38,654 nt of DNA from Halarchaeum rubridurum (GTDB taxonomy: Archaea; Halobacteriota; Halobacteria; Halobacteriales; Halobacteriaceae), in NCBI RefSeq assembly GCF_014647115.1, contig NZ_BMOO01000009.1, positions 1 through 38,654 on the forward strand, written 5' to 3'. This document shows, one piece after another, positions 1 through 38,654 of the stretch. Within the stretch, counting starts at the first letter, position 1. Every line of letters starts with the position of its first letter. The translations under genes were made by a program, and so were the position numbers. Under the pieces are notes generated by a model that was given only the letters and a program-made list of their open reading frames with translations, did not search any database and was not told the origin of the DNA.

Positions 1-647
1 TCGTATGGTGCGAAGATGCGATGTTTGATGAGCGGGCGAATCCCGAGGTCACGAAGGGATTCGCGGAGCGACTGCTTGTCATAGCCTTTATCGGCGGCAA
101 GAGACCGCAGATCGCCCGCATTCCGGCGGGCGATCTGCTCAGCGAGGTCTGCATCGCTTCCTTCCCGAGTCGTTGAGCAGTGAATGTCGAGGACGGCTTG
201 AGAGTCTGTATCGACGAGTTTCGTGACTTTTAGCTTCTGTACGCGATAGCTCGTTCGCTGGCAGTAGTGGCGGCTCGCAGCCGAGCGTTCGTAGAATGTG
301 GCGTCGATCGCGCCGTGTTTCGAGGGGTCGTGCAGCTGCGCCGACTGGCGCAGCAGCACTCGGCAGACGCTCATACTGATCCGGTCGAATGCTTTACACA
401 AGGTGGAGGGCGAGGGGAGATCGGCCGCGTTGAGGCCGATCTCCCCGGTTATTTGTGGCATCTCCTTCAACAGGTCAATCGTCATTCGGTAGGACGTGTC
501 GAGGTAAATCCGCAGACAATGCAGGGAAACAAGGGCATAGTCGGCGAATCCGCCGCCACCTTCCGGGGCGGCGGATTCGTCTCCATCACCGGTAACAACT
601 TGGGCAATCGGCACAATCTCACCAGTGAAGCGGGAGATTTGTGTCAT
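1..647 (-). CDS. IS5-family transposase, 3' part outside window
   Basis: DDE transposase of the haloarchaeal IS5 group, catalysing cut-and-paste movement of its own element. Translation from the ATG at 645-647 begins MTQISRFTGEIVPIAQVV and stays open to the window edge, so about 215 residues are visible. It contains GAIDATFYERSAAS, LVDTDSQAVLDIHCS and AADKGYD segments typical of this family's catalytic core. The C-terminal part with the last acidic residue lies outside. The element end should lie between 648 and about 682, just beyond the stop of the GIY-YIG gene, but I cannot fix the terminal repeat because only one end is in the window. Confidence 0.85.
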   Translation of the reverse strand, partial: MTQISRFTGEIVPIAQVVTGDGDESAAPEGGGGFADYALVSLHCLRIYLDTSYRMTIDLLKEMPQITGEIGLNAADLPSPSTLCKAFDRISMSVCRVLLRQSAQLHDPSKHGAIDATFYERSAASRHYCQRTSYRVQKLKVTKLVDTDSQAVLDIHCSTTREGSDADLAEQIARRNAGDLRSLAADKGYDKQSLRESLRDLGIRPLIKHRIFAPY

Positions 648-682
648 AGGCAACCGAATCTCTCCGCTTCAACTCCTTTGAT

Positions 683-1234
683 TTAGCGCCCCACCCCGAC
701 GCCGTCTAATGATTCAACACAGCCATTAGACCCGACAGCAGTAGTCTGTTCTGTGGGGAATGTAGTGGGAGGTTGCTCGTTCCACGACGGATCGTGGTCG
801 TCGATTAACTCCGCCTCTTTTTGTCCGTGTGATTCCGTCTCTGTGAACCACAGTCCAACTTGACCTCCATTACGAACGACCTCGAGAATCGCATTGTTGA
901 TTCGGCAGTTTGTCCCTTGACCACCTTTGAAACAGTTCCTCGGGGAGATATTGGAGTAATCTGCTTGGATCCGGCGGTGGAGGTCTACGGTTTTCCCGAT
1001 GTACACGACTTCGTGGTTCGCAGTGAAGATGTAGACTCCAGGGACGTCCTTGTAGTCGGAGGTGTCGGCATAGAAGTTACAGAACGGTCCCCACCCATAC
1101 TCGTGAAGTGGAGTCTGGTCGGATTTATTGTAGCGAGGCTGCGGCATCTTGAGGTCGACCTCTCCTGCCTTGTTCCGCTCCAAAGTTAGTGTGTCCACAA
1201 AGTCGAACGCCTCGGGGAGCTCGGAAATGTCCAT
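683..1234 (-). CDS. GIY-YIG nuclease domain protein
   Basis: Probable single-domain endonuclease of the GIY-YIG superfamily, 183 residues. Residues about 66-90 read GVYIF..NHEVVYIGKTVDLHRRI, giving the GIY-like and YIG strands followed by the conserved Arg. Further on, TESHGQKEAELIDDHDPSWNEQ supplies the late Glu and the Asn-rich end of the fold. The first 60 residues are an unrecognised N-terminal extension. The stop codon is next to the end of an IS5 element, so the natural C-terminus could have been altered by that insertion. Substrate and role are unknown. Stand-alone GIY-YIG proteins occur in mobile elements, repair and restriction. Confidence 0.75.
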   Translation of the reverse strand: MDISELPEAFDFVDTLTLERNKAGEVDLKMPQPRYNKSDQTPLHEYGWGPFCNFYADTSDYKDVPGVYIFTANHEVVYIGKTVDLHRRIQADYSNISPRNCFKGGQGTNCRINNAILEVVRNGGQVGLWFTETESHGQKEAELIDDHDPSWNEQPPTTFPTEQTTAVGSNGCVESLDGVGVGR

Positions 1235-1388
1235 ACTTGGACTTGGCAGACAGCTGTATAATAGGTGGGTGTATCAGGCGTCTAGCTTGACAAAAGTCGG
1301 TACGCAAGCCCACTTACCGGCTGCTTCACCGTAGATAGTATGTGACCAAGAGGATTTCTACAAAGCGAAAAAGGCTCGAATCGACCGA

Positions 1389-1979
1389 TTAGAGCTCGGT
1401 CGGGGGCAGAAGATCACAGAGAACAGCTGCTTGGTCAAGAAGTGCGTCGAAGAGCCGTTCAGTCGGTCGATATAGCGCGTGGTGTTCATCAACAGAGTAT
1501 GGGGTTTTCTCATCATCTGTGTGTGAGAGAAATCCGCACTCGAGAAGCGGAGCAAGGGTAGTATCCAGCGCAGTTCCGGAACGGCCAGATTCGGCTTCAA
1601 GAGTGTGTCGAGGGAACTCAGAAAGGAACCGCGTACAGCAACTCAGGACGTGAGCACGTCGATCAGCGAATAGTTCGTTGAGCGCAGTACGATGGGTACG
1701 TGTCCAATACTCATCGAGTTTGACGTATGTGCGAACGATAGGGGAAAGCTCGTTCAAGGAACCATTCGCATGGACGATGCCAAGGTCGTTGAGCGCATGT
1801 TGGTCTTTGGTGTCCAGAGACTCGCCGAGGGGATGGAGAACAGTTTGAAGCGCCTCGTGGTACCGCGAAGTGAGGAATTCCCCGACAACAACGTGGGCGT
1901 TCACGATATTTCGAGTTGGGTGCATTGACTCGTGGTGGTCGGGGTTTCGGTGGTCGACGTGGGTTCGTGGATAGCTCAT
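1389..1979 (-). CDS. unrecognised protein, 196 aa
   Basis: An open frame on the minus strand with plausible haloarchaeal composition, although less GC-rich than the neighbouring backbone. I do not recognise a family. The sequence looks mostly helical and ends in a Pro-Glu-Leu tail. Segments such as ALNDLGIVHANGSLNELSPIV and LAPLLECGFLSHTDDEKTPY resemble two winged-helix-like units, but that is only an impression. An internal ATG (MHPTRN, residue 19) is an alternative start. A TTAACCAAC inverted repeat lies 75 bp upstream of the start and could control this gene, the divergent RadA-like gene, or both. Confidence 0.55.
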   Translation of the reverse strand: MSYPRTHVDHRNPDHHESMHPTRNIVNAHVVVGEFLTSRYHEALQTVLHPLGESLDTKDQHALNDLGIVHANGSLNELSPIVRTYVKLDEYWTRTHRTALNELFADRRAHVLSCCTRFLSEFPRHTLEAESGRSGTALDTTLAPLLECGFLSHTDDEKTPYSVDEHHALYRPTERLFDALLDQAAVLCDLLPPTEL

Positions 1980-2053
1980 AGAGCACCTTTTCCAACGTGG
2001 TGTTGAGCATTAACATTCCGAGCAGTCAGGCTCGAGACTGCAGCTGGGTAGGT

Positions 2054-2095
2054 TTAACCAACACACCGCCGTCAATACGGCCGGGTGTTGGTTAA
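2054..2095. repeat. TTAACCAACAC inverted repeat, copy A
   Basis: Perfect 11-bp arms TTAACCAACAC (2054-2064) and GTGTTGGTTAA (2085-2095), separated by 20 bp. It lies between two divergent genes (1389-1979 minus, 2252 plus). Copy 1 of 6 in this window. The arm centres are about three helical turns apart, as for an operator bound by a dimer of dimers. Confidence 0.85.
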
Positions 2096-2191
2096 CACGA
2101 AGTACGCTCGATTCAGGAACTATTCTCGGAAACAGGATCCAAACGGAGACTACTCGGGACTGTACCGGGATTGGAGGGGATCACATCGAGT

Positions 2192-2240
2192 TTCCTGAAA
2201 CGCGGAAGCGACACGCCGCGGCTTATCGGGAATGTGGACC
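2192..2240 (+). promoter_or_regulatory. conserved leader of the RadA-like/polB cassette, copy 1
   Basis: The segment CGGAAGCGACACGCC..CGGCTTATCGGGAAT, 12-60 bp before the RadA-like start, is closely matched at 7788-7834 directly before the intact polB start. The shared core is two GGAA-containing half-sites about 25 bp apart in direct orientation. Conservation between the two copies, while the surroundings differ, argues for a promoter or operator. The binding factor is unknown. Confidence 0.6.
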
Positions 2241-2251
2241 TTTAGTCGAGT

Positions 2252-3196
2252 ATGGGAGAACACTCAACGTCGAACCGATTGACGGTGGACCAGCCGACAC
2301 GGGGAGCCGACCGGAATCGGTCCCTCGCTGACCAGGCCGATCCGGCTACGGACGGGATGTTGTTGCCGTCACTCGGCGACGGCATCACGCTGCTCGACAT
2401 CGAGGGAGGCCGCGGCGTCCCAATCCTGCAGTCGCTCGTACTCGACCATCTCCTCCTGCACGACGGGCCCGCCTTCTGGGTCGACGCAAATGGTCACGCG
2501 ACGACGACGACACTCGCTCAGATCGCGCCCAGTCAACGGTTGCTCAACCGAATCCACGTGGCACGCGGATTCACCGCCTACCAGCACTACGGCGCCGTCT
2601 GTAGTCTCCCGTCAGCGGTGAATAAGGTAATCCAGTCGTCCACCGCCGGTTCTGGGGCGGCCGGTCGAGGGGAACCAAGTCGTGACGAGGACACGTCGCC
2701 CCACACGCCCGCCCTCATCGTCGTGCCGGCCGTCGACGCCCAGTACCGCGCCGACGATACCCTTGGCGAGACTCACGCGAAAACCCTCCAGGCTCGAACT
2801 CTCGCTCGGTTGGCAACCTACGCCGAGGGGTACGACATCCCGGTGCTCGTTACGCGAAACGAACGAAACGAATTCACCGAGCCAGTCGCGACGGTCGCCG
2901 ACCATCACCTCGAGTGTGAGCAAACCCGGATGGGGCCACGGGTCGTCGGCGAGGACTTCGAGACGCTCGTCTATCCCGTCGACGACGGCGCGTACTACCA
3001 GACGACGTTCGCGTACTGGCGGCAGCTGCTCGCGGCACGCGCCACGCAGGTCGGCGTGGAACCGACGACGCCGGCGCCGTCGACGCCGACCCCGGAGGGC
3101 GTCGGAACGGGCGTCACCGCTGACGGTGAGACAGTGGCGGCCACCGCCGACCCCTTGCTCGACGCGTGGACCGCGACCGGGACAGGAGGCCGATAG
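2252..3196 (+). CDS. RadA/RecA-fold protein with degenerate Walker A
   Basis: A 314-residue protein whose core follows the RadA/Rad51 pattern. A region at residues ~48-60 (LLDIEGGRGVPILQ) sits where the Walker A GxxGxGKT should be but lacks the Lys. ALIVVPAVDAQYR occupies the Walker B strand, and an ARTLARLATYAEGYDIPVLVTRN segment matches the helix and strand before the TNQ motif of RadA. The last ~50 residues are a Pro/Thr-rich tail. ATP hydrolysis is therefore doubtful, so the protein probably acts as a scaffold or DNA-binding accessory. It is followed at once by a small charged protein and by polB. This order recalls bacterial ImuA-ImuB-DnaE2 translesion cassettes, where ImuA is also a RecA relative. 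That functional link is inference. Confidence 0.7.
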   Translation: MGEHSTSNRLTVDQPTRGADRNRSLADQADPATDGMLLPSLGDGITLLDIEGGRGVPILQSLVLDHLLLHDGPAFWVDANGHATTTTLAQIAPSQRLLNRIHVARGFTAYQHYGAVCSLPSAVNKVIQSSTAGSGAAGRGEPSRDEDTSPHTPALIVVPAVDAQYRADDTLGETHAKTLQARTLARLATYAEGYDIPVLVTRNERNEFTEPVATVADHHLECEQTRMGPRVVGEDFETLVYPVDDGAYYQTTFAYWRQLLAARATQVGVEPTTPAPSTPTPEGVGTGVTADGETVAATADPLLDAWTATGTGGR

Positions 3197-3198
3197 CG

Positions 3199-3504
3199 AT
3201 GGGGCGGACGAACCCGACATACCGGGATGCGCTCCGGGCCATCGAAGAGCGCTGGGCGGAGTTCCGCCGGGCACTGCGGCGTCGCGACCAGCCGCGCTTC
3301 GACCGGCTGTTCGAGTACGCCCGCGAGCACGCCGACGCGAGCGGGCTGTTGAACCACCAAAATCCGCTGCTGCCGGCGCTGCTCAGCATCGATCTCGAAC
3401 AGGAGGCCCGCCTCGACGACCACGAAGAACGTCTCGAGGAGCTCGAAGCCGCGGTCGCAACGAGCGATGACCAGGAGGCCGCCCCACCGGACGCGAACCC
3501 GTGA
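3199..3504 (+). CDS. small charged helical protein of the polB cassette
   Basis: 101 residues starting at the ATG two bases after the stop of the RadA-like gene. The start is chosen because the upstream in-frame Met lies inside that gene. The protein is Arg/Glu-rich and helical, with a likely coiled coil at residues ~66-85 (DLEQEARLDDHEERLEELEAA region). No catalytic motif is visible. It is followed after 2 bp by a start codon for polB (here a 31-codon remnant), so the three genes were co-transcribed and probably translationally coupled. By position it may bridge the RecA-fold protein and the polymerase. No family name is assigned. Confidence 0.7.
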   Translation: MGRTNPTYRDALRAIEERWAEFRRALRRRDQPRFDRLFEYAREHADASGLLNHQNPLLPALLSIDLEQEARLDDHEERLEELEAAVATSDDQEAAPPDANP

Positions 3505-3506
3505 CG

Positions 3507-3602
3507 ATGCCGTTCAGTATCGACTTCCTGGACGACGGCCGCGTCCTGGAGTGGGAGGCAACTGCCGACGGCGCCGTCGCGACCGAGCGCGATGATACGT
3601 AG
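3507..3602 (+). pseudogene. 5' remnant of polB
   Basis: The ATG two bases after the preceding stop opens a 31-codon frame (MPFSIDFLDDGRVLEWEAT..) that matches residues 1-29 of the intact polB at 7852 almost codon by codon, including many third positions. Similarity stops at GAGCGCGAT (to 3593), and the frame then ends at TAG 3600-3602. The homology resumes at 7661, where the next polB codons (YTPRFYV) are found. The original polB was therefore split here by the inserted mobile elements. Confidence 0.9.
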
Positions 3603-3775
3603 GGAGCGGAGCCAATATCTTCAGGGGTGGTCTGAGCGCCAATATGGCCTGGTGGCTCTGTTGAAACCCTCAAGGACTGACAGGTATCGCGTGCTGAATA
3701 TAGAGGGTGAGTTCAGCATGGCGAGTCCGTTCATTTCACCACACTCTACTGAACCATCCGCTAGAAAGGGAGTGC

Positions 3776-4534
3776 TTATTGTTCAATGAGTTGTTCTTGC
3801 TCTTCGAGGGTTTCTTCGTGGTCTTCGACAGCATCTTCTCGGGCCTCTGTCTCTCCACTGAGGCGGCCTGACAGTTCTTTGAGACGGTCTCGTTTCCCAT
3901 AGAGGACGAGTGTGTCTCCGGGTTTCGTCTCCACATCTGGTTGCGGCGCCCCGATGTATGAGTCCTCCCGGCGGATGCCGAGTATCGACACCCCCTCGCT
4001 CGGTAAATCCAGTTCAGTAATCGTCTTCTCAGCCAGCCAATCCCCCGCCTCGACATCCACCTCCGCCACACGATACTCGCGTTGCAACCCGAGCAACTGG
4101 ACATAATCCGTGACCTCCAACTCTGTTGTCTTACTAAGTGCCCACTCAATAAGTGGTGTGACGAGGCGGTTGAACCATCGGCTTCGTGCGAACAGGACGA
4201 TTACACCGACACCACCGAGAATGTACAGTAATCCCAACAGGTTATCGCCACTAGTACGCGTGAACGAAAGCACAAGCGACGAAATCGCACCGATGATTCC
4301 AATGCTGCCGAGCCGAATGAGCGCCTTCACGGTCTTTCGGCGGCCAGCCGTGGTGACAGCCTGTTCAGCCTCTTCGGTCGTATATCCCGCTCCAGAGAAT
4401 GCTGACGTGGCCTGAAAGGAGGCCACATCCGGTGAGAGGCCGTTCATCTCCAGCGCGATCGAGCCAGTACGCACAATCAACAGTGACAGCGCGAAGATGA
4501 TCAGGAGTGACAGTATTGGATACGTGGCAACCAT
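3776..4534 (-). CDS. membrane protein with C-terminal TrkA-C (RCK-C) domain
   Basis: 252 residues from the ATG at 4532-4534. An upstream in-frame Met at 4615 would add 27 residues without membrane character. Three hydrophobic segments follow: PILSLLIIFALSLLIVRTG near the start, LGSIGIIGAISSLVLSF, and LLGLLYILGGVGVIVLF. A cytoplasmic TrkA-C domain comes next (EVDVEAGDWLAEKTI..LDLPSEGVSILGIRRED ... GDTLVLYGKRDRLKEL), ending in a Glu-rich tail. TrkA-C domains bind small ligands and gate potassium or other ion transporters. This protein lacks a full TrkH or DASS transporter, so it is probably a regulatory or sensor subunit. It is cargo of the IS6-like passenger element, divergent from the FNT gene. 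Confidence 0.75.
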   Translation of the reverse strand: MVATYPILSLLIIFALSLLIVRTGSIALEMNGLSPDVASFQATSAFSGAGYTTEEAEQAVTTAGRRKTVKALIRLGSIGIIGAISSLVLSFTRTSGDNLLGLLYILGGVGVIVLFARSRWFNRLVTPLIEWALSKTTELEVTDYVQLLGLQREYRVAEVDVEAGDWLAEKTITELDLPSEGVSILGIRREDSYIGAPQPDVETKPGDTLVLYGKRDRLKELSGRLSGETEAREDAVEDHEETLEEQEQLIEQ

Positions 4535-4997
4535 ACTTCGATGTGAGTTCCCGTATTTGTAAACGTCAGCACTCACACGAACTACACGCTCTGTTCTGAG
4601 CAATCCGACTCGCACATACTGGATGCTGTGCCAGTGACCGATTCGCGCCCTCTATTCAGCATGATTGCAGAGACCTCACCGAACACTGTCAAGAGTCGCG
4701 TGCTGAGTATAGAGGATGTAGTCAACAGAATGGCAGCTTCAGAGGAATAGTCACCAGTTAGTTGGCCCTGACTCACATGCACGGGATAACGGAACGCCAT
4801 ACGTCCGAACGCCGGTAGCCGTCTCCCGCTTGCCGCTGATAAATTTATAATGCTACACATTATCACCTATACTCGGGGAGAGACATTATGGTACCACCAT
4901 TTCATCTTAGTCCGGGATCGCGGATTATTCAGATCCGACGAGCGGACCCGACTCCGGATACAGTCGAACCACAGCAGTTGCTGTCTGGAGGGTATTC
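4535..4997. other. intergenic region with an internal IS6-like end remnant
   Basis: No gene is supported in this 463-bp gap between the divergent transport genes. The block at 4696-4734 (TCGCGTGCTGAGTATAGAGG...) repeats the sub-terminal block of the passenger element at 3687-3722. The stretch 4644-4662 matches it in inverted orientation, so this looks like two IS6-like ends left tail to tail. A TATA-like AAATTTATAATG lies at about 4838-4850, a possible promoter for the FNT gene. A GGAGG at 4987-4991 is well placed as its ribosome binding site. Confidence 0.5.
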
Positions 4998-5981
4998 ATG
5001 AGCGACGAATCCGAGGACTCGCCACCAGGCGTCCGATCCCAGGACCGGGCTGCTTCCGGCGTCCCGGCAGCGGGCTGGGCACTCGGTGATCGCTTCTCAT
5101 GGAATGAAATCCATCAAAGGCTGCTCGCGTCCGCCGACGAGGAAATCGCCAGCACGCTCTCGGAACTGTTTTTCAGCGGTTTCACCGCCGGCTTCGCGAT
5201 CGTCTTGACGTTCATCGGCTACACGGTCGGGACCGCGACGTTCCCAAACAATAGATTCCTCGCCGCAGTGCTGTATCCGATCGGGTTCATGTACATCATT
5301 CTCGGACGGTACGAACTGTACACCGAGACCACTCTCCCACCGGTCAAGCTGGTGCTGACCCGGTTGGCCAGTCTCCCCTTGCTGTTACGCATGTGGAGCG
5401 TTGTCCTGCTGGCGAATGTCATCGGTGCCGCGTTCGGCGCGTTCATCCTCGCAAACACGCACGTACTTACGCCGGCAGAGATGGAGGTCGGAGCCGAATT
5501 CCTCCAGCACGGCCTCGAACTGGGCTGGTGGGACCTGTTCTTCAAGGCCCTGTTCGCGGGGTGGCTTGTTGCTGGCGTGGTGTGGCTCCATACGGCTGCG
5601 CGAGACACGATCTCGCGTGTCGTAATCACCTATCTCGTCTTCTACACGATTCCCGTCCTCGGCCTGTACCACGTCGTGAGTTCGGGCGCTGAAGCACTCT
5701 TCGTCGTGTTTCTCAAGACGCCGAGTCCGGGGGTACTCACCCTGATTTATGAGTTCTGGCTTCCGATCCTGCTTGGCAACACGACTGGTGGCGTCGTATT
5801 GGTCGCGCTCGCGAGCTACGCGCAAGCCGTGAGACGCCGGTATCCGGAGATTCGGGTTCTGTCGAGCCGGGAGATGCTGTTCAGTTTGAAAGGCGGTCGC
5901 CCGTTCGAAACGCCGAGACCGGGCATCCAGTTACCGGAAAACGGTGGTGGACCCGAGGAGGAATCCGACACAACTAGGTGA
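4998..5981 (+). CDS. formate/nitrite transporter (FNT) family protein
   Basis: Integral membrane channel of the FNT family, which moves small monovalent anions such as formate, nitrite or hydrosulfide, sometimes with protons. The 327 residues contain the family pattern: an amphipathic N-terminal segment (SADEEIASTLSELFFSGFTAGFAIVL), RYELYTETT near the first half-repeat, several hydrophobic helices, and GNTTGGVVLVALASYAQ near the C-terminus. The ~55-residue hydrophilic N-terminus is longer than in FocA and resembles YfdC-type members. A GGAGG precedes the ATG by 6 bases. It is cargo of the IS6-like passenger element. The substrate cannot be told from sequence alone. Confidence 0.88.
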   Translation: MSDESEDSPPGVRSQDRAASGVPAAGWALGDRFSWNEIHQRLLASADEEIASTLSELFFSGFTAGFAIVLTFIGYTVGTATFPNNRFLAAVLYPIGFMYIILGRYELYTETTLPPVKLVLTRLASLPLLLRMWSVVLLANVIGAAFGAFILANTHVLTPAEMEVGAEFLQHGLELGWWDLFFKALFAGWLVAGVVWLHTAARDTISRVVITYLVFYTIPVLGLYHVVSSGAEALFVVFLKTPSPGVLTLIYEFWLPILLGNTTGGVVLVALASYAQAVRRRYPEIRVLSSREMLFSLKGGRPFETPRPGIQLPENGGGPEEESDTTR

Positions 5982-6114
5982 CGTTGTACTATAGACAACC
6001 TGCAACTCTCCATTTTGTGGGGTGGTGCTGAATATGCGCTCTGTATTCAGCACGGCCTCAGTAAACTATCAGCGGCAGAGAGTTTCAATAGAGCCGGCCT
6101 GGTCTATTCACTGA

Positions 6115-6261
6115 CTACGACTCGTCTGGACGTTCCACCGCTTCCAACCCCGCTTCGATCACCTCTCGATACGCCTCACTCAGACTGTCCATATCGGCAG
6201 CCTCCTTGTAGTCCTTCACGCGTCCAGCCAGCGTGTGGCTGATGTCGATGTTTGGTCTCAT
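6115..6261 (-). CDS. small protein divergent from tnpB, ribbon-helix-helix-like
   Basis: A 48-residue frame from the ATG at 6259-6261, read away from tnp[21 protein letters not shown]..., ending ..[11 protein letters not shown]. The short strand-like N-terminus ([15 protein letters not shown]) followed by two helices is what a ribbon-helix-helix DNA-binding protein looks like. Small genes in this divergent position are, in my recollection, common beside haloarchaeal tnpB genes. It may repress the shared promoter between the two genes. The stop lies 12 bp inside the right target duplication of the passenger element, so the gene belongs to the TnpB element, not to the cargo. Confidence 0.65.
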
Positions 6262-6305
6262 CGTCCAAAAGACCTTTACTCGTAAAAGGACAAGAAACTG
6301 TTGTC

Positions 6306-7610
6306 GTGAGGCGAACCAACACCTTCGCGGTCAGACCGCTTACTGACGGCGACGAGCGGCTACTCCGCGAATTGTTGGACGCCTCCGCCAGTCTCTGGAA
6401 CGAACTCAACTACGAACGTCGCCAACAGTTCTTTGATGGCAACTCAGTGTGGGACACCGCCGACTACCGGAAACAGTACGTCGGTGTCCTCGGCTCAGCC
6501 ACCGCTCAACAAGTAATCCGCAAGAATAAGTCGGCGTGGAAGTCGTTCTTCGCTGCCCGTGAAGACAGTGGGGATGCCGCTCCGCCCGGTTACTGGGGTA
6601 GCGAAGACGCTGGACGTGAGCTGCGTACGTTTATCCGGAACGACCAGTACACGCTTGAGTTCGGCGAGCGGAGTCGAGTCGAGATCCCCGTAGGGCAAGA
6701 CTTGAAAGAGAAGTACGGACTCGGATACTACGAGCGACTCCGTCTGGAACTTGTTGGGAGCCGGAAGTGGGACGGCGAGAAAGGGCAGTTGGAAATACAG
6801 TACGACGAAGTGAGCGACACGTTCAGAGCCTTTCAGCCCGTCACAGTACCAGATTCGAAACGGGATTCACCACTAGCCGACGAATCGGCTGCTCTGGACG
6901 TGGGCGCAAACAACTTCGTCGCCTGTACGACGACGACCGGCAAACGGTTCCTCTACGAGGGTCGCGAGTTGTTCGCTGACTTCCGTGAGACGACCGAAGA
7001 GATCGCCCGTCTACAATCTAAACTTCGCGAGGGTCGGTACAGCAGTCAGCGGATTCGCCGACTGTACCGTAAGCGAACGCGTCGCCGTGACCACGCGCAG
7101 GAAGCACTCTGTCGTGATCTGATCGAACGGCTGTATGATGAGGGCGTAGCAACGGTGTATGTGGGCGACCTCACTGACGTGCTCTCGACACACTGGCACC
7201 CAGAAGTCAACGAGAAGACCCACCAGTTCTGGGCACACCGCTCGTTTGTCGATCGTCTCAAAGACACTGCCGAGGAGTACGGAATCTTTGTCGAAGAGCG
7301 GTCAGAGGCGTTCACGACGGCAACCTGTGTCGAGTGTGGCGAGCAGGTGGAGACAGAGCGGTATGGCGACGTGTTTCGGTGTTCGTGTGGACACGAGAGC
7401 CACGCTGATCTCGACGCCTCACGGACGTTTCTTGAACTGGAGACTGGCACTGAATTCGAGACAGGGTCGATGGCATGGCCCGTGCGCCTCACGTGGGACG
7501 ACCACACTTGGTCGGAGTCACCACGCTCTCCCGAGAGGGCCAGTCCCAACGAGGAGCGCACAGACCGGAGTACCGGCGACGGGAAACTTGCCTCCGTGGG
7601 GACGGTATAA
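6306..7610 (+). CDS. tnpB: TnpB RNA-guided nuclease of an IS1341-type element
   Basis: About 434 residues from the GTG at 6306 ([20 protein letters not shown]...), the usual start for this haloarchaeal group. An upstream TTG at 6252 is in frame but adds an uncharacteristic leader. RuvC-like catalytic positions are visible: D198 in LDVGANNF, an acidic position in YVGDLTDV (D288, where many TnpB have Glu), and D368 in HADLDAS. A CxxC ... CSC zinc ribbon lies between the last two. TnpB proteins cut DNA guided by an RNA transcribed from the element's 3' end, and are ancestors of Cas12. The C-terminal extension after residue 380 is Arg/Ser/Glu-rich, as in relatives. The gene looks intact. Confidence 0.9.
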
Positions 7611-7680
7611 CCACAGCCTCACCGGAGGAATCCCACGGTTCAGCCGTGGGAGGATGTCAATACACCCCACGCTTCTACGT
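7611..7680 (+). ncRNA. predicted omega-RNA 3' scaffold and guide
   Basis: Directly after tnpB, a perfect 7-bp stem CCCACGG/CCGTGGG (7632-7638 with 7644-7650, TTCAG loop) is followed by AGGATGTCA and the element end. In TnpB systems the omega-RNA ends at the element's right end and the next ~16-20 bases of flanking DNA act as guide. Here the guide would be TACACCCCACGCTTCTACGT (7661-7680), part of the broken polB. The 5' end of the RNA, probably inside tnpB, cannot be placed. Confidence 0.5.
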
Positions 7681-7773
7681 CTTCCCTCACGCCCCAGAGG
7701 CTGACCTCGACCTTACGGTCCCTCAGTCGGTGTACGACCAACATCCGTCGTCGACGTGACCGAGATGGTTGCG
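7661..7773 (+). pseudogene. internal fragment of the broken polB
   Basis: Continues the polB frame interrupted at 3593: TAC ACC CCA CGC TTC TAC GTC, then DLDLT.PQSVYDQHP, matching residues ~31-65 of the intact polB. Small differences and a short deletion after YDQHP bring a stop (SST then TGA at 7757-7759). Similarity fades after GAGATGGTTGCGAGA. The two pieces (3507-3593 and 7661-7773) are a decayed polB 5' end. The rest of that copy is gone. Confidence 0.85.
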
Positions 7774-7787
7774 AGAGAGAACATCGT

Positions 7788-7834
7788 TCTCTGAAATCCG
7801 GAAGTGACACGCCATCGGTTATCCGGAATACCAC
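7788..7834 (+). promoter_or_regulatory. conserved leader of the polB cassette, copy 2
   Basis: Matches 2192-2240 upstream of the RadA-like gene: CTGAAATCCGGAAGTGACAC.. against CTGAAACGCGGAAGCGACAC... ATCCGGAA occurs twice in direct orientation (7796-7803 and 7821-7828). It lies 18-60 bp before the polB ATG, so the intact polB appears to be driven by its own copy of the cassette promoter. Confidence 0.6.
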
Positions 7835-7851
7835 CTATTTGTTCTACAGGA

Positions 7852-10020
7852 ATGCCGTTCACAATCGACTTCCTGGACGAAGGCCGCGTTCTAGAGTGGG
7901 AGGCGACCACCGACGGTGCCGTCGTAACAGAACGAGACAAGTACACCCCACGCTTCTACGTCGCCGCTCGCGACCCTGATGCCGACCTCGACCTCACGAT
8001 ACTCCAGTCAGTGTACGACCAGCACCCGGACGTCGTCGCGACCGAGATGGTTACGCGACGCCCCGGCTTTCGACGAGACGAGGAGGCCGTCCTCGCCGTC
8101 GACGTCGTCCACATCAACCGCGTCACTCCACTCGCCCGGCAAGCGCGTCAGCTGTCGGACTATCCAGTCGGAGATCTCGCCTGTTTCAACGTCGACTTTT
8201 CGCGAGAGTTCCGATACTGTCTGGAGACCGGCGCCGATCCGACGCCGGCGAGCGAGCTGTCGACGCTCCGGCTCAGCGTCCCGGTGACCGAAACGAGCAA
8301 CGACGTCTATGGGGAGCTGTCCGTCGCCGGCGACACCGTCACCGGCTCGCCGACGGATATCCTGACCGCCGTCCAAGGGGCGCTCGACGCACACGATCCG
8401 GACGTCTTGGTCTGTTCGACGAGCGAGATCGTCCCGACCCTGTACGAGATGGCGACGGCCGCCGGCGTCGACGACTTCTCGCTGAGTCGGTGGCCGGGCG
8501 TCGACTACCAGCAGCTCGCGAGTCGGTCGACGTACTCGAGTTACGGCCGCGTCGGTCACTCGCCGGCGCGGTACAACGTCCCCGGGCGGGCGATCATCGA
8601 CGAGTCGAACACGTTCTTCTACGGGGAGACGAACCTCGACGGTGTCCTCGACCTCGTGTCGCGCTCGAACAAGCCCGTCCAGGAGCTCGCGTGGGCGTCG
8701 ATCGGGAACGTGCTGACGGCGATCCAGATCTGTGAGGCCAACGACCGCGGTGTCCTCGTCCCGTGGAACTCCTGGCGACATGAGTTCTACAAGCCGATGG
8801 GGACGCTCCATGACGCCGACCGCGGCGGGTTCATCTTCGCGCCCGAGGTCGGCCTCCACGAGAACGTCCACGAACTCGACTTCTCCTCGTTGTACCCGAA
8901 CATCATCTGTACCAGAAACGTCTCACCGGACGTCATCCGGTGTAGCTGCCACAGCGACCGCGACGACGTCCCCGGCCTCGGGTACTCGATCTGCGACGAC
9001 CGGGGCTACCTCGTCGACGTGCTGCAGCCGATCATCGACGCTCGCGACGAGATCAAGGCGGCCATCCGTCGCGAGAAGGAACGAGACGACCCCGGCGAGG
9101 ACCGGCTGGCGGAGCTCGAGGGACGGTCGGGAGCGCTGAAGTGGATTCTCGTCGCCTGCTTCGGCTATCAAGGGTTCAGCAACGCGAAGTTCGGCCGCAT
9201 CGAGTGTCACGAGGCGATTAATGCATTCGCTCGTGAGATTCTGCTGACGGCGAAACAGCGACTGGAAGCTGGTGGCTGGCGCGTCGTCCACGGCATCGTT
9301 GACTCGATCTGGGTGACGCCCGACCCCGACGTCGACGACGATGACCGAGAGGACCTCGGGACGCTCGCGACGGCAATCACGGAAGAGGTCGAGATTCGGC
9401 TCGAACACGAGGCTCACTACGACTGGGTGGCGTTCGTCCCGCAGCGCGAGAGCGACGCCGGCGCGTTGACGAAGTACTTCGGGAAGGTCGCCGGCGACGA
9501 CGACTTCAAGATCAGAGGCATCGAAGCCCGACAGCGTTCGACCCCGCCGTTCATCGAGGACGTCCAGCGGGATTGTCTTGACCGGCTCGATGCCACGCGG
9601 TCACCAGACGCTGTGGTCGGGTGTCTCGAACGAGCTATCGACGAACTGCAGGCGGGCACCGTAGCAGTAGAGCGGCTCGTCGAGCGGAACCGTGTCTCGA
9701 AGCCCCTGGAGGGCTACTCACAGAATACCCAGAACGTGGCCGCCTTGAAGCGAGCCCGCGAGCAGGACCTAGCAGTCCACCCGGGCCAGGATATCGAGTA
9801 CGTGGTCGTCGACGACGACAAATCCTCGCGAGACCGGGTCGCCCTCGCCCACGAGGAGATCGAGACCTACGACGCCTCGTACTACGAGACGCAGCTGGTC
9901 AGAGCGGTCGAGAGCGTGCTTTCACCGCTCGGATGGGACCGCTCCGACATTCGCCGGGAGCTCTCCGGTGAGAGGGACGCCGTTTTGACCTCGTTCGGAG
10001 CCACCAACGAACTGTCGTAG
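7852..10020 (+). CDS. divergent family-B DNA polymerase
   Basis: 722 residues from the ATG that matches the remnant start at 3507. The in-frame Met at 7804 lies in the conserved leader and is rejected. Polymerase motif A is intact (D343FSSLYPNII) and motif B is recognisable (K430WILVACFGYQGF). Motif C reads HGIVD484S, so the first Asp of the usual DTDS is replaced while the second is kept. The exonuclease motifs in the N-terminal third (around NVDFSREF and CSTSEIVP) look degenerate, so proofreading is unlikely. It is shorter than replicative PolB1 and resembles plasmid-borne haloarchaeal polymerases and the PolB2-like accessory class. With the RecA-fold and coiled-coil genes it may form a translesion or repair cassette. 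Residual catalytic activity is uncertain. Confidence 0.85.
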   Translation: MPFTIDFLDEGRVLEWEATTDGAVVTERDKYTPRFYVAARDPDADLDLTILQSVYDQHPDVVATEMVTRRPGFRRDEEAVLAVDVVHINRVTPLARQARQLSDYPVGDLACFNVDFSREFRYCLETGADPTPASELSTLRLSVPVTETSNDVYGELSVAGDTVTGSPTDILTAVQGALDAHDPDVLVCSTSEIVPTLYEMATAAGVDDFSLSRWPGVDYQQLASRSTYSSYGRVGHSPARYNVPGRAIIDESNTFFYGETNLDGVLDLVSRSNKPVQELAWASIGNVLTAIQICEANDRGVLVPWNSWRHEFYKPMGTLHDADRGGFIFAPEVGLHENVHELDFSSLYPNIICTRNVSPDVIRCSCHSDRDDVPGLGYSICDDRGYLVDVLQPIIDARDEIKAAIRREKERDDPGEDRLAELEGRSGALKWILVACFGYQGFSNAKFGRIECHEAINAFAREILLTAKQRLEAGGWRVVHGIVDSIWVTPDPDVDDDDREDLGTLATAITEEVEIRLEHEAHYDWVAFVPQRESDAGALTKYFGKVAGDDDFKIRGIEARQRSTPPFIEDVQRDCLDRLDATRSPDAVVGCLERAIDELQAGTVAVERLVERNRVSKPLEGYSQNTQNVAALKRAREQDLAVHPGQDIEYVVVDDDKSSRDRVALAHEEIETYDASYYETQLVRAVESVLSPLGWDRSDIRRELSGERDAVLTSFGATNELS

Positions 10021-10027
10021 TGGACCT

Positions 10028-10133
10028 CACCCCTGGTTTCCGTCGTTTCGAACCAACCCCACGTTTCCGACGTAATTTTCGACCCCCCTCGTTTCCGTCG
10101 TTTCCTCACGCCCCACCCCGGATTTCCGTCGTC
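10028..10133. repeat. origin 1 ORB-like repeats downstream of orc1/cdc6
   Basis: Four copies in one orientation of a CCCC..GTTTCCGTCGT-type element: about 10028-10049, 10055-10077, 10083-10104 and 10114-10133. The same motif occurs on the other side of the orc gene. C-rich tract plus GTTTCCGWCGT has the look of haloarchaeal origin recognition boxes, whose G-string (here on the opposite strand) is typical. These lie between the 3' ends of polB and orc. Confidence 0.75.
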
Positions 10134-10159
10134 CGCACCCACTCAGTAGTAGGGGGTCA

Positions 10160-11392
10160 CTACTCGCGAGTCCAGTCCTGCATCCGGCTGTCCTCGAGGA
10201 TCGTTTCGCGGACGACCTGGGGATCTTCGATGAGTCGGTTCTGGAGGTGGATGCCACCCGCACTCCCCTTGTTGATCTTCTCGATTTCGACAACCCCGAG
10301 GAAGGCTTGCTCTTTCAGGATGTCGCGGAATCGGCGGACGGAGAGGATATCCATATCGAGATGGTTGCAGATACGTTCGTACTGGTCGTACACCCGGCTC
10401 GTGAGGAACGCATCGTCGTTGCTGTTGACACTCAGCTCCGTGAGCGCCAGCAACGCCGCCTTCGCCTGCGTGGGTGCGCCGTTCACGAGTTCTCTGAACC
10501 GGTCCTTTTCGGCGTGCTGCTGTGCCTGGCGGACGTGTTCCTCCGTCACCTGCTCTGCCCCGGCCTCGTAGGCGACCTCGCCGGCGTGGCGAAGAATGTC
10601 GATCGCCTTCCGAGCGTCGCCGTGTTCCTGCGCGGCGAAGGCCGCCGAGAGCGGAATCACGTCCTCGGAAAGGACGCCGTCCTGGAAGGCGTCCTCACGG
10701 TTGAACATAATCTCCCGGAGCTGGTTGGCGTCGTATGGCTTGAAGAACAGCTCCTTGTGCTGGAAGCTGCTTTTCACACGCTCGTTCACGTTGTCGACGT
10801 ACTGGATCTTGTTGCTGATCGCGATGACACCGACGCTACAGTCGATTTTTCCCGCCTCCTCAGCGCGCGAGAGCTTCATCAGCACGCTGTCGTCGTTCAT
10901 CAGATCGATCTCGTCGAGGATGATGATCACAGAATCAAATTGAGCGTCGAGCGTCTTCCAGAGGAGTTTGTAGTATTTCGACGTACTGAGGCCGGTATGT
11001 GGAACGGAGATTCCAGTCGAAGATTCATCGTTCAGCTTCGCGGCCAGTGAGGAGATTGCTTGGGTCTCGGTATTGTCTTCAGCACAGTCGATATACGCTG
11101 TTCCAATCTCGACGCCATCCTGAGCGGCATTTTGAGCTCGTTGACAGACGTGTTTTGAAACGAGAGATTTGCCGGTCCCCGTTTTCCCGTAGATCATCAC
11201 GTTTTCCGGGGAGTACCCGTGGACAGCACCGTTGAGACGTTTCGCGAGCTTCGAGATTTCCTCGTCGCGACCGACGATCCGGTCAGCCTCCGGCACGTGG
11301 CCGATTTTCAGGAGATCCTTGTTCGCGAAGATTCGATGCCCGGATTCAAAGAGTGGATCGTCGACAGAACTGGGTGAAGAGTCGGGCGTCAT
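10160..11392 (-). CDS. orc: Orc1/Cdc6 replication initiator, origin 1
   Basis: 410-residue AAA+ initiator that binds origin repeats and loads the MCM helicase. Walker A is GKTGTGKS (residues ~68-75) in the sequence MIYGKTGTGKSLVSKHV, Walker B is IIILDEID, and sensor-1 is AISNKIQ. A C-terminal winged helix covers ~residues 300-395 (LLALTELS ... RFRDILKEQAFLGVVEIEKINKG). The start at 11392 fits: a TATA box (TTTATACT on the minus strand, about 11422-11429) sits ~30-37 bp upstream, implying a very short leader. ORB-like repeats flank the gene on both sides, the standard layout of a haloarchaeal origin with its cognate initiator. Confidence 0.95.
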   Translation of the reverse strand: MTPDSSPSSVDDPLFESGHRIFANKDLLKIGHVPEADRIVGRDEEISKLAKRLNGAVHGYSPENVMIYGKTGTGKSLVSKHVCQRAQNAAQDGVEIGTAYIDCAEDNTETQAISSLAAKLNDESSTGISVPHTGLSTSKYYKLLWKTLDAQFDSVIIILDEIDLMNDDSVLMKLSRAEEAGKIDCSVGVIAISNKIQYVDNVNERVKSSFQHKELFFKPYDANQLREIMFNREDAFQDGVLSEDVIPLSAAFAAQEHGDARKAIDILRHAGEVAYEAGAEQVTEEHVRQAQQHAEKDRFRELVNGAPTQAKAALLALTELSVNSNDDAFLTSRVYDQYERICNHLDMDILSVRRFRDILKEQAFLGVVEIEKINKGSAGGIHLQNRLIEDPQVVRETILEDSRMQDWTRE

Positions 11393-11421
11393 TGAATATC
11401 ACACGGTGTGAGCGGGGGGAG

Positions 11422-11429
11422 TATAAATC
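11422..11429 (-). promoter_or_regulatory. TATA box of orc (origin 1)
   Basis: TTTATACT on the minus strand, about 30 bp before the ATG at 11392, predicts transcription starting within a few bases of the start codon. An ORB-like repeat (11442-11464) lies just upstream, so the initiator could repress its own promoter. Confidence 0.55.
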
Positions 11430-11441
11430 TAGTGGAGAACG

Positions 11442-12023
11442 CCACCCCACGTTTCCGACGTTCCTTGTCCGATATCAGCCGGAAAATGCCGTCATTCGGT
11501 GGAATTGGATTGCTGACAATATAGCCGTGTTTCCGACGTGAGAGAGGAAACCCGTAGACGGAAGCATCGCCTCGATGTCGAATTCCGAACCCACACATCC
11601 CACGTTTCCGTCGTAATCACCGAACAGATGGGGAGGGGACTCGAAGAAGACGTCCACGACGAGATACCAAAGACGAGAGCCGCCTATCCGTCCAATACTG
11701 GCCGTCTACAGAAGCAGCTGGAAAGGATCGTTTCATCTGAGGGGGCGAAGACTTCGCCCCCTCTTTGGTCGAAGTACACTTAATGAACGTTACTCAGCTA
11801 TACCACTTTAATCTATGTGTTGCAGAAATTAGTTCATCTCTAGATTATTAGTTCATCTCTAGATTGGTTCTAGGTCAACAGAATTAGTGGCTGTATAGCA
11901 CTATCGTAGCCTCTCCCTACGCCCTCGTGGAGAAACGACGGAAACGCGGGGGGTGTGGTCCCTTCGAAATCAGCGTCACCCCCTCCACCAACATCCAGTT
12001 ACGACGGAAACGTGGGGTGGGTG
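11442..12023. other. replication origin 1
   Basis: The 736-bp gene-free stretch between orc and the HNH gene. It holds forward ORB-like repeats at 11442-11464 and 11596-11618, a partial one at 11526-11541, and inverted copies at 11934-11956 and 11999-12023. Between the two orientations lies an AT-rich segment (about 11770-11900) with a perfect tandem 19-bp repeat, the likely unwinding element. Oppositely oriented ORBs around an AT-rich tract beside orc1/cdc6 is the classical archaeal origin layout. The short minus-strand frame ending PVNPDE-stop at 12042-12044 resembles only the last residues of the DUF6788-like protein and is not called as a gene. Confidence 0.8.
11828..11865. repeat. tandem 19-bp AT-rich repeat (probable DUE)
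   Basis: ATTAGTTCATCTCTAGATT occurs twice back to back (11828-11846 and 11847-11865) without a mismatch. It sits in the centre of the AT-rich part of origin 1, between oppositely oriented ORB-like repeats. It is probably the duplex-unwinding element or an additional iteron. Confidence 0.65.
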
Positions 12024-12128
12024 TCCTCCATCATTGAGTTTTACTCGTCCGGGTTGACGGGCCATCCATACTCTGCGGCATCTCGTCGAGTTCTGTCCTG
12101 AGCAAGGTATCTTCCTCCGGACCTGTTC

Positions 12129-12776
12129 TCAGAGCAATTTCGGACGAAGCGGGACGCCTTCCCATCTGGTGTGACAAGGCTCACAGAGCGAGACTAGATT
12201 CGATGGATTGTGAGCAGCTTCGACCTCATCCTCATCGAACTCCGCGAACGGCCGAATATGATGTACTCGCGGCGTATATCCGAGCTCGTTTTCGCTACGA
12301 CCACACCCCTGGCAGGTTCGATTATCTCGCTCTAAGACCTGTTCACGCCGCTCTTTCCATAGCGGTCCATAGTTCGGGGTTGATTCCCAATCGTAGGTAG
12401 CTGTCTCCTGCTGCCATTCCCACTGACAGTCCCGACTGCAGAAATGGCGATCAGCTGATTCGATATCGTACTGAATCCGCCCGATTGTCTCGCCGCAGTT
12501 TGTACATTCTGTCTGTGGACGATTTTCTATCTGCCATCGTCCCCTACACTCGTTGCTACAGAACTGGTTTGTCTGATCGTCTTTGAGATTCCACTCGTAT
12601 TGTTTGAAATCCGTCCCACAGTAGTCGCATTGGAGGACGACTCTATTGTCCTTTTGTTCAGACCGCCAATTCCCCTGACACGTCTTATCGCAGAAGTGGT
12701 GCTCTGCACGCTCCACTACCGACGGAGGTCTTGAGATTGTCTCACCACAGAAATCACACTCAACTTCGATGGGCAT
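12129..12776 (-). CDS. HNH endonuclease with three N-terminal zinc fingers
   Basis: 215 residues. Three similar units of about 40 residues begin with CDFC, CDYC and CTNC and each ends in FC..(T/E/D)CQ or FCSNECRGRW, looking like MYM/TRASH-type zinc knuckles. The C-terminal ~70 residues form an HNH nuclease: CQGCGRSE, then RVHHIRPF, NPSNLVSLCEPCH and a final RWEGVPLRP. HNH proteins of this kind nick or cut DNA, and the fingers probably provide DNA binding. It lies next to origin 1 on the minus strand. The role could be homing, defence or plasmid processing. Nothing in the sequence decides between these. Confidence 0.85.
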   Translation of the reverse strand: MPIEVECDFCGETISRPPSVVERAEHHFCDKTCQGNWRSEQKDNRVVLQCDYCGTDFKQYEWNLKDDQTNQFCSNECRGRWQIENRPQTECTNCGETIGRIQYDIESADRHFCSRDCQWEWQQETATYDWESTPNYGPLWKERREQVLERDNRTCQGCGRSENELGYTPRVHHIRPFAEFDEDEVEAAHNPSNLVSLCEPCHTRWEGVPLRPKLL

Positions 12777-12830
12777 GGGTCGGCCTTTCGCCGCCCATTA
12801 GCAACCGGCATCACTGATGAATGTCCGGGG

Positions 12831-13154
12831 CTATTCGTCCGGGTTGACCGGCCCTTTATATTTGGACTTCACTGAATCGCCCTCCCGCCACTGCCAGTAG
12901 TAGTAGCGGTTGTCGTTGATCTCCTTGATCGTGATCGTCGCTTTGGCAGGGACGTCGTCCGGGAGATCGTCCGGTCGCTCTTCGACCTCTTCTTGATCTG
13001 CCGACTCCTCGAGACGGGCCTCTCGTTCCTTGTGCTCGGCGAGCGCTTCAGCGTACGTCGCAACGTCTCGGAGCTGCTCCGGGTCCGACTCGTTGAGCGT
13101 GTTGACGATCTCCGTCGGGAGGTTCGCCGGTGGGGTCGGGGGTTCGTAGGACAT
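12831..13154 (-). CDS. DUF6788-like plasmid protein
   Basis: 107 residues: a Pro-rich start (MSYEPPTPPANLP), a charged helical middle, and a C-terminal beta-rich domain (KATITIKEINDNRYYYWQWREG..KSKYKGPVNPDE). I associate that domain with DUF6788, frequent in haloarchaeal plasmids and viruses. Its function is unknown. The start codon is 14 bp from inverted-repeat copy B, which it shares with the divergent wHTH gene. The first residues and the upstream region are duplicated at 20166-20294. Confidence 0.65.
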   Translation of the reverse strand: MSYEPPTPPANLPTEIVNTLNESDPEQLRDVATYAEALAEHKEREARLEESADQEEVEERPDDLPDDVPAKATITIKEINDNRYYYWQWREGDSVKSKYKGPVNPDE

Positions 13155-13220
13155 CGGCTCTTCTCGTGTTAACCAACACGCCCCACGAATCCATAGTTTT
13201 GTTGGTTAAGTCGATGGAGA
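13127..13220. repeat. 94-bp repeat carrying inverted-repeat copy B
   Basis: Nearly identical to 20201-20294 in the same orientation. It covers the start of the DUF6788-like gene and the inverted repeat TTAACCAACAC (13169-13179) / TTGTTGGTTAA (13199-13209), whose 19-bp spacer is the same in both copies except at its first bases. The two copies bracket the wHTH-NTase pair and the methyltransferase-like/HEPN island. Confidence 0.85.
13169..13209. repeat. TTAACCAACA inverted repeat, copy B
   Basis: Arms 13169-13179 and 13199-13209, 41 bp in all, in the 138-bp gap between divergent genes. A TATA box for the rightward gene lies 50 bp further right. The position fits an operator acting on both promoters. 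Confidence 0.85.
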
Positions 13221-13261
13221 CAGTTCTCGCGACCGCTGACTGTAACACTACTCGAAACTTC

Positions 13262-13269
13262 TTTATATA
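13262..13269 (+). promoter_or_regulatory. TATA box of the wHTH gene
   Basis: CTTTATATAC is centred about 27 bp before the GTG at 13293, the distance expected for a leaderless transcript. This supports the GTG as start over the out-of-frame ATG at 13283. Confidence 0.6.
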
Positions 13270-13292
13270 CAAGTTTCGTACTATGTTACACC

Positions 13293-14219
13293 GTGCTCCG
13301 GCGTATCGAACTCGAGGTCCTCGCCACGGTCGACCGCGGCGACACGATCTCCGAACTCGCGACGAAGCTCAACCACAGCGAGAGCTACCTCTCTCGTGCC
13401 GTCGCCGACCTCGTCGAAAAGGGACTCGTCTACACGGAACGCGACGGGCGGCGAAAACGAGTCGTTCCGTCGGATGCTCGCGCCGTCGAACTCTACCGGG
13501 ACCTCGTCCGCCAGCACTCCCACATCGACTTCCCCGAACTGCTGACGGGCAAGGCACTCGAGGTGCTGTACTACCTCGACCAGCCGCGAACCGTCTCCGA
13601 AATCGCTGACCGGAGCGACAACTACCGCAACACGGTCAACCGCGTCCTCAAGCGGTTTCGTGACCGTGGTCTCGTCGGGACGGCCGACGGCCACTACGAG
13701 TTCAACGCCGACTTCGACCGCCTCCACGCGTTCGCCCGTGAACTCGCACACCAGCTGCATCGCCAGCGCCTCGAAGCCGTCGCCCCGAAGGGGACGATTC
13801 TCTGGGAGGGCTACGACGAATTCCTCGCGCAGGCCGAGAAGGAGATCGACGCAGAGGGGTTCCACGAAACCGGCCTCGCTCGATTCGCGGCCTTCGACCT
13901 CCAGTTCCTGCTCACCGGCCACCGCTACTACGTCTACTCCGAAGACCTCGACGCAGTCTCGCCGGCGGAGCTCTGCTGTCACACGCTGCTGATCGACGAC
14001 GGCAGCCGCCACCGCTCGTACTGTCTCCTCCTGCTCAGCCACGTCGACGTCGACGAGGAGGACCTCCGAGAGCAGGCGGCGAAGTATGGCCTCGAAGACG
14101 AAATCGACGCCTTGCTCCGCTACCTCGAGACGCACGGCGAGGTCGACGACGACCGTCTCCCGGAGTGGGACGAGTTCCAGGAGCTAGCGGCTGACTACGA
14201 GGTGCCACTACCACAATGA
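13293..14219 (+). CDS. winged-helix regulator, partner of nucleotidyltransferase
   Basis: 308 residues starting with GTG. Two helix-turn-helix units are visible: residues ~5-55 (ELEVLATVDRGDTISELATKLNHSESYLSRAVADLVEKGLV) and ~85-125 (GKALEVLYYLDQPRTVSEIADRSDNYRNTVNRVLKRF). A ~180-residue C-terminal part with a Tyr-rich segment (GHRYYVYSEDLDAV) may sense or bind the partner. The stop overlaps the next start by 4 bp (ATGA), so the genes are translationally coupled. The order regulator first, nucleotidyltransferase second, resembles AbiE/MNT-type toxin-antitoxin or abortive-infection modules, with this protein as the antitoxin-like partner. That role is inference. Confidence 0.75.
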   Translation: MLRRIELEVLATVDRGDTISELATKLNHSESYLSRAVADLVEKGLVYTERDGRRKRVVPSDARAVELYRDLVRQHSHIDFPELLTGKALEVLYYLDQPRTVSEIADRSDNYRNTVNRVLKRFRDRGLVGTADGHYEFNADFDRLHAFARELAHQLHRQRLEAVAPKGTILWEGYDEFLAQAEKEIDAEGFHETGLARFAAFDLQFLLTGHRYYVYSEDLDAVSPAELCCHTLLIDDGSRHRSYCLLLLSHVDVDEEDLREQAAKYGLEDEIDALLRYLETHGEVDDDRLPEWDEFQELAADYEVPLPQ

Positions 14220-15019
14220 GACCAACATTCGGACGCGAGTACATCGAGAACGAATTCCAGCGAATCAGAGACGGGCTATCTGAACCGCTCACGGTCTACC
14301 TGATCGGTGGTGGCGCGATGTCGCTGCGCGACCTCAAGGGGGCGACGAAAGACATCGACCTAGTCGTCCCGGATGGCGACGCGTACGGTCAGCTGTGGGC
14401 CGTCCTGATGGACCTCGGGTATGCGGAGGTCCAGTCGCTGGATCCAGATTATCGGGCGCTGGGGGCAACGAGCTGCGTCGAGAACGACGATGGGTGTCGC
14501 CTCGACATCTTCAACCAGCAGGTCGCGAACAAGCTCGTGCTCACCGACGGCATGCAAGAGCGCAGCGAGCCGTTCCTCGACACAGATCGACTGACGGTCC
14601 GGCTGGTCAGCAACGAGGATATCTTCCTGTTCAAGGCAATCGCAGGCCGCGACGACGACATCGAGGACATGAATATGCTCGTACAGGCCGGCCTCGATTA
14701 CGACGTCGTCCGGGAAGAACTCGAAGCCCAGATCGAACGCCTCGGTGACGATCAGTTCGCCACGTTCGCGAACGAGGCCCTAGTCGAACTCGAGGAGCGA
14801 TACGGGGTGACCACGCCGATCGAAGACCGCGTCCAGGAGCTCACGAATAGGTACTACCGGGGGCTCGAAGTCCTCCAGGCACTCGACGAACCGATGACCG
14901 TCGACGAACTGGCCACGGAACTGGAGCTGGATACCGACGAGGTTCACGACCGGATCGCGTATCTCTCAACGTTCGACCGGGTCCGTCGAGATGGCGACAC
15001 AGTCCATCCCGTGGAGTAG
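14216..15019 (+). CDS. nucleotidyltransferase (DUF6036/AbiEii-like)
   Basis: 267 residues. The N-terminal domain has the minimal nucleotidyltransferase signature: YLIGGGAMSLR (Gly-Gly loop) followed by TKDIDLVV, where the two Asp bind metal and nucleotide. A third acidic position is likely in CRLDIFN. The last ~45 residues (PMTVDELATELELDTDEVHDRIAYLSTF) form a winged helix. The gene overlaps the upstream regulator by 4 bp. Related AbiEii/MenT proteins transfer nucleotides to tRNA or protein and halt growth, so a toxin role is plausible. The extra DNA-binding domain could also make it a regulator. Confidence 0.75.
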   Translation: MRPTFGREYIENEFQRIRDGLSEPLTVYLIGGGAMSLRDLKGATKDIDLVVPDGDAYGQLWAVLMDLGYAEVQSLDPDYRALGATSCVENDDGCRLDIFNQQVANKLVLTDGMQERSEPFLDTDRLTVRLVSNEDIFLFKAIAGRDDDIEDMNMLVQAGLDYDVVREELEAQIERLGDDQFATFANEALVELEERYGVTTPIEDRVQELTNRYYRGLEVLQALDEPMTVDELATELELDTDEVHDRIAYLSTFDRVRRDGDTVHPVE

Positions 15020-15149
15020 CTCAATCACTACCTACGGGGAGGGAAGGCGGCCGTCTGGTCGGGGAACGCGGCCCCGTTTGATCCCGTGATTGTGATGGGG
15101 TACTTCTTTATGCATCTCTATTGGTTGTGGGATAAGGAGCTGGAACGAC

Positions 15150-18100
15150 GTGAACCAAGAGCTGACACCAGCGGACATTCGAACATGGGATTCAGTTTCG
15201 GCGGTCCGTCAAACGTTTAATGAGCTTGGCTTCGGCCCAAACCGCATCGATTGGTTTGGAGTCTCGAGCACTACTACAGACGATGTTTCTGAGATCAGTT
15301 TTGAATTTGAACAGGATCTATCCTGTGCGATAATCCTACAAGAGGATCTTGAAGACGCGTGGTTGGTCGGACACATTCCGAAACCAATTGGCACACCGTC
15401 GATCCGGTATCATCAGTTCGAACCAAGAGTAGATTCAAATAACCGGGCGGAACTTCGAGAGACGCTTGATCGGCTCAACGCTCTGGATCCAGAATCACCG
15501 CGCTCAAGATTTGACGCGCTCGCGAAATCTGAATTGAACAGCCGGTTTTCGAACCTGTTCTCGAACCTTATCAAGGACGTTGCGAAAAAAGTAGACCACG
15601 AGATCCCTGATTCAGCAGGAAATTCTAGGTCTGTTGCAAGATGTCTGGTTCTTTCTGCGCTGCGAGCAAAGGTAATTTCAGAAAAATCGAGTAACTCTAG
15701 TGTTAGTTTCGTTGAACGTTTTCAAAACACTGCGTTTCCCGCCTCCACCTCGGTTCCGGAGACGATCAAACCATTGCGGCAGTCCTTAAGCAATCAGGAA
15801 AATGGTTTGTCATTTGTGTCCGATGAGACGGTTCAGTTGCTCTGTGATCGATTCGAAAGTGAGTTTAACAGGTTTGATTGGTTATTGACAGACAGCGGGT
15901 GGGGTGGTTTGGATGAAGTCACCGCACATACCATCGGCGTGGCGCTTGAGCGCCACTTGACAAATAAGCAGGGGGAAACCTATCAAACGCCTGCAGAACT
16001 CACGACGAGTATCACAGCTGAAGCGGTTGAATCCGCTGTACTGGAACGAATAAACACTACTGTCTCCGAGACTTATACAGATCTCTCCGAAGTCATTGGC
16101 ACTGACCTCACGTCTGAAGCTGATCCTGCTGATACAGATCGGAGAGAATTGAACCGAGAGCTTCTCAGTATAGTTGCTACAGATATTATTCCAGACCTAC
16201 ACATTGTTGATCCAGCCATGGGAAGTGGGGTATTCCTTCATTCTGCATTAGATTCGCTCGTTCGGTTGCGGAGGTACATCGCCTCTGTCGAAAATGTCCC
16301 GACTCCCACCGATTCATACTCGTATCCTTCGGATCTAGATAGTCATGGGGAGAATTCTCACCGTGTGTGGACCACTATCACGCAGAACTTATTCGGTGTT
16401 GATATTGATCCCGAAGCCGTCTCACTGACTCGTTTCCGCCTGGAGTTAGCATATCTTTGCACCCTAAATCCGGGTGAGGATCCGATTCCGCCGCGGAGCG
16501 AATATAACTTCAAGCAAGGGAACAGTATCGTCGGCAAGCCATTTAGTTCGGATCCACCACATTGGTCAAACCAGTTGCCTCTCTCCGCATTCTTCCAAAA
16601 TGACGATCTGACATCTGAACATCCACACGGAACGGTGTCGGCACAATCGACCGCCAATGAGGTTCGTACACATCTGGAAGAGTACCGAAGTAATATTCAG
16701 TCTAATTCGAATCCACAAGTCACGATAAGAGAACAAATACGTAAAAGAACGGAGGCTATTGACCACCAGCTTGAATATAAACTATCCAATAATAGCGAGC
16801 ATAGCGATCAAGAAGATGTCGGAGATGTAGATCCTTTCCATTGGCCACTTGAATTTCCCCTTGTCATGGAACGTGGGGGTTTCGACGTTGTCTTGTTCCA
16901 TGGATCATGGTCTGAGTCTGGCCTACGCGACGCGGTCAACTCATCGACATTGGAGTTTTTAAAATCTGGGTGGCAGTATTATCTTCCCAACTCCGGTAGC
17001 TGGCGACGAACAAACGATGTGCTAGATTCGTTCTTCCTCCATCGTGCCCATGACGTCGTACGTCAAGGCGGGGTTGTCGCTTCGTTAGTTGATGCATCAG
17101 TACTGACTGCTCCCGGTTCAAGGCATATACGGCGCAGATACTTAGAAACGACAGATATCGAACGAGTAGCCACTTTTAGAAATCAAAATACCTTTGATCA
17201 GATTGATCGGAGGTTCCGTTATGCGGTTGTAGTCGCTCAAACGACGGAACAGCCGGGTACGTTCAAATTGGGATCCGGTTTCGTTACCCCGGAGGATTTG
17301 ACGGATGAGCGGAATTATTTCGAATTGGATCCTGATTTCGTATACCGATTCTCCCCGAACACACAAGCATTTCCACTTTTGGAGCGCGATATTCAATATA
17401 GGGCCTTACAGCGGTTGCTTGAAGCGCCGGTTCTCCAAGATCATGAGACCGCTGAAGGTTGGTCTATACGACCATCCGGTGAATTCAATCAAACAACAGA
17501 TAGTAAGTACATCTCAGAGGCCCCGTACGAGGCAAGTGACCCAATTTATCGGGGTAAGAACATATACCAGTATGCTTATCAGAATGTACCTGAGGCGGAA
17601 GTTAACCAGCCTGATCTCTGGACGATTCCCCAATCAACCGATCAAGGACTGTCAACTAGAGAATATTTGCGGGAGCAAAAGCGAACAGGAAATTCTGAGA
17701 AGTTGAAAGCAGAGTCACCACGAATTGTCTACCGACGGATCACCAGGAACACTAACGAGCGGAGTATGATTGCTTGTTTACTCCCATCAGACTATTTCCA
17801 TGTGAACTCGCTCCGTGGTCTCGATCCATACTTTGGCGACCAAGGGGACTTAGGGCGTCGATTAGTCCTCTTAGGTTTGTTGAATAGTATCCCATACGAT
17901 TATTTGCTACGTCAAAAAATCGCCACGTCCGTCCCGAATTATATACTATTTGAAACGCGTGTCCCGTTTGTCTCGGAAGACCACGACCTGTTTGATCCCA
18001 TCAAACACCGAGTAGGGAAATTGAACTTAGTCGGGAAGCCATTTGAAAAGGAAAAGCAGAGATTAGGTATACAGGAGCTGGGGTCAGAAGAGGCAAGAAG

Positions 18101-18281
18101 AGAAGTTCGCGCAGAAATTGACGCGGCTGCTTTCGATCTTTATGGGTTTGAGGATTCCGAAATTGTAGGTCGCGTTTTGAACGATTTCGGATTTGTTCGC
18201 GATCCAAGAGTGATGGATTCAGAGTACTTCGAGCTCGTTCGATCCGCCTTCAAGAATGGTGATTATCTCGATGAGTCGTGA
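15150..18281 (+). CDS. Eco57I/PglX-like methyltransferase homologue lacking NPPY
   Basis: 1043 residues from a GTG with a ribosome binding site (GGAG, 15136-15139) about 10 bases upstream. The architecture is that of large N6-adenine methyltransferases of type IIG/BREX. A helical N-terminal region is followed by GETYQTPAELTT (where active relatives have GAYYTP), motif I D354PAMGSG, and LFGVDIDPEAVSLTRFRLEL. Then come NFKQGNSIVGKP and a specificity domain with RIVYRRITRNTNERSMIACLLP (from R858). The catalytic motif IV, expected as GNPPY after FDVVL, reads F583-HGSW587, so adenine methylation should be lost while SAM binding may remain. The gene is markedly AT-richer than its flanks, indicating transfer. 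The downstream HEPN gene overlaps its 3' end. Confidence 0.85.
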   Translation: MNQELTPADIRTWDSVSAVRQTFNELGFGPNRIDWFGVSSTTTDDVSEISFEFEQDLSCAIILQEDLEDAWLVGHIPKPIGTPSIRYHQFEPRVDSNNRAELRETLDRLNALDPESPRSRFDALAKSELNSRFSNLFSNLIKDVAKKVDHEIPDSAGNSRSVARCLVLSALRAKVISEKSSNSSVSFVERFQNTAFPASTSVPETIKPLRQSLSNQENGLSFVSDETVQLLCDRFESEFNRFDWLLTDSGWGGLDEVTAHTIGVALERHLTNKQGETYQTPAELTTSITAEAVESAVLERINTTVSETYTDLSEVIGTDLTSEADPADTDRRELNRELLSIVATDIIPDLHIVDPAMGSGVFLHSALDSLVRLRRYIASVENVPTPTDSYSYPSDLDSHGENSHRVWTTITQNLFGVDIDPEAVSLTRFRLELAYLCTLNPGEDPIPPRSEYNFKQGNSIVGKPFSSDPPHWSNQLPLSAFFQNDDLTSEHPHGTVSAQSTANEVRTHLEEYRSNIQSNSNPQVTIREQIRKRTEAIDHQLEYKLSNNSEHSDQEDVGDVDPFHWPLEFPLVMERGGFDVVLFHGSWSESGLRDAVNSSTLEFLKSGWQYYLPNSGSWRRTNDVLDSFFLHRAHDVVRQGGVVASLVDASVLTAPGSRHIRRRYLETTDIERVATFRNQNTFDQIDRRFRYAVVVAQTTEQPGTFKLGSGFVTPEDLTDERNYFELDPDFVYRFSPNTQAFPLLERDIQYRALQRLLEAPVLQDHETAEGWSIRPSGEFNQTTDSKYISEAPYEASDPIYRGKNIYQYAYQNVPEAEVNQPDLWTIPQSTDQGLSTREYLREQKRTGNSEKLKAESPRIVYRRITRNTNERSMIACLLPSDYFHVNSLRGLDPYFGDQGDLGRRLVLLGLLNSIPYDYLLRQKIATSVPNYILFETRVPFVSEDHDLFDPIKHRVGKLNLVGKPFEKEKQRLGIQELGSEEARREVRAEIDAAAFDLYGFEDSEIVGRVLNDFGFVRDPRVMDSEYFELVRSAFKNGDYLDES

Positions 18282-19845
18282 AGACTTCATTGCGGATGCT
18301 TTCAAAGAATTGAAGGAAATTATAAAGAGCCAAGAGGATGGCTCTGTCGAAATCACTCCGGGTGAAGACCGGTTAGGTGAGATTCTAGTCACTGGTACAG
18401 AAAACTATCCGGTACTAGTTGGCGCGATTGCTGCGAATTATATTGATACCGGCGACCAGCCAGAACATCTTGATCTTGCTGCGACGGTGGAGGGCTACTC
18501 TGCAGATCGCTGGGAACGTCTAGTCCATCGGGCACTAATGGATGTCGTACAGAGATATCAACGCCAACGGCCGCAAGAGGAGGGGCAGGAAAGTGCTGGC
18601 AACACATCTTCGGAGCAATCTGATTTGGATAGCAAATTGATGGATATAGCGGGGATGGCTGGAAGTGATGATCGGGAGTCGAATAGCGGAGAAGATTCGC
18701 CATTTGTTAACCCTTCAGACCAAGATGTAGTTGAACGGTTTGAATCTTCTTTAGAAGATTTAGTTGAATCTCTTGATGAACGGGAATTTGAATTCTATTT
18801 CCCATTGAATATTGGGGAATCTGTACGAGACCAGTTTTTGGTTGATGGTGTAGAAATTGAGCGTGTGGAGAATTCAGAAGTTGCATCCTTATTCGATTCA
18901 GCAGCTATTGATGACATTCTATCAGGGACAGAGACTTTTGAGGATCTACTCGAGAGCCTTGGTCTTCACCCAACCCCATACAATTCGAATTGGTACTGGC
19001 GGTGTACCATAACGGCTCCTTCCTCTGAAGAGGGTGTCACGTCAGCCCAGGACATAATCAACATTCTACTTGGGAAGATAAACTACTCGATTTTCTATAA
19101 CTCTGACTTATTGCGAGAAGAGACGCTAAATGAATTGCTGGGTTCAAATCTTCCGGATGAAACTGTGATTGTCGAGAGACCGGCGTTCATATTGGTTTGT
19201 GACGATGGAGATCTCTTAGACGCGGAGATCATGTCCGCCGAATTTGGGAACCCCGTGGAACTAGACCACCAATTCCAGAGCACATACAAAGAATTGGGGC
19301 TTCAGAAATTCCCGCCTTCCTACGGTCGTCCGACAGAGTATACCCTCGCATCTGCGTTGCAAGGATTCATTTCAGCTGCAGTTGCCAATTACCCTCGTGA
19401 GTCATTTTTTGCCTATTGGAGAGCACTAGAAGATCTTTCTTTCACGGACCCTGAGGACAGCAGCAGCGTGGACGTTCTTAAACGAACTGGCCGTCTTTGC
19501 TCACTGGATAATATCACCCCTCTCTATAAACGGTTACTTGAAACTAGAAACGCGCTCGTTCACTCCGGTGGAAGTCCAACAATTACCGCGAGGGACACGA
19601 TCGTCCTGCGTGAAATCTTCTTAGATGCCTTTCCTGAGGTTCGCGACTTAGAGCGTCATACATTGAGTAAAAGTAAGAACACGAATATGAATTATGTCCT
19701 CAAATATTTAGAAGACTCCAATGATATGGATCGAGTTAAAGATGATGTTAATGATAACATAGATGATCTAAACAACAGGATTGAGGAGAATAAGCGGAAG
19801 ATTGAAGCGATAGATGCCTTGGAGAGTTGGAAAGACCTACAATAA
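18271..19845 (+). CDS. HEPN-domain protein, putative RNase effector
   Basis: 524 residues. The ATG at 18271 is preferred to the one at 18256 because a GGTGA lies 9 bases upstream. Both overlap the preceding gene, giving tight coupling. Residues ~1-350 are unrecognised: an acidic linker around 100-150, then a beta-rich part (FYFPLNIGESV...; WYWRCTITAP). The C-terminal region from ~355 (ASALQGFISAAVANYPRESFFAYWRALEDLSF) through LYKRLLETR426NALVH431SGG looks like an ApeA/Apea-like HEPN domain. RN..VH is the R-x4-6-H signature of HEPN RNases. A coiled coil (DDLNNRIEENKRKIEAID) ends the protein. It is AT-rich like its partner. A plausible role is an RNA-cleaving effector released by the DNA-sensing partner. 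Confidence 0.75.
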   Translation: MSREDFIADAFKELKEIIKSQEDGSVEITPGEDRLGEILVTGTENYPVLVGAIAANYIDTGDQPEHLDLAATVEGYSADRWERLVHRALMDVVQRYQRQRPQEEGQESAGNTSSEQSDLDSKLMDIAGMAGSDDRESNSGEDSPFVNPSDQDVVERFESSLEDLVESLDEREFEFYFPLNIGESVRDQFLVDGVEIERVENSEVASLFDSAAIDDILSGTETFEDLLESLGLHPTPYNSNWYWRCTITAPSSEEGVTSAQDIINILLGKINYSIFYNSDLLREETLNELLGSNLPDETVIVERPAFILVCDDGDLLDAEIMSAEFGNPVELDHQFQSTYKELGLQKFPPSYGRPTEYTLASALQGFISAAVANYPRESFFAYWRALEDLSFTDPEDSSSVDVLKRTGRLCSLDNITPLYKRLLETRNALVHSGGSPTITARDTIVLREIFLDAFPEVRDLERHTLSKSKNTNMNYVLKYLEDSNDMDRVKDDVNDNIDDLNNRIEENKRKIEAIDALESWKDLQ

Positions 19846-20200
19846 CCACCTGATATATAAAAGAAAGAAATTACCCAGTATGAAGCGACAGCACTCGAAT
19901 GCTTCCAAGATTTTGCATCGTGAAGGATCAGAAGTCTCTGGTGAGTGGTTCTACCACGTCTTGGAACGCGTCCATCTTTTCCACACCTCACCAATTCGGT
20001 TCGTACTTCGGACAATAATTCGGTGATCGGTTCCAAGAGGTCCCGTGACCACTTGATTCGGCAGGCCTCTTTTCGGGAAGCTGCTCCCAGACGAGTGCGG
20101 TTTCGGCTACCCACTCGTGACCGCGAAAGCAGTTGTATGGATACTCCGCCGTAATGGAAATTCACTTACTCCGAGTATTCACGAATCCTCAGGCGGTGCG
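19846..20200. other. decayed sequence downstream of the HEPN gene
   Basis: About 350 bp with no supported intact gene. On the minus strand one frame around 20000-20165 reads like coding sequence (YPYNCFRGHEWVAETALVWEQLPEKRPAE) but meets stops and has no downstream continuation, so a gene remnant is likely. The TATA-like CCTGATATATAAAAG at about 19851 is not followed by a convincing start. Confidence 0.4.
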
Positions 20201-20228
20201 CCGGAGGGGTCGGGGGTTCGTAGGACAT
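20166..20228 (-). pseudogene. 20-codon remnant of a DUF6788-like gene
   Basis: From the ATG at 20226-20228 the frame reads MSYEPPTPPA, identical to the first ten residues of the gene at 12831-13154, and then diverges to a stop at 20166. It is the coding edge of the duplicated 94-bp segment. Similarity breaks off inside the Pro-rich start, marking a recombination or insertion boundary. Confidence 0.75.
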
Positions 20229-20294
20229 CAGCTACTCTCGTGTTAACCAACACAGCCCACGAATCCATAGTTTTGTTGGTTAAGACAATGGAGA
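20201..20294. repeat. 94-bp repeat carrying inverted-repeat copy C
   Basis: Second copy of 13127-13220, same orientation, 7.07 kb away. Differences are a few substitutions near the edges. The block GCCCACGAATCCATAGTTTT in the spacer and the right arm of the palindrome are conserved. Confidence 0.85.
20243..20283. repeat. TTAACCAACA inverted repeat, copy C
   Basis: Arms TTAACCAACAC (20243-20253) and TTGTTGGTTAA (20273-20283), 41 bp. Identical in arms and almost identical in spacer to copy B, although the gene on its left is only a remnant. Confidence 0.85.
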
Positions 20295-20596
20295 TGCGAT
20301 CGTGCGTTCTCGCCGACGACCAGTCGGTCACGAACGTCGCCCGTTCGGCCCCCGTCCGGAGCGACGGCTTCCGCAGGGCCACTGAGCCGCTCGTGGAGCA
20401 CTTCTGCCACCGGATGGCCTTCCGGCCACAGGTTGTGGACCATCCTCAGAGACTTGATGGCAGTAATCTTGTCTCGGAATTGAATGAGGAACCGATGATA
20501 GACACAAGCATACATTTCAATAGCGGCGACTTGGATCTCAACTCTCTTTTAAAAACGTCACGGTAGACTTATCCGCACTTGTCAGAGTATTATGCT
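20295..20596. other. region between repeat C and the WYL gene
   Basis: No gene can be supported. A minus-strand frame from 20515 (MYACVYHRFLIQFRDKITAIKSLRMVHNLWPEGHP) has a protein-like start but runs into the palindrome, so it may be a remnant. CTTTTAAAAAC at about 20546 is a possible TATA element for the WYL gene, roughly 45 bp upstream of its ATG. Confidence 0.35.
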
Positions 20597-20941
20597 ATGG
20601 CGAAATCGGTAGATGAACTCATTTTAGAAGCGATGGAAAAGAGGAAGATAATCGTATTCGACTACAGTGGGGAAGAGGAGGTTGGGTATCATACTCGCGA
20701 AGTAGAGCCCTGGTGTTATGGGGTTCACAAGGACACTGGAAACCACGTTCTCCGCGCCTACCAGATTGCAGGTTACAGCGAATCTGGTTATCCTAGTGAG
20801 ATGCCGTTCTGGCGAATAGATCGATTAGACCGTATGCGAAACGTCCAACTCACTGAAAGAGATATTCGAGCGAATTCTCCCCCTCACTACAATCCTGATG
20901 ATAGCGACATGAGTAAGATATTCAAGAGCCTTCCGAAGTAG
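20597..20941 (+). CDS. stand-alone WYL-domain protein
   Basis: 114 residues from the ATG at 20597 (MAKSVDELILEAMEKRKIIVFDY). A TTG six codons upstream is possible. The fold follows WYL domains: ILEAMEKRKIIVFDYSG, then HTREVEPWCYGVHKDTGNHVLRAYQIAGYS, and WRIDRLDRMRNVQLTERDI. WYL domains bind nucleic acid or nucleotide ligands and regulate many phage-defence loci. Here it lacks the usual winged helix, so it would have to act with a partner. It lies just beyond the repeat that bounds the methyltransferase-like/HEPN island and could sense for it. That link is by position only. Confidence 0.65.
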   Translation: MAKSVDELILEAMEKRKIIVFDYSGEEEVGYHTREVEPWCYGVHKDTGNHVLRAYQIAGYSESGYPSEMPFWRIDRLDRMRNVQLTERDIRANSPPHYNPDDSDMSKIFKSLPK

Positions 20942-21052
20942 CCGGCCGTCGCAACCGCAGTTGTGCTGAGAACTGAGCAGGAGCTATTTACCGAATTTGA
21001 ACCCTCCGTCTTAGGATTTGAATAGAGTGAAGAAGTAGCGTCCTGTCTACCT

Positions 21053-21093
21053 TTAACCAACAAAACGATATTAAGCCATTTTCTGTTGGTTAA
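21053..21093. repeat. TTAACCAACA inverted repeat, copy D
   Basis: Arms TTAACCAACAA (21053-21063) and CTGTTGGTTAA (21083-21093), ten matching pairs. It lies between the convergent WYL gene and the ArdC-like gene, 13 bp past the stop of the latter, so here it is not in an obvious promoter. Confidence 0.8.
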
Positions 21094-21106
21094 CTAAGCG
21101 CGAGAG

Positions 21107-22033
21107 TCAGTCTCCGAGGACGTCGATGAGTTCCTCTACCGTCTGACTGATCCGTCCGAGCCGCTCGCGAACGACCTCGGGATCGTCCGACTCCCACGCA
21201 GCGAGGTAGAATGCCGACCTACTAGTGTCGAGCCCGCAGTACCGCCCGACGACGTACGCGACGGCTTCGGCCTCGACTTCGCGTTTTGCCCGCTCGGTGT
21301 CGTCGTCGACGTCGAAGTGGAGCAGGGCGTGTGCGTACTCGTGAATCAGCGTCCGCGCGAGGTCGGCCTCGTTCTCCCGATCACGCACCTCGACGAGCGG
21401 CTGAACGTCGACGAGGCTCAACTGTTCGCAGATGCCCTTCGCCTCGCCGTGGGTCCACTCCTCGGCTGGAACGATCCGCACCGTCACGCCGAGGTCGTCA
21501 GCGGCGTCAGTCAACTGCTCGACGAGGTCGCCGGCGTCCCCGGTTGCTTCTGTGTCTAGGTCGGGAAGCGGCTCGCCCTCGGTCTGGGAGACGTCGAACA
21601 CCGGCGCGGGCTTGAACCCGACCAGGCCCTCGGACCACTCCTCGGGTGGCGTCTCGTCGTACTCACAGTCACTGTCCTCGTGGTAGCTCGGCGAATTCTC
21701 GCACTCCGGGCACTGCTTGGTGATGATCGGCGCCCAGATCCAGATGGCCGACTCACCCTCCGTGACGTGGCGGTCGAACTCCTCCTGCCACGTCCGGTAG
21801 CCCGCCACCCGGTTCGCCTCGGGACACTGCCGCTTGATGAGGAGCGTGTTCCGGTAGGAGTAGTCGTGGAAGCGACTCTGGAGGTCGAGCCACTCCTGGA
21901 ACTCGTCGCTGGCCTGTGCGTCGTCGACGCCGGCGACGAGGTCGTCGATCCACTGTTCGATGGTACTGTTCATCTCGTCTGATCGCGTGTCGGTCTGGTC
22001 GAAGGAGACCGACGAGTCTCTGGTCGTAGACAT
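21107..22033 (-). CDS. ArdC-like antirestriction protein with metalloprotease domain
   Basis: 308 residues from the ATG at 22031-22033. The longer frame upstream is Arg-rich and covers the leader motif. The N-terminal ~130 residues (WIDDLVAGVDDAQASDEFQEWLDLQSRFHDYSYRNTLLI.. PEANRVAGYRTWQEEF) match the ArdC N-terminal ssDNA-binding domain, interrupted by a CPEC zinc insert. The C-terminal half is an ImmA/IrrE-type zinc metallopeptidase with H231EYAH235 and a downstream Glu (VEAEAVAYVVG). ArdC proteins protect incoming plasmid DNA from host restriction and are typical of conjugative elements. The gene is in a minus-strand block whose members share the GC-palindrome leader. Confidence 0.85.
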   Translation of the reverse strand: MSTTRDSSVSFDQTDTRSDEMNSTIEQWIDDLVAGVDDAQASDEFQEWLDLQSRFHDYSYRNTLLIKRQCPEANRVAGYRTWQEEFDRHVTEGESAIWIWAPIITKQCPECENSPSYHEDSDCEYDETPPEEWSEGLVGFKPAPVFDVSQTEGEPLPDLDTEATGDAGDLVEQLTDAADDLGVTVRIVPAEEWTHGEAKGICEQLSLVDVQPLVEVRDRENEADLARTLIHEYAHALLHFDVDDDTERAKREVEAEAVAYVVGRYCGLDTSRSAFYLAAWESDDPEVVRERLGRISQTVEELIDVLGD

Positions 22034-22084
22034 CGTGTTCACCGAATCGAGTTCACGGCGACAGCGTCTGTTCAGACCGCGCCG

Positions 22085-22110
22085 CACCCCTCAGGGGCGT
22101 TCAAAAACCG
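22085..22110 (-). promoter_or_regulatory. T-run/GC-palindrome leader, copy 1
   Basis: On the minus strand TTTTT is followed by GAACGCCCCTGAGGGGTG, about 70 nt before the ArdC-like start. One of seven similar leaders in this block. Confidence 0.6.
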
Positions 22111-22119
22111 CTCTGTCGG

Positions 22120-22467
22120 TCAGCGGAGCTCGTGGCGTTCGTTCGCAAAGCCAACCGAGACGAGGTACTCGAGGAACTCGTCGAACCGCTCGATGTCACT
22201 GGGCGTGTCGGTCGCAAGATGACGCGCCCACTCGATGGCCCACTGGAAGGCGGGATCCGTGCCGCCCTTGCCGTGAATGTACCACCACCGGGCCGCTTTC
22301 AGCACGACGAGCGGATTCGTCGGCGGCTGCTCGCCGGCGAGCCCACGGGTGATAGATTCGATTTCGTCGGGGACGTCGGCGGGATCGACCTCCGCTGATT
22401 GCGTGTTGTCGATATCGACCGGAATCTCGTCGATCGAGACGTTGTCAGGACGCTGTTGTTGACTCAC
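22120..22467 (-). CDS. conserved-looking haloarchaeal plasmid protein
   Basis: 115 residues, family not recognised. It has an acidic disordered N-terminus (to ~residue 40) and then a helical domain (GEQPPTNPLVVLKAARWWYIHGKGGTDPAFQWAIEWARHL.. RFDEFLEYLVSVGFANE) with several Trp. No catalytic residues are evident. It lies between the ArdC-like and DUF6610 genes on the same strand, with its own copy of the leader motif upstream and that of the next gene just after its stop. Confidence 0.65.
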   Translation of the reverse strand: MSQQQRPDNVSIDEIPVDIDNTQSAEVDPADVPDEIESITRGLAGEQPPTNPLVVLKAARWWYIHGKGGTDPAFQWAIEWARHLATDTPSDIERFDEFLEYLVSVGFANERHELR

Positions 22468-22500
22468 TGGAAGTCACCTCTGAGAGCTTTCGAAGAAGCC

Positions 22501-22530
22501 CTCGCCCTCTCTGGGGGCACGAAAAACAGG
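22501..22530 (-). promoter_or_regulatory. T-run/GC-palindrome leader, copy 2
   Basis: Minus strand reads CCTGTTTTTCGTGCCCCC then AGAGAGGGCGAG. The T-run lies about 55 nt before the start at 22467. Confidence 0.55.
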
Positions 22531-22538
22531 TCGCGAAA

Positions 22539-23540
22539 TCACGCCGACGGGAGGTAGACGCTCTGCTCGCCGACGATCTCCTCCAGGTTATTCCGATGAC
22601 GGTGGCTGAAGTAGCACTCGTAGCTGCAGTATCCACAGATTGCGCCGGTATCGTATTCGGCCACGTACGGGCCGCGGCGAGTTCGCCAGACGTTCGTCCC
22701 GCACTCGGTACAGGCAGCGTCCTCGAGATTGACAGGACTCGGACCCTCGTACTCGACGTTGAGCCCCTCGTATTGCGGTGTCGTCTCGGGCCAGATTCCG
22801 TGGGTCCTCCAAAACTCACGGACGCGAGCGAGGCTGTGGCGCACCGTCTTTCGCACGGTGACGTGGTCGGCGTCGCGACCGCTGTCGTCCCAGCCGTCGG
22901 CCGTCCAGAACTCACCGAACTGCGCGCCGCGATGCAGCCCGTTCCAGTCGACGCCGACGATGTCGGCTGGTGGCTCGTCCGTGAGTGTCGGCCTGGTCAG
23001 CTGTCGAATGGCGTCGAGCTGCTTGGGCGGACTCCCGCCGAGGATGTGGACGCGCCGCCCTCTCCAATCGGCAGGGTCGGAGAACTCGTGGGCCAGGCGG
23101 TCGGCGTATCCCCGTGAATACCCGAGGACGAGGGTCTCGGGAATCGCGTCGATCACCGCCTGCGACTTCGGAACGACGATGAGCTCGGCCTCGGGGTAGC
23201 TCGCTTGGATCTCACGAGCCGCAGCGACGTGGGCGTCGACGTCGTCGATTTCGTCGACGTCCCCGATGACCCCGACCTGTGGTTCGTACTCGAAGAAACG
23301 GTCGACGAACCGCTCCAGATCGGGATTCCGGAAATCGTTGTCGAGCATCCCAACGGGGAGGCTAAGGTTCTGATACTGCGCCTCCTGGTACCCACAGTCC
23401 TCGCGAAAGCCGGGAAGGAACCCGAGGTCGAAAGCGTCGACGACAAACGGGGCTCGATGCAGAAACGCCACGTAGTCTGCCTGTCTGGCGGCGGCGATTT
23501 CGCGGGCGGTGCTGGCGCTGGAGCTCAGCTCGAGGGACAT
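22539..23540 (-). CDS. DUF6610-like protein, TIM-barrel-like with C-terminal zinc finger
   Basis: 333 residues, which I associate with DUF6610 of haloarchaeal plasmids and viruses. The first ~220 residues alternate strands and helices in a barrel-like manner: LPVGMLDNDFRNPD, VGVIGDVDEIDD, ELIVVPKSQAVID, LVLGYSRGYADRL, RRVHILGGSPPKQL and DIVGVDWNGLHRGAQFGEFW. The acidic residues at strand ends and the HILGG..P segment resemble the tRNA-guanine transglycosylase/DpdA barrel, but I cannot prove homology. A CxxC ... CGYCSYEC zinc finger occupies residues ~285-315. If DpdA-like it would modify nucleic acid bases; otherwise the function is unknown. Confidence 0.6.
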   Translation of the reverse strand: MSLELSSSASTAREIAAARQADYVAFLHRAPFVVDAFDLGFLPGFREDCGYQEAQYQNLSLPVGMLDNDFRNPDLERFVDRFFEYEPQVGVIGDVDEIDDVDAHVAAAREIQASYPEAELIVVPKSQAVIDAIPETLVLGYSRGYADRLAHEFSDPADWRGRRVHILGGSPPKQLDAIRQLTRPTLTDEPPADIVGVDWNGLHRGAQFGEFWTADGWDDSGRDADHVTVRKTVRHSLARVREFWRTHGIWPETTPQYEGLNVEYEGPSPVNLEDAACTECGTNVWRTRRGPYVAEYDTGAICGYCSYECYFSHRHRNNLEEIVGEQSVYLPSA

Positions 23541-23571
23541 GATTAGGCTCGCGAGGCCGCTGCTGGCTGCC

Positions 23572-23601
23572 CCGCACCCGTTCAGGGGCCTGAAAAACCG
23601 G
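23572..23601 (-). promoter_or_regulatory. T-run/GC-palindrome leader, copy 3
   Basis: Minus strand reads CCGGTTTTTCAGGCCCCTGA then ACGGGTGCGG. The T-run is about 53 nt before the start at 23540. Inverted repeat copy E lies immediately upstream. Confidence 0.6.
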
Positions 23602-23612
23602 GGTACCGCAGT

Positions 23613-23653
23613 TTAACCAACAATAGGGAATTAATGCGGAGTGTGTTGGTTAA
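23613..23653. repeat. TTAACCAACA inverted repeat, copy E
   Basis: Arms TTAACCAACAA (23613-23623) and GTGTTGGTTAA (23643-23653). It lies 9 bp past the stop of the 73-aa gene and upstream of the DUF6610-like gene, next to leader copy 3. Confidence 0.8.
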
Positions 23654-23662
23654 GAATAGAGC

Positions 23663-23884
23663 TTACTCTTCGTCCTCACGCAGCTCTTCAGCCTTCCACT
23701 TGAGCCGGCGCAGGATCTGCGTCCGATTCTTGTGAGCGTTCTCGTAGGCAACACACTCTTGGAGGGTTTCCATATCCGGAATCGTCGCGATACCGGCCTT
23801 GATCAATCGGTAATTCGGTGCTTCAAGACGCTTCACAGGTGGGAATTCGTCGTCACTCCCATCGCTAATCGTGGACTGTTCCAT
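23663..23884 (-). CDS. small acidic plasmid protein, 73 aa
   Basis: 73 residues: MEQSTISDGSDDEFPPVKRL, then a helical remainder (LIKAGIATIPDMETLQECVAYENAHKNRTQILRRLKWKAEEL). The IKAGI..IPDMETLQECVAYENAHKNRTQILRRL pattern suggests a two-helix unit, possibly protein- or DNA-binding. I do not recognise a family with certainty. It is preceded by leader copy 4 and followed by palindrome copy E. Composition and context make it a real gene. Confidence 0.65.
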   Translation of the reverse strand: MEQSTISDGSDDEFPPVKRLEAPNYRLIKAGIATIPDMETLQECVAYENAHKNRTQILRRLKWKAEELREDEE

Positions 23885-23893
23885 CTCGGTTGG

Positions 23894-23922
23894 CCTCCAC
23901 CCCTCCAGGGCGAGAAAAACAG
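23894..23922 (-). promoter_or_regulatory. T-run/GC-palindrome leader, copy 4
   Basis: Minus strand reads CTGTTTTTCTCGCCCTGGAG then GGGTGGAGG, ending about 10 nt before the start at 23884. It is the closest to its gene of the seven. Confidence 0.55.
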
Positions 23923-23950
23923 AACAGACGACTACGTCACCAATGCGGCG

Positions 23951-24088
23951 TCAGGCCATCGCATCTCGGAACCGCTCACGAAGCGCGTCCTCCCGCTCTT
24001 CGAACTGGTCGACCTTCTCCTGCAGGTCGTCGCTGACGCGCTCGATGTTTGAGAGCCCCCGTTCTCGCCCGCTGGTGATGCTTGTAAC
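23951..24088 (-). pseudogene. C-terminal fragment of a coiled-coil gene
   Basis: The minus-strand frame between a stop at 24089-24091 and a stop at 23951-23953 reads ...SGRERGLSNIERVSDDLQEK then VDQFEEREDALRERFRDAMA. This is a well-formed charged coiled coil with good codon use but no start codon. It looks like the tail of a backbone gene whose 5' part was lost when the less GC-rich membrane-Mrr gene next to it was acquired. GC content drops just beyond 24090. Confidence 0.5.
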
Positions 24089-24174
24089 CTATCGGCGCCT
24101 TCAGCCTCCGGATGCTACTATAGAATCTGGGATAATAGACTCGATCGGATGTTCTTGCCTTTCGGAAAACGAAC

Positions 24175-26220
24175 TTAGGTCGGATTTGGAATTTGACTCT
24201 TCGAGAGCTTTTCGATTACATCCCGTCCAGACAGTAGCTGTACCTCTACACCTTTTGTTTCCATAGCAGCCCGCCTTGCGTCCTGCGTAAATCCAGACGA
24301 TGTTGCGACCACGCAGACATCTGCGCCTTCTTGTACTGTCGCACCGATTGCGTTTCGGACCTCTGGACCAGACACGTTCCCGGCCCCGTTAGGATCGTAG
24401 CGTTTGGCCTGAATAGCGATTGTTCGCTGGCCGTTGCGTGCAATAGCGTCAATTCCTCTATCTCCCGATTGCTGTGTGACCTGGACGTCGTATCCATTCT
24501 TTTGATAAAGCTGTCCCAGAACCTCTTCAAACTGCGTTGGCGTTAATGAAAGCAGATCCGATGGCTGCCACGTCGAGTCAAGCTGGGCCATTACTTCATC
24601 CCTGATTGATTTGATGCGAGTGTAGTCGTTAGTGGCGCGGGCTTGGTCAACCCGATTCTGGATATCAGTCGGGTCGATAGAACTGTGAGACAAGTCCGTA
24701 GTTGCGAACATCTGTGCCACTTCCTGCTCGGCGACCCATGCCTCTGCCTTCACCATCGCCTTCTCGATGGCATCTAGATCGCCCTCCCGAACCGCATTAC
24801 AGGCGTCCTCGATCGTTGTATCCTGTGCTTGGCCAGCTGATAAGGGATGAGACGACCCACTGTTGCTTCGTAGTGGTTCGGTCTTAGCTGCGAAATCTTC
24901 AACCGCCTTTGCTTGCTCGCAGAATTGATCGAGAGTTCCTTCAGTCAAGATGGTATCAAGACGTTCCCAGATCGCTGTTGGCTCAACCACTTGGCTATCG
25001 ACACGAACAGCCAGCTTACTTTTCCCCGAGTCTGCCGGACTACTACTGGGCTGACTCCACTGTTCGACGGTTGCTCGGGCGTCCTCGAATCGATTTATCT
25101 CTGCAGCAGCCTGTTCAAGCTGGTCATCTTCCGAGGACGGAAAGTCAGCAAGGGTTTGGTCAAGCAGCTTGGCCCCATCGTAGCTTTGGCCACGAATTCT
25201 AACTTCAAAGCCAATATCAATCCCCGTAAGCACGTCATTTAGATCGCTCGCGGTTGCGGGATCGTTGTCACTCCACGTCTGGGCTGCGAGTGACCGAACC
25301 TTTGTCCTTGTAACCGGTAACTCCTCGAAAGGGAGTCTTGAGAGCGTCTGGTTCAGTACTGCGAACTGTTCCAGCCTCTGACTCCAATCCTGAAGATTCT
25401 CACGCGGAGCTGCTTGAATAGACTGTTCAACTGGTGATCCCGCGCTGGCTGTAGTCTCTGTGTCGAACTTGTCGTCGAGTCTCTGTGCTTTGGAAAGGAG
25501 ATCCTGGCGCCATTGTCGATCAGCGTAGCGCTGCACCGGTTCGGCGAGACGGTTACGAACCGACTGGTTGAACGTCGGTAGTGTTGCACCTAGGAGAACT
25601 ATTGCAGCGAGCAGTCCCCATGCCCGTGGCCGTTCCCAGAACGGTCGATATACTGTGTAGGTTCGAAGTATCTCAAAACGATTGGTTCCAGCGTTTGACG
25701 CCGCGTAATAGTATAATGTCGCCTCCGTAGGTCCGACCCCTTTCGGTGCGATCGACGCTGGCAAGTGTAGTACTCGTTCGAATGTCGCGTATTCGCCCTG
25801 CTCGTATGTGGAAGTGTTCGCAAAGAGGACTGTCCCCTCTCTGGCCGCCCGTTCGGGTCGCCATGATGTCGGTGCGGCGATAACGGCGACTTCAAGCGGT
25901 GCTCTTGGCGGGCTCTCTGTGTTGGCATATGGATTCCCCCACCCGGTCTGCATCCGTATCCGGACACTTCCGTTTGTAGCGACGCCAGTTGTCGGAGTCG
26001 TGATTTGGATATCGAAAGTCCCGTACTCGGTTTCTCCTCCTGTAGTCGTATATTCAAGCGGTACTGACGTTGAGCGCGTTACAGGATCAACTTGGTCAAA
26101 CGTCCCCGTAACGGGGACTGAATAGACGAGCAGACATAGTCCGAGGACGACGAGGATAGCCCGTGTCGCTTTGAAAGGAAAACCGGGTAGGTATTCGGAA
26201 CGGTCCGTGGGGATATCCAT
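24175..26220 (-). CDS. membrane-anchored Mrr-type nuclease with extracytoplasmic domain
   Basis: 681 residues. The first hydrophobic segment (residues ~20-38) and a second (RAWGLLAAIVLLGATLPTF, ~200-218) bracket a ~160-residue beta-rich, Thr-rich domain that should face outside. Residues ~220-560 are helical and charged, probably coiled coil. The C-terminal ~110 residues form an Mrr/PD-(D/E)xK domain: LTPTQFEEVLGQLYQKNGYDVQVTQ, D591 in GDRGID, and the Q604-A-K606 catalytic strand (TIAIQAKRYDPN), followed by GADVCVVATSSGFTQDA. Qx-K is the usual variant in Mrr-like type IV enzymes, which cut modified DNA. Joining an outward domain to a cytoplasmic nuclease suggests a surface-triggered defence or damage role. 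It is less GC-rich than the flanking genes, so probably acquired. Confidence 0.8.
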   Translation of the reverse strand: MDIPTDRSEYLPGFPFKATRAILVVLGLCLLVYSVPVTGTFDQVDPVTRSTSVPLEYTTTGGETEYGTFDIQITTPTTGVATNGSVRIRMQTGWGNPYANTESPPRAPLEVAVIAAPTSWRPERAAREGTVLFANTSTYEQGEYATFERVLHLPASIAPKGVGPTEATLYYYAASNAGTNRFEILRTYTVYRPFWERPRAWGLLAAIVLLGATLPTFNQSVRNRLAEPVQRYADRQWRQDLLSKAQRLDDKFDTETTASAGSPVEQSIQAAPRENLQDWSQRLEQFAVLNQTLSRLPFEELPVTRTKVRSLAAQTWSDNDPATASDLNDVLTGIDIGFEVRIRGQSYDGAKLLDQTLADFPSSEDDQLEQAAAEINRFEDARATVEQWSQPSSSPADSGKSKLAVRVDSQVVEPTAIWERLDTILTEGTLDQFCEQAKAVEDFAAKTEPLRSNSGSSHPLSAGQAQDTTIEDACNAVREGDLDAIEKAMVKAEAWVAEQEVAQMFATTDLSHSSIDPTDIQNRVDQARATNDYTRIKSIRDEVMAQLDSTWQPSDLLSLTPTQFEEVLGQLYQKNGYDVQVTQQSGDRGIDAIARNGQRTIAIQAKRYDPNGAGNVSGPEVRNAIGATVQEGADVCVVATSSGFTQDARRAAMETKGVEVQLLSGRDVIEKLSKSQIPNPT

Positions 26221-26290
26221 ATCTGATTATTATCTGATTACCAGAGCAGTCTGGTAATTCTGGCGGTAATAACTGTGCTTGGGTCGCGAA

Positions 26291-26401
26291 TCACTCCTCC
26301 CGGTCGTTGTATCGCTCCAGTTCACGACCGACCTTTTCGATGGCCTCGACACCACGTTCGAGGAGCTGGTGGGTGGCTCGCGCCAGTCGAAGCGTCTCCA
26401 T
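26291..26401 (-). CDS. 36-aa helical protein coupled to the DUF6166 gene
   Basis: ATG at 26399-26401, reading METLRLARATHQLLERGVEA then IEKVGRELERYNDREE and a stop at 26291. The start shares one base with the stop of the preceding minus-strand gene (TGATG), so translation is coupled. It is a single charged amphipathic helix with coiled-coil spacing. No family is known to me. Confidence 0.6.
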   Translation of the reverse strand: METLRLARATHQLLERGVEAIEKVGRELERYNDREE

Positions 26402-27087
26402 CAGTGCTCCCCCTCTGTGGGTTCGATGAGGTCGTTGCTCGCTTCGGCGAGTTCCCGGATTACCCGTTCTACGTCAGCATCCTCGGGAACCGTCCGATGT
26501 GCGAGCGGTGCAGGATATGCACGGTCGCCCTGGCTACAGAGAACGACCAGCCACTCGTCGCTTCCATCCCCGAGTACGATATAATGGTCCTGATCAGCGC
26601 GCTGGAAGACCCGCTGGTCTGGGCGGGAGACGGTTCGCCAGTTCTCGGGAAGCGTCGGCGACGGCTGTCCGCCGTCGGGGAGCGCGACGACGTCGTCGGT
26701 AAGGGTCGCTATCGCGGCGTCGATCTCCTCGCCGGTGAGGTGCCAGCACGCCGCGGCACCGTCGCACTCCAGCTGTGAGATCACCTGATTCCGGAACGCG
26801 ATGTAGTGCTCACGGGCGACCTGCTCATCGTCGTAATAGTCGAGCAGGAGTGCGCAAGCGAGCTGGGCGGGCCCGCTACCACTGTATCCCCACTCGAACC
26901 CGCTCGGACTGTGGTTGACGAGGTCCAGACTGCGCTCGAGGGAGAGTCGCCGATGTTCCGAGAGGTTCAGCACGACGGCTTGGCCGTCGACGCGGAAGCC
27001 TACGTACTCGACTGCGTCTCGGTGAGACTGTGCGGGCGATGCTACTGGAACCGATTCCGAACTGGCCATAGGTACATTTCCGTTCAT
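26401..27087 (-). CDS. DUF6166 domain protein
   Basis: 228 residues from the ATG at 27085-27087 (MNGNVPMASSES). A second Met at 27069 is possible, while the longer open frame upstream is the shadow of the divergent Mrr gene. Residues ~25-110 match what I know as DUF6166: VEYVGFRVDGQAVVLNLSEHRRLSLERSLDLVNHSPSGFEWGYSGSGPAQLALLL, ending ..YIAFRNQVISQL. The GFEWGYxGSGPAQLA segment is its hallmark. The C-terminal half is acidic and unrecognised. Function is unknown. It is common on haloarchaeal plasmids. Leader copy 5 lies about 30 nt upstream, between this gene and the divergent Mrr gene. Confidence 0.8.
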   Translation of the reverse strand: MNGNVPMASSESVPVASPAQSHRDAVEYVGFRVDGQAVVLNLSEHRRLSLERSLDLVNHSPSGFEWGYSGSGPAQLACALLLDYYDDEQVAREHYIAFRNQVISQLECDGAAACWHLTGEEIDAAIATLTDDVVALPDGGQPSPTLPENWRTVSRPDQRVFQRADQDHYIVLGDGSDEWLVVLCSQGDRAYPAPLAHRTVPEDADVERVIRELAEASNDLIEPTEGEH

Positions 27088-27113
27088 CGTTGCTCGCGGG
27101 CGGTTCGGTGACC

Positions 27114-27145
27114 CCCGCACCCCTCTCAGGGGTTCAACAAACAGC
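27114..27145 (-). promoter_or_regulatory. T-run/GC-palindrome leader, copy 5
   Basis: Minus strand reads GCTGTTTGTTGAACCCCTGA then GAGGGGTGCGGG. The T-run is weaker (TTTGTT), but the CCCCTGAGAGGGG palindrome is perfect. Confidence 0.55.
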
Positions 27146-27204
27146 ACGGCGTAGCGTTCGGCAACGTATTTGACAGTTGCAACATACTGTCCACATAATT
27201 GAGG

Positions 27205-28569
27205 ATGGCTGTACTGGACGATCTCTCGGGGTTCGAGTTCGAGGACGTGATGGAGGACGTGTTCCGCAACCTCGGCTATGAGAACGTCCGCCAGGCCGAC
27301 CGCACGGCTGACGAGGGTCGCGACGTCATCATGGAAGAGGTCGTCGACGGCACGCGGCGTGCGATCATCGTCGAGTGCAAGCACACGGGGACTGTCGGGC
27401 GGCCGGTCGTCCAGAAGCTCCACTCGGCGATCGCGACGTTCGATTTCGACGGCCCGAAACGCGGAATGGTCGTCACGACCGGCCGGTTTACGAACCCGGC
27501 TCAGGAGTACGCCGACCGACTCCAGCAGAACGACGACCCACACCCAATCGAACTGCTCGACGGCGAGGACCTCCGGGAGATCGCCGACGAGATCGGCCTC
27601 GACCTCTACAACGGGCGCATCGAGATACTCTGCGACGAGACGCTCCGCCCGTACGACCCGGCCGCCGACGTCGACGCGCCAGTCACGGAGGCGTTCCGCG
27701 ACATCGAGAACATCGAAGCCGCCGACCTCCCAGAACCGCACTCATCGGTGACGTTCCGCCCGGTGGTCGCGGTCACCGCGGACACGAACGCCGTCTTCGA
27801 GACGTCGGTGGGCGTCATCCACCGGATCAACGACCGGACGCGATTCGTCGCCCACGCCGAACGCGGGCAGCCGCAGGTCGTCGACGAAGATGTCGCAACG
27901 CTGGTCACCGAGAACCTCCACGCGACGGTCGACCTCGACGCCGAGCAGTTCGGCGAGGTGTTCGACGACGTCGAGGAGCGCCGGTTCGGACAGACTCAGA
28001 CGGAGTACAAGGAGTGGGCCGTCGAGCGCCTCCAGCAGCACCACACGACGACGGTGACCTACACCGGCGACAACAACGTCACGTACAACAAGACCTGTGA
28101 GCCGAACCGCTCGGACATCTCTGTCCAGTTGATCGAACCAGTGTACCTCCCCGAGGTTCGACACACCACCGGCATCCAGGAGTACACCTACCCCTACGAG
28201 TACTACGCGGCAGGCCCGTCACGAGTGACCGACGAGGACGGCATTCATCGGTGTGTCCACTGTGACGCGAGCGGCGTCGACGAGACGTACACGTACTGTC
28301 CGAACTGTGGGGCGATCGCCTGCACCAGCCACACCAAAACGGAGCGGCTGGAAGGCGAGCCGGTCTGTACGGGCTGTGCGGTGACCGAACGGTTCGCGTT
28401 GAAAACGAAGTACTTCTACGACGAGGAGAACCTCGAAGCCTTCCGCGAGGAGTACGCCGAAATGCCGCTCCACGAAAAGGCGATGGAGAACAAGTGGCTG
28501 GCCGGGGGGAGCGTTGTCGCGACGCTACTGCTTGTCGTCGGACTCCTCGTCATCAGCGGCATCATCTGA
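27205..28569 (+). CDS. Mrr-type nuclease with zinc ribbon and C-terminal membrane anchor
   Basis: 454 residues from the ATG at 27205 (MAVLDDLSGFEFEDVMEDVF). The N-terminal ~120 residues are an Mrr-like PD-(D/E)xK domain: D40 in DEGRDVIM, E57-C-K59 in IIVECKHTG, then GRPVVQKLHSAIATF and MVVTTGRFTNPAQEYADRL. A central ~220-residue region is unrecognised. A zinc ribbon follows (CVHCDASG ... YCPNCGAIACTSH ... CTGC), and the protein ends in a single hydrophobic helix (WLAGGSVVATLLLVVGLLVISG). This implies a tail-anchored nuclease facing the cytoplasm. It is divergent from the DUF6166 gene. The GC-rich composition matches the backbone, so it is a resident of the element. Restriction of modified incoming DNA is plausible. 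Confidence 0.8.
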   Translation: MAVLDDLSGFEFEDVMEDVFRNLGYENVRQADRTADEGRDVIMEEVVDGTRRAIIVECKHTGTVGRPVVQKLHSAIATFDFDGPKRGMVVTTGRFTNPAQEYADRLQQNDDPHPIELLDGEDLREIADEIGLDLYNGRIEILCDETLRPYDPAADVDAPVTEAFRDIENIEAADLPEPHSSVTFRPVVAVTADTNAVFETSVGVIHRINDRTRFVAHAERGQPQVVDEDVATLVTENLHATVDLDAEQFGEVFDDVEERRFGQTQTEYKEWAVERLQQHHTTTVTYTGDNNVTYNKTCEPNRSDISVQLIEPVYLPEVRHTTGIQEYTYPYEYYAAGPSRVTDEDGIHRCVHCDASGVDETYTYCPNCGAIACTSHTKTERLEGEPVCTGCAVTERFALKTKYFYDEENLEAFREEYAEMPLHEKAMENKWLAGGSVVATLLLVVGLLVISGII

Positions 28570-28582
28570 GCGGGCTAAGCGT

Positions 28583-29155
28583 TCACGCCGGCTCAGCAAC
28601 TATCCCTTCGAGCGTGTGCTCAAGCGGGCCGTTGAACTGCCAGCTAGCCCGCTCGAAGGCCTCGTCGGTCGGCCCATCCCACCGGAGGAAGGCGGAGTGG
28701 CTGCTTACTTTGACTGTCCACTCTGCGGACTCGTCGAACGGATCCCGCGTCGGAAGTTCGACGACGTCAAGGTATTCTTCGTCGCCGTGGATGCCGTCGG
28801 CCGGATTCTCGATGCCGTGACCCAGCAGGAACAGCGGCTGGTCGAGATGCTCCATATTGGACGGATCAAGGAGGTCTGCTGGCTGTGCTGCGTCGGTCGT
28901 TCGATCTGGGTCACCATCCAGATACAGGTTGATCGTAGAGAGCTTGTTGAGGAATACGAACGAAGCAGCCGCATACCCTGGTCCTCGCTCGGCGCGGGTC
29001 GCGTCAAGAAGTTCCTTCAGCTGTGCGAGATTGCGAAGCACGCTCTCCGGGTAGCCGTCCGAATGTCGATACAACTGTGCGACGCGGTCGTCATTGGTAG
29101 GTTCGCCGTCCTGGTCCACTCGTTCGACGAATCGGGGTTGACTTCGTGTCGACAT
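28583..29155 (-). CDS. unrecognised plasmid protein, 190 aa
   Basis: Start at the ATG 29153-29155 (MSTRSQPRFVERVDQDGEP). A Met 20 codons upstream overlaps the metallophosphoesterase 3' end and is less likely. The protein is acidic with an alpha/beta pattern: YAAASFVFLNKLSTINLYLDGDPD, PLFLLGHGIENPADGIHGDEEYLDVVELP and AEWTVKVSSHSAFLRWDGPTDEAFERASW. I see no catalytic signature. It converges on the Mrr/TM gene with a 13-bp gap. A degenerate form of the GC-palindrome leader may lie directly before its start (29157-29180). Confidence 0.6.
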   Translation of the reverse strand: MSTRSQPRFVERVDQDGEPTNDDRVAQLYRHSDGYPESVLRNLAQLKELLDATRAERGPGYAAASFVFLNKLSTINLYLDGDPDRTTDAAQPADLLDPSNMEHLDQPLFLLGHGIENPADGIHGDEEYLDVVELPTRDPFDESAEWTVKVSSHSAFLRWDGPTDEAFERASWQFNGPLEHTLEGIVAEPA

Positions 29156-29186
29156 CAAACACCGCCGGCGCAGAAACAACCAGTTC

Positions 29187-30257
29187 TCAGAGAGGGTGTC
29201 GTGTGATACCGTCAATGCCGCTCTCAGTCACACGGAGGAGCCACGTTGACGGGTTGTTGTCTTCTTTCCCGCTATTGATTGGTGCTGGTGCTCCGGTAAC
29301 AAGGACGGGTGTTTGGAACTCATCAAGCGTGCCCTGTTGACCGACGTGCATGTGTCCGGAGACGATGATGTCAATTTCAGACGATGTTTGTTCAATAGCC
29401 TTCCGAAAGTCTGCGCCCCTCTTTTGATGTATGTGGTGCCCGTTTTCATTCCGAACGGGATATGGAGTATCGTGGACGACCAATACATTCGCGTTTGAAA
29501 GTACTGATTGAACCGAGGCTTCGAGCGACTCGCCCGGGAAGCTATCGTGGCTGTAATCGATCCCGAATAGCGTAACGCCTGCTTCCCCTACTGATTTTCC
29601 ATCGTTGGAGAGACGCTCAATCCCCGACGTATCGTTAGTTGCTCTATCAACTGTTCGACGGCTAGCAGGCTCGTCGTGGTTCCCGTAGATGTAGTAGAAT
29701 GGAATATTGAGCTCTGAGTTGAGGGCGTCTATCACAAAGGACCGGTCTGCTCCGATAGCAACGTGATCGAAAATGTCCCCAGCGTGGACAATGGCATCAG
29801 CGTCTAGAGTGTTGGCCTGATCCATTACCGCTTGGAAGCGATCACGAGCGTCGAGATCTTTGGCACCTTTTGCTTTCTTATCACGGCGGCGATGCCGATA
29901 ACCAACGTGGGTGTCGCCGACCATCAAGAGTCGCGTCGCGTTGTCATCGGACGAACCGAGTTCAATTACTGTCAGGTTCTTCGTACTGTCGAGCTGGTAG
30001 TGTCGACTTCCACCCTGTGACCAGTACCTTCCTCGGACGTCTTTCAGTTCGTACCGGTGACCTTCGGTAAGCGAAAGGGAGAGAGAATGAGTCGACCAGA
30101 TTTTAAGAGGGATTGTATGTCCGTCTGCATCCTCGACTGTAACTTCAAAATCGAGTTTGTTACTGCTGGAGGGCGAGACTTCTCGAACGAGGACTGTGAT
30201 AGGACTGGAAAGACGGTCATTACGAGGGAGGTCATATCGAGTAAACATTAACTTCAT
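29187..30257 (-). CDS. metallophosphoesterase with N-terminal OB-fold
   Basis: 356 residues. A second Met (MFTRYD) three codons in is an alternative start. Residues ~15-100 look like an OB-fold nucleic-acid-binding domain (ITVLVREVSPSSSNKLDFEV.. IPLKIWSTHSL.. GHRYELKDVRGRYW). From ~110 the calcineurin-like core shows the metal motifs in order: VGDTHVGYR, HAGDIFDH, YGNHDEPASRR, VVHDTPYP and SGHMHVGQQ. This is the Mre11/SbcD arrangement without the capping domain and without an SbcC partner nearby. It may be a DNA or RNA phosphodiesterase or nuclease. It is clearly less GC-rich than its neighbours, so probably an acquired cargo gene. Confidence 0.82.
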   Translation of the reverse strand: MKLMFTRYDLPRNDRLSSPITVLVREVSPSSSNKLDFEVTVEDADGHTIPLKIWSTHSLSLSLTEGHRYELKDVRGRYWSQGGSRHYQLDSTKNLTVIELGSSDDNATRLLMVGDTHVGYRHRRRDKKAKGAKDLDARDRFQAVMDQANTLDADAIVHAGDIFDHVAIGADRSFVIDALNSELNIPFYYIYGNHDEPASRRTVDRATNDTSGIERLSNDGKSVGEAGVTLFGIDYSHDSFPGESLEASVQSVLSNANVLVVHDTPYPVRNENGHHIHQKRGADFRKAIEQTSSEIDIIVSGHMHVGQQGTLDEFQTPVLVTGAPAPINSGKEDNNPSTWLLRVTESGIDGITRHPL

Positions 30258-30335
30258 AGACAGATGGTGGGACCGAGTACTTAATCGATGCGAGTACTCT
30301 GTGTGACTCGGTTTTAGATTTGCAGCAGTGCTTCG

Positions 30336-30731
30336 CTAAGCCAAATGAGAGACCTCCGAAGGCTCCTTGACGTCGTCGAACTCGCCGTGCTTGACTGGCT
30401 CCCAGTCCTCACCTGGCTCTGGACTCCACCAGTCGACCTTGTAGGCGCCCGGTGCACCGAGGATCTTCACGCGGGCCGACCCATCAGGCAGGTCGCGGCG
30501 CAGTTTCTCGTCGACGTGGAGGTTCCAGGTCGTGGTAGAATCGAAGCAGGCGAGCACGGCCTCCTCGTAGCCGCGCGTTTCTCGGGATTCCTGGAGTTCG
30601 ACCTGGGTGTTGCAGTTCTTGCAGAACACCCCCTCGAAGGGGATGTGAGTGAAGACCTCCTGCCCGCAGACGGGACACCAGAGGAACTCGAACAATGCCT
30701 CACTGTATCGATTACGTACTTCGAGACTCAT
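30336..30731 (-). CDS. zinc-ribbon plasmid protein (DUF7567-like)
   Basis: 131 residues from the ATG at 30729-30731. The longer frame upstream crosses the leader motif and is rejected. It has an N-terminal zinc ribbon (WCPVCGQEVF..VFCKNCNTQVEL) followed by a beta-rich part (YEEAVLACFDSTTTWNLHVDEKLRRD.. ARVKILGAPGAYKVDWWSP). I associate it with DUF7567-type haloarchaeal proteins, though not firmly. Function is unknown. It is preceded by leader copy 6. Confidence 0.65.
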   Translation of the reverse strand: MSLEVRNRYSEALFEFLWCPVCGQEVFTHIPFEGVFCKNCNTQVELQESRETRGYEEAVLACFDSTTTWNLHVDEKLRRDLPDGSARVKILGAPGAYKVDWWSPEPGEDWEPVKHGEFDDVKEPSEVSHLA

Positions 30732-30754
30732 CGTTGGACTAACCCGACTGATCC

Positions 30755-30785
30755 GGGCCACCCCTCGTGCCCGGACAAAAACCCC
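30755..30785 (-). promoter_or_regulatory. T-run/GC-palindrome leader, copy 6
   Basis: Minus strand reads GGGGTTTTTGTCCGGGCACG then AGGGGTGGCCC. The T-run is about 46 nt before the start at 30731. The palindrome is less perfect here. Confidence 0.5.
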
Positions 30786-30907
30786 AGCGCTGGACCTTCG
30801 GCCCGCCTGCTGGCTTCTCGCCAACGCACCGGGGGTCGTTGCTCGCTCCAGCTGCGCCGGCACCCATCGCCGGCGCTCGAAAAAACTCTCCTCGTGACGG
30901 CGGAGTC

Positions 30908-31324
30908 TCAGGATTCGTCCGCTCGTTCGACAGTGATGGTCAGGTCGCCCGACACGTAGTCTGCCTCGAAGTCGACCGCGAACGCGTCCGACTCGTAGGC
31001 GGCGTGGTAAGCACGGTGGCGTTCGAGCGAGCCTGTCGCGTTGAAGTGGGAGAACGCGGCCGCCGTGTAGGGCTTGCTCTGTGTTTCGACCTGCGACTCG
31101 ACGGATGCGGGGAGCGCGATTTGGGGCGTCTCCGTGTCGATACTCGCAGCGAACCCCTTCGCTTCCTCGACTGTTGCTTGCGAATGTGCCGGTGTCTCGC
31201 CGGTCAGTACGTTTATCGGGGTTTCTGTCTCGTCGGTGTACAGGACGTTTTCGAAGGTGTGTGTTCCGAGGATCGCCTCGGGATCCAACTCGCAGTCGTG
31301 AAACGGGTCGTCCTCTGAGGTCAT
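30908..31324 (-). CDS. unrecognised acidic protein, 138 aa
   Basis: 138 residues beginning MTSEDDPFHDCELDPEAILG. The C-terminal half is beta-rich (YTAAAFSHFNATGSLERHRAY.. DFEADYVSGDLTITVERADES). There are no cysteine pairs or catalytic signature and no family I can name. The low pI and GC-rich codons fit the backbone. It follows the pattern of the block: own leader copy (7) upstream, same strand as the neighbours. Confidence 0.6.
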   Translation of the reverse strand: MTSEDDPFHDCELDPEAILGTHTFENVLYTDETETPINVLTGETPAHSQATVEEAKGFAASIDTETPQIALPASVESQVETQSKPYTAAAFSHFNATGSLERHRAYHAAYESDAFAVDFEADYVSGDLTITVERADES

Positions 31325-31672
31325 CGAATCACGAGCCTACGGCGGGGCTCACCCATTCCGGCCCCTGAAAAACAGCAGCTGCCACGAAGCGGCTCAGGGA
31401 CCGACTCGACTATCTCTTCGCGCCAACCCCCTCCCTTTGCCGTGTAGTGATCACAATCAGGAGTAGCTGGGAATATGATCTTGTTTCTGAGCAATTGACG
31501 TCGACAGATGGTGACCGCCTCTCTCAGACGAGTTCGGTAGGATTCGTTGCCTCAAACCACTCTGTCAGCTTTCTCTCGAGCGATGAATCCCATCGACGGG
31601 TGGCAGCCGATTTCTCATTCTGATACGACAGCAGACAAATGCGATGAATTCCAACACCGATATATCTTCAAG
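31325..31672. other. 348-bp gap between the 138-aa gene and the symporter
   Basis: Leader copy 7 occupies 31345-31376. The rest holds no gene I can support. A minus-strand frame at about 31529-31670 (ending SSLERKLTEWFEATNPTELV) is protein-like but has no start codon and may be a decayed fragment. CCGATATATCTTC at about 31659 is a TATA-like element too close to the symporter ATG (31673) to be its promoter. Confidence 0.4.
31345..31376 (-). promoter_or_regulatory. T-run/GC-palindrome leader, copy 7
   Basis: Minus strand reads GCTGTTTTTCAGGGGCCGGA then ATGGGTGAGCCC. The T-run is about 44 nt before the start at 31324. Confidence 0.5.
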
Positions 31673-31842
31673 ATGGAGGCGATATCAGGTGACACGGTCG
31701 TCGAGATCGTGACGACAGTCTTCGTCCTTTCGACGATGTTCTCGATGGGGCTGAAACTTTCTATCACCCAGCTTGTCGGTGCACTCCGAGACCGACAACT
31801 CCTGATCAAATCTCTAGTAGTGAATCTCGTGGCCGTGCCGTT

Positions 31843-31852
31843 GGTCGCGTAC
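31843..31852. repeat. 10-bp target duplication, left
   Basis: GGTCGCGTAC, repeated at 33248-33257 on the other side of the IS4 element. Confidence 0.9.
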
Positions 31853-33247
31853 CATTGGTGTTCGGTTAAGCACTGGATCGTCTCATGAAGGCCTCAGCTA
31901 CTCGTTCGCTGAGTAAGAGCCGCGATTTCTCTGGTTGGCGGGCGTCACGAAACATCAGTTCCGACAGGTTCGGCGGTGGATGGCCGAACGACTGGGCCAG
32001 ATCTTCGAGAATGAGCTGGGCGAGAGACCGGAAGGTCTTCGCCCAGCGTTCTCGGGGGAACACGATCTCTGGGAACAACTCCTGAAACACCCCGAGTAAT
32101 GCTCTGCTGACCGTCAGCGTCAGCAGAGCCGCCACCACTAACAGCTCGACGATCGCTGGATCACTCGTCTGGAACTTCTCCAGCCCATACAGCGACTTCA
32201 GTTCCCGGAACAGCAACTCCACTTCCCATCGCAACCCGTACAGCGCCCCGACCTGCCTCGGAGTGAACTCATCGGGCAGATTCGTCACGTACAGGTGGTA
32301 GTCGTCGGTGTCCTCGTTGCGGACACCGACGACGCGAAACTCCATCGAATCCGTTGACTGCTTCCCAACGTATGCCCGCCGTTTGAACTCGATCTCCACG
32401 GTTACGTCGATGATCTCCCGACTGAGATCTCCCAGAACGTCCCGAAGACGACGCTCTGGCAAGGAAATGGCGCGCCCGCGCCATTTCCGTCGCTCTCCGA
32501 CGATCAACGGATTCGCGTTCGACTTCAGCCGACTCAGGAAGAACCCGCCGTTCTCGTCGATCAACGCGAACCGGCGGAAACTGTAGAAGCCCAGATCGAA
32601 CAGTAACAGCCGCCCTCGCAGCCAACTCCCGGTGCGGAGTTGGCTGCTCTCGTGGGTGCATTCGTCGGTGAGCTGGAACTGCTCGATCGTCTGCTTGCTC
32701 GCGTTCTGTACGACGTGGAGTTTCGCGCCAGATTGACCTGGGTGAGTCGCGGGAAACGCATCGAGGAGCCGATGCAACCTGAAAACGGTTGCATCGGCGA
32801 TCAGCACGTCTCGAAACAGCTCGAACTGTGGCGCGATTGTGTGAGGAACCGCAACCTCCTCGAGAGCGTGCTCGAGGAGGTCGCTCAACAGTGCTGCGAG
32901 GGCCGGCGTGAACCGATCGTAGAAGCTGGAGCGGGCAACGGTCTGGTTGGTTGCTGCGGAGTACGCCCGTTGAAAGCCGGCGATAGTTCGGGCTTCGCCG
33001 TCGACGGCGAAGCCCATGATGAGCGTCCAGACGAGCATCGTGATGTCGATTTTCCGATCACGCTGGACGACATCGCGCTCGCGCGCGATGTCTTCGATTA
33101 GCTCGGTGGGAAACAGGGAAGTCAACCGCCGTCGTATGAGATCCGGGGAGAGCGTTTTGAACACATTCTCTCCCCACGCGGTCTACAACGATAGCTTCGT
33201 CACTAGAGCGCTGTCTGTCGGTTTCTCCGCTTAACCGAACACGGATG
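31853..33247 (-). mobile_element. ISH8-like IS4-family insertion sequence, complete
   Basis: 1395 bp with terminal inverted repeats CATTGGTGTTCGGTTAAGC (left, 31853-31871) and CATCCGTGTTCGGTTAAGC (right end read inward, to 33247), differing at two positions. It is flanked by the perfect 10-bp duplication GGTCGCGTAC. Length, ends and transposase all fit the ISH8 group of IS4. It is inserted in the symporter gene. Confidence 0.92.
31866..33164 (-). CDS. IS4-family (ISH8-like) transposase
   Basis: 432-residue DDE transposase. First Asp in LIADATVFRLH, second in LLLFDLGFYSFRRF, and the YREK signature Y-x2-R-x3-E-x6-K in LYGLRWEVELLFRELKSLYGLEKF. The N-terminus (MFKTLSPDLIRRRLTSLFP) and the GRTIAGFQRAYSAAT-type region are typical of ISH8 relatives. 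The gene is intact and ends 13 bp from the left terminus of the element, so it may be active. It stands in the opposite direction to the symporter it interrupts. Confidence 0.95.
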   Translation of the reverse strand: MFKTLSPDLIRRRLTSLFPTELIEDIARERDVVQRDRKIDITMLVWTLIMGFAVDGEARTIAGFQRAYSAATNQTVARSSFYDRFTPALAALLSDLLEHALEEVAVPHTIAPQFELFRDVLIADATVFRLHRLLDAFPATHPGQSGAKLHVVQNASKQTIEQFQLTDECTHESSQLRTGSWLRGRLLLFDLGFYSFRRFALIDENGGFFLSRLKSNANPLIVGERRKWRGRAISLPERRLRDVLGDLSREIIDVTVEIEFKRRAYVGKQSTDSMEFRVVGVRNEDTDDYHLYVTNLPDEFTPRQVGALYGLRWEVELLFRELKSLYGLEKFQTSDPAIVELLVVAALLTLTVSRALLGVFQELFPEIVFPRERWAKTFRSLAQLILEDLAQSFGHPPPNLSELMFRDARQPEKSRLLLSERVAEAFMRRSSA

Positions 33248-33257
33248 GGTCGCGTAC
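33248..33257. repeat. 10-bp target duplication, right
   Basis: GGTCGCGTAC, identical to 31843-31852. An undecayed duplication indicates a recent insertion. Confidence 0.9.
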
Positions 33258-33977
33258 CTCCTCGTTCGAACGGTTCCAGTCAGACCGGCGTATGTGACCG
33301 GGTTCCTGTTGCTTGCTGTCTCTCCCGGTGCCCCGTTCGGCCCGAAATTCGCCGAGATTTCGGACAGCGATATCGCGTTTGCGAGCGGCCTGATGGCGAT
33401 CCTCTGTCTGCTATCGGTTGTAACAATCCCCGTCTCGCTGGTGGCGCTCGCGCCCGGCGACGTGGTTGTCGACGCCGTTGCAATCGGGCGGATGGTGCTT
33501 CAGATTCAGATCGTCCCACTCCTCGCGGGATTGGCGCTATCGTTCGTGTACACGTCGATATGGAACCGTCTCTACCCGCCGATCCAGCGACTGTCGGACA
33601 TTTCGTTCGTCGGTTTGATCGTTCTGTTGCTGGGTGTTTATTACGGTGAACTGTGGTCACTCGTCGGGACGGGGACGCTTGGACTTTCTGTGGCCGCTGT
33701 CGTGGTATCGTTAGCGCTGGGCTACGTCTTCGGGGGCCCGATTCGGGAACAACGGGAAGTGTTGGCGACAACAACGGCCGCTCGAAACGCCGCGATTGCG
33801 CTGTTCATTGCGACCGCCGGGTTTTCGGACCCTGATGTACTTGCGGTCGTACTCGGTTTTTCGTTCGTTAGCGTCGTCGGGGCGGGAATCCTCGCAAGCG
33901 CGTGGCGATAATTGGCTTAACTGAGTTCGGCTACAAATAGTTGACACCAAAGTAGGTGCCGAATCGACCAAGGCGTC

Positions 33978-34139
33978 CTACGAAACTGCTGTTCGCGTGA
34001 GAAGGCTCACCTCTTCTAGGAGATCTCTCGCGGTCTCGACTCGCTCTCGATCCGCGTCGTCCAATCGGTCGACGTCGAGTCGGTTGAGATTGCTGAGTAT
34101 ACGATGCATCCGGTAGCCCTGTTTGGACTCTTGCTTCAT
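33978..34139 (-). CDS. small helical protein, 53 aa
   Basis: From the ATG at 34137-34139: MKQESKQGYRMHRILSNLNR then LDVDRLDDADRERVETARDL.., ending SLLTRTAVS. It is a two-helix charged protein. A Met 15 codons upstream is also possible, but the sequence there is poor in typical residues. Palindrome copy F lies ~80 bp upstream. The family is not recognised. A regulatory or antitoxin-like role would fit the size but is not shown. Confidence 0.55.
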   Translation of the reverse strand: MKQESKQGYRMHRILSNLNRLDVDRLDDADRERVETARDLLEEVSLLTRTAVS

Positions 34140-34216
34140 CGGAAGCGCCTCACCGCTCGCCGGCGTGGAAAGACGCCCCATCGAGACTGGCGTCGAGCTT
34201 GCAGGAGTTCGCGGCC

Positions 34217-34258
34217 TTAACCAACGAAGCTGGGCACTACTTGCAGACTGTTGGTTAA
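34217..34258. repeat. TTAACCAAC inverted repeat, copy F
   Basis: Left arm TTAACCAAC (34217-34225) and right arm GTTGGTTAA (34250-34258), 42 bp overall. The arms are slightly shorter than in the other copies. The right arm supplies the TAA stop of the 229-aa minus-strand gene, and the repeat lies upstream of the 53-aa gene. Confidence 0.75.
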
Positions 34259-34944
34259 TCGACGCCAAGCCCTGCGCTACCGAGACTGGATCCGTAGCGA
34301 GCCGCGCCACACACTCGGCACTCCCAGATCGGTTGGCCCGTCCACGCTGCATCCGGGACCGACTCGTGGGTCTTGAATCGATGGTCGGTCGCCCGTCCAC
34401 AGGTTTGACAGTCGAGTTCCTGAGTCGTCGGTACCGACGACACCTGGCGATCAGCCGCAGCCTCGCCAGTAGATTCGGTCAGCGCCATCGCTGGAACCAG
34501 CCATATCGCGTCGTCGGCGTCGTCGAGGACCGCGCCGAGACCCGACTCGTCGCGGATGCCGTCCCCACGCTGGTCGTAGAGCCGCGTCGGGGCCTGCTGC
34601 TGGTGCGCCGTGGCTCCCTGCCCGTGCCACCCTGTCTGGTCATGGGCGGCTGTGAGCAGTTGCTCACCCGCTGCTGAGGCAGCTTGTACCGCGTCGGGGA
34701 GCGACGGCCATCGGTCGGCCACCTGGCGCGCAGGCGTCTCTTCGAGGTCGTAGATGAGGGTGTAGTCGTCGACGGCCGGCTCCGCCTCGTTGGCAGAGAG
34801 GAGGTTCGCCGCAGCGGCGCCCTTCGCGACAGCGCCGTAGAACGTGGGCGACTCGACGACCAGGTGGACGATGCCGAGAACCGTCGTCGACGCTGACTCG
34901 GCCGTGCGTAACTCACTCTTGATTATACAAGAAAGTACAAACAT
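34255..34944 (-). CDS. zinc-finger-containing accessory protein, start uncertain
   Basis: About 229 residues if the ATG at 34942-34944 is used. The conserved-looking part starts near LGIVHLVVESPTFYGAVAKGAAAANLL, so the true start may be a rarer codon further in. The N-terminal ~90 residues (DDYTLIYDLEETPARQVADRWPSLPDAVQAASAAGEQLL) are a compact alpha/beta domain. The C-terminal ~50 residues hold a CxxC ... CxxC zinc ribbon (LDCQTCGRATDHRF ... IWECRVCGAARYGSSLG). It is divergent from the HTH gene at 34988 with a shared AT-rich promoter region. I recall such proteins beside haloarchaeal HTH genes on plasmids, but the function is unknown. Confidence 0.6.
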   Translation of the reverse strand: MFVLSCIIKSELRTAESASTTVLGIVHLVVESPTFYGAVAKGAAAANLLSANEAEPAVDDYTLIYDLEETPARQVADRWPSLPDAVQAASAAGEQLLTAAHDQTGWHGQGATAHQQQAPTRLYDQRGDGIRDESGLGAVLDDADDAIWLVPAMALTESTGEAAADRQVSSVPTTQELDCQTCGRATDHRFKTHESVPDAAWTGQPIWECRVCGAARYGSSLGSAGLGVD

Positions 34945-34987
34945 ATATGGGAGTTCAACGCTAATCCTGTCGCAAGAGGTGCCAAGC
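34917..34987. promoter_or_regulatory. divergent AT-rich promoter region
   Basis: AT-rich gap in GC-rich surroundings. ACATATATGG (34941-34950) is a TATA candidate for the rightward HTH gene, and TTGTATAATC on the minus strand (about 34920-34930) one for the leftward gene. If the leftward TATA is right, the leftward protein must start downstream of 34905, not at 34944. Confidence 0.45.
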
Positions 34988-35539
34988 ATGTCCGAACCCT
35001 CGCGAGATGGAATGCAGTCGTGGAGTGAGTCGATGAGCGCCCGTGACCGTATTCGAGCGGTCGCCGAGACGCTTCGCGAGCCGCGGTCGGTCAACTGGAT
35101 CAGCGAGCAGGCCGATGCTGCCTGGAGTACGACCAACGAGGAACTGCAGGATCTCGTCGACCAAGGCCAGTTGCGTCGCGTCGAGGCCGGCGAGACCACG
35201 CGCTACCAGCCGGATTACACGCGACTACTCTTCGAGGAAATCCGCACGCTCATCGAGGAGAACACGCGCGAGGAGTTACGCAACGAACTGGCGGCGATTA
35301 CCGAGGAGATCGAGGCGTGGCAGGCGACCTACGACGTCGAGACGTGGGAGGAGCTCGAACAGTCGCTCGCCGACGGTGACCTCGCAAGTGCCGAGCTTCG
35401 CGAGCGCCGCGACGTCATCGCGTTCTGGCGTGAGAACAAGGAGGATCGCCGCCTCATCAAGCATGCACTGGAACTCTACTCTGACGTCGAAGCCGCCCGT
35501 GAACAGATGAGCGACGTGGCTGACCGCGCCACGAGCTAA
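34988..35539 (+). CDS. winged-helix regulator (DUF7342-like)
   Basis: 183 residues from the ATG at 34988. Residues ~15-75 form a winged helix (MSARDRIRAVAETLREPRSVNWISEQADAAWSTTNEELQDLVDQGQL), and the wing is RRVEAGETTRYQPDYTRLL. A long acidic helical region follows (LFEEIRTLIEENTREELRNELAAITEEIEAWQATYDVETWEELEQS.. ELRERRDVIAFWRENKEDRRLIKHALELY). I associate this layout with DUF7342-type haloarchaeal regulators. It is followed after 16 bp by a 162-aa gene on the same strand. The pair has a regulator-effector look, possibly a toxin-antitoxin module, but nothing proves that. Confidence 0.75.
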   Translation: MSEPSRDGMQSWSESMSARDRIRAVAETLREPRSVNWISEQADAAWSTTNEELQDLVDQGQLRRVEAGETTRYQPDYTRLLFEEIRTLIEENTREELRNELAAITEEIEAWQATYDVETWEELEQSLADGDLASAELRERRDVIAFWRENKEDRRLIKHALELYSDVEAAREQMSDVADRATS

Positions 35540-35555
35540 TCCTTTCTCTCACAGC

Positions 35556-36044
35556 ATGATCTTTCTTGCCGGTCGCGATCGCTATACACAGCGGACTCTT
35601 CTCCGCGACGTTCACGACCGATTGACGAGGCAGGCTGGGTGTGAGGACGTGCGCTATCGGCCGTCTCGACGCCGTCCCCGGTACGTTATCGCGGATGTCG
35701 ATCCGACGACGTTCCTGAGTGACTCCTACGATGCGGCGACCGCACGACTGGAGATTCGTTTCTGGTACCCAGCTGACGTCGACCATGAATACTACCGCAT
35801 CAACTGGGTCGAACCCGAGCGGAACCTGATGCTCGGCTTCCACCAGGACGCCGATCATCCGGATCTTGGCCCCTGTCACATCCAACTCAACCACGACGAC
35901 ACGCCGGTTGATCGGCATCGCGCATCGTTTCTCGATGCGCATCCACTCGCCGTCCTTGATGACCGACTCCGACAGTTCCCGGCGGCGGTCGAGGCGATTC
36001 GCTGGGAGAATGGAGCGCCCTCGCTTCCTACCTGGCCGGTCTAG
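35556..36044 (+). CDS. partner of the winged-helix gene, 162 aa
   Basis: 162 residues: MIFLAGRDRYTQRTLLRDVHDRL, then alpha/beta sequence (YVIADVDPTTFLSDSYDAATARLEIRFWYPADVDHEYYRINWVEPERNLMLGFHQDADHPDLGPCHIQLNHDDTPVDRH) and a C-terminal helix. The HQDADHPDLGPCHIQLNHDD segment is rich in His and Asp and could bind metal. It is very likely in an operon with the upstream HTH gene. I recall this pairing from other haloarchaeal plasmids but know no function. Confidence 0.65.
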   Translation: MIFLAGRDRYTQRTLLRDVHDRLTRQAGCEDVRYRPSRRRPRYVIADVDPTTFLSDSYDAATARLEIRFWYPADVDHEYYRINWVEPERNLMLGFHQDADHPDLGPCHIQLNHDDTPVDRHRASFLDAHPLAVLDDRLRQFPAAVEAIRWENGAPSLPTWPV

Positions 36045-36513
36045 ACAGCGAGTTCATCGAGCGTCTGGTGATGCGTCACGACGCCAAGAATGTTCGGACA
36101 GAGAAGTGCAGGTGAACAGAGTAGGTGTCGAGTGTTACAGTGGGGGGAGGGGGAGAGTAGATGTCGAGTGTTAGCCGACCGGAGACGCCCGGGAGTCGGT
36201 GGTGTGAGGAGGGGTGGGAGAGTAGATGTCGAGTGTTAGCGCCGGCGAGAGGAGGCAGAGATGAGGAGAGTGGCGACGTGCTGAGTCCGCTTCGCTGACG
36301 CTCTCCTCTCTTTCTTCTTCTAGACTAGCTAGTAAGTAGTAGTGTATAGATTATATCTTTCGGTTTCGGCAAAGCGCTTGATTCTGAGTTCACACGCCAT
36401 CTTCGTCGTGGTTACACTCGACACCACCTCTATCTCTACCACTTAAAGAACTCTATCACTCGACGCACTCGACACGTGGTTTTAAGCCCCTCCGGTTGGT
36501 TGATGTCGCCAAT
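36045..36513. other. replication origin 2
   Basis: A gene-free 469-bp region directly upstream of the second orc1/cdc6. Three forward repeats AGAGTAG(A/G)TGTCGAGTGTTA lie at 36118-36137, 36154-36173 and 36219-36238, the last two preceded by G-rich tracts. An inverted copy lies at 36412-36431, and partial inverted copies (CACTCGAC) at 36457-36464 and 36466-36473. Between the two orientations is an AT-rich stretch at about 36310-36362 (CTAGCTAGTAAGTAGTAGTG, TATAGATTATATC), the probable unwinding element. The repeat sequence is unrelated to that of origin 1. Confidence 0.82.
36480..36486 (+). promoter_or_regulatory. TATA-like element of the second orc
   Basis: GGTTTTAAGCC about 30 bp before the ATG at 36514 fits a near-leaderless transcript. 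It is adjacent to the inverted partial origin repeats, allowing autoregulation. Confidence 0.5.
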
Positions 36514-37713
36514 ATGGGGATCTTCGACGGCGCGACCGACGGCATCTACCGCGACAAAGACGTCTTGGACGAAGACTACCAACCCGACCAAGTCCTCGAA
36601 CGCGAAGACGAGATCGCCGACTACCGCGACGCCCTCCTCGACGTCCTCTTCGGGCGCACTCCCGACAACATCTTCCTCTACGGGAAAGCCGGCGTCGGGA
36701 AAACCGCCGTCACCAACTTCGTCCTCGGCGAACTCCAGGCCGAAGTCGAAACTCGCGACACCGCCGACCCCATCCACATCTCCCGCGTCAACTGCGACAG
36801 CGAAACCACCTACAGCGTCATCCGCGAACTCGCGAACGGGCTCCTCCCCGCCACTCACTCTCCGTACGCCGCGAAAGGCTACTCGACGAGTGACCTCTTC
36901 GACGAACTCTACGAGCAGATGGAGCGCGTCGGCGGCACCCACCTCATCGTCCTCGACGAAGTCGACCATCTCTCTGACCCCGACGCACTCCTCTACCAGC
37001 TCCCTCGCGCACGCGCAAACGGCTACCTCAACGATGCTCGTGTCGGCATCATCGGCATCTCGAACAACTACACCTTCCGCAACACCCTCTCCTCGAAAGT
37101 CAAATCGACCCTCATGGAGACCGAAATCTCCTTCTCGACGTACGACGCCGACGAACTCGTCTCCATCCTTGAACACCGCGCCGACCTCGCCTTCCAACCC
37201 GGCGTCTGCGAGGACTCCGCGATAACACTCTGCGCCGCGTACGCCGCGAAAGACGACGGCTCCGCCCGCCAAGCAATCGATCTGCTACGCGCCGCCGCAG
37301 ACGCCGCCTGGAAAGCTGACGACCCCACCATCACCGACGCCCACGTCAAGGATGTCCGCGATGACGTCGACCGCGGCCAACTCCACGACAAGATCAGCGA
37401 CCAGACAACGAACGCACAGCGCGTCCTCGAAGCCGCCGCACGACTCCAGAACGAACACGGCGAGCCTGCACGCACACGCGAAATCCAGGAGTCCTACCAG
37501 CAGCTCGCGCGTTCCTACGGCGACCCTGACCCGAGCACGTCACTCAAGTTCGCACAGCGCCATCTTGACGACCTCGAAATGCTCGGATTCGTCATTAAGA
37601 GCGAAGAGAACCGCGGCAAGGGCGGTGGCCGCAGCTATATTTGGGAAGTCGATATGGACCTCGAAACGGTCATCGATGTCCGCGAAGACATTGAGCAGAC
37701 AAACGCCGCGTAG
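36514..37713 (+). CDS. orc: Orc1/Cdc6 replication initiator, origin 2
   Basis: 399 residues from the ATG at 36514 (MGIFDGATDGIYRDKDVLDE). An in-frame TTG six codons upstream is less likely. AAA+ motifs: Walker A GKAGVGKT in IFLYGKAGVGKTAVTNFV, Walker B LIVLDEVDHL, sensor-1 IIGISNNYTFR, and a GSARQAIDLLRAAADAA sensor-2 helix. The C-terminal winged helix spans ~residues 290-385 (TREIQESYQQLARSYG.. RHLDDLEMLGFVIKSEENRGKGGGRSYIWEV). It differs strongly from the orc at 10160 and sits next to its own repeat set, so the two should act on separate origins. It is in the plasmid/accessory Orc class rather than the chromosomal Orc1-1 type, judged only by context. Confidence 0.95.
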   Translation: MGIFDGATDGIYRDKDVLDEDYQPDQVLEREDEIADYRDALLDVLFGRTPDNIFLYGKAGVGKTAVTNFVLGELQAEVETRDTADPIHISRVNCDSETTYSVIRELANGLLPATHSPYAAKGYSTSDLFDELYEQMERVGGTHLIVLDEVDHLSDPDALLYQLPRARANGYLNDARVGIIGISNNYTFRNTLSSKVKSTLMETEISFSTYDADELVSILEHRADLAFQPGVCEDSAITLCAAYAAKDDGSARQAIDLLRAAADAAWKADDPTITDAHVKDVRDDVDRGQLHDKISDQTTNAQRVLEAAARLQNEHGEPARTREIQESYQQLARSYGDPDPSTSLKFAQRHLDDLEMLGFVIKSEENRGKGGGRSYIWEVDMDLETVIDVREDIEQTNAA

Positions 37714-37953
37714 TCGGAATCTCTGACCCCCACGAGAGATGAGGTCAACAGCCGAGAGCCGGCGACAACGGTGTCGTGGAAGCGGGCGAAAGAAGCGGCG
37801 CAAAACGAGTTAGAGTCACGCAACTGGAACCCCATGTCAGGACTACGATGTCCAGATTCCAACATCTGAGATGAAGGTCTCCCTCACACGCGAGGCGTGC
37901 GACGGACGCCTGTACAGGGGAACTTTACCCGTGCGCAGTTCCGAGTAGTCGAT

Positions 37954-38654
37954 ATGCCGTTCGTTGCTGAGTCCGCCGACAACGGCCCTATTGCGCCACC
38001 GGAGGCCGAAGCCGGCGAGATATACACGTGTCCCGAGTGCGATGGCGACCTCGGTGTTCGGTCCTCCCACCTCCGGGGCAACATCTTCGTCTCCCGCCAT
38101 TTCTACCATCTCGGGGGAGACGGCGGGTCGTGTGGCGGAGAGTCCGACCAGCACCGGCGCATGAAGGCCGTCGCGTACTCGAAAGCGGCTGACCGATGGC
38201 CAGACGCGACCGTCTCCTACGAAGAGCCCGTCGGCGACCGCCAAGCCGACGTCCTCGTCGAGTTCGTAGAGCGCCACCCGAACTACGGTGACGGCGTCGC
38301 TATCGAGTGCCAGTATCGGAACGGCGGGAAGGACTATGACGCGACCGAGCATACGTACGCCGACAACGGCTACTCGACGCTCTGGCTCGAAGAGGAGCAC
38401 TTCGAGCGGAAGGACGTCGACCTTGACGCCGGTGACTGGCGGCTCGGCTGGCCGCTCGCGACGCCGTCGACTGACGAGTGGACGGGCTACCACGGCGTCG
38501 TCCGGTGGCTCCAGCAGGATAAGGACGCGCCAGTCGAACTCGAAATCCCGTTTCCTGAAGAGTGCATTGAGGATCTCTTCTCCATAGAGTGGACGCGCGG
38601 GCACATCTGGTACAACCGGCGGTATAACGCAGACGAAGGCCGAGTCCACGTCTA
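37954..38654 (+). CDS. CoiA-like nuclease domain protein, 3' end outside window
   Basis: Begins at the ATG 37954 and runs open off the window end (233 codons seen). It starts with a zinc-binding segment (IYTCPECDGDLGVRSSHLRG...HFYHLGGDGGSCGGESDQHRRMK). A PD-(D/E)xK-like core follows, as in competence protein CoiA: SKAADRWP, QADVLVEFVERHP and VAIECQYRNGGKDY, where D and E-x-Q are the expected catalytic positions. GYSTLWLEEEHFERKD comes after these. CoiA acts with incoming DNA during transformation in bacteria. In haloarchaeal plasmids such genes are common and their role is unproven. The 240-bp gap before it shows no gene. Confidence 0.75.
   Translation, partial: MPFVAESADNGPIAPPEAEAGEIYTCPECDGDLGVRSSHLRGNIFVSRHFYHLGGDGGSCGGESDQHRRMKAVAYSKAADRWPDATVSYEEPVGDRQADVLVEFVERHPNYGDGVAIECQYRNGGKDYDATEHTYADNGYSTLWLEEEHFERKDVDLDAGDWRLGWPLATPSTDEWTGYHGVVRWLQQDKDAPVELEIPFPEECIEDLFSIEWTRGHIWYNRRYNADEGRVHV

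Follow-up and report, generated by a model that had tools for sequence, protein, structure and literature searches.

On balance, we regard the gene at positions 24175 to 26220 (minus strand) of a plasmid-like contig of Halarchaeum rubridurum as probably encoding a plasmid-borne haloarchaeal defence nuclease that is a single chain tethered to the membrane and whose outer domain would sense entry. Destruction of invading DNA at the cell border is its most likely purpose. The window, i.e. the whole stretch of 38,654 nucleotides that was analysed, comprises the entire contig 9 of an assembly of 2.8 Mb in 25 contigs and resembles plasmid DNA (family B DNA polymerase, Orc1/Cdc6, transposases). The gene is a single open reading frame for a protein of 681 aa with the order TM helix 1, outer beta domain, TM helix 2, helical stalk and Mrr nuclease; its ATG lies at 26220, two codons past the preceding in-frame stop. 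An earlier note, made from the letters of this DNA, had described one polypeptide at this place, and the frame, strand and coordinates proved to be exact. All parts of the chain described below are likewise given as positions on the minus strand.

Five full-length orthologous copies were found: one in genome G035 (99% identity), two on one plasmid of Halorientalis marina, one in genome G161 and one in Haloferax marisrubri (88%). In a sixth orthologue, from Natrinema gari, the frame is shifted by one base near codon 136. When the groups of 88% identity are compared, substitutions are mostly synonymous over the whole chain, with dN/dS values of 0.17 for TM helix 1, 0.08 for the outer domain, 0.29 for TM helix 2, 0.27 for the stalk and 0.06 for the Mrr domain, which indicates purifying selection from end to end. 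The earlier note had itself considered that the homologues might be split into separate genes and joined here by a frame error; the unbroken copies, together with the ratios of 0.08 for the outer domain and 0.06 for the nuclease, show that the gene is not such a fusion. The same two values imply that selection acts on the outer domain nearly as strongly as on the nuclease. In RefSeq, the H. marina protein begins with a GTG at residue 229 and the annotated record is thus devoid of the whole membrane module, which is thereby hidden from annotation-based surveys; following this annotation, a shorter soluble product may be made from the same GTG. A search of 391 Halobacteria, genome contigs, viral contigs and plasmids for the module of two TM helices and outer domain found it in five genomes and on the plasmid of H. 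marina, and nowhere else. On the H. marina plasmid, the segment of about 20 kb bearing this gene is present in two copies (L082 and L083) with an identical match pattern.

The membrane module was assessed by hydrophobicity, with insertion energies that are approximate values from a simplified biological hydrophobicity scale, and by AlphaFold2 (AF2). TM helix 1 (residues 17-38, 26107 to 26172) reaches a Kyte-Doolittle value of 2.29 and an insertion energy of -2.65, coincides with an AF2 helix at residues 17-34 and is predicted to be a signal anchor with the N-terminus inside. TM helix 2 (residues 199-217, 25570 to 25626) reaches 1.55 and -1.02, coincides with an AF2 helix at residues 201-213 and is followed by R-rich residues, in accordance with the positive-inside rule. 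The segments 21-37 and 199-215 stand far apart from all others, the next-best insertion energy being +4.4. The extracytoplasmic domain between the helices (residues 39-196, 25633 to 26106) is predicted to be a beta-sandwich with eight strands and almost no helix in AF2 models. It is free of cysteines and contains two N-glycosylation sequons, N83 and N135, both retained by the diverged orthologues. The topology that the earlier note had read from the sequence is hence also the predicted one, with two strong TM segments and a beta domain between them. The AF2 models are weak, both for the outer domain (pLDDT 56, pTM 0.51) and for the whole chain (mean pLDDT 46, used for secondary structure alone), and the folds of outer domain and stalk are accordingly uncertain. 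A family assignment of the outer domain by fold was tried and rejected: the best VIA-align hit, RbmA (Z 8.2, rmsd 3.0, 109 aligned), is tied with the sandwiches of arrestin and VPS26, a generic result. By sequence, the outer domain has no match in the PDB, a ligand-binding signature could not be recognised on it, and NCBIfam yielded no match.

Residues 218-545 (24586 to 25569) form the predicted cytoplasmic stalk, which is helical in AF2 secondary structure and fast-evolving, with the dN/dS of 0.27 given above. The layout proposed in the earlier note stood with regard to both TM helices, the beta-rich outer domain and the Mrr domain, but its 'long coiled coil' is, judging from the models, more aptly described as a series of many separate helices. 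Towards the end of the stalk follows a juxta-nuclease segment (residues 503-556, 24553 to 24714) with an invariant W551, supported by profile A4 (see below) and by hhalign of the 681-aa protein against the PQQ group of relatives (58 columns, E 1.2e-4); it is common to the Tat-PQQ-propeller relatives and, via these, to relatives with six TM helices or a helix-hairpin-helix (HhH) region. The Mrr_cat nuclease domain itself (residues 557-670, 24211 to 24552) matches PF04471 with E 1.5e-25 (1.2e-26 in the genome search), i.e. with 90 bits against a curated cut-off of 21 and over profile positions 2-113 of 115. Its catalytic motif D591 ... Q604-x-K606 (24403 to 24450), with E565 upstream, was compared among 13 divergent relatives, in which D591, K606 and E565 are invariant and Q604 is nearly so. 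The domain that the earlier note had called intact-looking on account of D591 and the QxK at 604-606 is thus intact in its motif, and it would probably cleave DNA. The N-terminal winged-helix DNA-binding domain of Mrr gave no Pfam match in this protein; its N-terminus consists of the module of two TM helices and outer domain.

The best argument for a functional architecture comes from relatives in which other front modules precede the same stalk end and nuclease. They were collected with profile A4, which covers the last stalk segment and the Mrr domain in 210 positions and includes the 681-aa protein as one row. With scores of at least 148 bits, the profile detects 28 loci, distributed over 26 of the 391 Halobacteria, and it detects none in the phylum sample outside Halobacteria at the strict limit of E <= 1e-35; the 681-aa protein matches it continuously with 230 bits (positions 13-208 of 210). 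A search with the whole chain also recovers proteins sharing the pre-nuclease segment, and a search with the N-terminal module recovers orthologues only. Homologues of the same architecture, for which the earlier note had suggested a search, exist among the orthologues; the other relatives share only the stalk end and the Mrr domain. Eight of the 28 loci, from seven genomes, are of a propeller type composed of Tat signal, PQQ propeller, hydrophobic segment, stalk and Mrr domain. The front of Tat signal and PQQ beta-propeller was read in L042, L043, L045, L046, L047, L048 and L052; in the five propeller-type proteins scanned, the propeller matches PF13360 with E 1e-16 to 1e-30. The helical stalk of this type spans about 290-360 residues, and L043 alone has a clear TM segment, those of the others being Gly/Ala-rich and weak. 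Pfam detects a C-terminal DnaJ domain in L042, L045 and L047, and the tail of L048 looks alike by eye; a terminal DnaJ in several of these proteins makes a cytoplasmic nuclease likely. An attempt to infer topology within the PQQ group from the density of N-glycosylation sequons gave no signal. Propeller-type genes are also found on chromosome-sized contigs (G132:C1, G246:C1), away from the plasmid backbone, and have DUF1156/HmaB-like methylases, a DrmC-like PLD protein and a QatA/PifA-like KAP NTPase as neighbours. Where an annotation was seen, it reads merely 'restriction endonuclease'.

Further front modules are six TM helices ahead of the stalk in L044, on a plasmid of Natronococcus occultus, two TM helices in L061, and in L049 and L051 an apparent HhH region, recognised by eye, without TM helices. 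Homology of the entire stalk across these types was considered and rejected, as hhalign aligns only its last 58-100 residues. A tree of the stalk-Mrr region yielded no branching order and no indication of the ancestral outer module. The combination of an exported or membrane module with the same stalk end and nuclease has thus been assembled more than once, or has been exchanged. Varying outer parts, such as the Tat-exported PQQ propeller or the multi-TM regions, are what would be expected if specificity lay in that part. The earlier note's proposal that a nuclease within the cell is coupled to a sensor on its surface appears plausible and is strengthened by these relatives with their different exported domains. 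A stalk-Mrr protein of 347 aa is also encoded on a Halarchaeum plasmid (L114:4641-5684), between two serine/threonine kinase genes and a chaperonin-family gene.

Upstream of the nuclease gene lies plasmid backbone. A DUF6166 protein (26401 to 27069, minus strand; PF19663, E 6.5e-26) is followed by a 36-aa ORF (METLRLARATHQ...; 26291 to 26401, minus strand), which overlaps the DUF6166 stop codon. Both are kept upstream of every orthologue, yet they are also found on plasmids without the nuclease: DNA like the DUF6166 region occurs in 86 plasmid records, and the H. marina record alone has the nuclease. Between the 36-aa ORF and the ATG, 16 bases before the latter, we found a perfect 9-bp inverted repeat, ATTACCAGA-N4-TCTGGTAAT (26237 to 26258). 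It is the sole copy in the genome, and its arms are identical in six of six orthologue loci, with diverged flanks; the simplest reading is that of a candidate operator. The slot between the DUF6166 gene with its small ORF and the downstream backbone genes has other content in all five other plasmids inspected, namely a GmrSD type IV restriction system (PADLOC Orf5/HEC-06) in Natrinema versiforme, a Mom-like modification gene in Halobacterium hubeiense, uncharacterised genes in Halorubrum trapanicum, and in Natrinema J7-2 and Halobaculum a protein of 682-695 aa, the N-terminus of which looks like PD-(D/E)XK by eye, with no confident family. A recognised defence domain is missing from three of these five alternative occupants. 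Hence, the nuclease is cargo of a variable slot that is sometimes used for restriction or modification, and sharing the slot with such genes supports an anti-invader role.

Several neighbouring or slot-borne genes merit mention in their own right. The 682-695 aa proteins (L116:5318-7363 and L120:5318-7402; motif GRIDLIAE...GVELKRA in L116) are candidate new defence genes. The divergent neighbour of the nuclease gene (27205 to 28569, plus strand) encodes 454 aa with an N-terminal Mrr_cat domain, a zinc-ribbon-like middle and a C-terminal tail-anchor TM helix, a second membrane-bound Mrr type, of which frames of about 456 aa are very common in haloarchaea. Further away on the plus strand, a 1043-aa Eco57I-type methylase (15150 to 18281), which resembles type IIG and DrmMI models, is overlapped by a gene for a 529-aa protein without family (18256 to 19845), possibly forming a restriction or DISARM-like pair. 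At 13293 to 15019, likewise on the plus strand, an HTH protein and a nucleotidyltransferase (DUF6036 in H. marina) overlap by four bases in a toxin-antitoxin-like arrangement that is kept on the H. marina plasmid.

But, how might such a protein act? We suggest that the chain begins inside the cell, crosses the membrane, places the beta-sandwich of about 160 residues into the space below the S-layer and crosses back, so that the helical stalk of about 330 residues would end in an Mrr-type PD-(D/E)XK nuclease in the cytoplasm. Tethering would hold the nuclease away from the host chromosome and at the site where viral or conjugating DNA enters. The outer domain may meet a virion, a mating partner or a disturbed envelope, and contact could alter the stalk or cluster neighbouring chains, whereupon Mrr domains would pair, or form a higher oligomer, and cleave the DNA as it enters. 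In this model, the sensing step and the recognition of a ligand are parts that we infer. More tentatively, and with doubts prevailing, we extend it to a group of modular haloarchaeal transmembrane receptor-nucleases, in which exchangeable exported domains, such as a beta-sandwich or a PQQ propeller, or multi-TM modules, linked by a shared stalk end, would allow an invader met by the outside domain to trigger a cytoplasmic Mrr domain across the membrane.

Pure localisation at the DNA entry site in the manner of the bacterial nuclease SNIPE, or plasmid exclusion, fits the observations as well as sensing of virus or envelope does. In a strictly SNIPE-like case, the module of TM helices and outer domain would serve only to hold the nuclease in place, at membrane proteins or where DNA enters, and no signal would cross the membrane. 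SNIPE indeed acts by localisation and its N-terminal regions vary strongly (PMC13190303), L044 and L061 have just TM helices ahead of the stalk, and the Mrr protein encoded next door is held by a tail anchor. An outer domain of 160 residues that is conserved nearly like the nuclease (dN/dS 0.08), however, exceeds the needs of an anchor, and eight relatives carry a complete beta-propeller behind a Tat signal, so that we judge localisation without signalling to be somewhat unlikely. Competition between plasmids appears unlikely to a slightly greater degree. Here, the nuclease would destroy DNA that comes in from other cells through conjugation or fusion, and the outer domain would recognise a mating partner instead of a virus, in line with the location of most orthologues on the same plasmid backbone, with the MPF_T typing of H. 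marina and of the five inspected backbone plasmids, and with an ArdC-like anti-restriction gene in the same segment. The PQQ-propeller relatives on chromosome-sized contigs do not sit on this backbone, though, and what else occupies the slot resembles general restriction or modification.

Mrr-type nucleases are able to damage host DNA, which counts in favour of an envelope-stress toxin that, once activated, would cut the chromosome of its own cell in abortive infection or killing. Tight control, as suggested by the conserved, genome-unique palindrome beside the start, and the toxicity of SNIPE without its TM helix (PMC13190303) point in the same direction, but an antitoxin-like partner specific to the nuclease gene was not found, since the DUF6166 gene and the 36-aa ORF belong to the backbone and are present without the nuclease; we hold a toxin to be improbable. 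It would be very surprising if the protein were an ordinary cytoplasmic Mrr protein, with its hydrophobic segments buried in a soluble fold or its true start at residue 229. The RefSeq start and the low AF2 confidence could be read this way, yet purifying selection acts strongly on residues 1-228, where most changes are synonymous, and the copies are full-length and in frame. Burial of both segments, a case raised in the earlier note, is also spoken against by insertion energies of -2.7 and -1.0 compared to +4.4 for the next segment. We thus retain the membrane-tethered defence nuclease with an entry-sensing outer domain as our preferred reading.

To our knowledge, the only known cases of nuclease defence localised at the membrane are a few bacterial systems, described recently, and descriptions of haloarchaeal Mrr proteins with TM helices and outer domain, or of Tat-PQQ-Mrr proteins, were not found in the literature searched. 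The earlier note had called the arrangement unusual, which was partly wrong, since haloarchaea commonly possess Mrr proteins associated with the membrane; plausibly new is a membrane-tethered nuclease defence variant in archaea that carries a large outer domain within its one chain. Archaeal defence at the cell surface is little understood, and one chain with a domain outside and a nuclease inside would, if true, be its simplest version.

In a review, Zorya, Kiwa and SNIPE are placed together as defences that target DNA and are localised at the membrane (PMC12904381). SNIPE, a membrane-bound nuclease with diversified N-terminal regions, cleaves phage DNA while it is being injected and is kept off the chromosome by its TM helix (PMC13190303). 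By prediction, the 681-aa protein shares with it the single chain with N-terminal TM helix, cytoplasmic middle and C-terminal nuclease as well as relatives with variable N-terminal regions. SNIPE, however, has DUF4041 and a GIY-YIG nuclease, neither of which has a Pfam match in the 681-aa protein, and has one TM helix as a rule, in contrast to an Mrr domain and two TM helices around a large outer domain in an archaeal host. Zorya likewise couples membrane sensing to a protein with an Mrr-like nuclease, ZorD (PMC11890865), and of the PADLOC ZorD1 model only the C-terminal Mrr part matches (profile positions 903-1064 of 1071). Type I Zorya (ZorABCD) differs by a separate ZorAB proton motor and the SNF2 helicase of ZorD; genes for ZorA/ZorB or MotAB-like proteins are absent from the 20 window genes examined with Pfam and the 20 examined with PADLOC. 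As the defining features of SNIPE and Zorya are missing, the 681-aa protein at most works like these systems; it is not a member of either, nor homologous to them as a system. Kiwa resembles it in tying membrane-embedded infection sensing to a DNA-acting part, but uses two proteins, KwaA and KwaB, the latter of which binds DNA without cutting it (PMC12904381). With Mrr-type type IV restriction enzymes (PF04471), it has the nuclease domain and catalytic motif in common, a membrane module and stalk taking the place of their N-terminal DNA-binding domain. The haloarchaeal proteins composed of Tat signal, PQQ propeller, stalk, Mrr and often a terminal DnaJ domain share the juxta-nuclease segment and nuclease with an exported domain in front, but have an unrelated outer domain, a Tat signal instead of a signal-anchor start and a weaker TM segment. 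These PQQ-propeller and DnaJ relatives provide a ready comparison set.

Follow-up and report, generated by a model that had tools for sequence, protein, structure and literature searches.

In Halarchaeum rubridurum, a module of about 3.2 kb that carries an origin of replication (ori2) and its own initiator gene (orc2) has probably replaced a TFB gene in a replicating backbone of the orc4 type, so that the plasmid would have two independent pairs of initiator and origin. Directly visible in the sequences compared are the genes and boxes, the two junctions, the order of backbone genes to the left and right of the module, and the lack of relation between ori1 and ori2 boxes. The module, made up of boxes, an AT-rich core, orc2 and a CoiA-like gene, would have taken the TFB slot; Orc2 would bind its own boxes, melt the AT-rich core and load the helicase, and Orc4 would perform the same steps at the resident origin, ori1. 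The window analysed is the entire contig C9 (38,654 bases) of a draft genome of 25 contigs, in which contigs C16 to C25 read as N.

A sequence-only reading of the window had proposed two different pairs of initiator and origin separated by some 24 kb, and ori1 with orc4 and ori2 with orc2 bear this out. It had also called the pairs orthogonal, which is likely as Orc2 and Orc4 are 30% identical and the two origins do not have any box in common. The features of the ori1 slot are as follows.

7804-10020, plus strand: family B DNA polymerase, a backbone gene adjoining the ori1 slot
10036-12011: ori1 region, with GTTTCCGWCG boxes either side of orc4, six on the plus and two on the minus strand
10160-11392, minus strand: orc4, the ori1 initiator
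12831-13154, minus strand: small backbone protein adjoining the ori1 slot, which also marks this slot on contigs C6 and C8

The eight GTTTCCGWCG boxes compare with 0.58 expected. Over 2,041 bases the ori1 region is 95.8% identical to Halobacterium pNRC200 (NC_002608), and it has 90-97% identity to plasmids from several further genera; the pNRC200 orc4 module and its relatives, alike at ori1, are without the ori2 module. Full-length orc4 (at least 88% identity) is present in 26 PLSDB records, a count that contains some duplicates of one plasmid, and 20 of these have two or more Orc-like places (E 1e-5); multiple Orc genes are the rule on orc4-type plasmids. Constant co-inheritance of the two origins, which had been considered, does not hold. 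The best orc4 match in H. acidiphilum, which has ori2, is 49% identical, and many plasmids carry orc4 while no PLSDB plasmid carries an Orc with more than 64% identity to Orc2.

Within the window, 1.3-15.1 kb and 21.1-36.08 kb match plasmids from many haloarchaeal genera, not as one continuous backbone but in pieces that cover at most 56% of each query. The stretch from 15.1 to 21.1 kb, with restriction-modification-like genes and their neighbours, is mostly outside the backbone matches. At 15150-19845 it encodes candidate defence cargo, a methyltransferase of 1043 aa that by weak family matches is Type IIG or DrmMI-like, together with a partner of 529 aa. At the other end of the backbone match, the following were found.

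34844-36044, plus strand: genes for a DUF7342 protein and a 162-aa protein, the last left-side backbone genes
36041-36076, minus strand: TFB remnant, the last 11 codons (THHQTLDELAV) and the stop
36077/36078: left junction of the ori2 module, where backbone homology stops within a TFB gene

Of the right-hand backbone matches the longest, to Halorientalis marina, runs to 36081; those of L123 and L125 stop at 36077. The left junction was compared by eye in 15 relatives, a subset of the 60 PLSDB records in which the neighbouring 162-aa gene is present. In 14 of the 15 the sequence continues into a convergent TFB gene, entering it at the 3′ end; the exception, Halobacterium hubeiense, departs earlier and then has a TBP gene. 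The module has a second copy in the same genome, on contig C6 (96%), and a further one in H. acidiphilum (95-96%). The junction is shared, all three loci departing from TFB at one identical base. In several relatives an annotated full-length TFB lies farther along, behind another gene, therefore this spot is variable in general.

Beyond the junction, the module contains the following features.

36118-36137, plus strand: ori2 box 1 (AGAGTAGGTGTCGAGTGTTA), which is AGAGTAGATGTCGAGTGTTA with one change
36154-36173, plus strand: ori2 box 2, an exact AGAGTAGATGTCGAGTGTTA 20-mer with a G-rich stretch before it
36219-36238, plus strand: ori2 box 3, an exact AGAGTAGATGTCGAGTGTTA 20-mer, likewise preceded by a G-rich stretch
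36300-36359: AT-rich core, between the direct and inverted boxes
36412-36431, minus strand: inverted ori2 box, the sole minus-strand copy of AGAGTAGATGTCGAGTGTTA, diverged, with four changes
36456-36473, minus strand: pair of tandem half-boxes 9 bp apart, agreeing at 8/9 positions, closely preceding the TATA-like element (TTTTAAG) of orc2
36514-37713, plus strand: orc2, Orc1/Cdc6 initiator, 399 aa, intact
37897-38654, plus strand: CoiA-like gene of the foreign module, incomplete where the contig stops; the H. acidiphilum counterpart has 408 aa

The boxes (36118-36475, upstream of orc2) are of the GTCGAGTGTTA type, three direct and at least two inverted, and flank the AT-rich core, which is 35% GC against a mean of 57.5% for the window and is presumed to be the unwinding element. 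With one mismatch or fewer, GTCGAGTGTTA has five matches in the 38,654 bases, three on the plus and two on the minus strand, every one within 36127-36464; 1.01 are expected and 1 of 100 shuffles reached five. Within 930 bases around the orc2 start there are five box matches at two mismatches or fewer, against 0.18 expected. Repeats in both orientations around an AT-rich core, next to a different orc1/cdc6, had been described from the letters of the sequence; the coordinates were right, as were the core and the neighbouring gene. Since the inverted 20-mer occurs only with four changes, however, 'both orientations' is accurate for the core GTCGAGTGTTA and not for the whole of AGAGTAGATGTCGAGTGTTA. 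With an adjacent orc, inverted boxes above chance, an AT-rich core and boxes shared by the family, ori2 has the sequence features of Orc1/Cdc6-dependent haloarchaeal origins.

The 9-bp tandem at the orc promoter is present, with 8 or 9 of the 9 positions matching, in 20 of 39 Orc2-family loci, each of these 20 being above at least 98% of 200 shuffles. It is presumed to be an autoregulatory site, in that Orc2 would occupy the half-boxes at its promoter and limit its own expression. For autoregulation of archaeal cdc6, bacterial dnaA was the sole case named in a limited literature search that took in passages of PMC3936714.

The product of orc2 is a full Orc1/Cdc6 protein (TIGR02928, 7.7e-115) with AAA+, Cdc6 lid and winged-helix domains; an alternative start, an open TTG, lies upstream at 36496. 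Relatives of orc2 were not found in viral contigs by tblastn. The CoiA-like gene is so named because some of its weak matches, about 40% identical, are annotated as CoiA; it had no hit in Pfam or NCBIfam profile searches. Class-wide, Orc2 relatives of 52-56% identity have TTTCG[TA][GC]TG[TC][TC] boxes in the 700 nt upstream at 32 of 34 loci, with 87 boxes upstream of the 34 loci, where shuffles give an expectation of 0.12; the flanks downstream contain 4. The TGTCGAGTGTTA box of the window is a variant of this motif. The closest annotated relatives, in Haloferax mediterranei pHME132 and Halorussus plasmids (64, 53 and 53% identity), have TTCGAGTGTTC or TTTGGAGTGTTC boxes in an ori2-like layout, in other plasmid contexts. 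A resident paralogue of orc2 lies on contig C14 (L025, 7300-9900, minus strand; 65%), with ATTTGGAGTGTTC boxes and an ori2-like layout. The segment with this paralogue (C14 ~7394-9702) is missing from the collinear C13, therefore this third origin, like ori2, comes or goes as one block.

In the Orc2 tree, TCGAG and TGGAG boxes are each found within both of two fully supported clades, one with Halorussus aquaticus and H. caseinilyticus, the other with C14, Haloferax mediterranei and C9/C6. This base has therefore changed at least twice. Orc2 and the C14 Orc would be predicted to tell TCGAGTGTT from TGGAGTGTT boxes.

The window stops 2,577 bases into the ori2 module, inside the CoiA-like gene, and the remainder was read from H. 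acidiphilum (L089), where the CoiA-like gene (11401-12627) is followed by a gene for an OB-fold protein (12878-13768). From base 12295, L089 matches the starts of C13 (97.0%) and C14 (88.9%). The last 68 bases of C9 and C6 are identical, as are the first 68 of C13 and C14, therefore both contig pairs are probably joined by the 136 bases of H. acidiphilum. With all four ends meeting in a short common sequence, either C13 or C14 may be the partner of C9. The Halorientalis litorea plasmid has PolB, Orc, MarR, ArdC, a restriction gene, DUF7342, the 162-aa gene and TFB, then the right arm, which in Halorientalis plasmids is OB-fold protein, primase and T4SS ATPase. C9 followed by C13 or C14 reproduces this order, with the ori2 module at the position of TFB.

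The right arm is present in Halarchaeum sp. CBA1220 (C13 93.9%, C14 86.1%) without ori2. Homology begins at base 474 of C13/C14, which is L089 12768, thus the H. acidiphilum module extends over ~9610-12767 (3.16 kb). In place of ori2, the CBA1220 interval contains TFB, a transporter and an Orc of another type, 40% identical to orc2. Backbone flanks without the module have been found on both sides, the left in 14 of 15 loci and the right in CBA1220. Other Orc genes were seen near the same backbone spot in CBA1220 (L177 3067-4275) and Halovenus salina (L172 1-392), a hint that origins may favour this place.

The left end of C9 coincides with base 1256 of C10, and circular closure through that contig was considered. 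The first 724 bases of C9 are a copy of an IS5-type transposase, therefore the link is an IS repeat and closure was rejected; the overlaps of C9 with C10 and C4 are due to the following feature.

3-653: transposase of the IS5 type, truncated where the contig begins

It is quite conceivable, if not the favoured outcome, that one origin is dormant or vestigial and the plasmid runs on the other. Redundancy had been suggested as another reason for two origins, and in published plasmids of haloarchaea a second origin can lie dormant. Only one of the two origins of Haloferax mediterranei pHM500 fires in the wild type, and dormancy has been proposed for origins of recent acquisition (PMC4595724). In H. 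acidiphilum the reading frame of orc2 (L089 10001-11230) changes at about residue 255, therefore the gene is broken there or mis-sequenced. In H. rubridurum, however, orc2 is intact and, between the copies on C9 and C6, is under purifying selection, with dN of 0.006 and dS of 0.127 (30 silent changes and 4 changed codons). The Orc2 proteins of these copies are 99% identical and their ori2 box sets are unchanged.

Rather unlikely, although to be taken seriously, is the arrival of ori2 with the whole right arm, through recombination of related plasmids at the TFB site, the module being native to the right-arm lineage. Most left-arm proteins share 84-98% identity with those of the Halorientalis litorea plasmid (the exceptions are 51 and 78%), right-arm proteins 54-78%. 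With this step, ori2 marks the border of a mosaic and may have come in along with its arm, and because the arms differ in ancestry recombination between two related plasmids has to be considered. The coinciding ends of C9 and C6, and starts of C13 and C14, are consistent with this, as the two copies may share the linkage of ori2 and right arm. On contig C157 of H. acidiphilum, the C-terminal part of an orc2-like gene (81%; L119 17537-18034) lies 175 bp from the start of the right arm. It appears to be an older, degraded origin of the ori2 kind, a hint of earlier linkage between ori2 and this arm. In CBA1220, however, the right arm has TFB, another Orc and other genes instead of ori2; the module may have come by itself or together with its arm.

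Fusion of two whole plasmids, each giving one origin, had been suggested for this window, with the intervening DNA marking the join, and is improbable. It would account for two unrelated initiators and for arms of different ancestry meeting at ori2. Contig C6 also holds TFB and OB-fold protein genes (74922-78318), upstream of its ori2 module, which suggests that C6 may combine two backbones as a joined plasmid. In the window, however, the genes on the two sides of ori2 follow the order of plasmids with a single backbone, only about 3.2 kb between matched flanks is foreign, and none of the reference backbone genes is duplicated, in a molecule of which the remainder is unassembled. The junction is at 36077/36078 rather than in the DNA between the origins. 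Least likely is that the repeats are only regulatory sites of orc2 and not an origin, since, although there are tandem half-boxes at the promoter, the other boxes extend ~390 bases upstream and face each other across the AT-rich core, as in proven haloarchaeal origins.

The content of the ori1 slot differs between contigs. C6 and C8 have diverged left arms, each with an Orc beside the same small gene as orc4. These Orcs (C6 13713-15002 and C8 21891-23114) and orc4 on C9 have mutual identities of 29-38%, and that of C6 is 82% identical to the Orc in this slot in Halorientalis litorea. Three different Orc families thus occupy the slot on three contigs of one genome.

In Haloarcula hispanica (PMC3936714), each of three origins requires its adjacent Cdc6, which is Orc-origin specificity; one active origin-Cdc6 pair per replicon is enough, and an oriC2 plasmid is incompatible with the wild type. 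With identical ori2 boxes and 99% identical Orc2, the sister plasmids of H. rubridurum should be incompatible. A speculative and rather doubtful explanation for their coexistence is that origin slots are exchangeable compatibility types, each plasmid having in slot 1 an initiator of its own: orc4 on C9, an Orc unrelated to it on C6 and yet another on C8. Exchange of the origin module on a retained backbone would allow near-identical conjugative plasmids in one cell, and one-base box changes such as TCGAG to TGGAG, which two Orc clades and the resident C14 paralogue display, would be a finer version of this escape. This presupposes that C6 and C9 are separate molecules in what is a draft assembly. 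The multireplicon IncF plasmids of bacteria have several replicons per plasmid, which is thought to ease incompatibility; their proteins and origins are unrelated to those of the ori1/ori2 plasmid.

Two-origin plasmids and origin recruitment have already been published for haloarchaea, and the H. rubridurum case fits this known type of event. Recruitment into extrachromosomal replicons and variable regions is proposed in PMC3528665 and PMC4441112. The origins described in the former (Wu et al., 2012) are like ori2 in having orc/cdc6 beside inverted boxes around an AT-rich region and boxes that follow the Orc family, and there are several per replicon, with two in pNG500 and four predicted in the H. 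hispanica minichromosome. The difference is that Orc2 is at most 64% identical to PLSDB plasmid Orcs, against the 80% family threshold used there. Likewise, pHM500 has two Orc-associated origins on one plasmid, oriP1-cdc6L and oriP2-cdc6M (PMC4595724); activity was measured there, one firing and one dormant, whereas here the junctions of an acquired origin have been mapped.

New here are the exact junctions, the swappable slots, the one-base box change in two Orc clades and the 9-bp promoter tandem. Both edges of a recruited origin are seen to the base, whereas earlier proposals of recruitment rested on whole-replicon comparisons. The ori2 slot holds other genes in relatives, and a second slot has three initiators on three related contigs, a natural set for how initiator specificity, dormancy and incompatibility decide the coexistence of archaeal plasmids.

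The backbone of the window also carries, as cargo, a TnpB-family RNA-guided nuclease (6252-7610) and a DDE transposase (31866-33164). A metallophosphoesterase with an N-terminal extension, weakly similar to Mre11, is encoded at 29187-30257.
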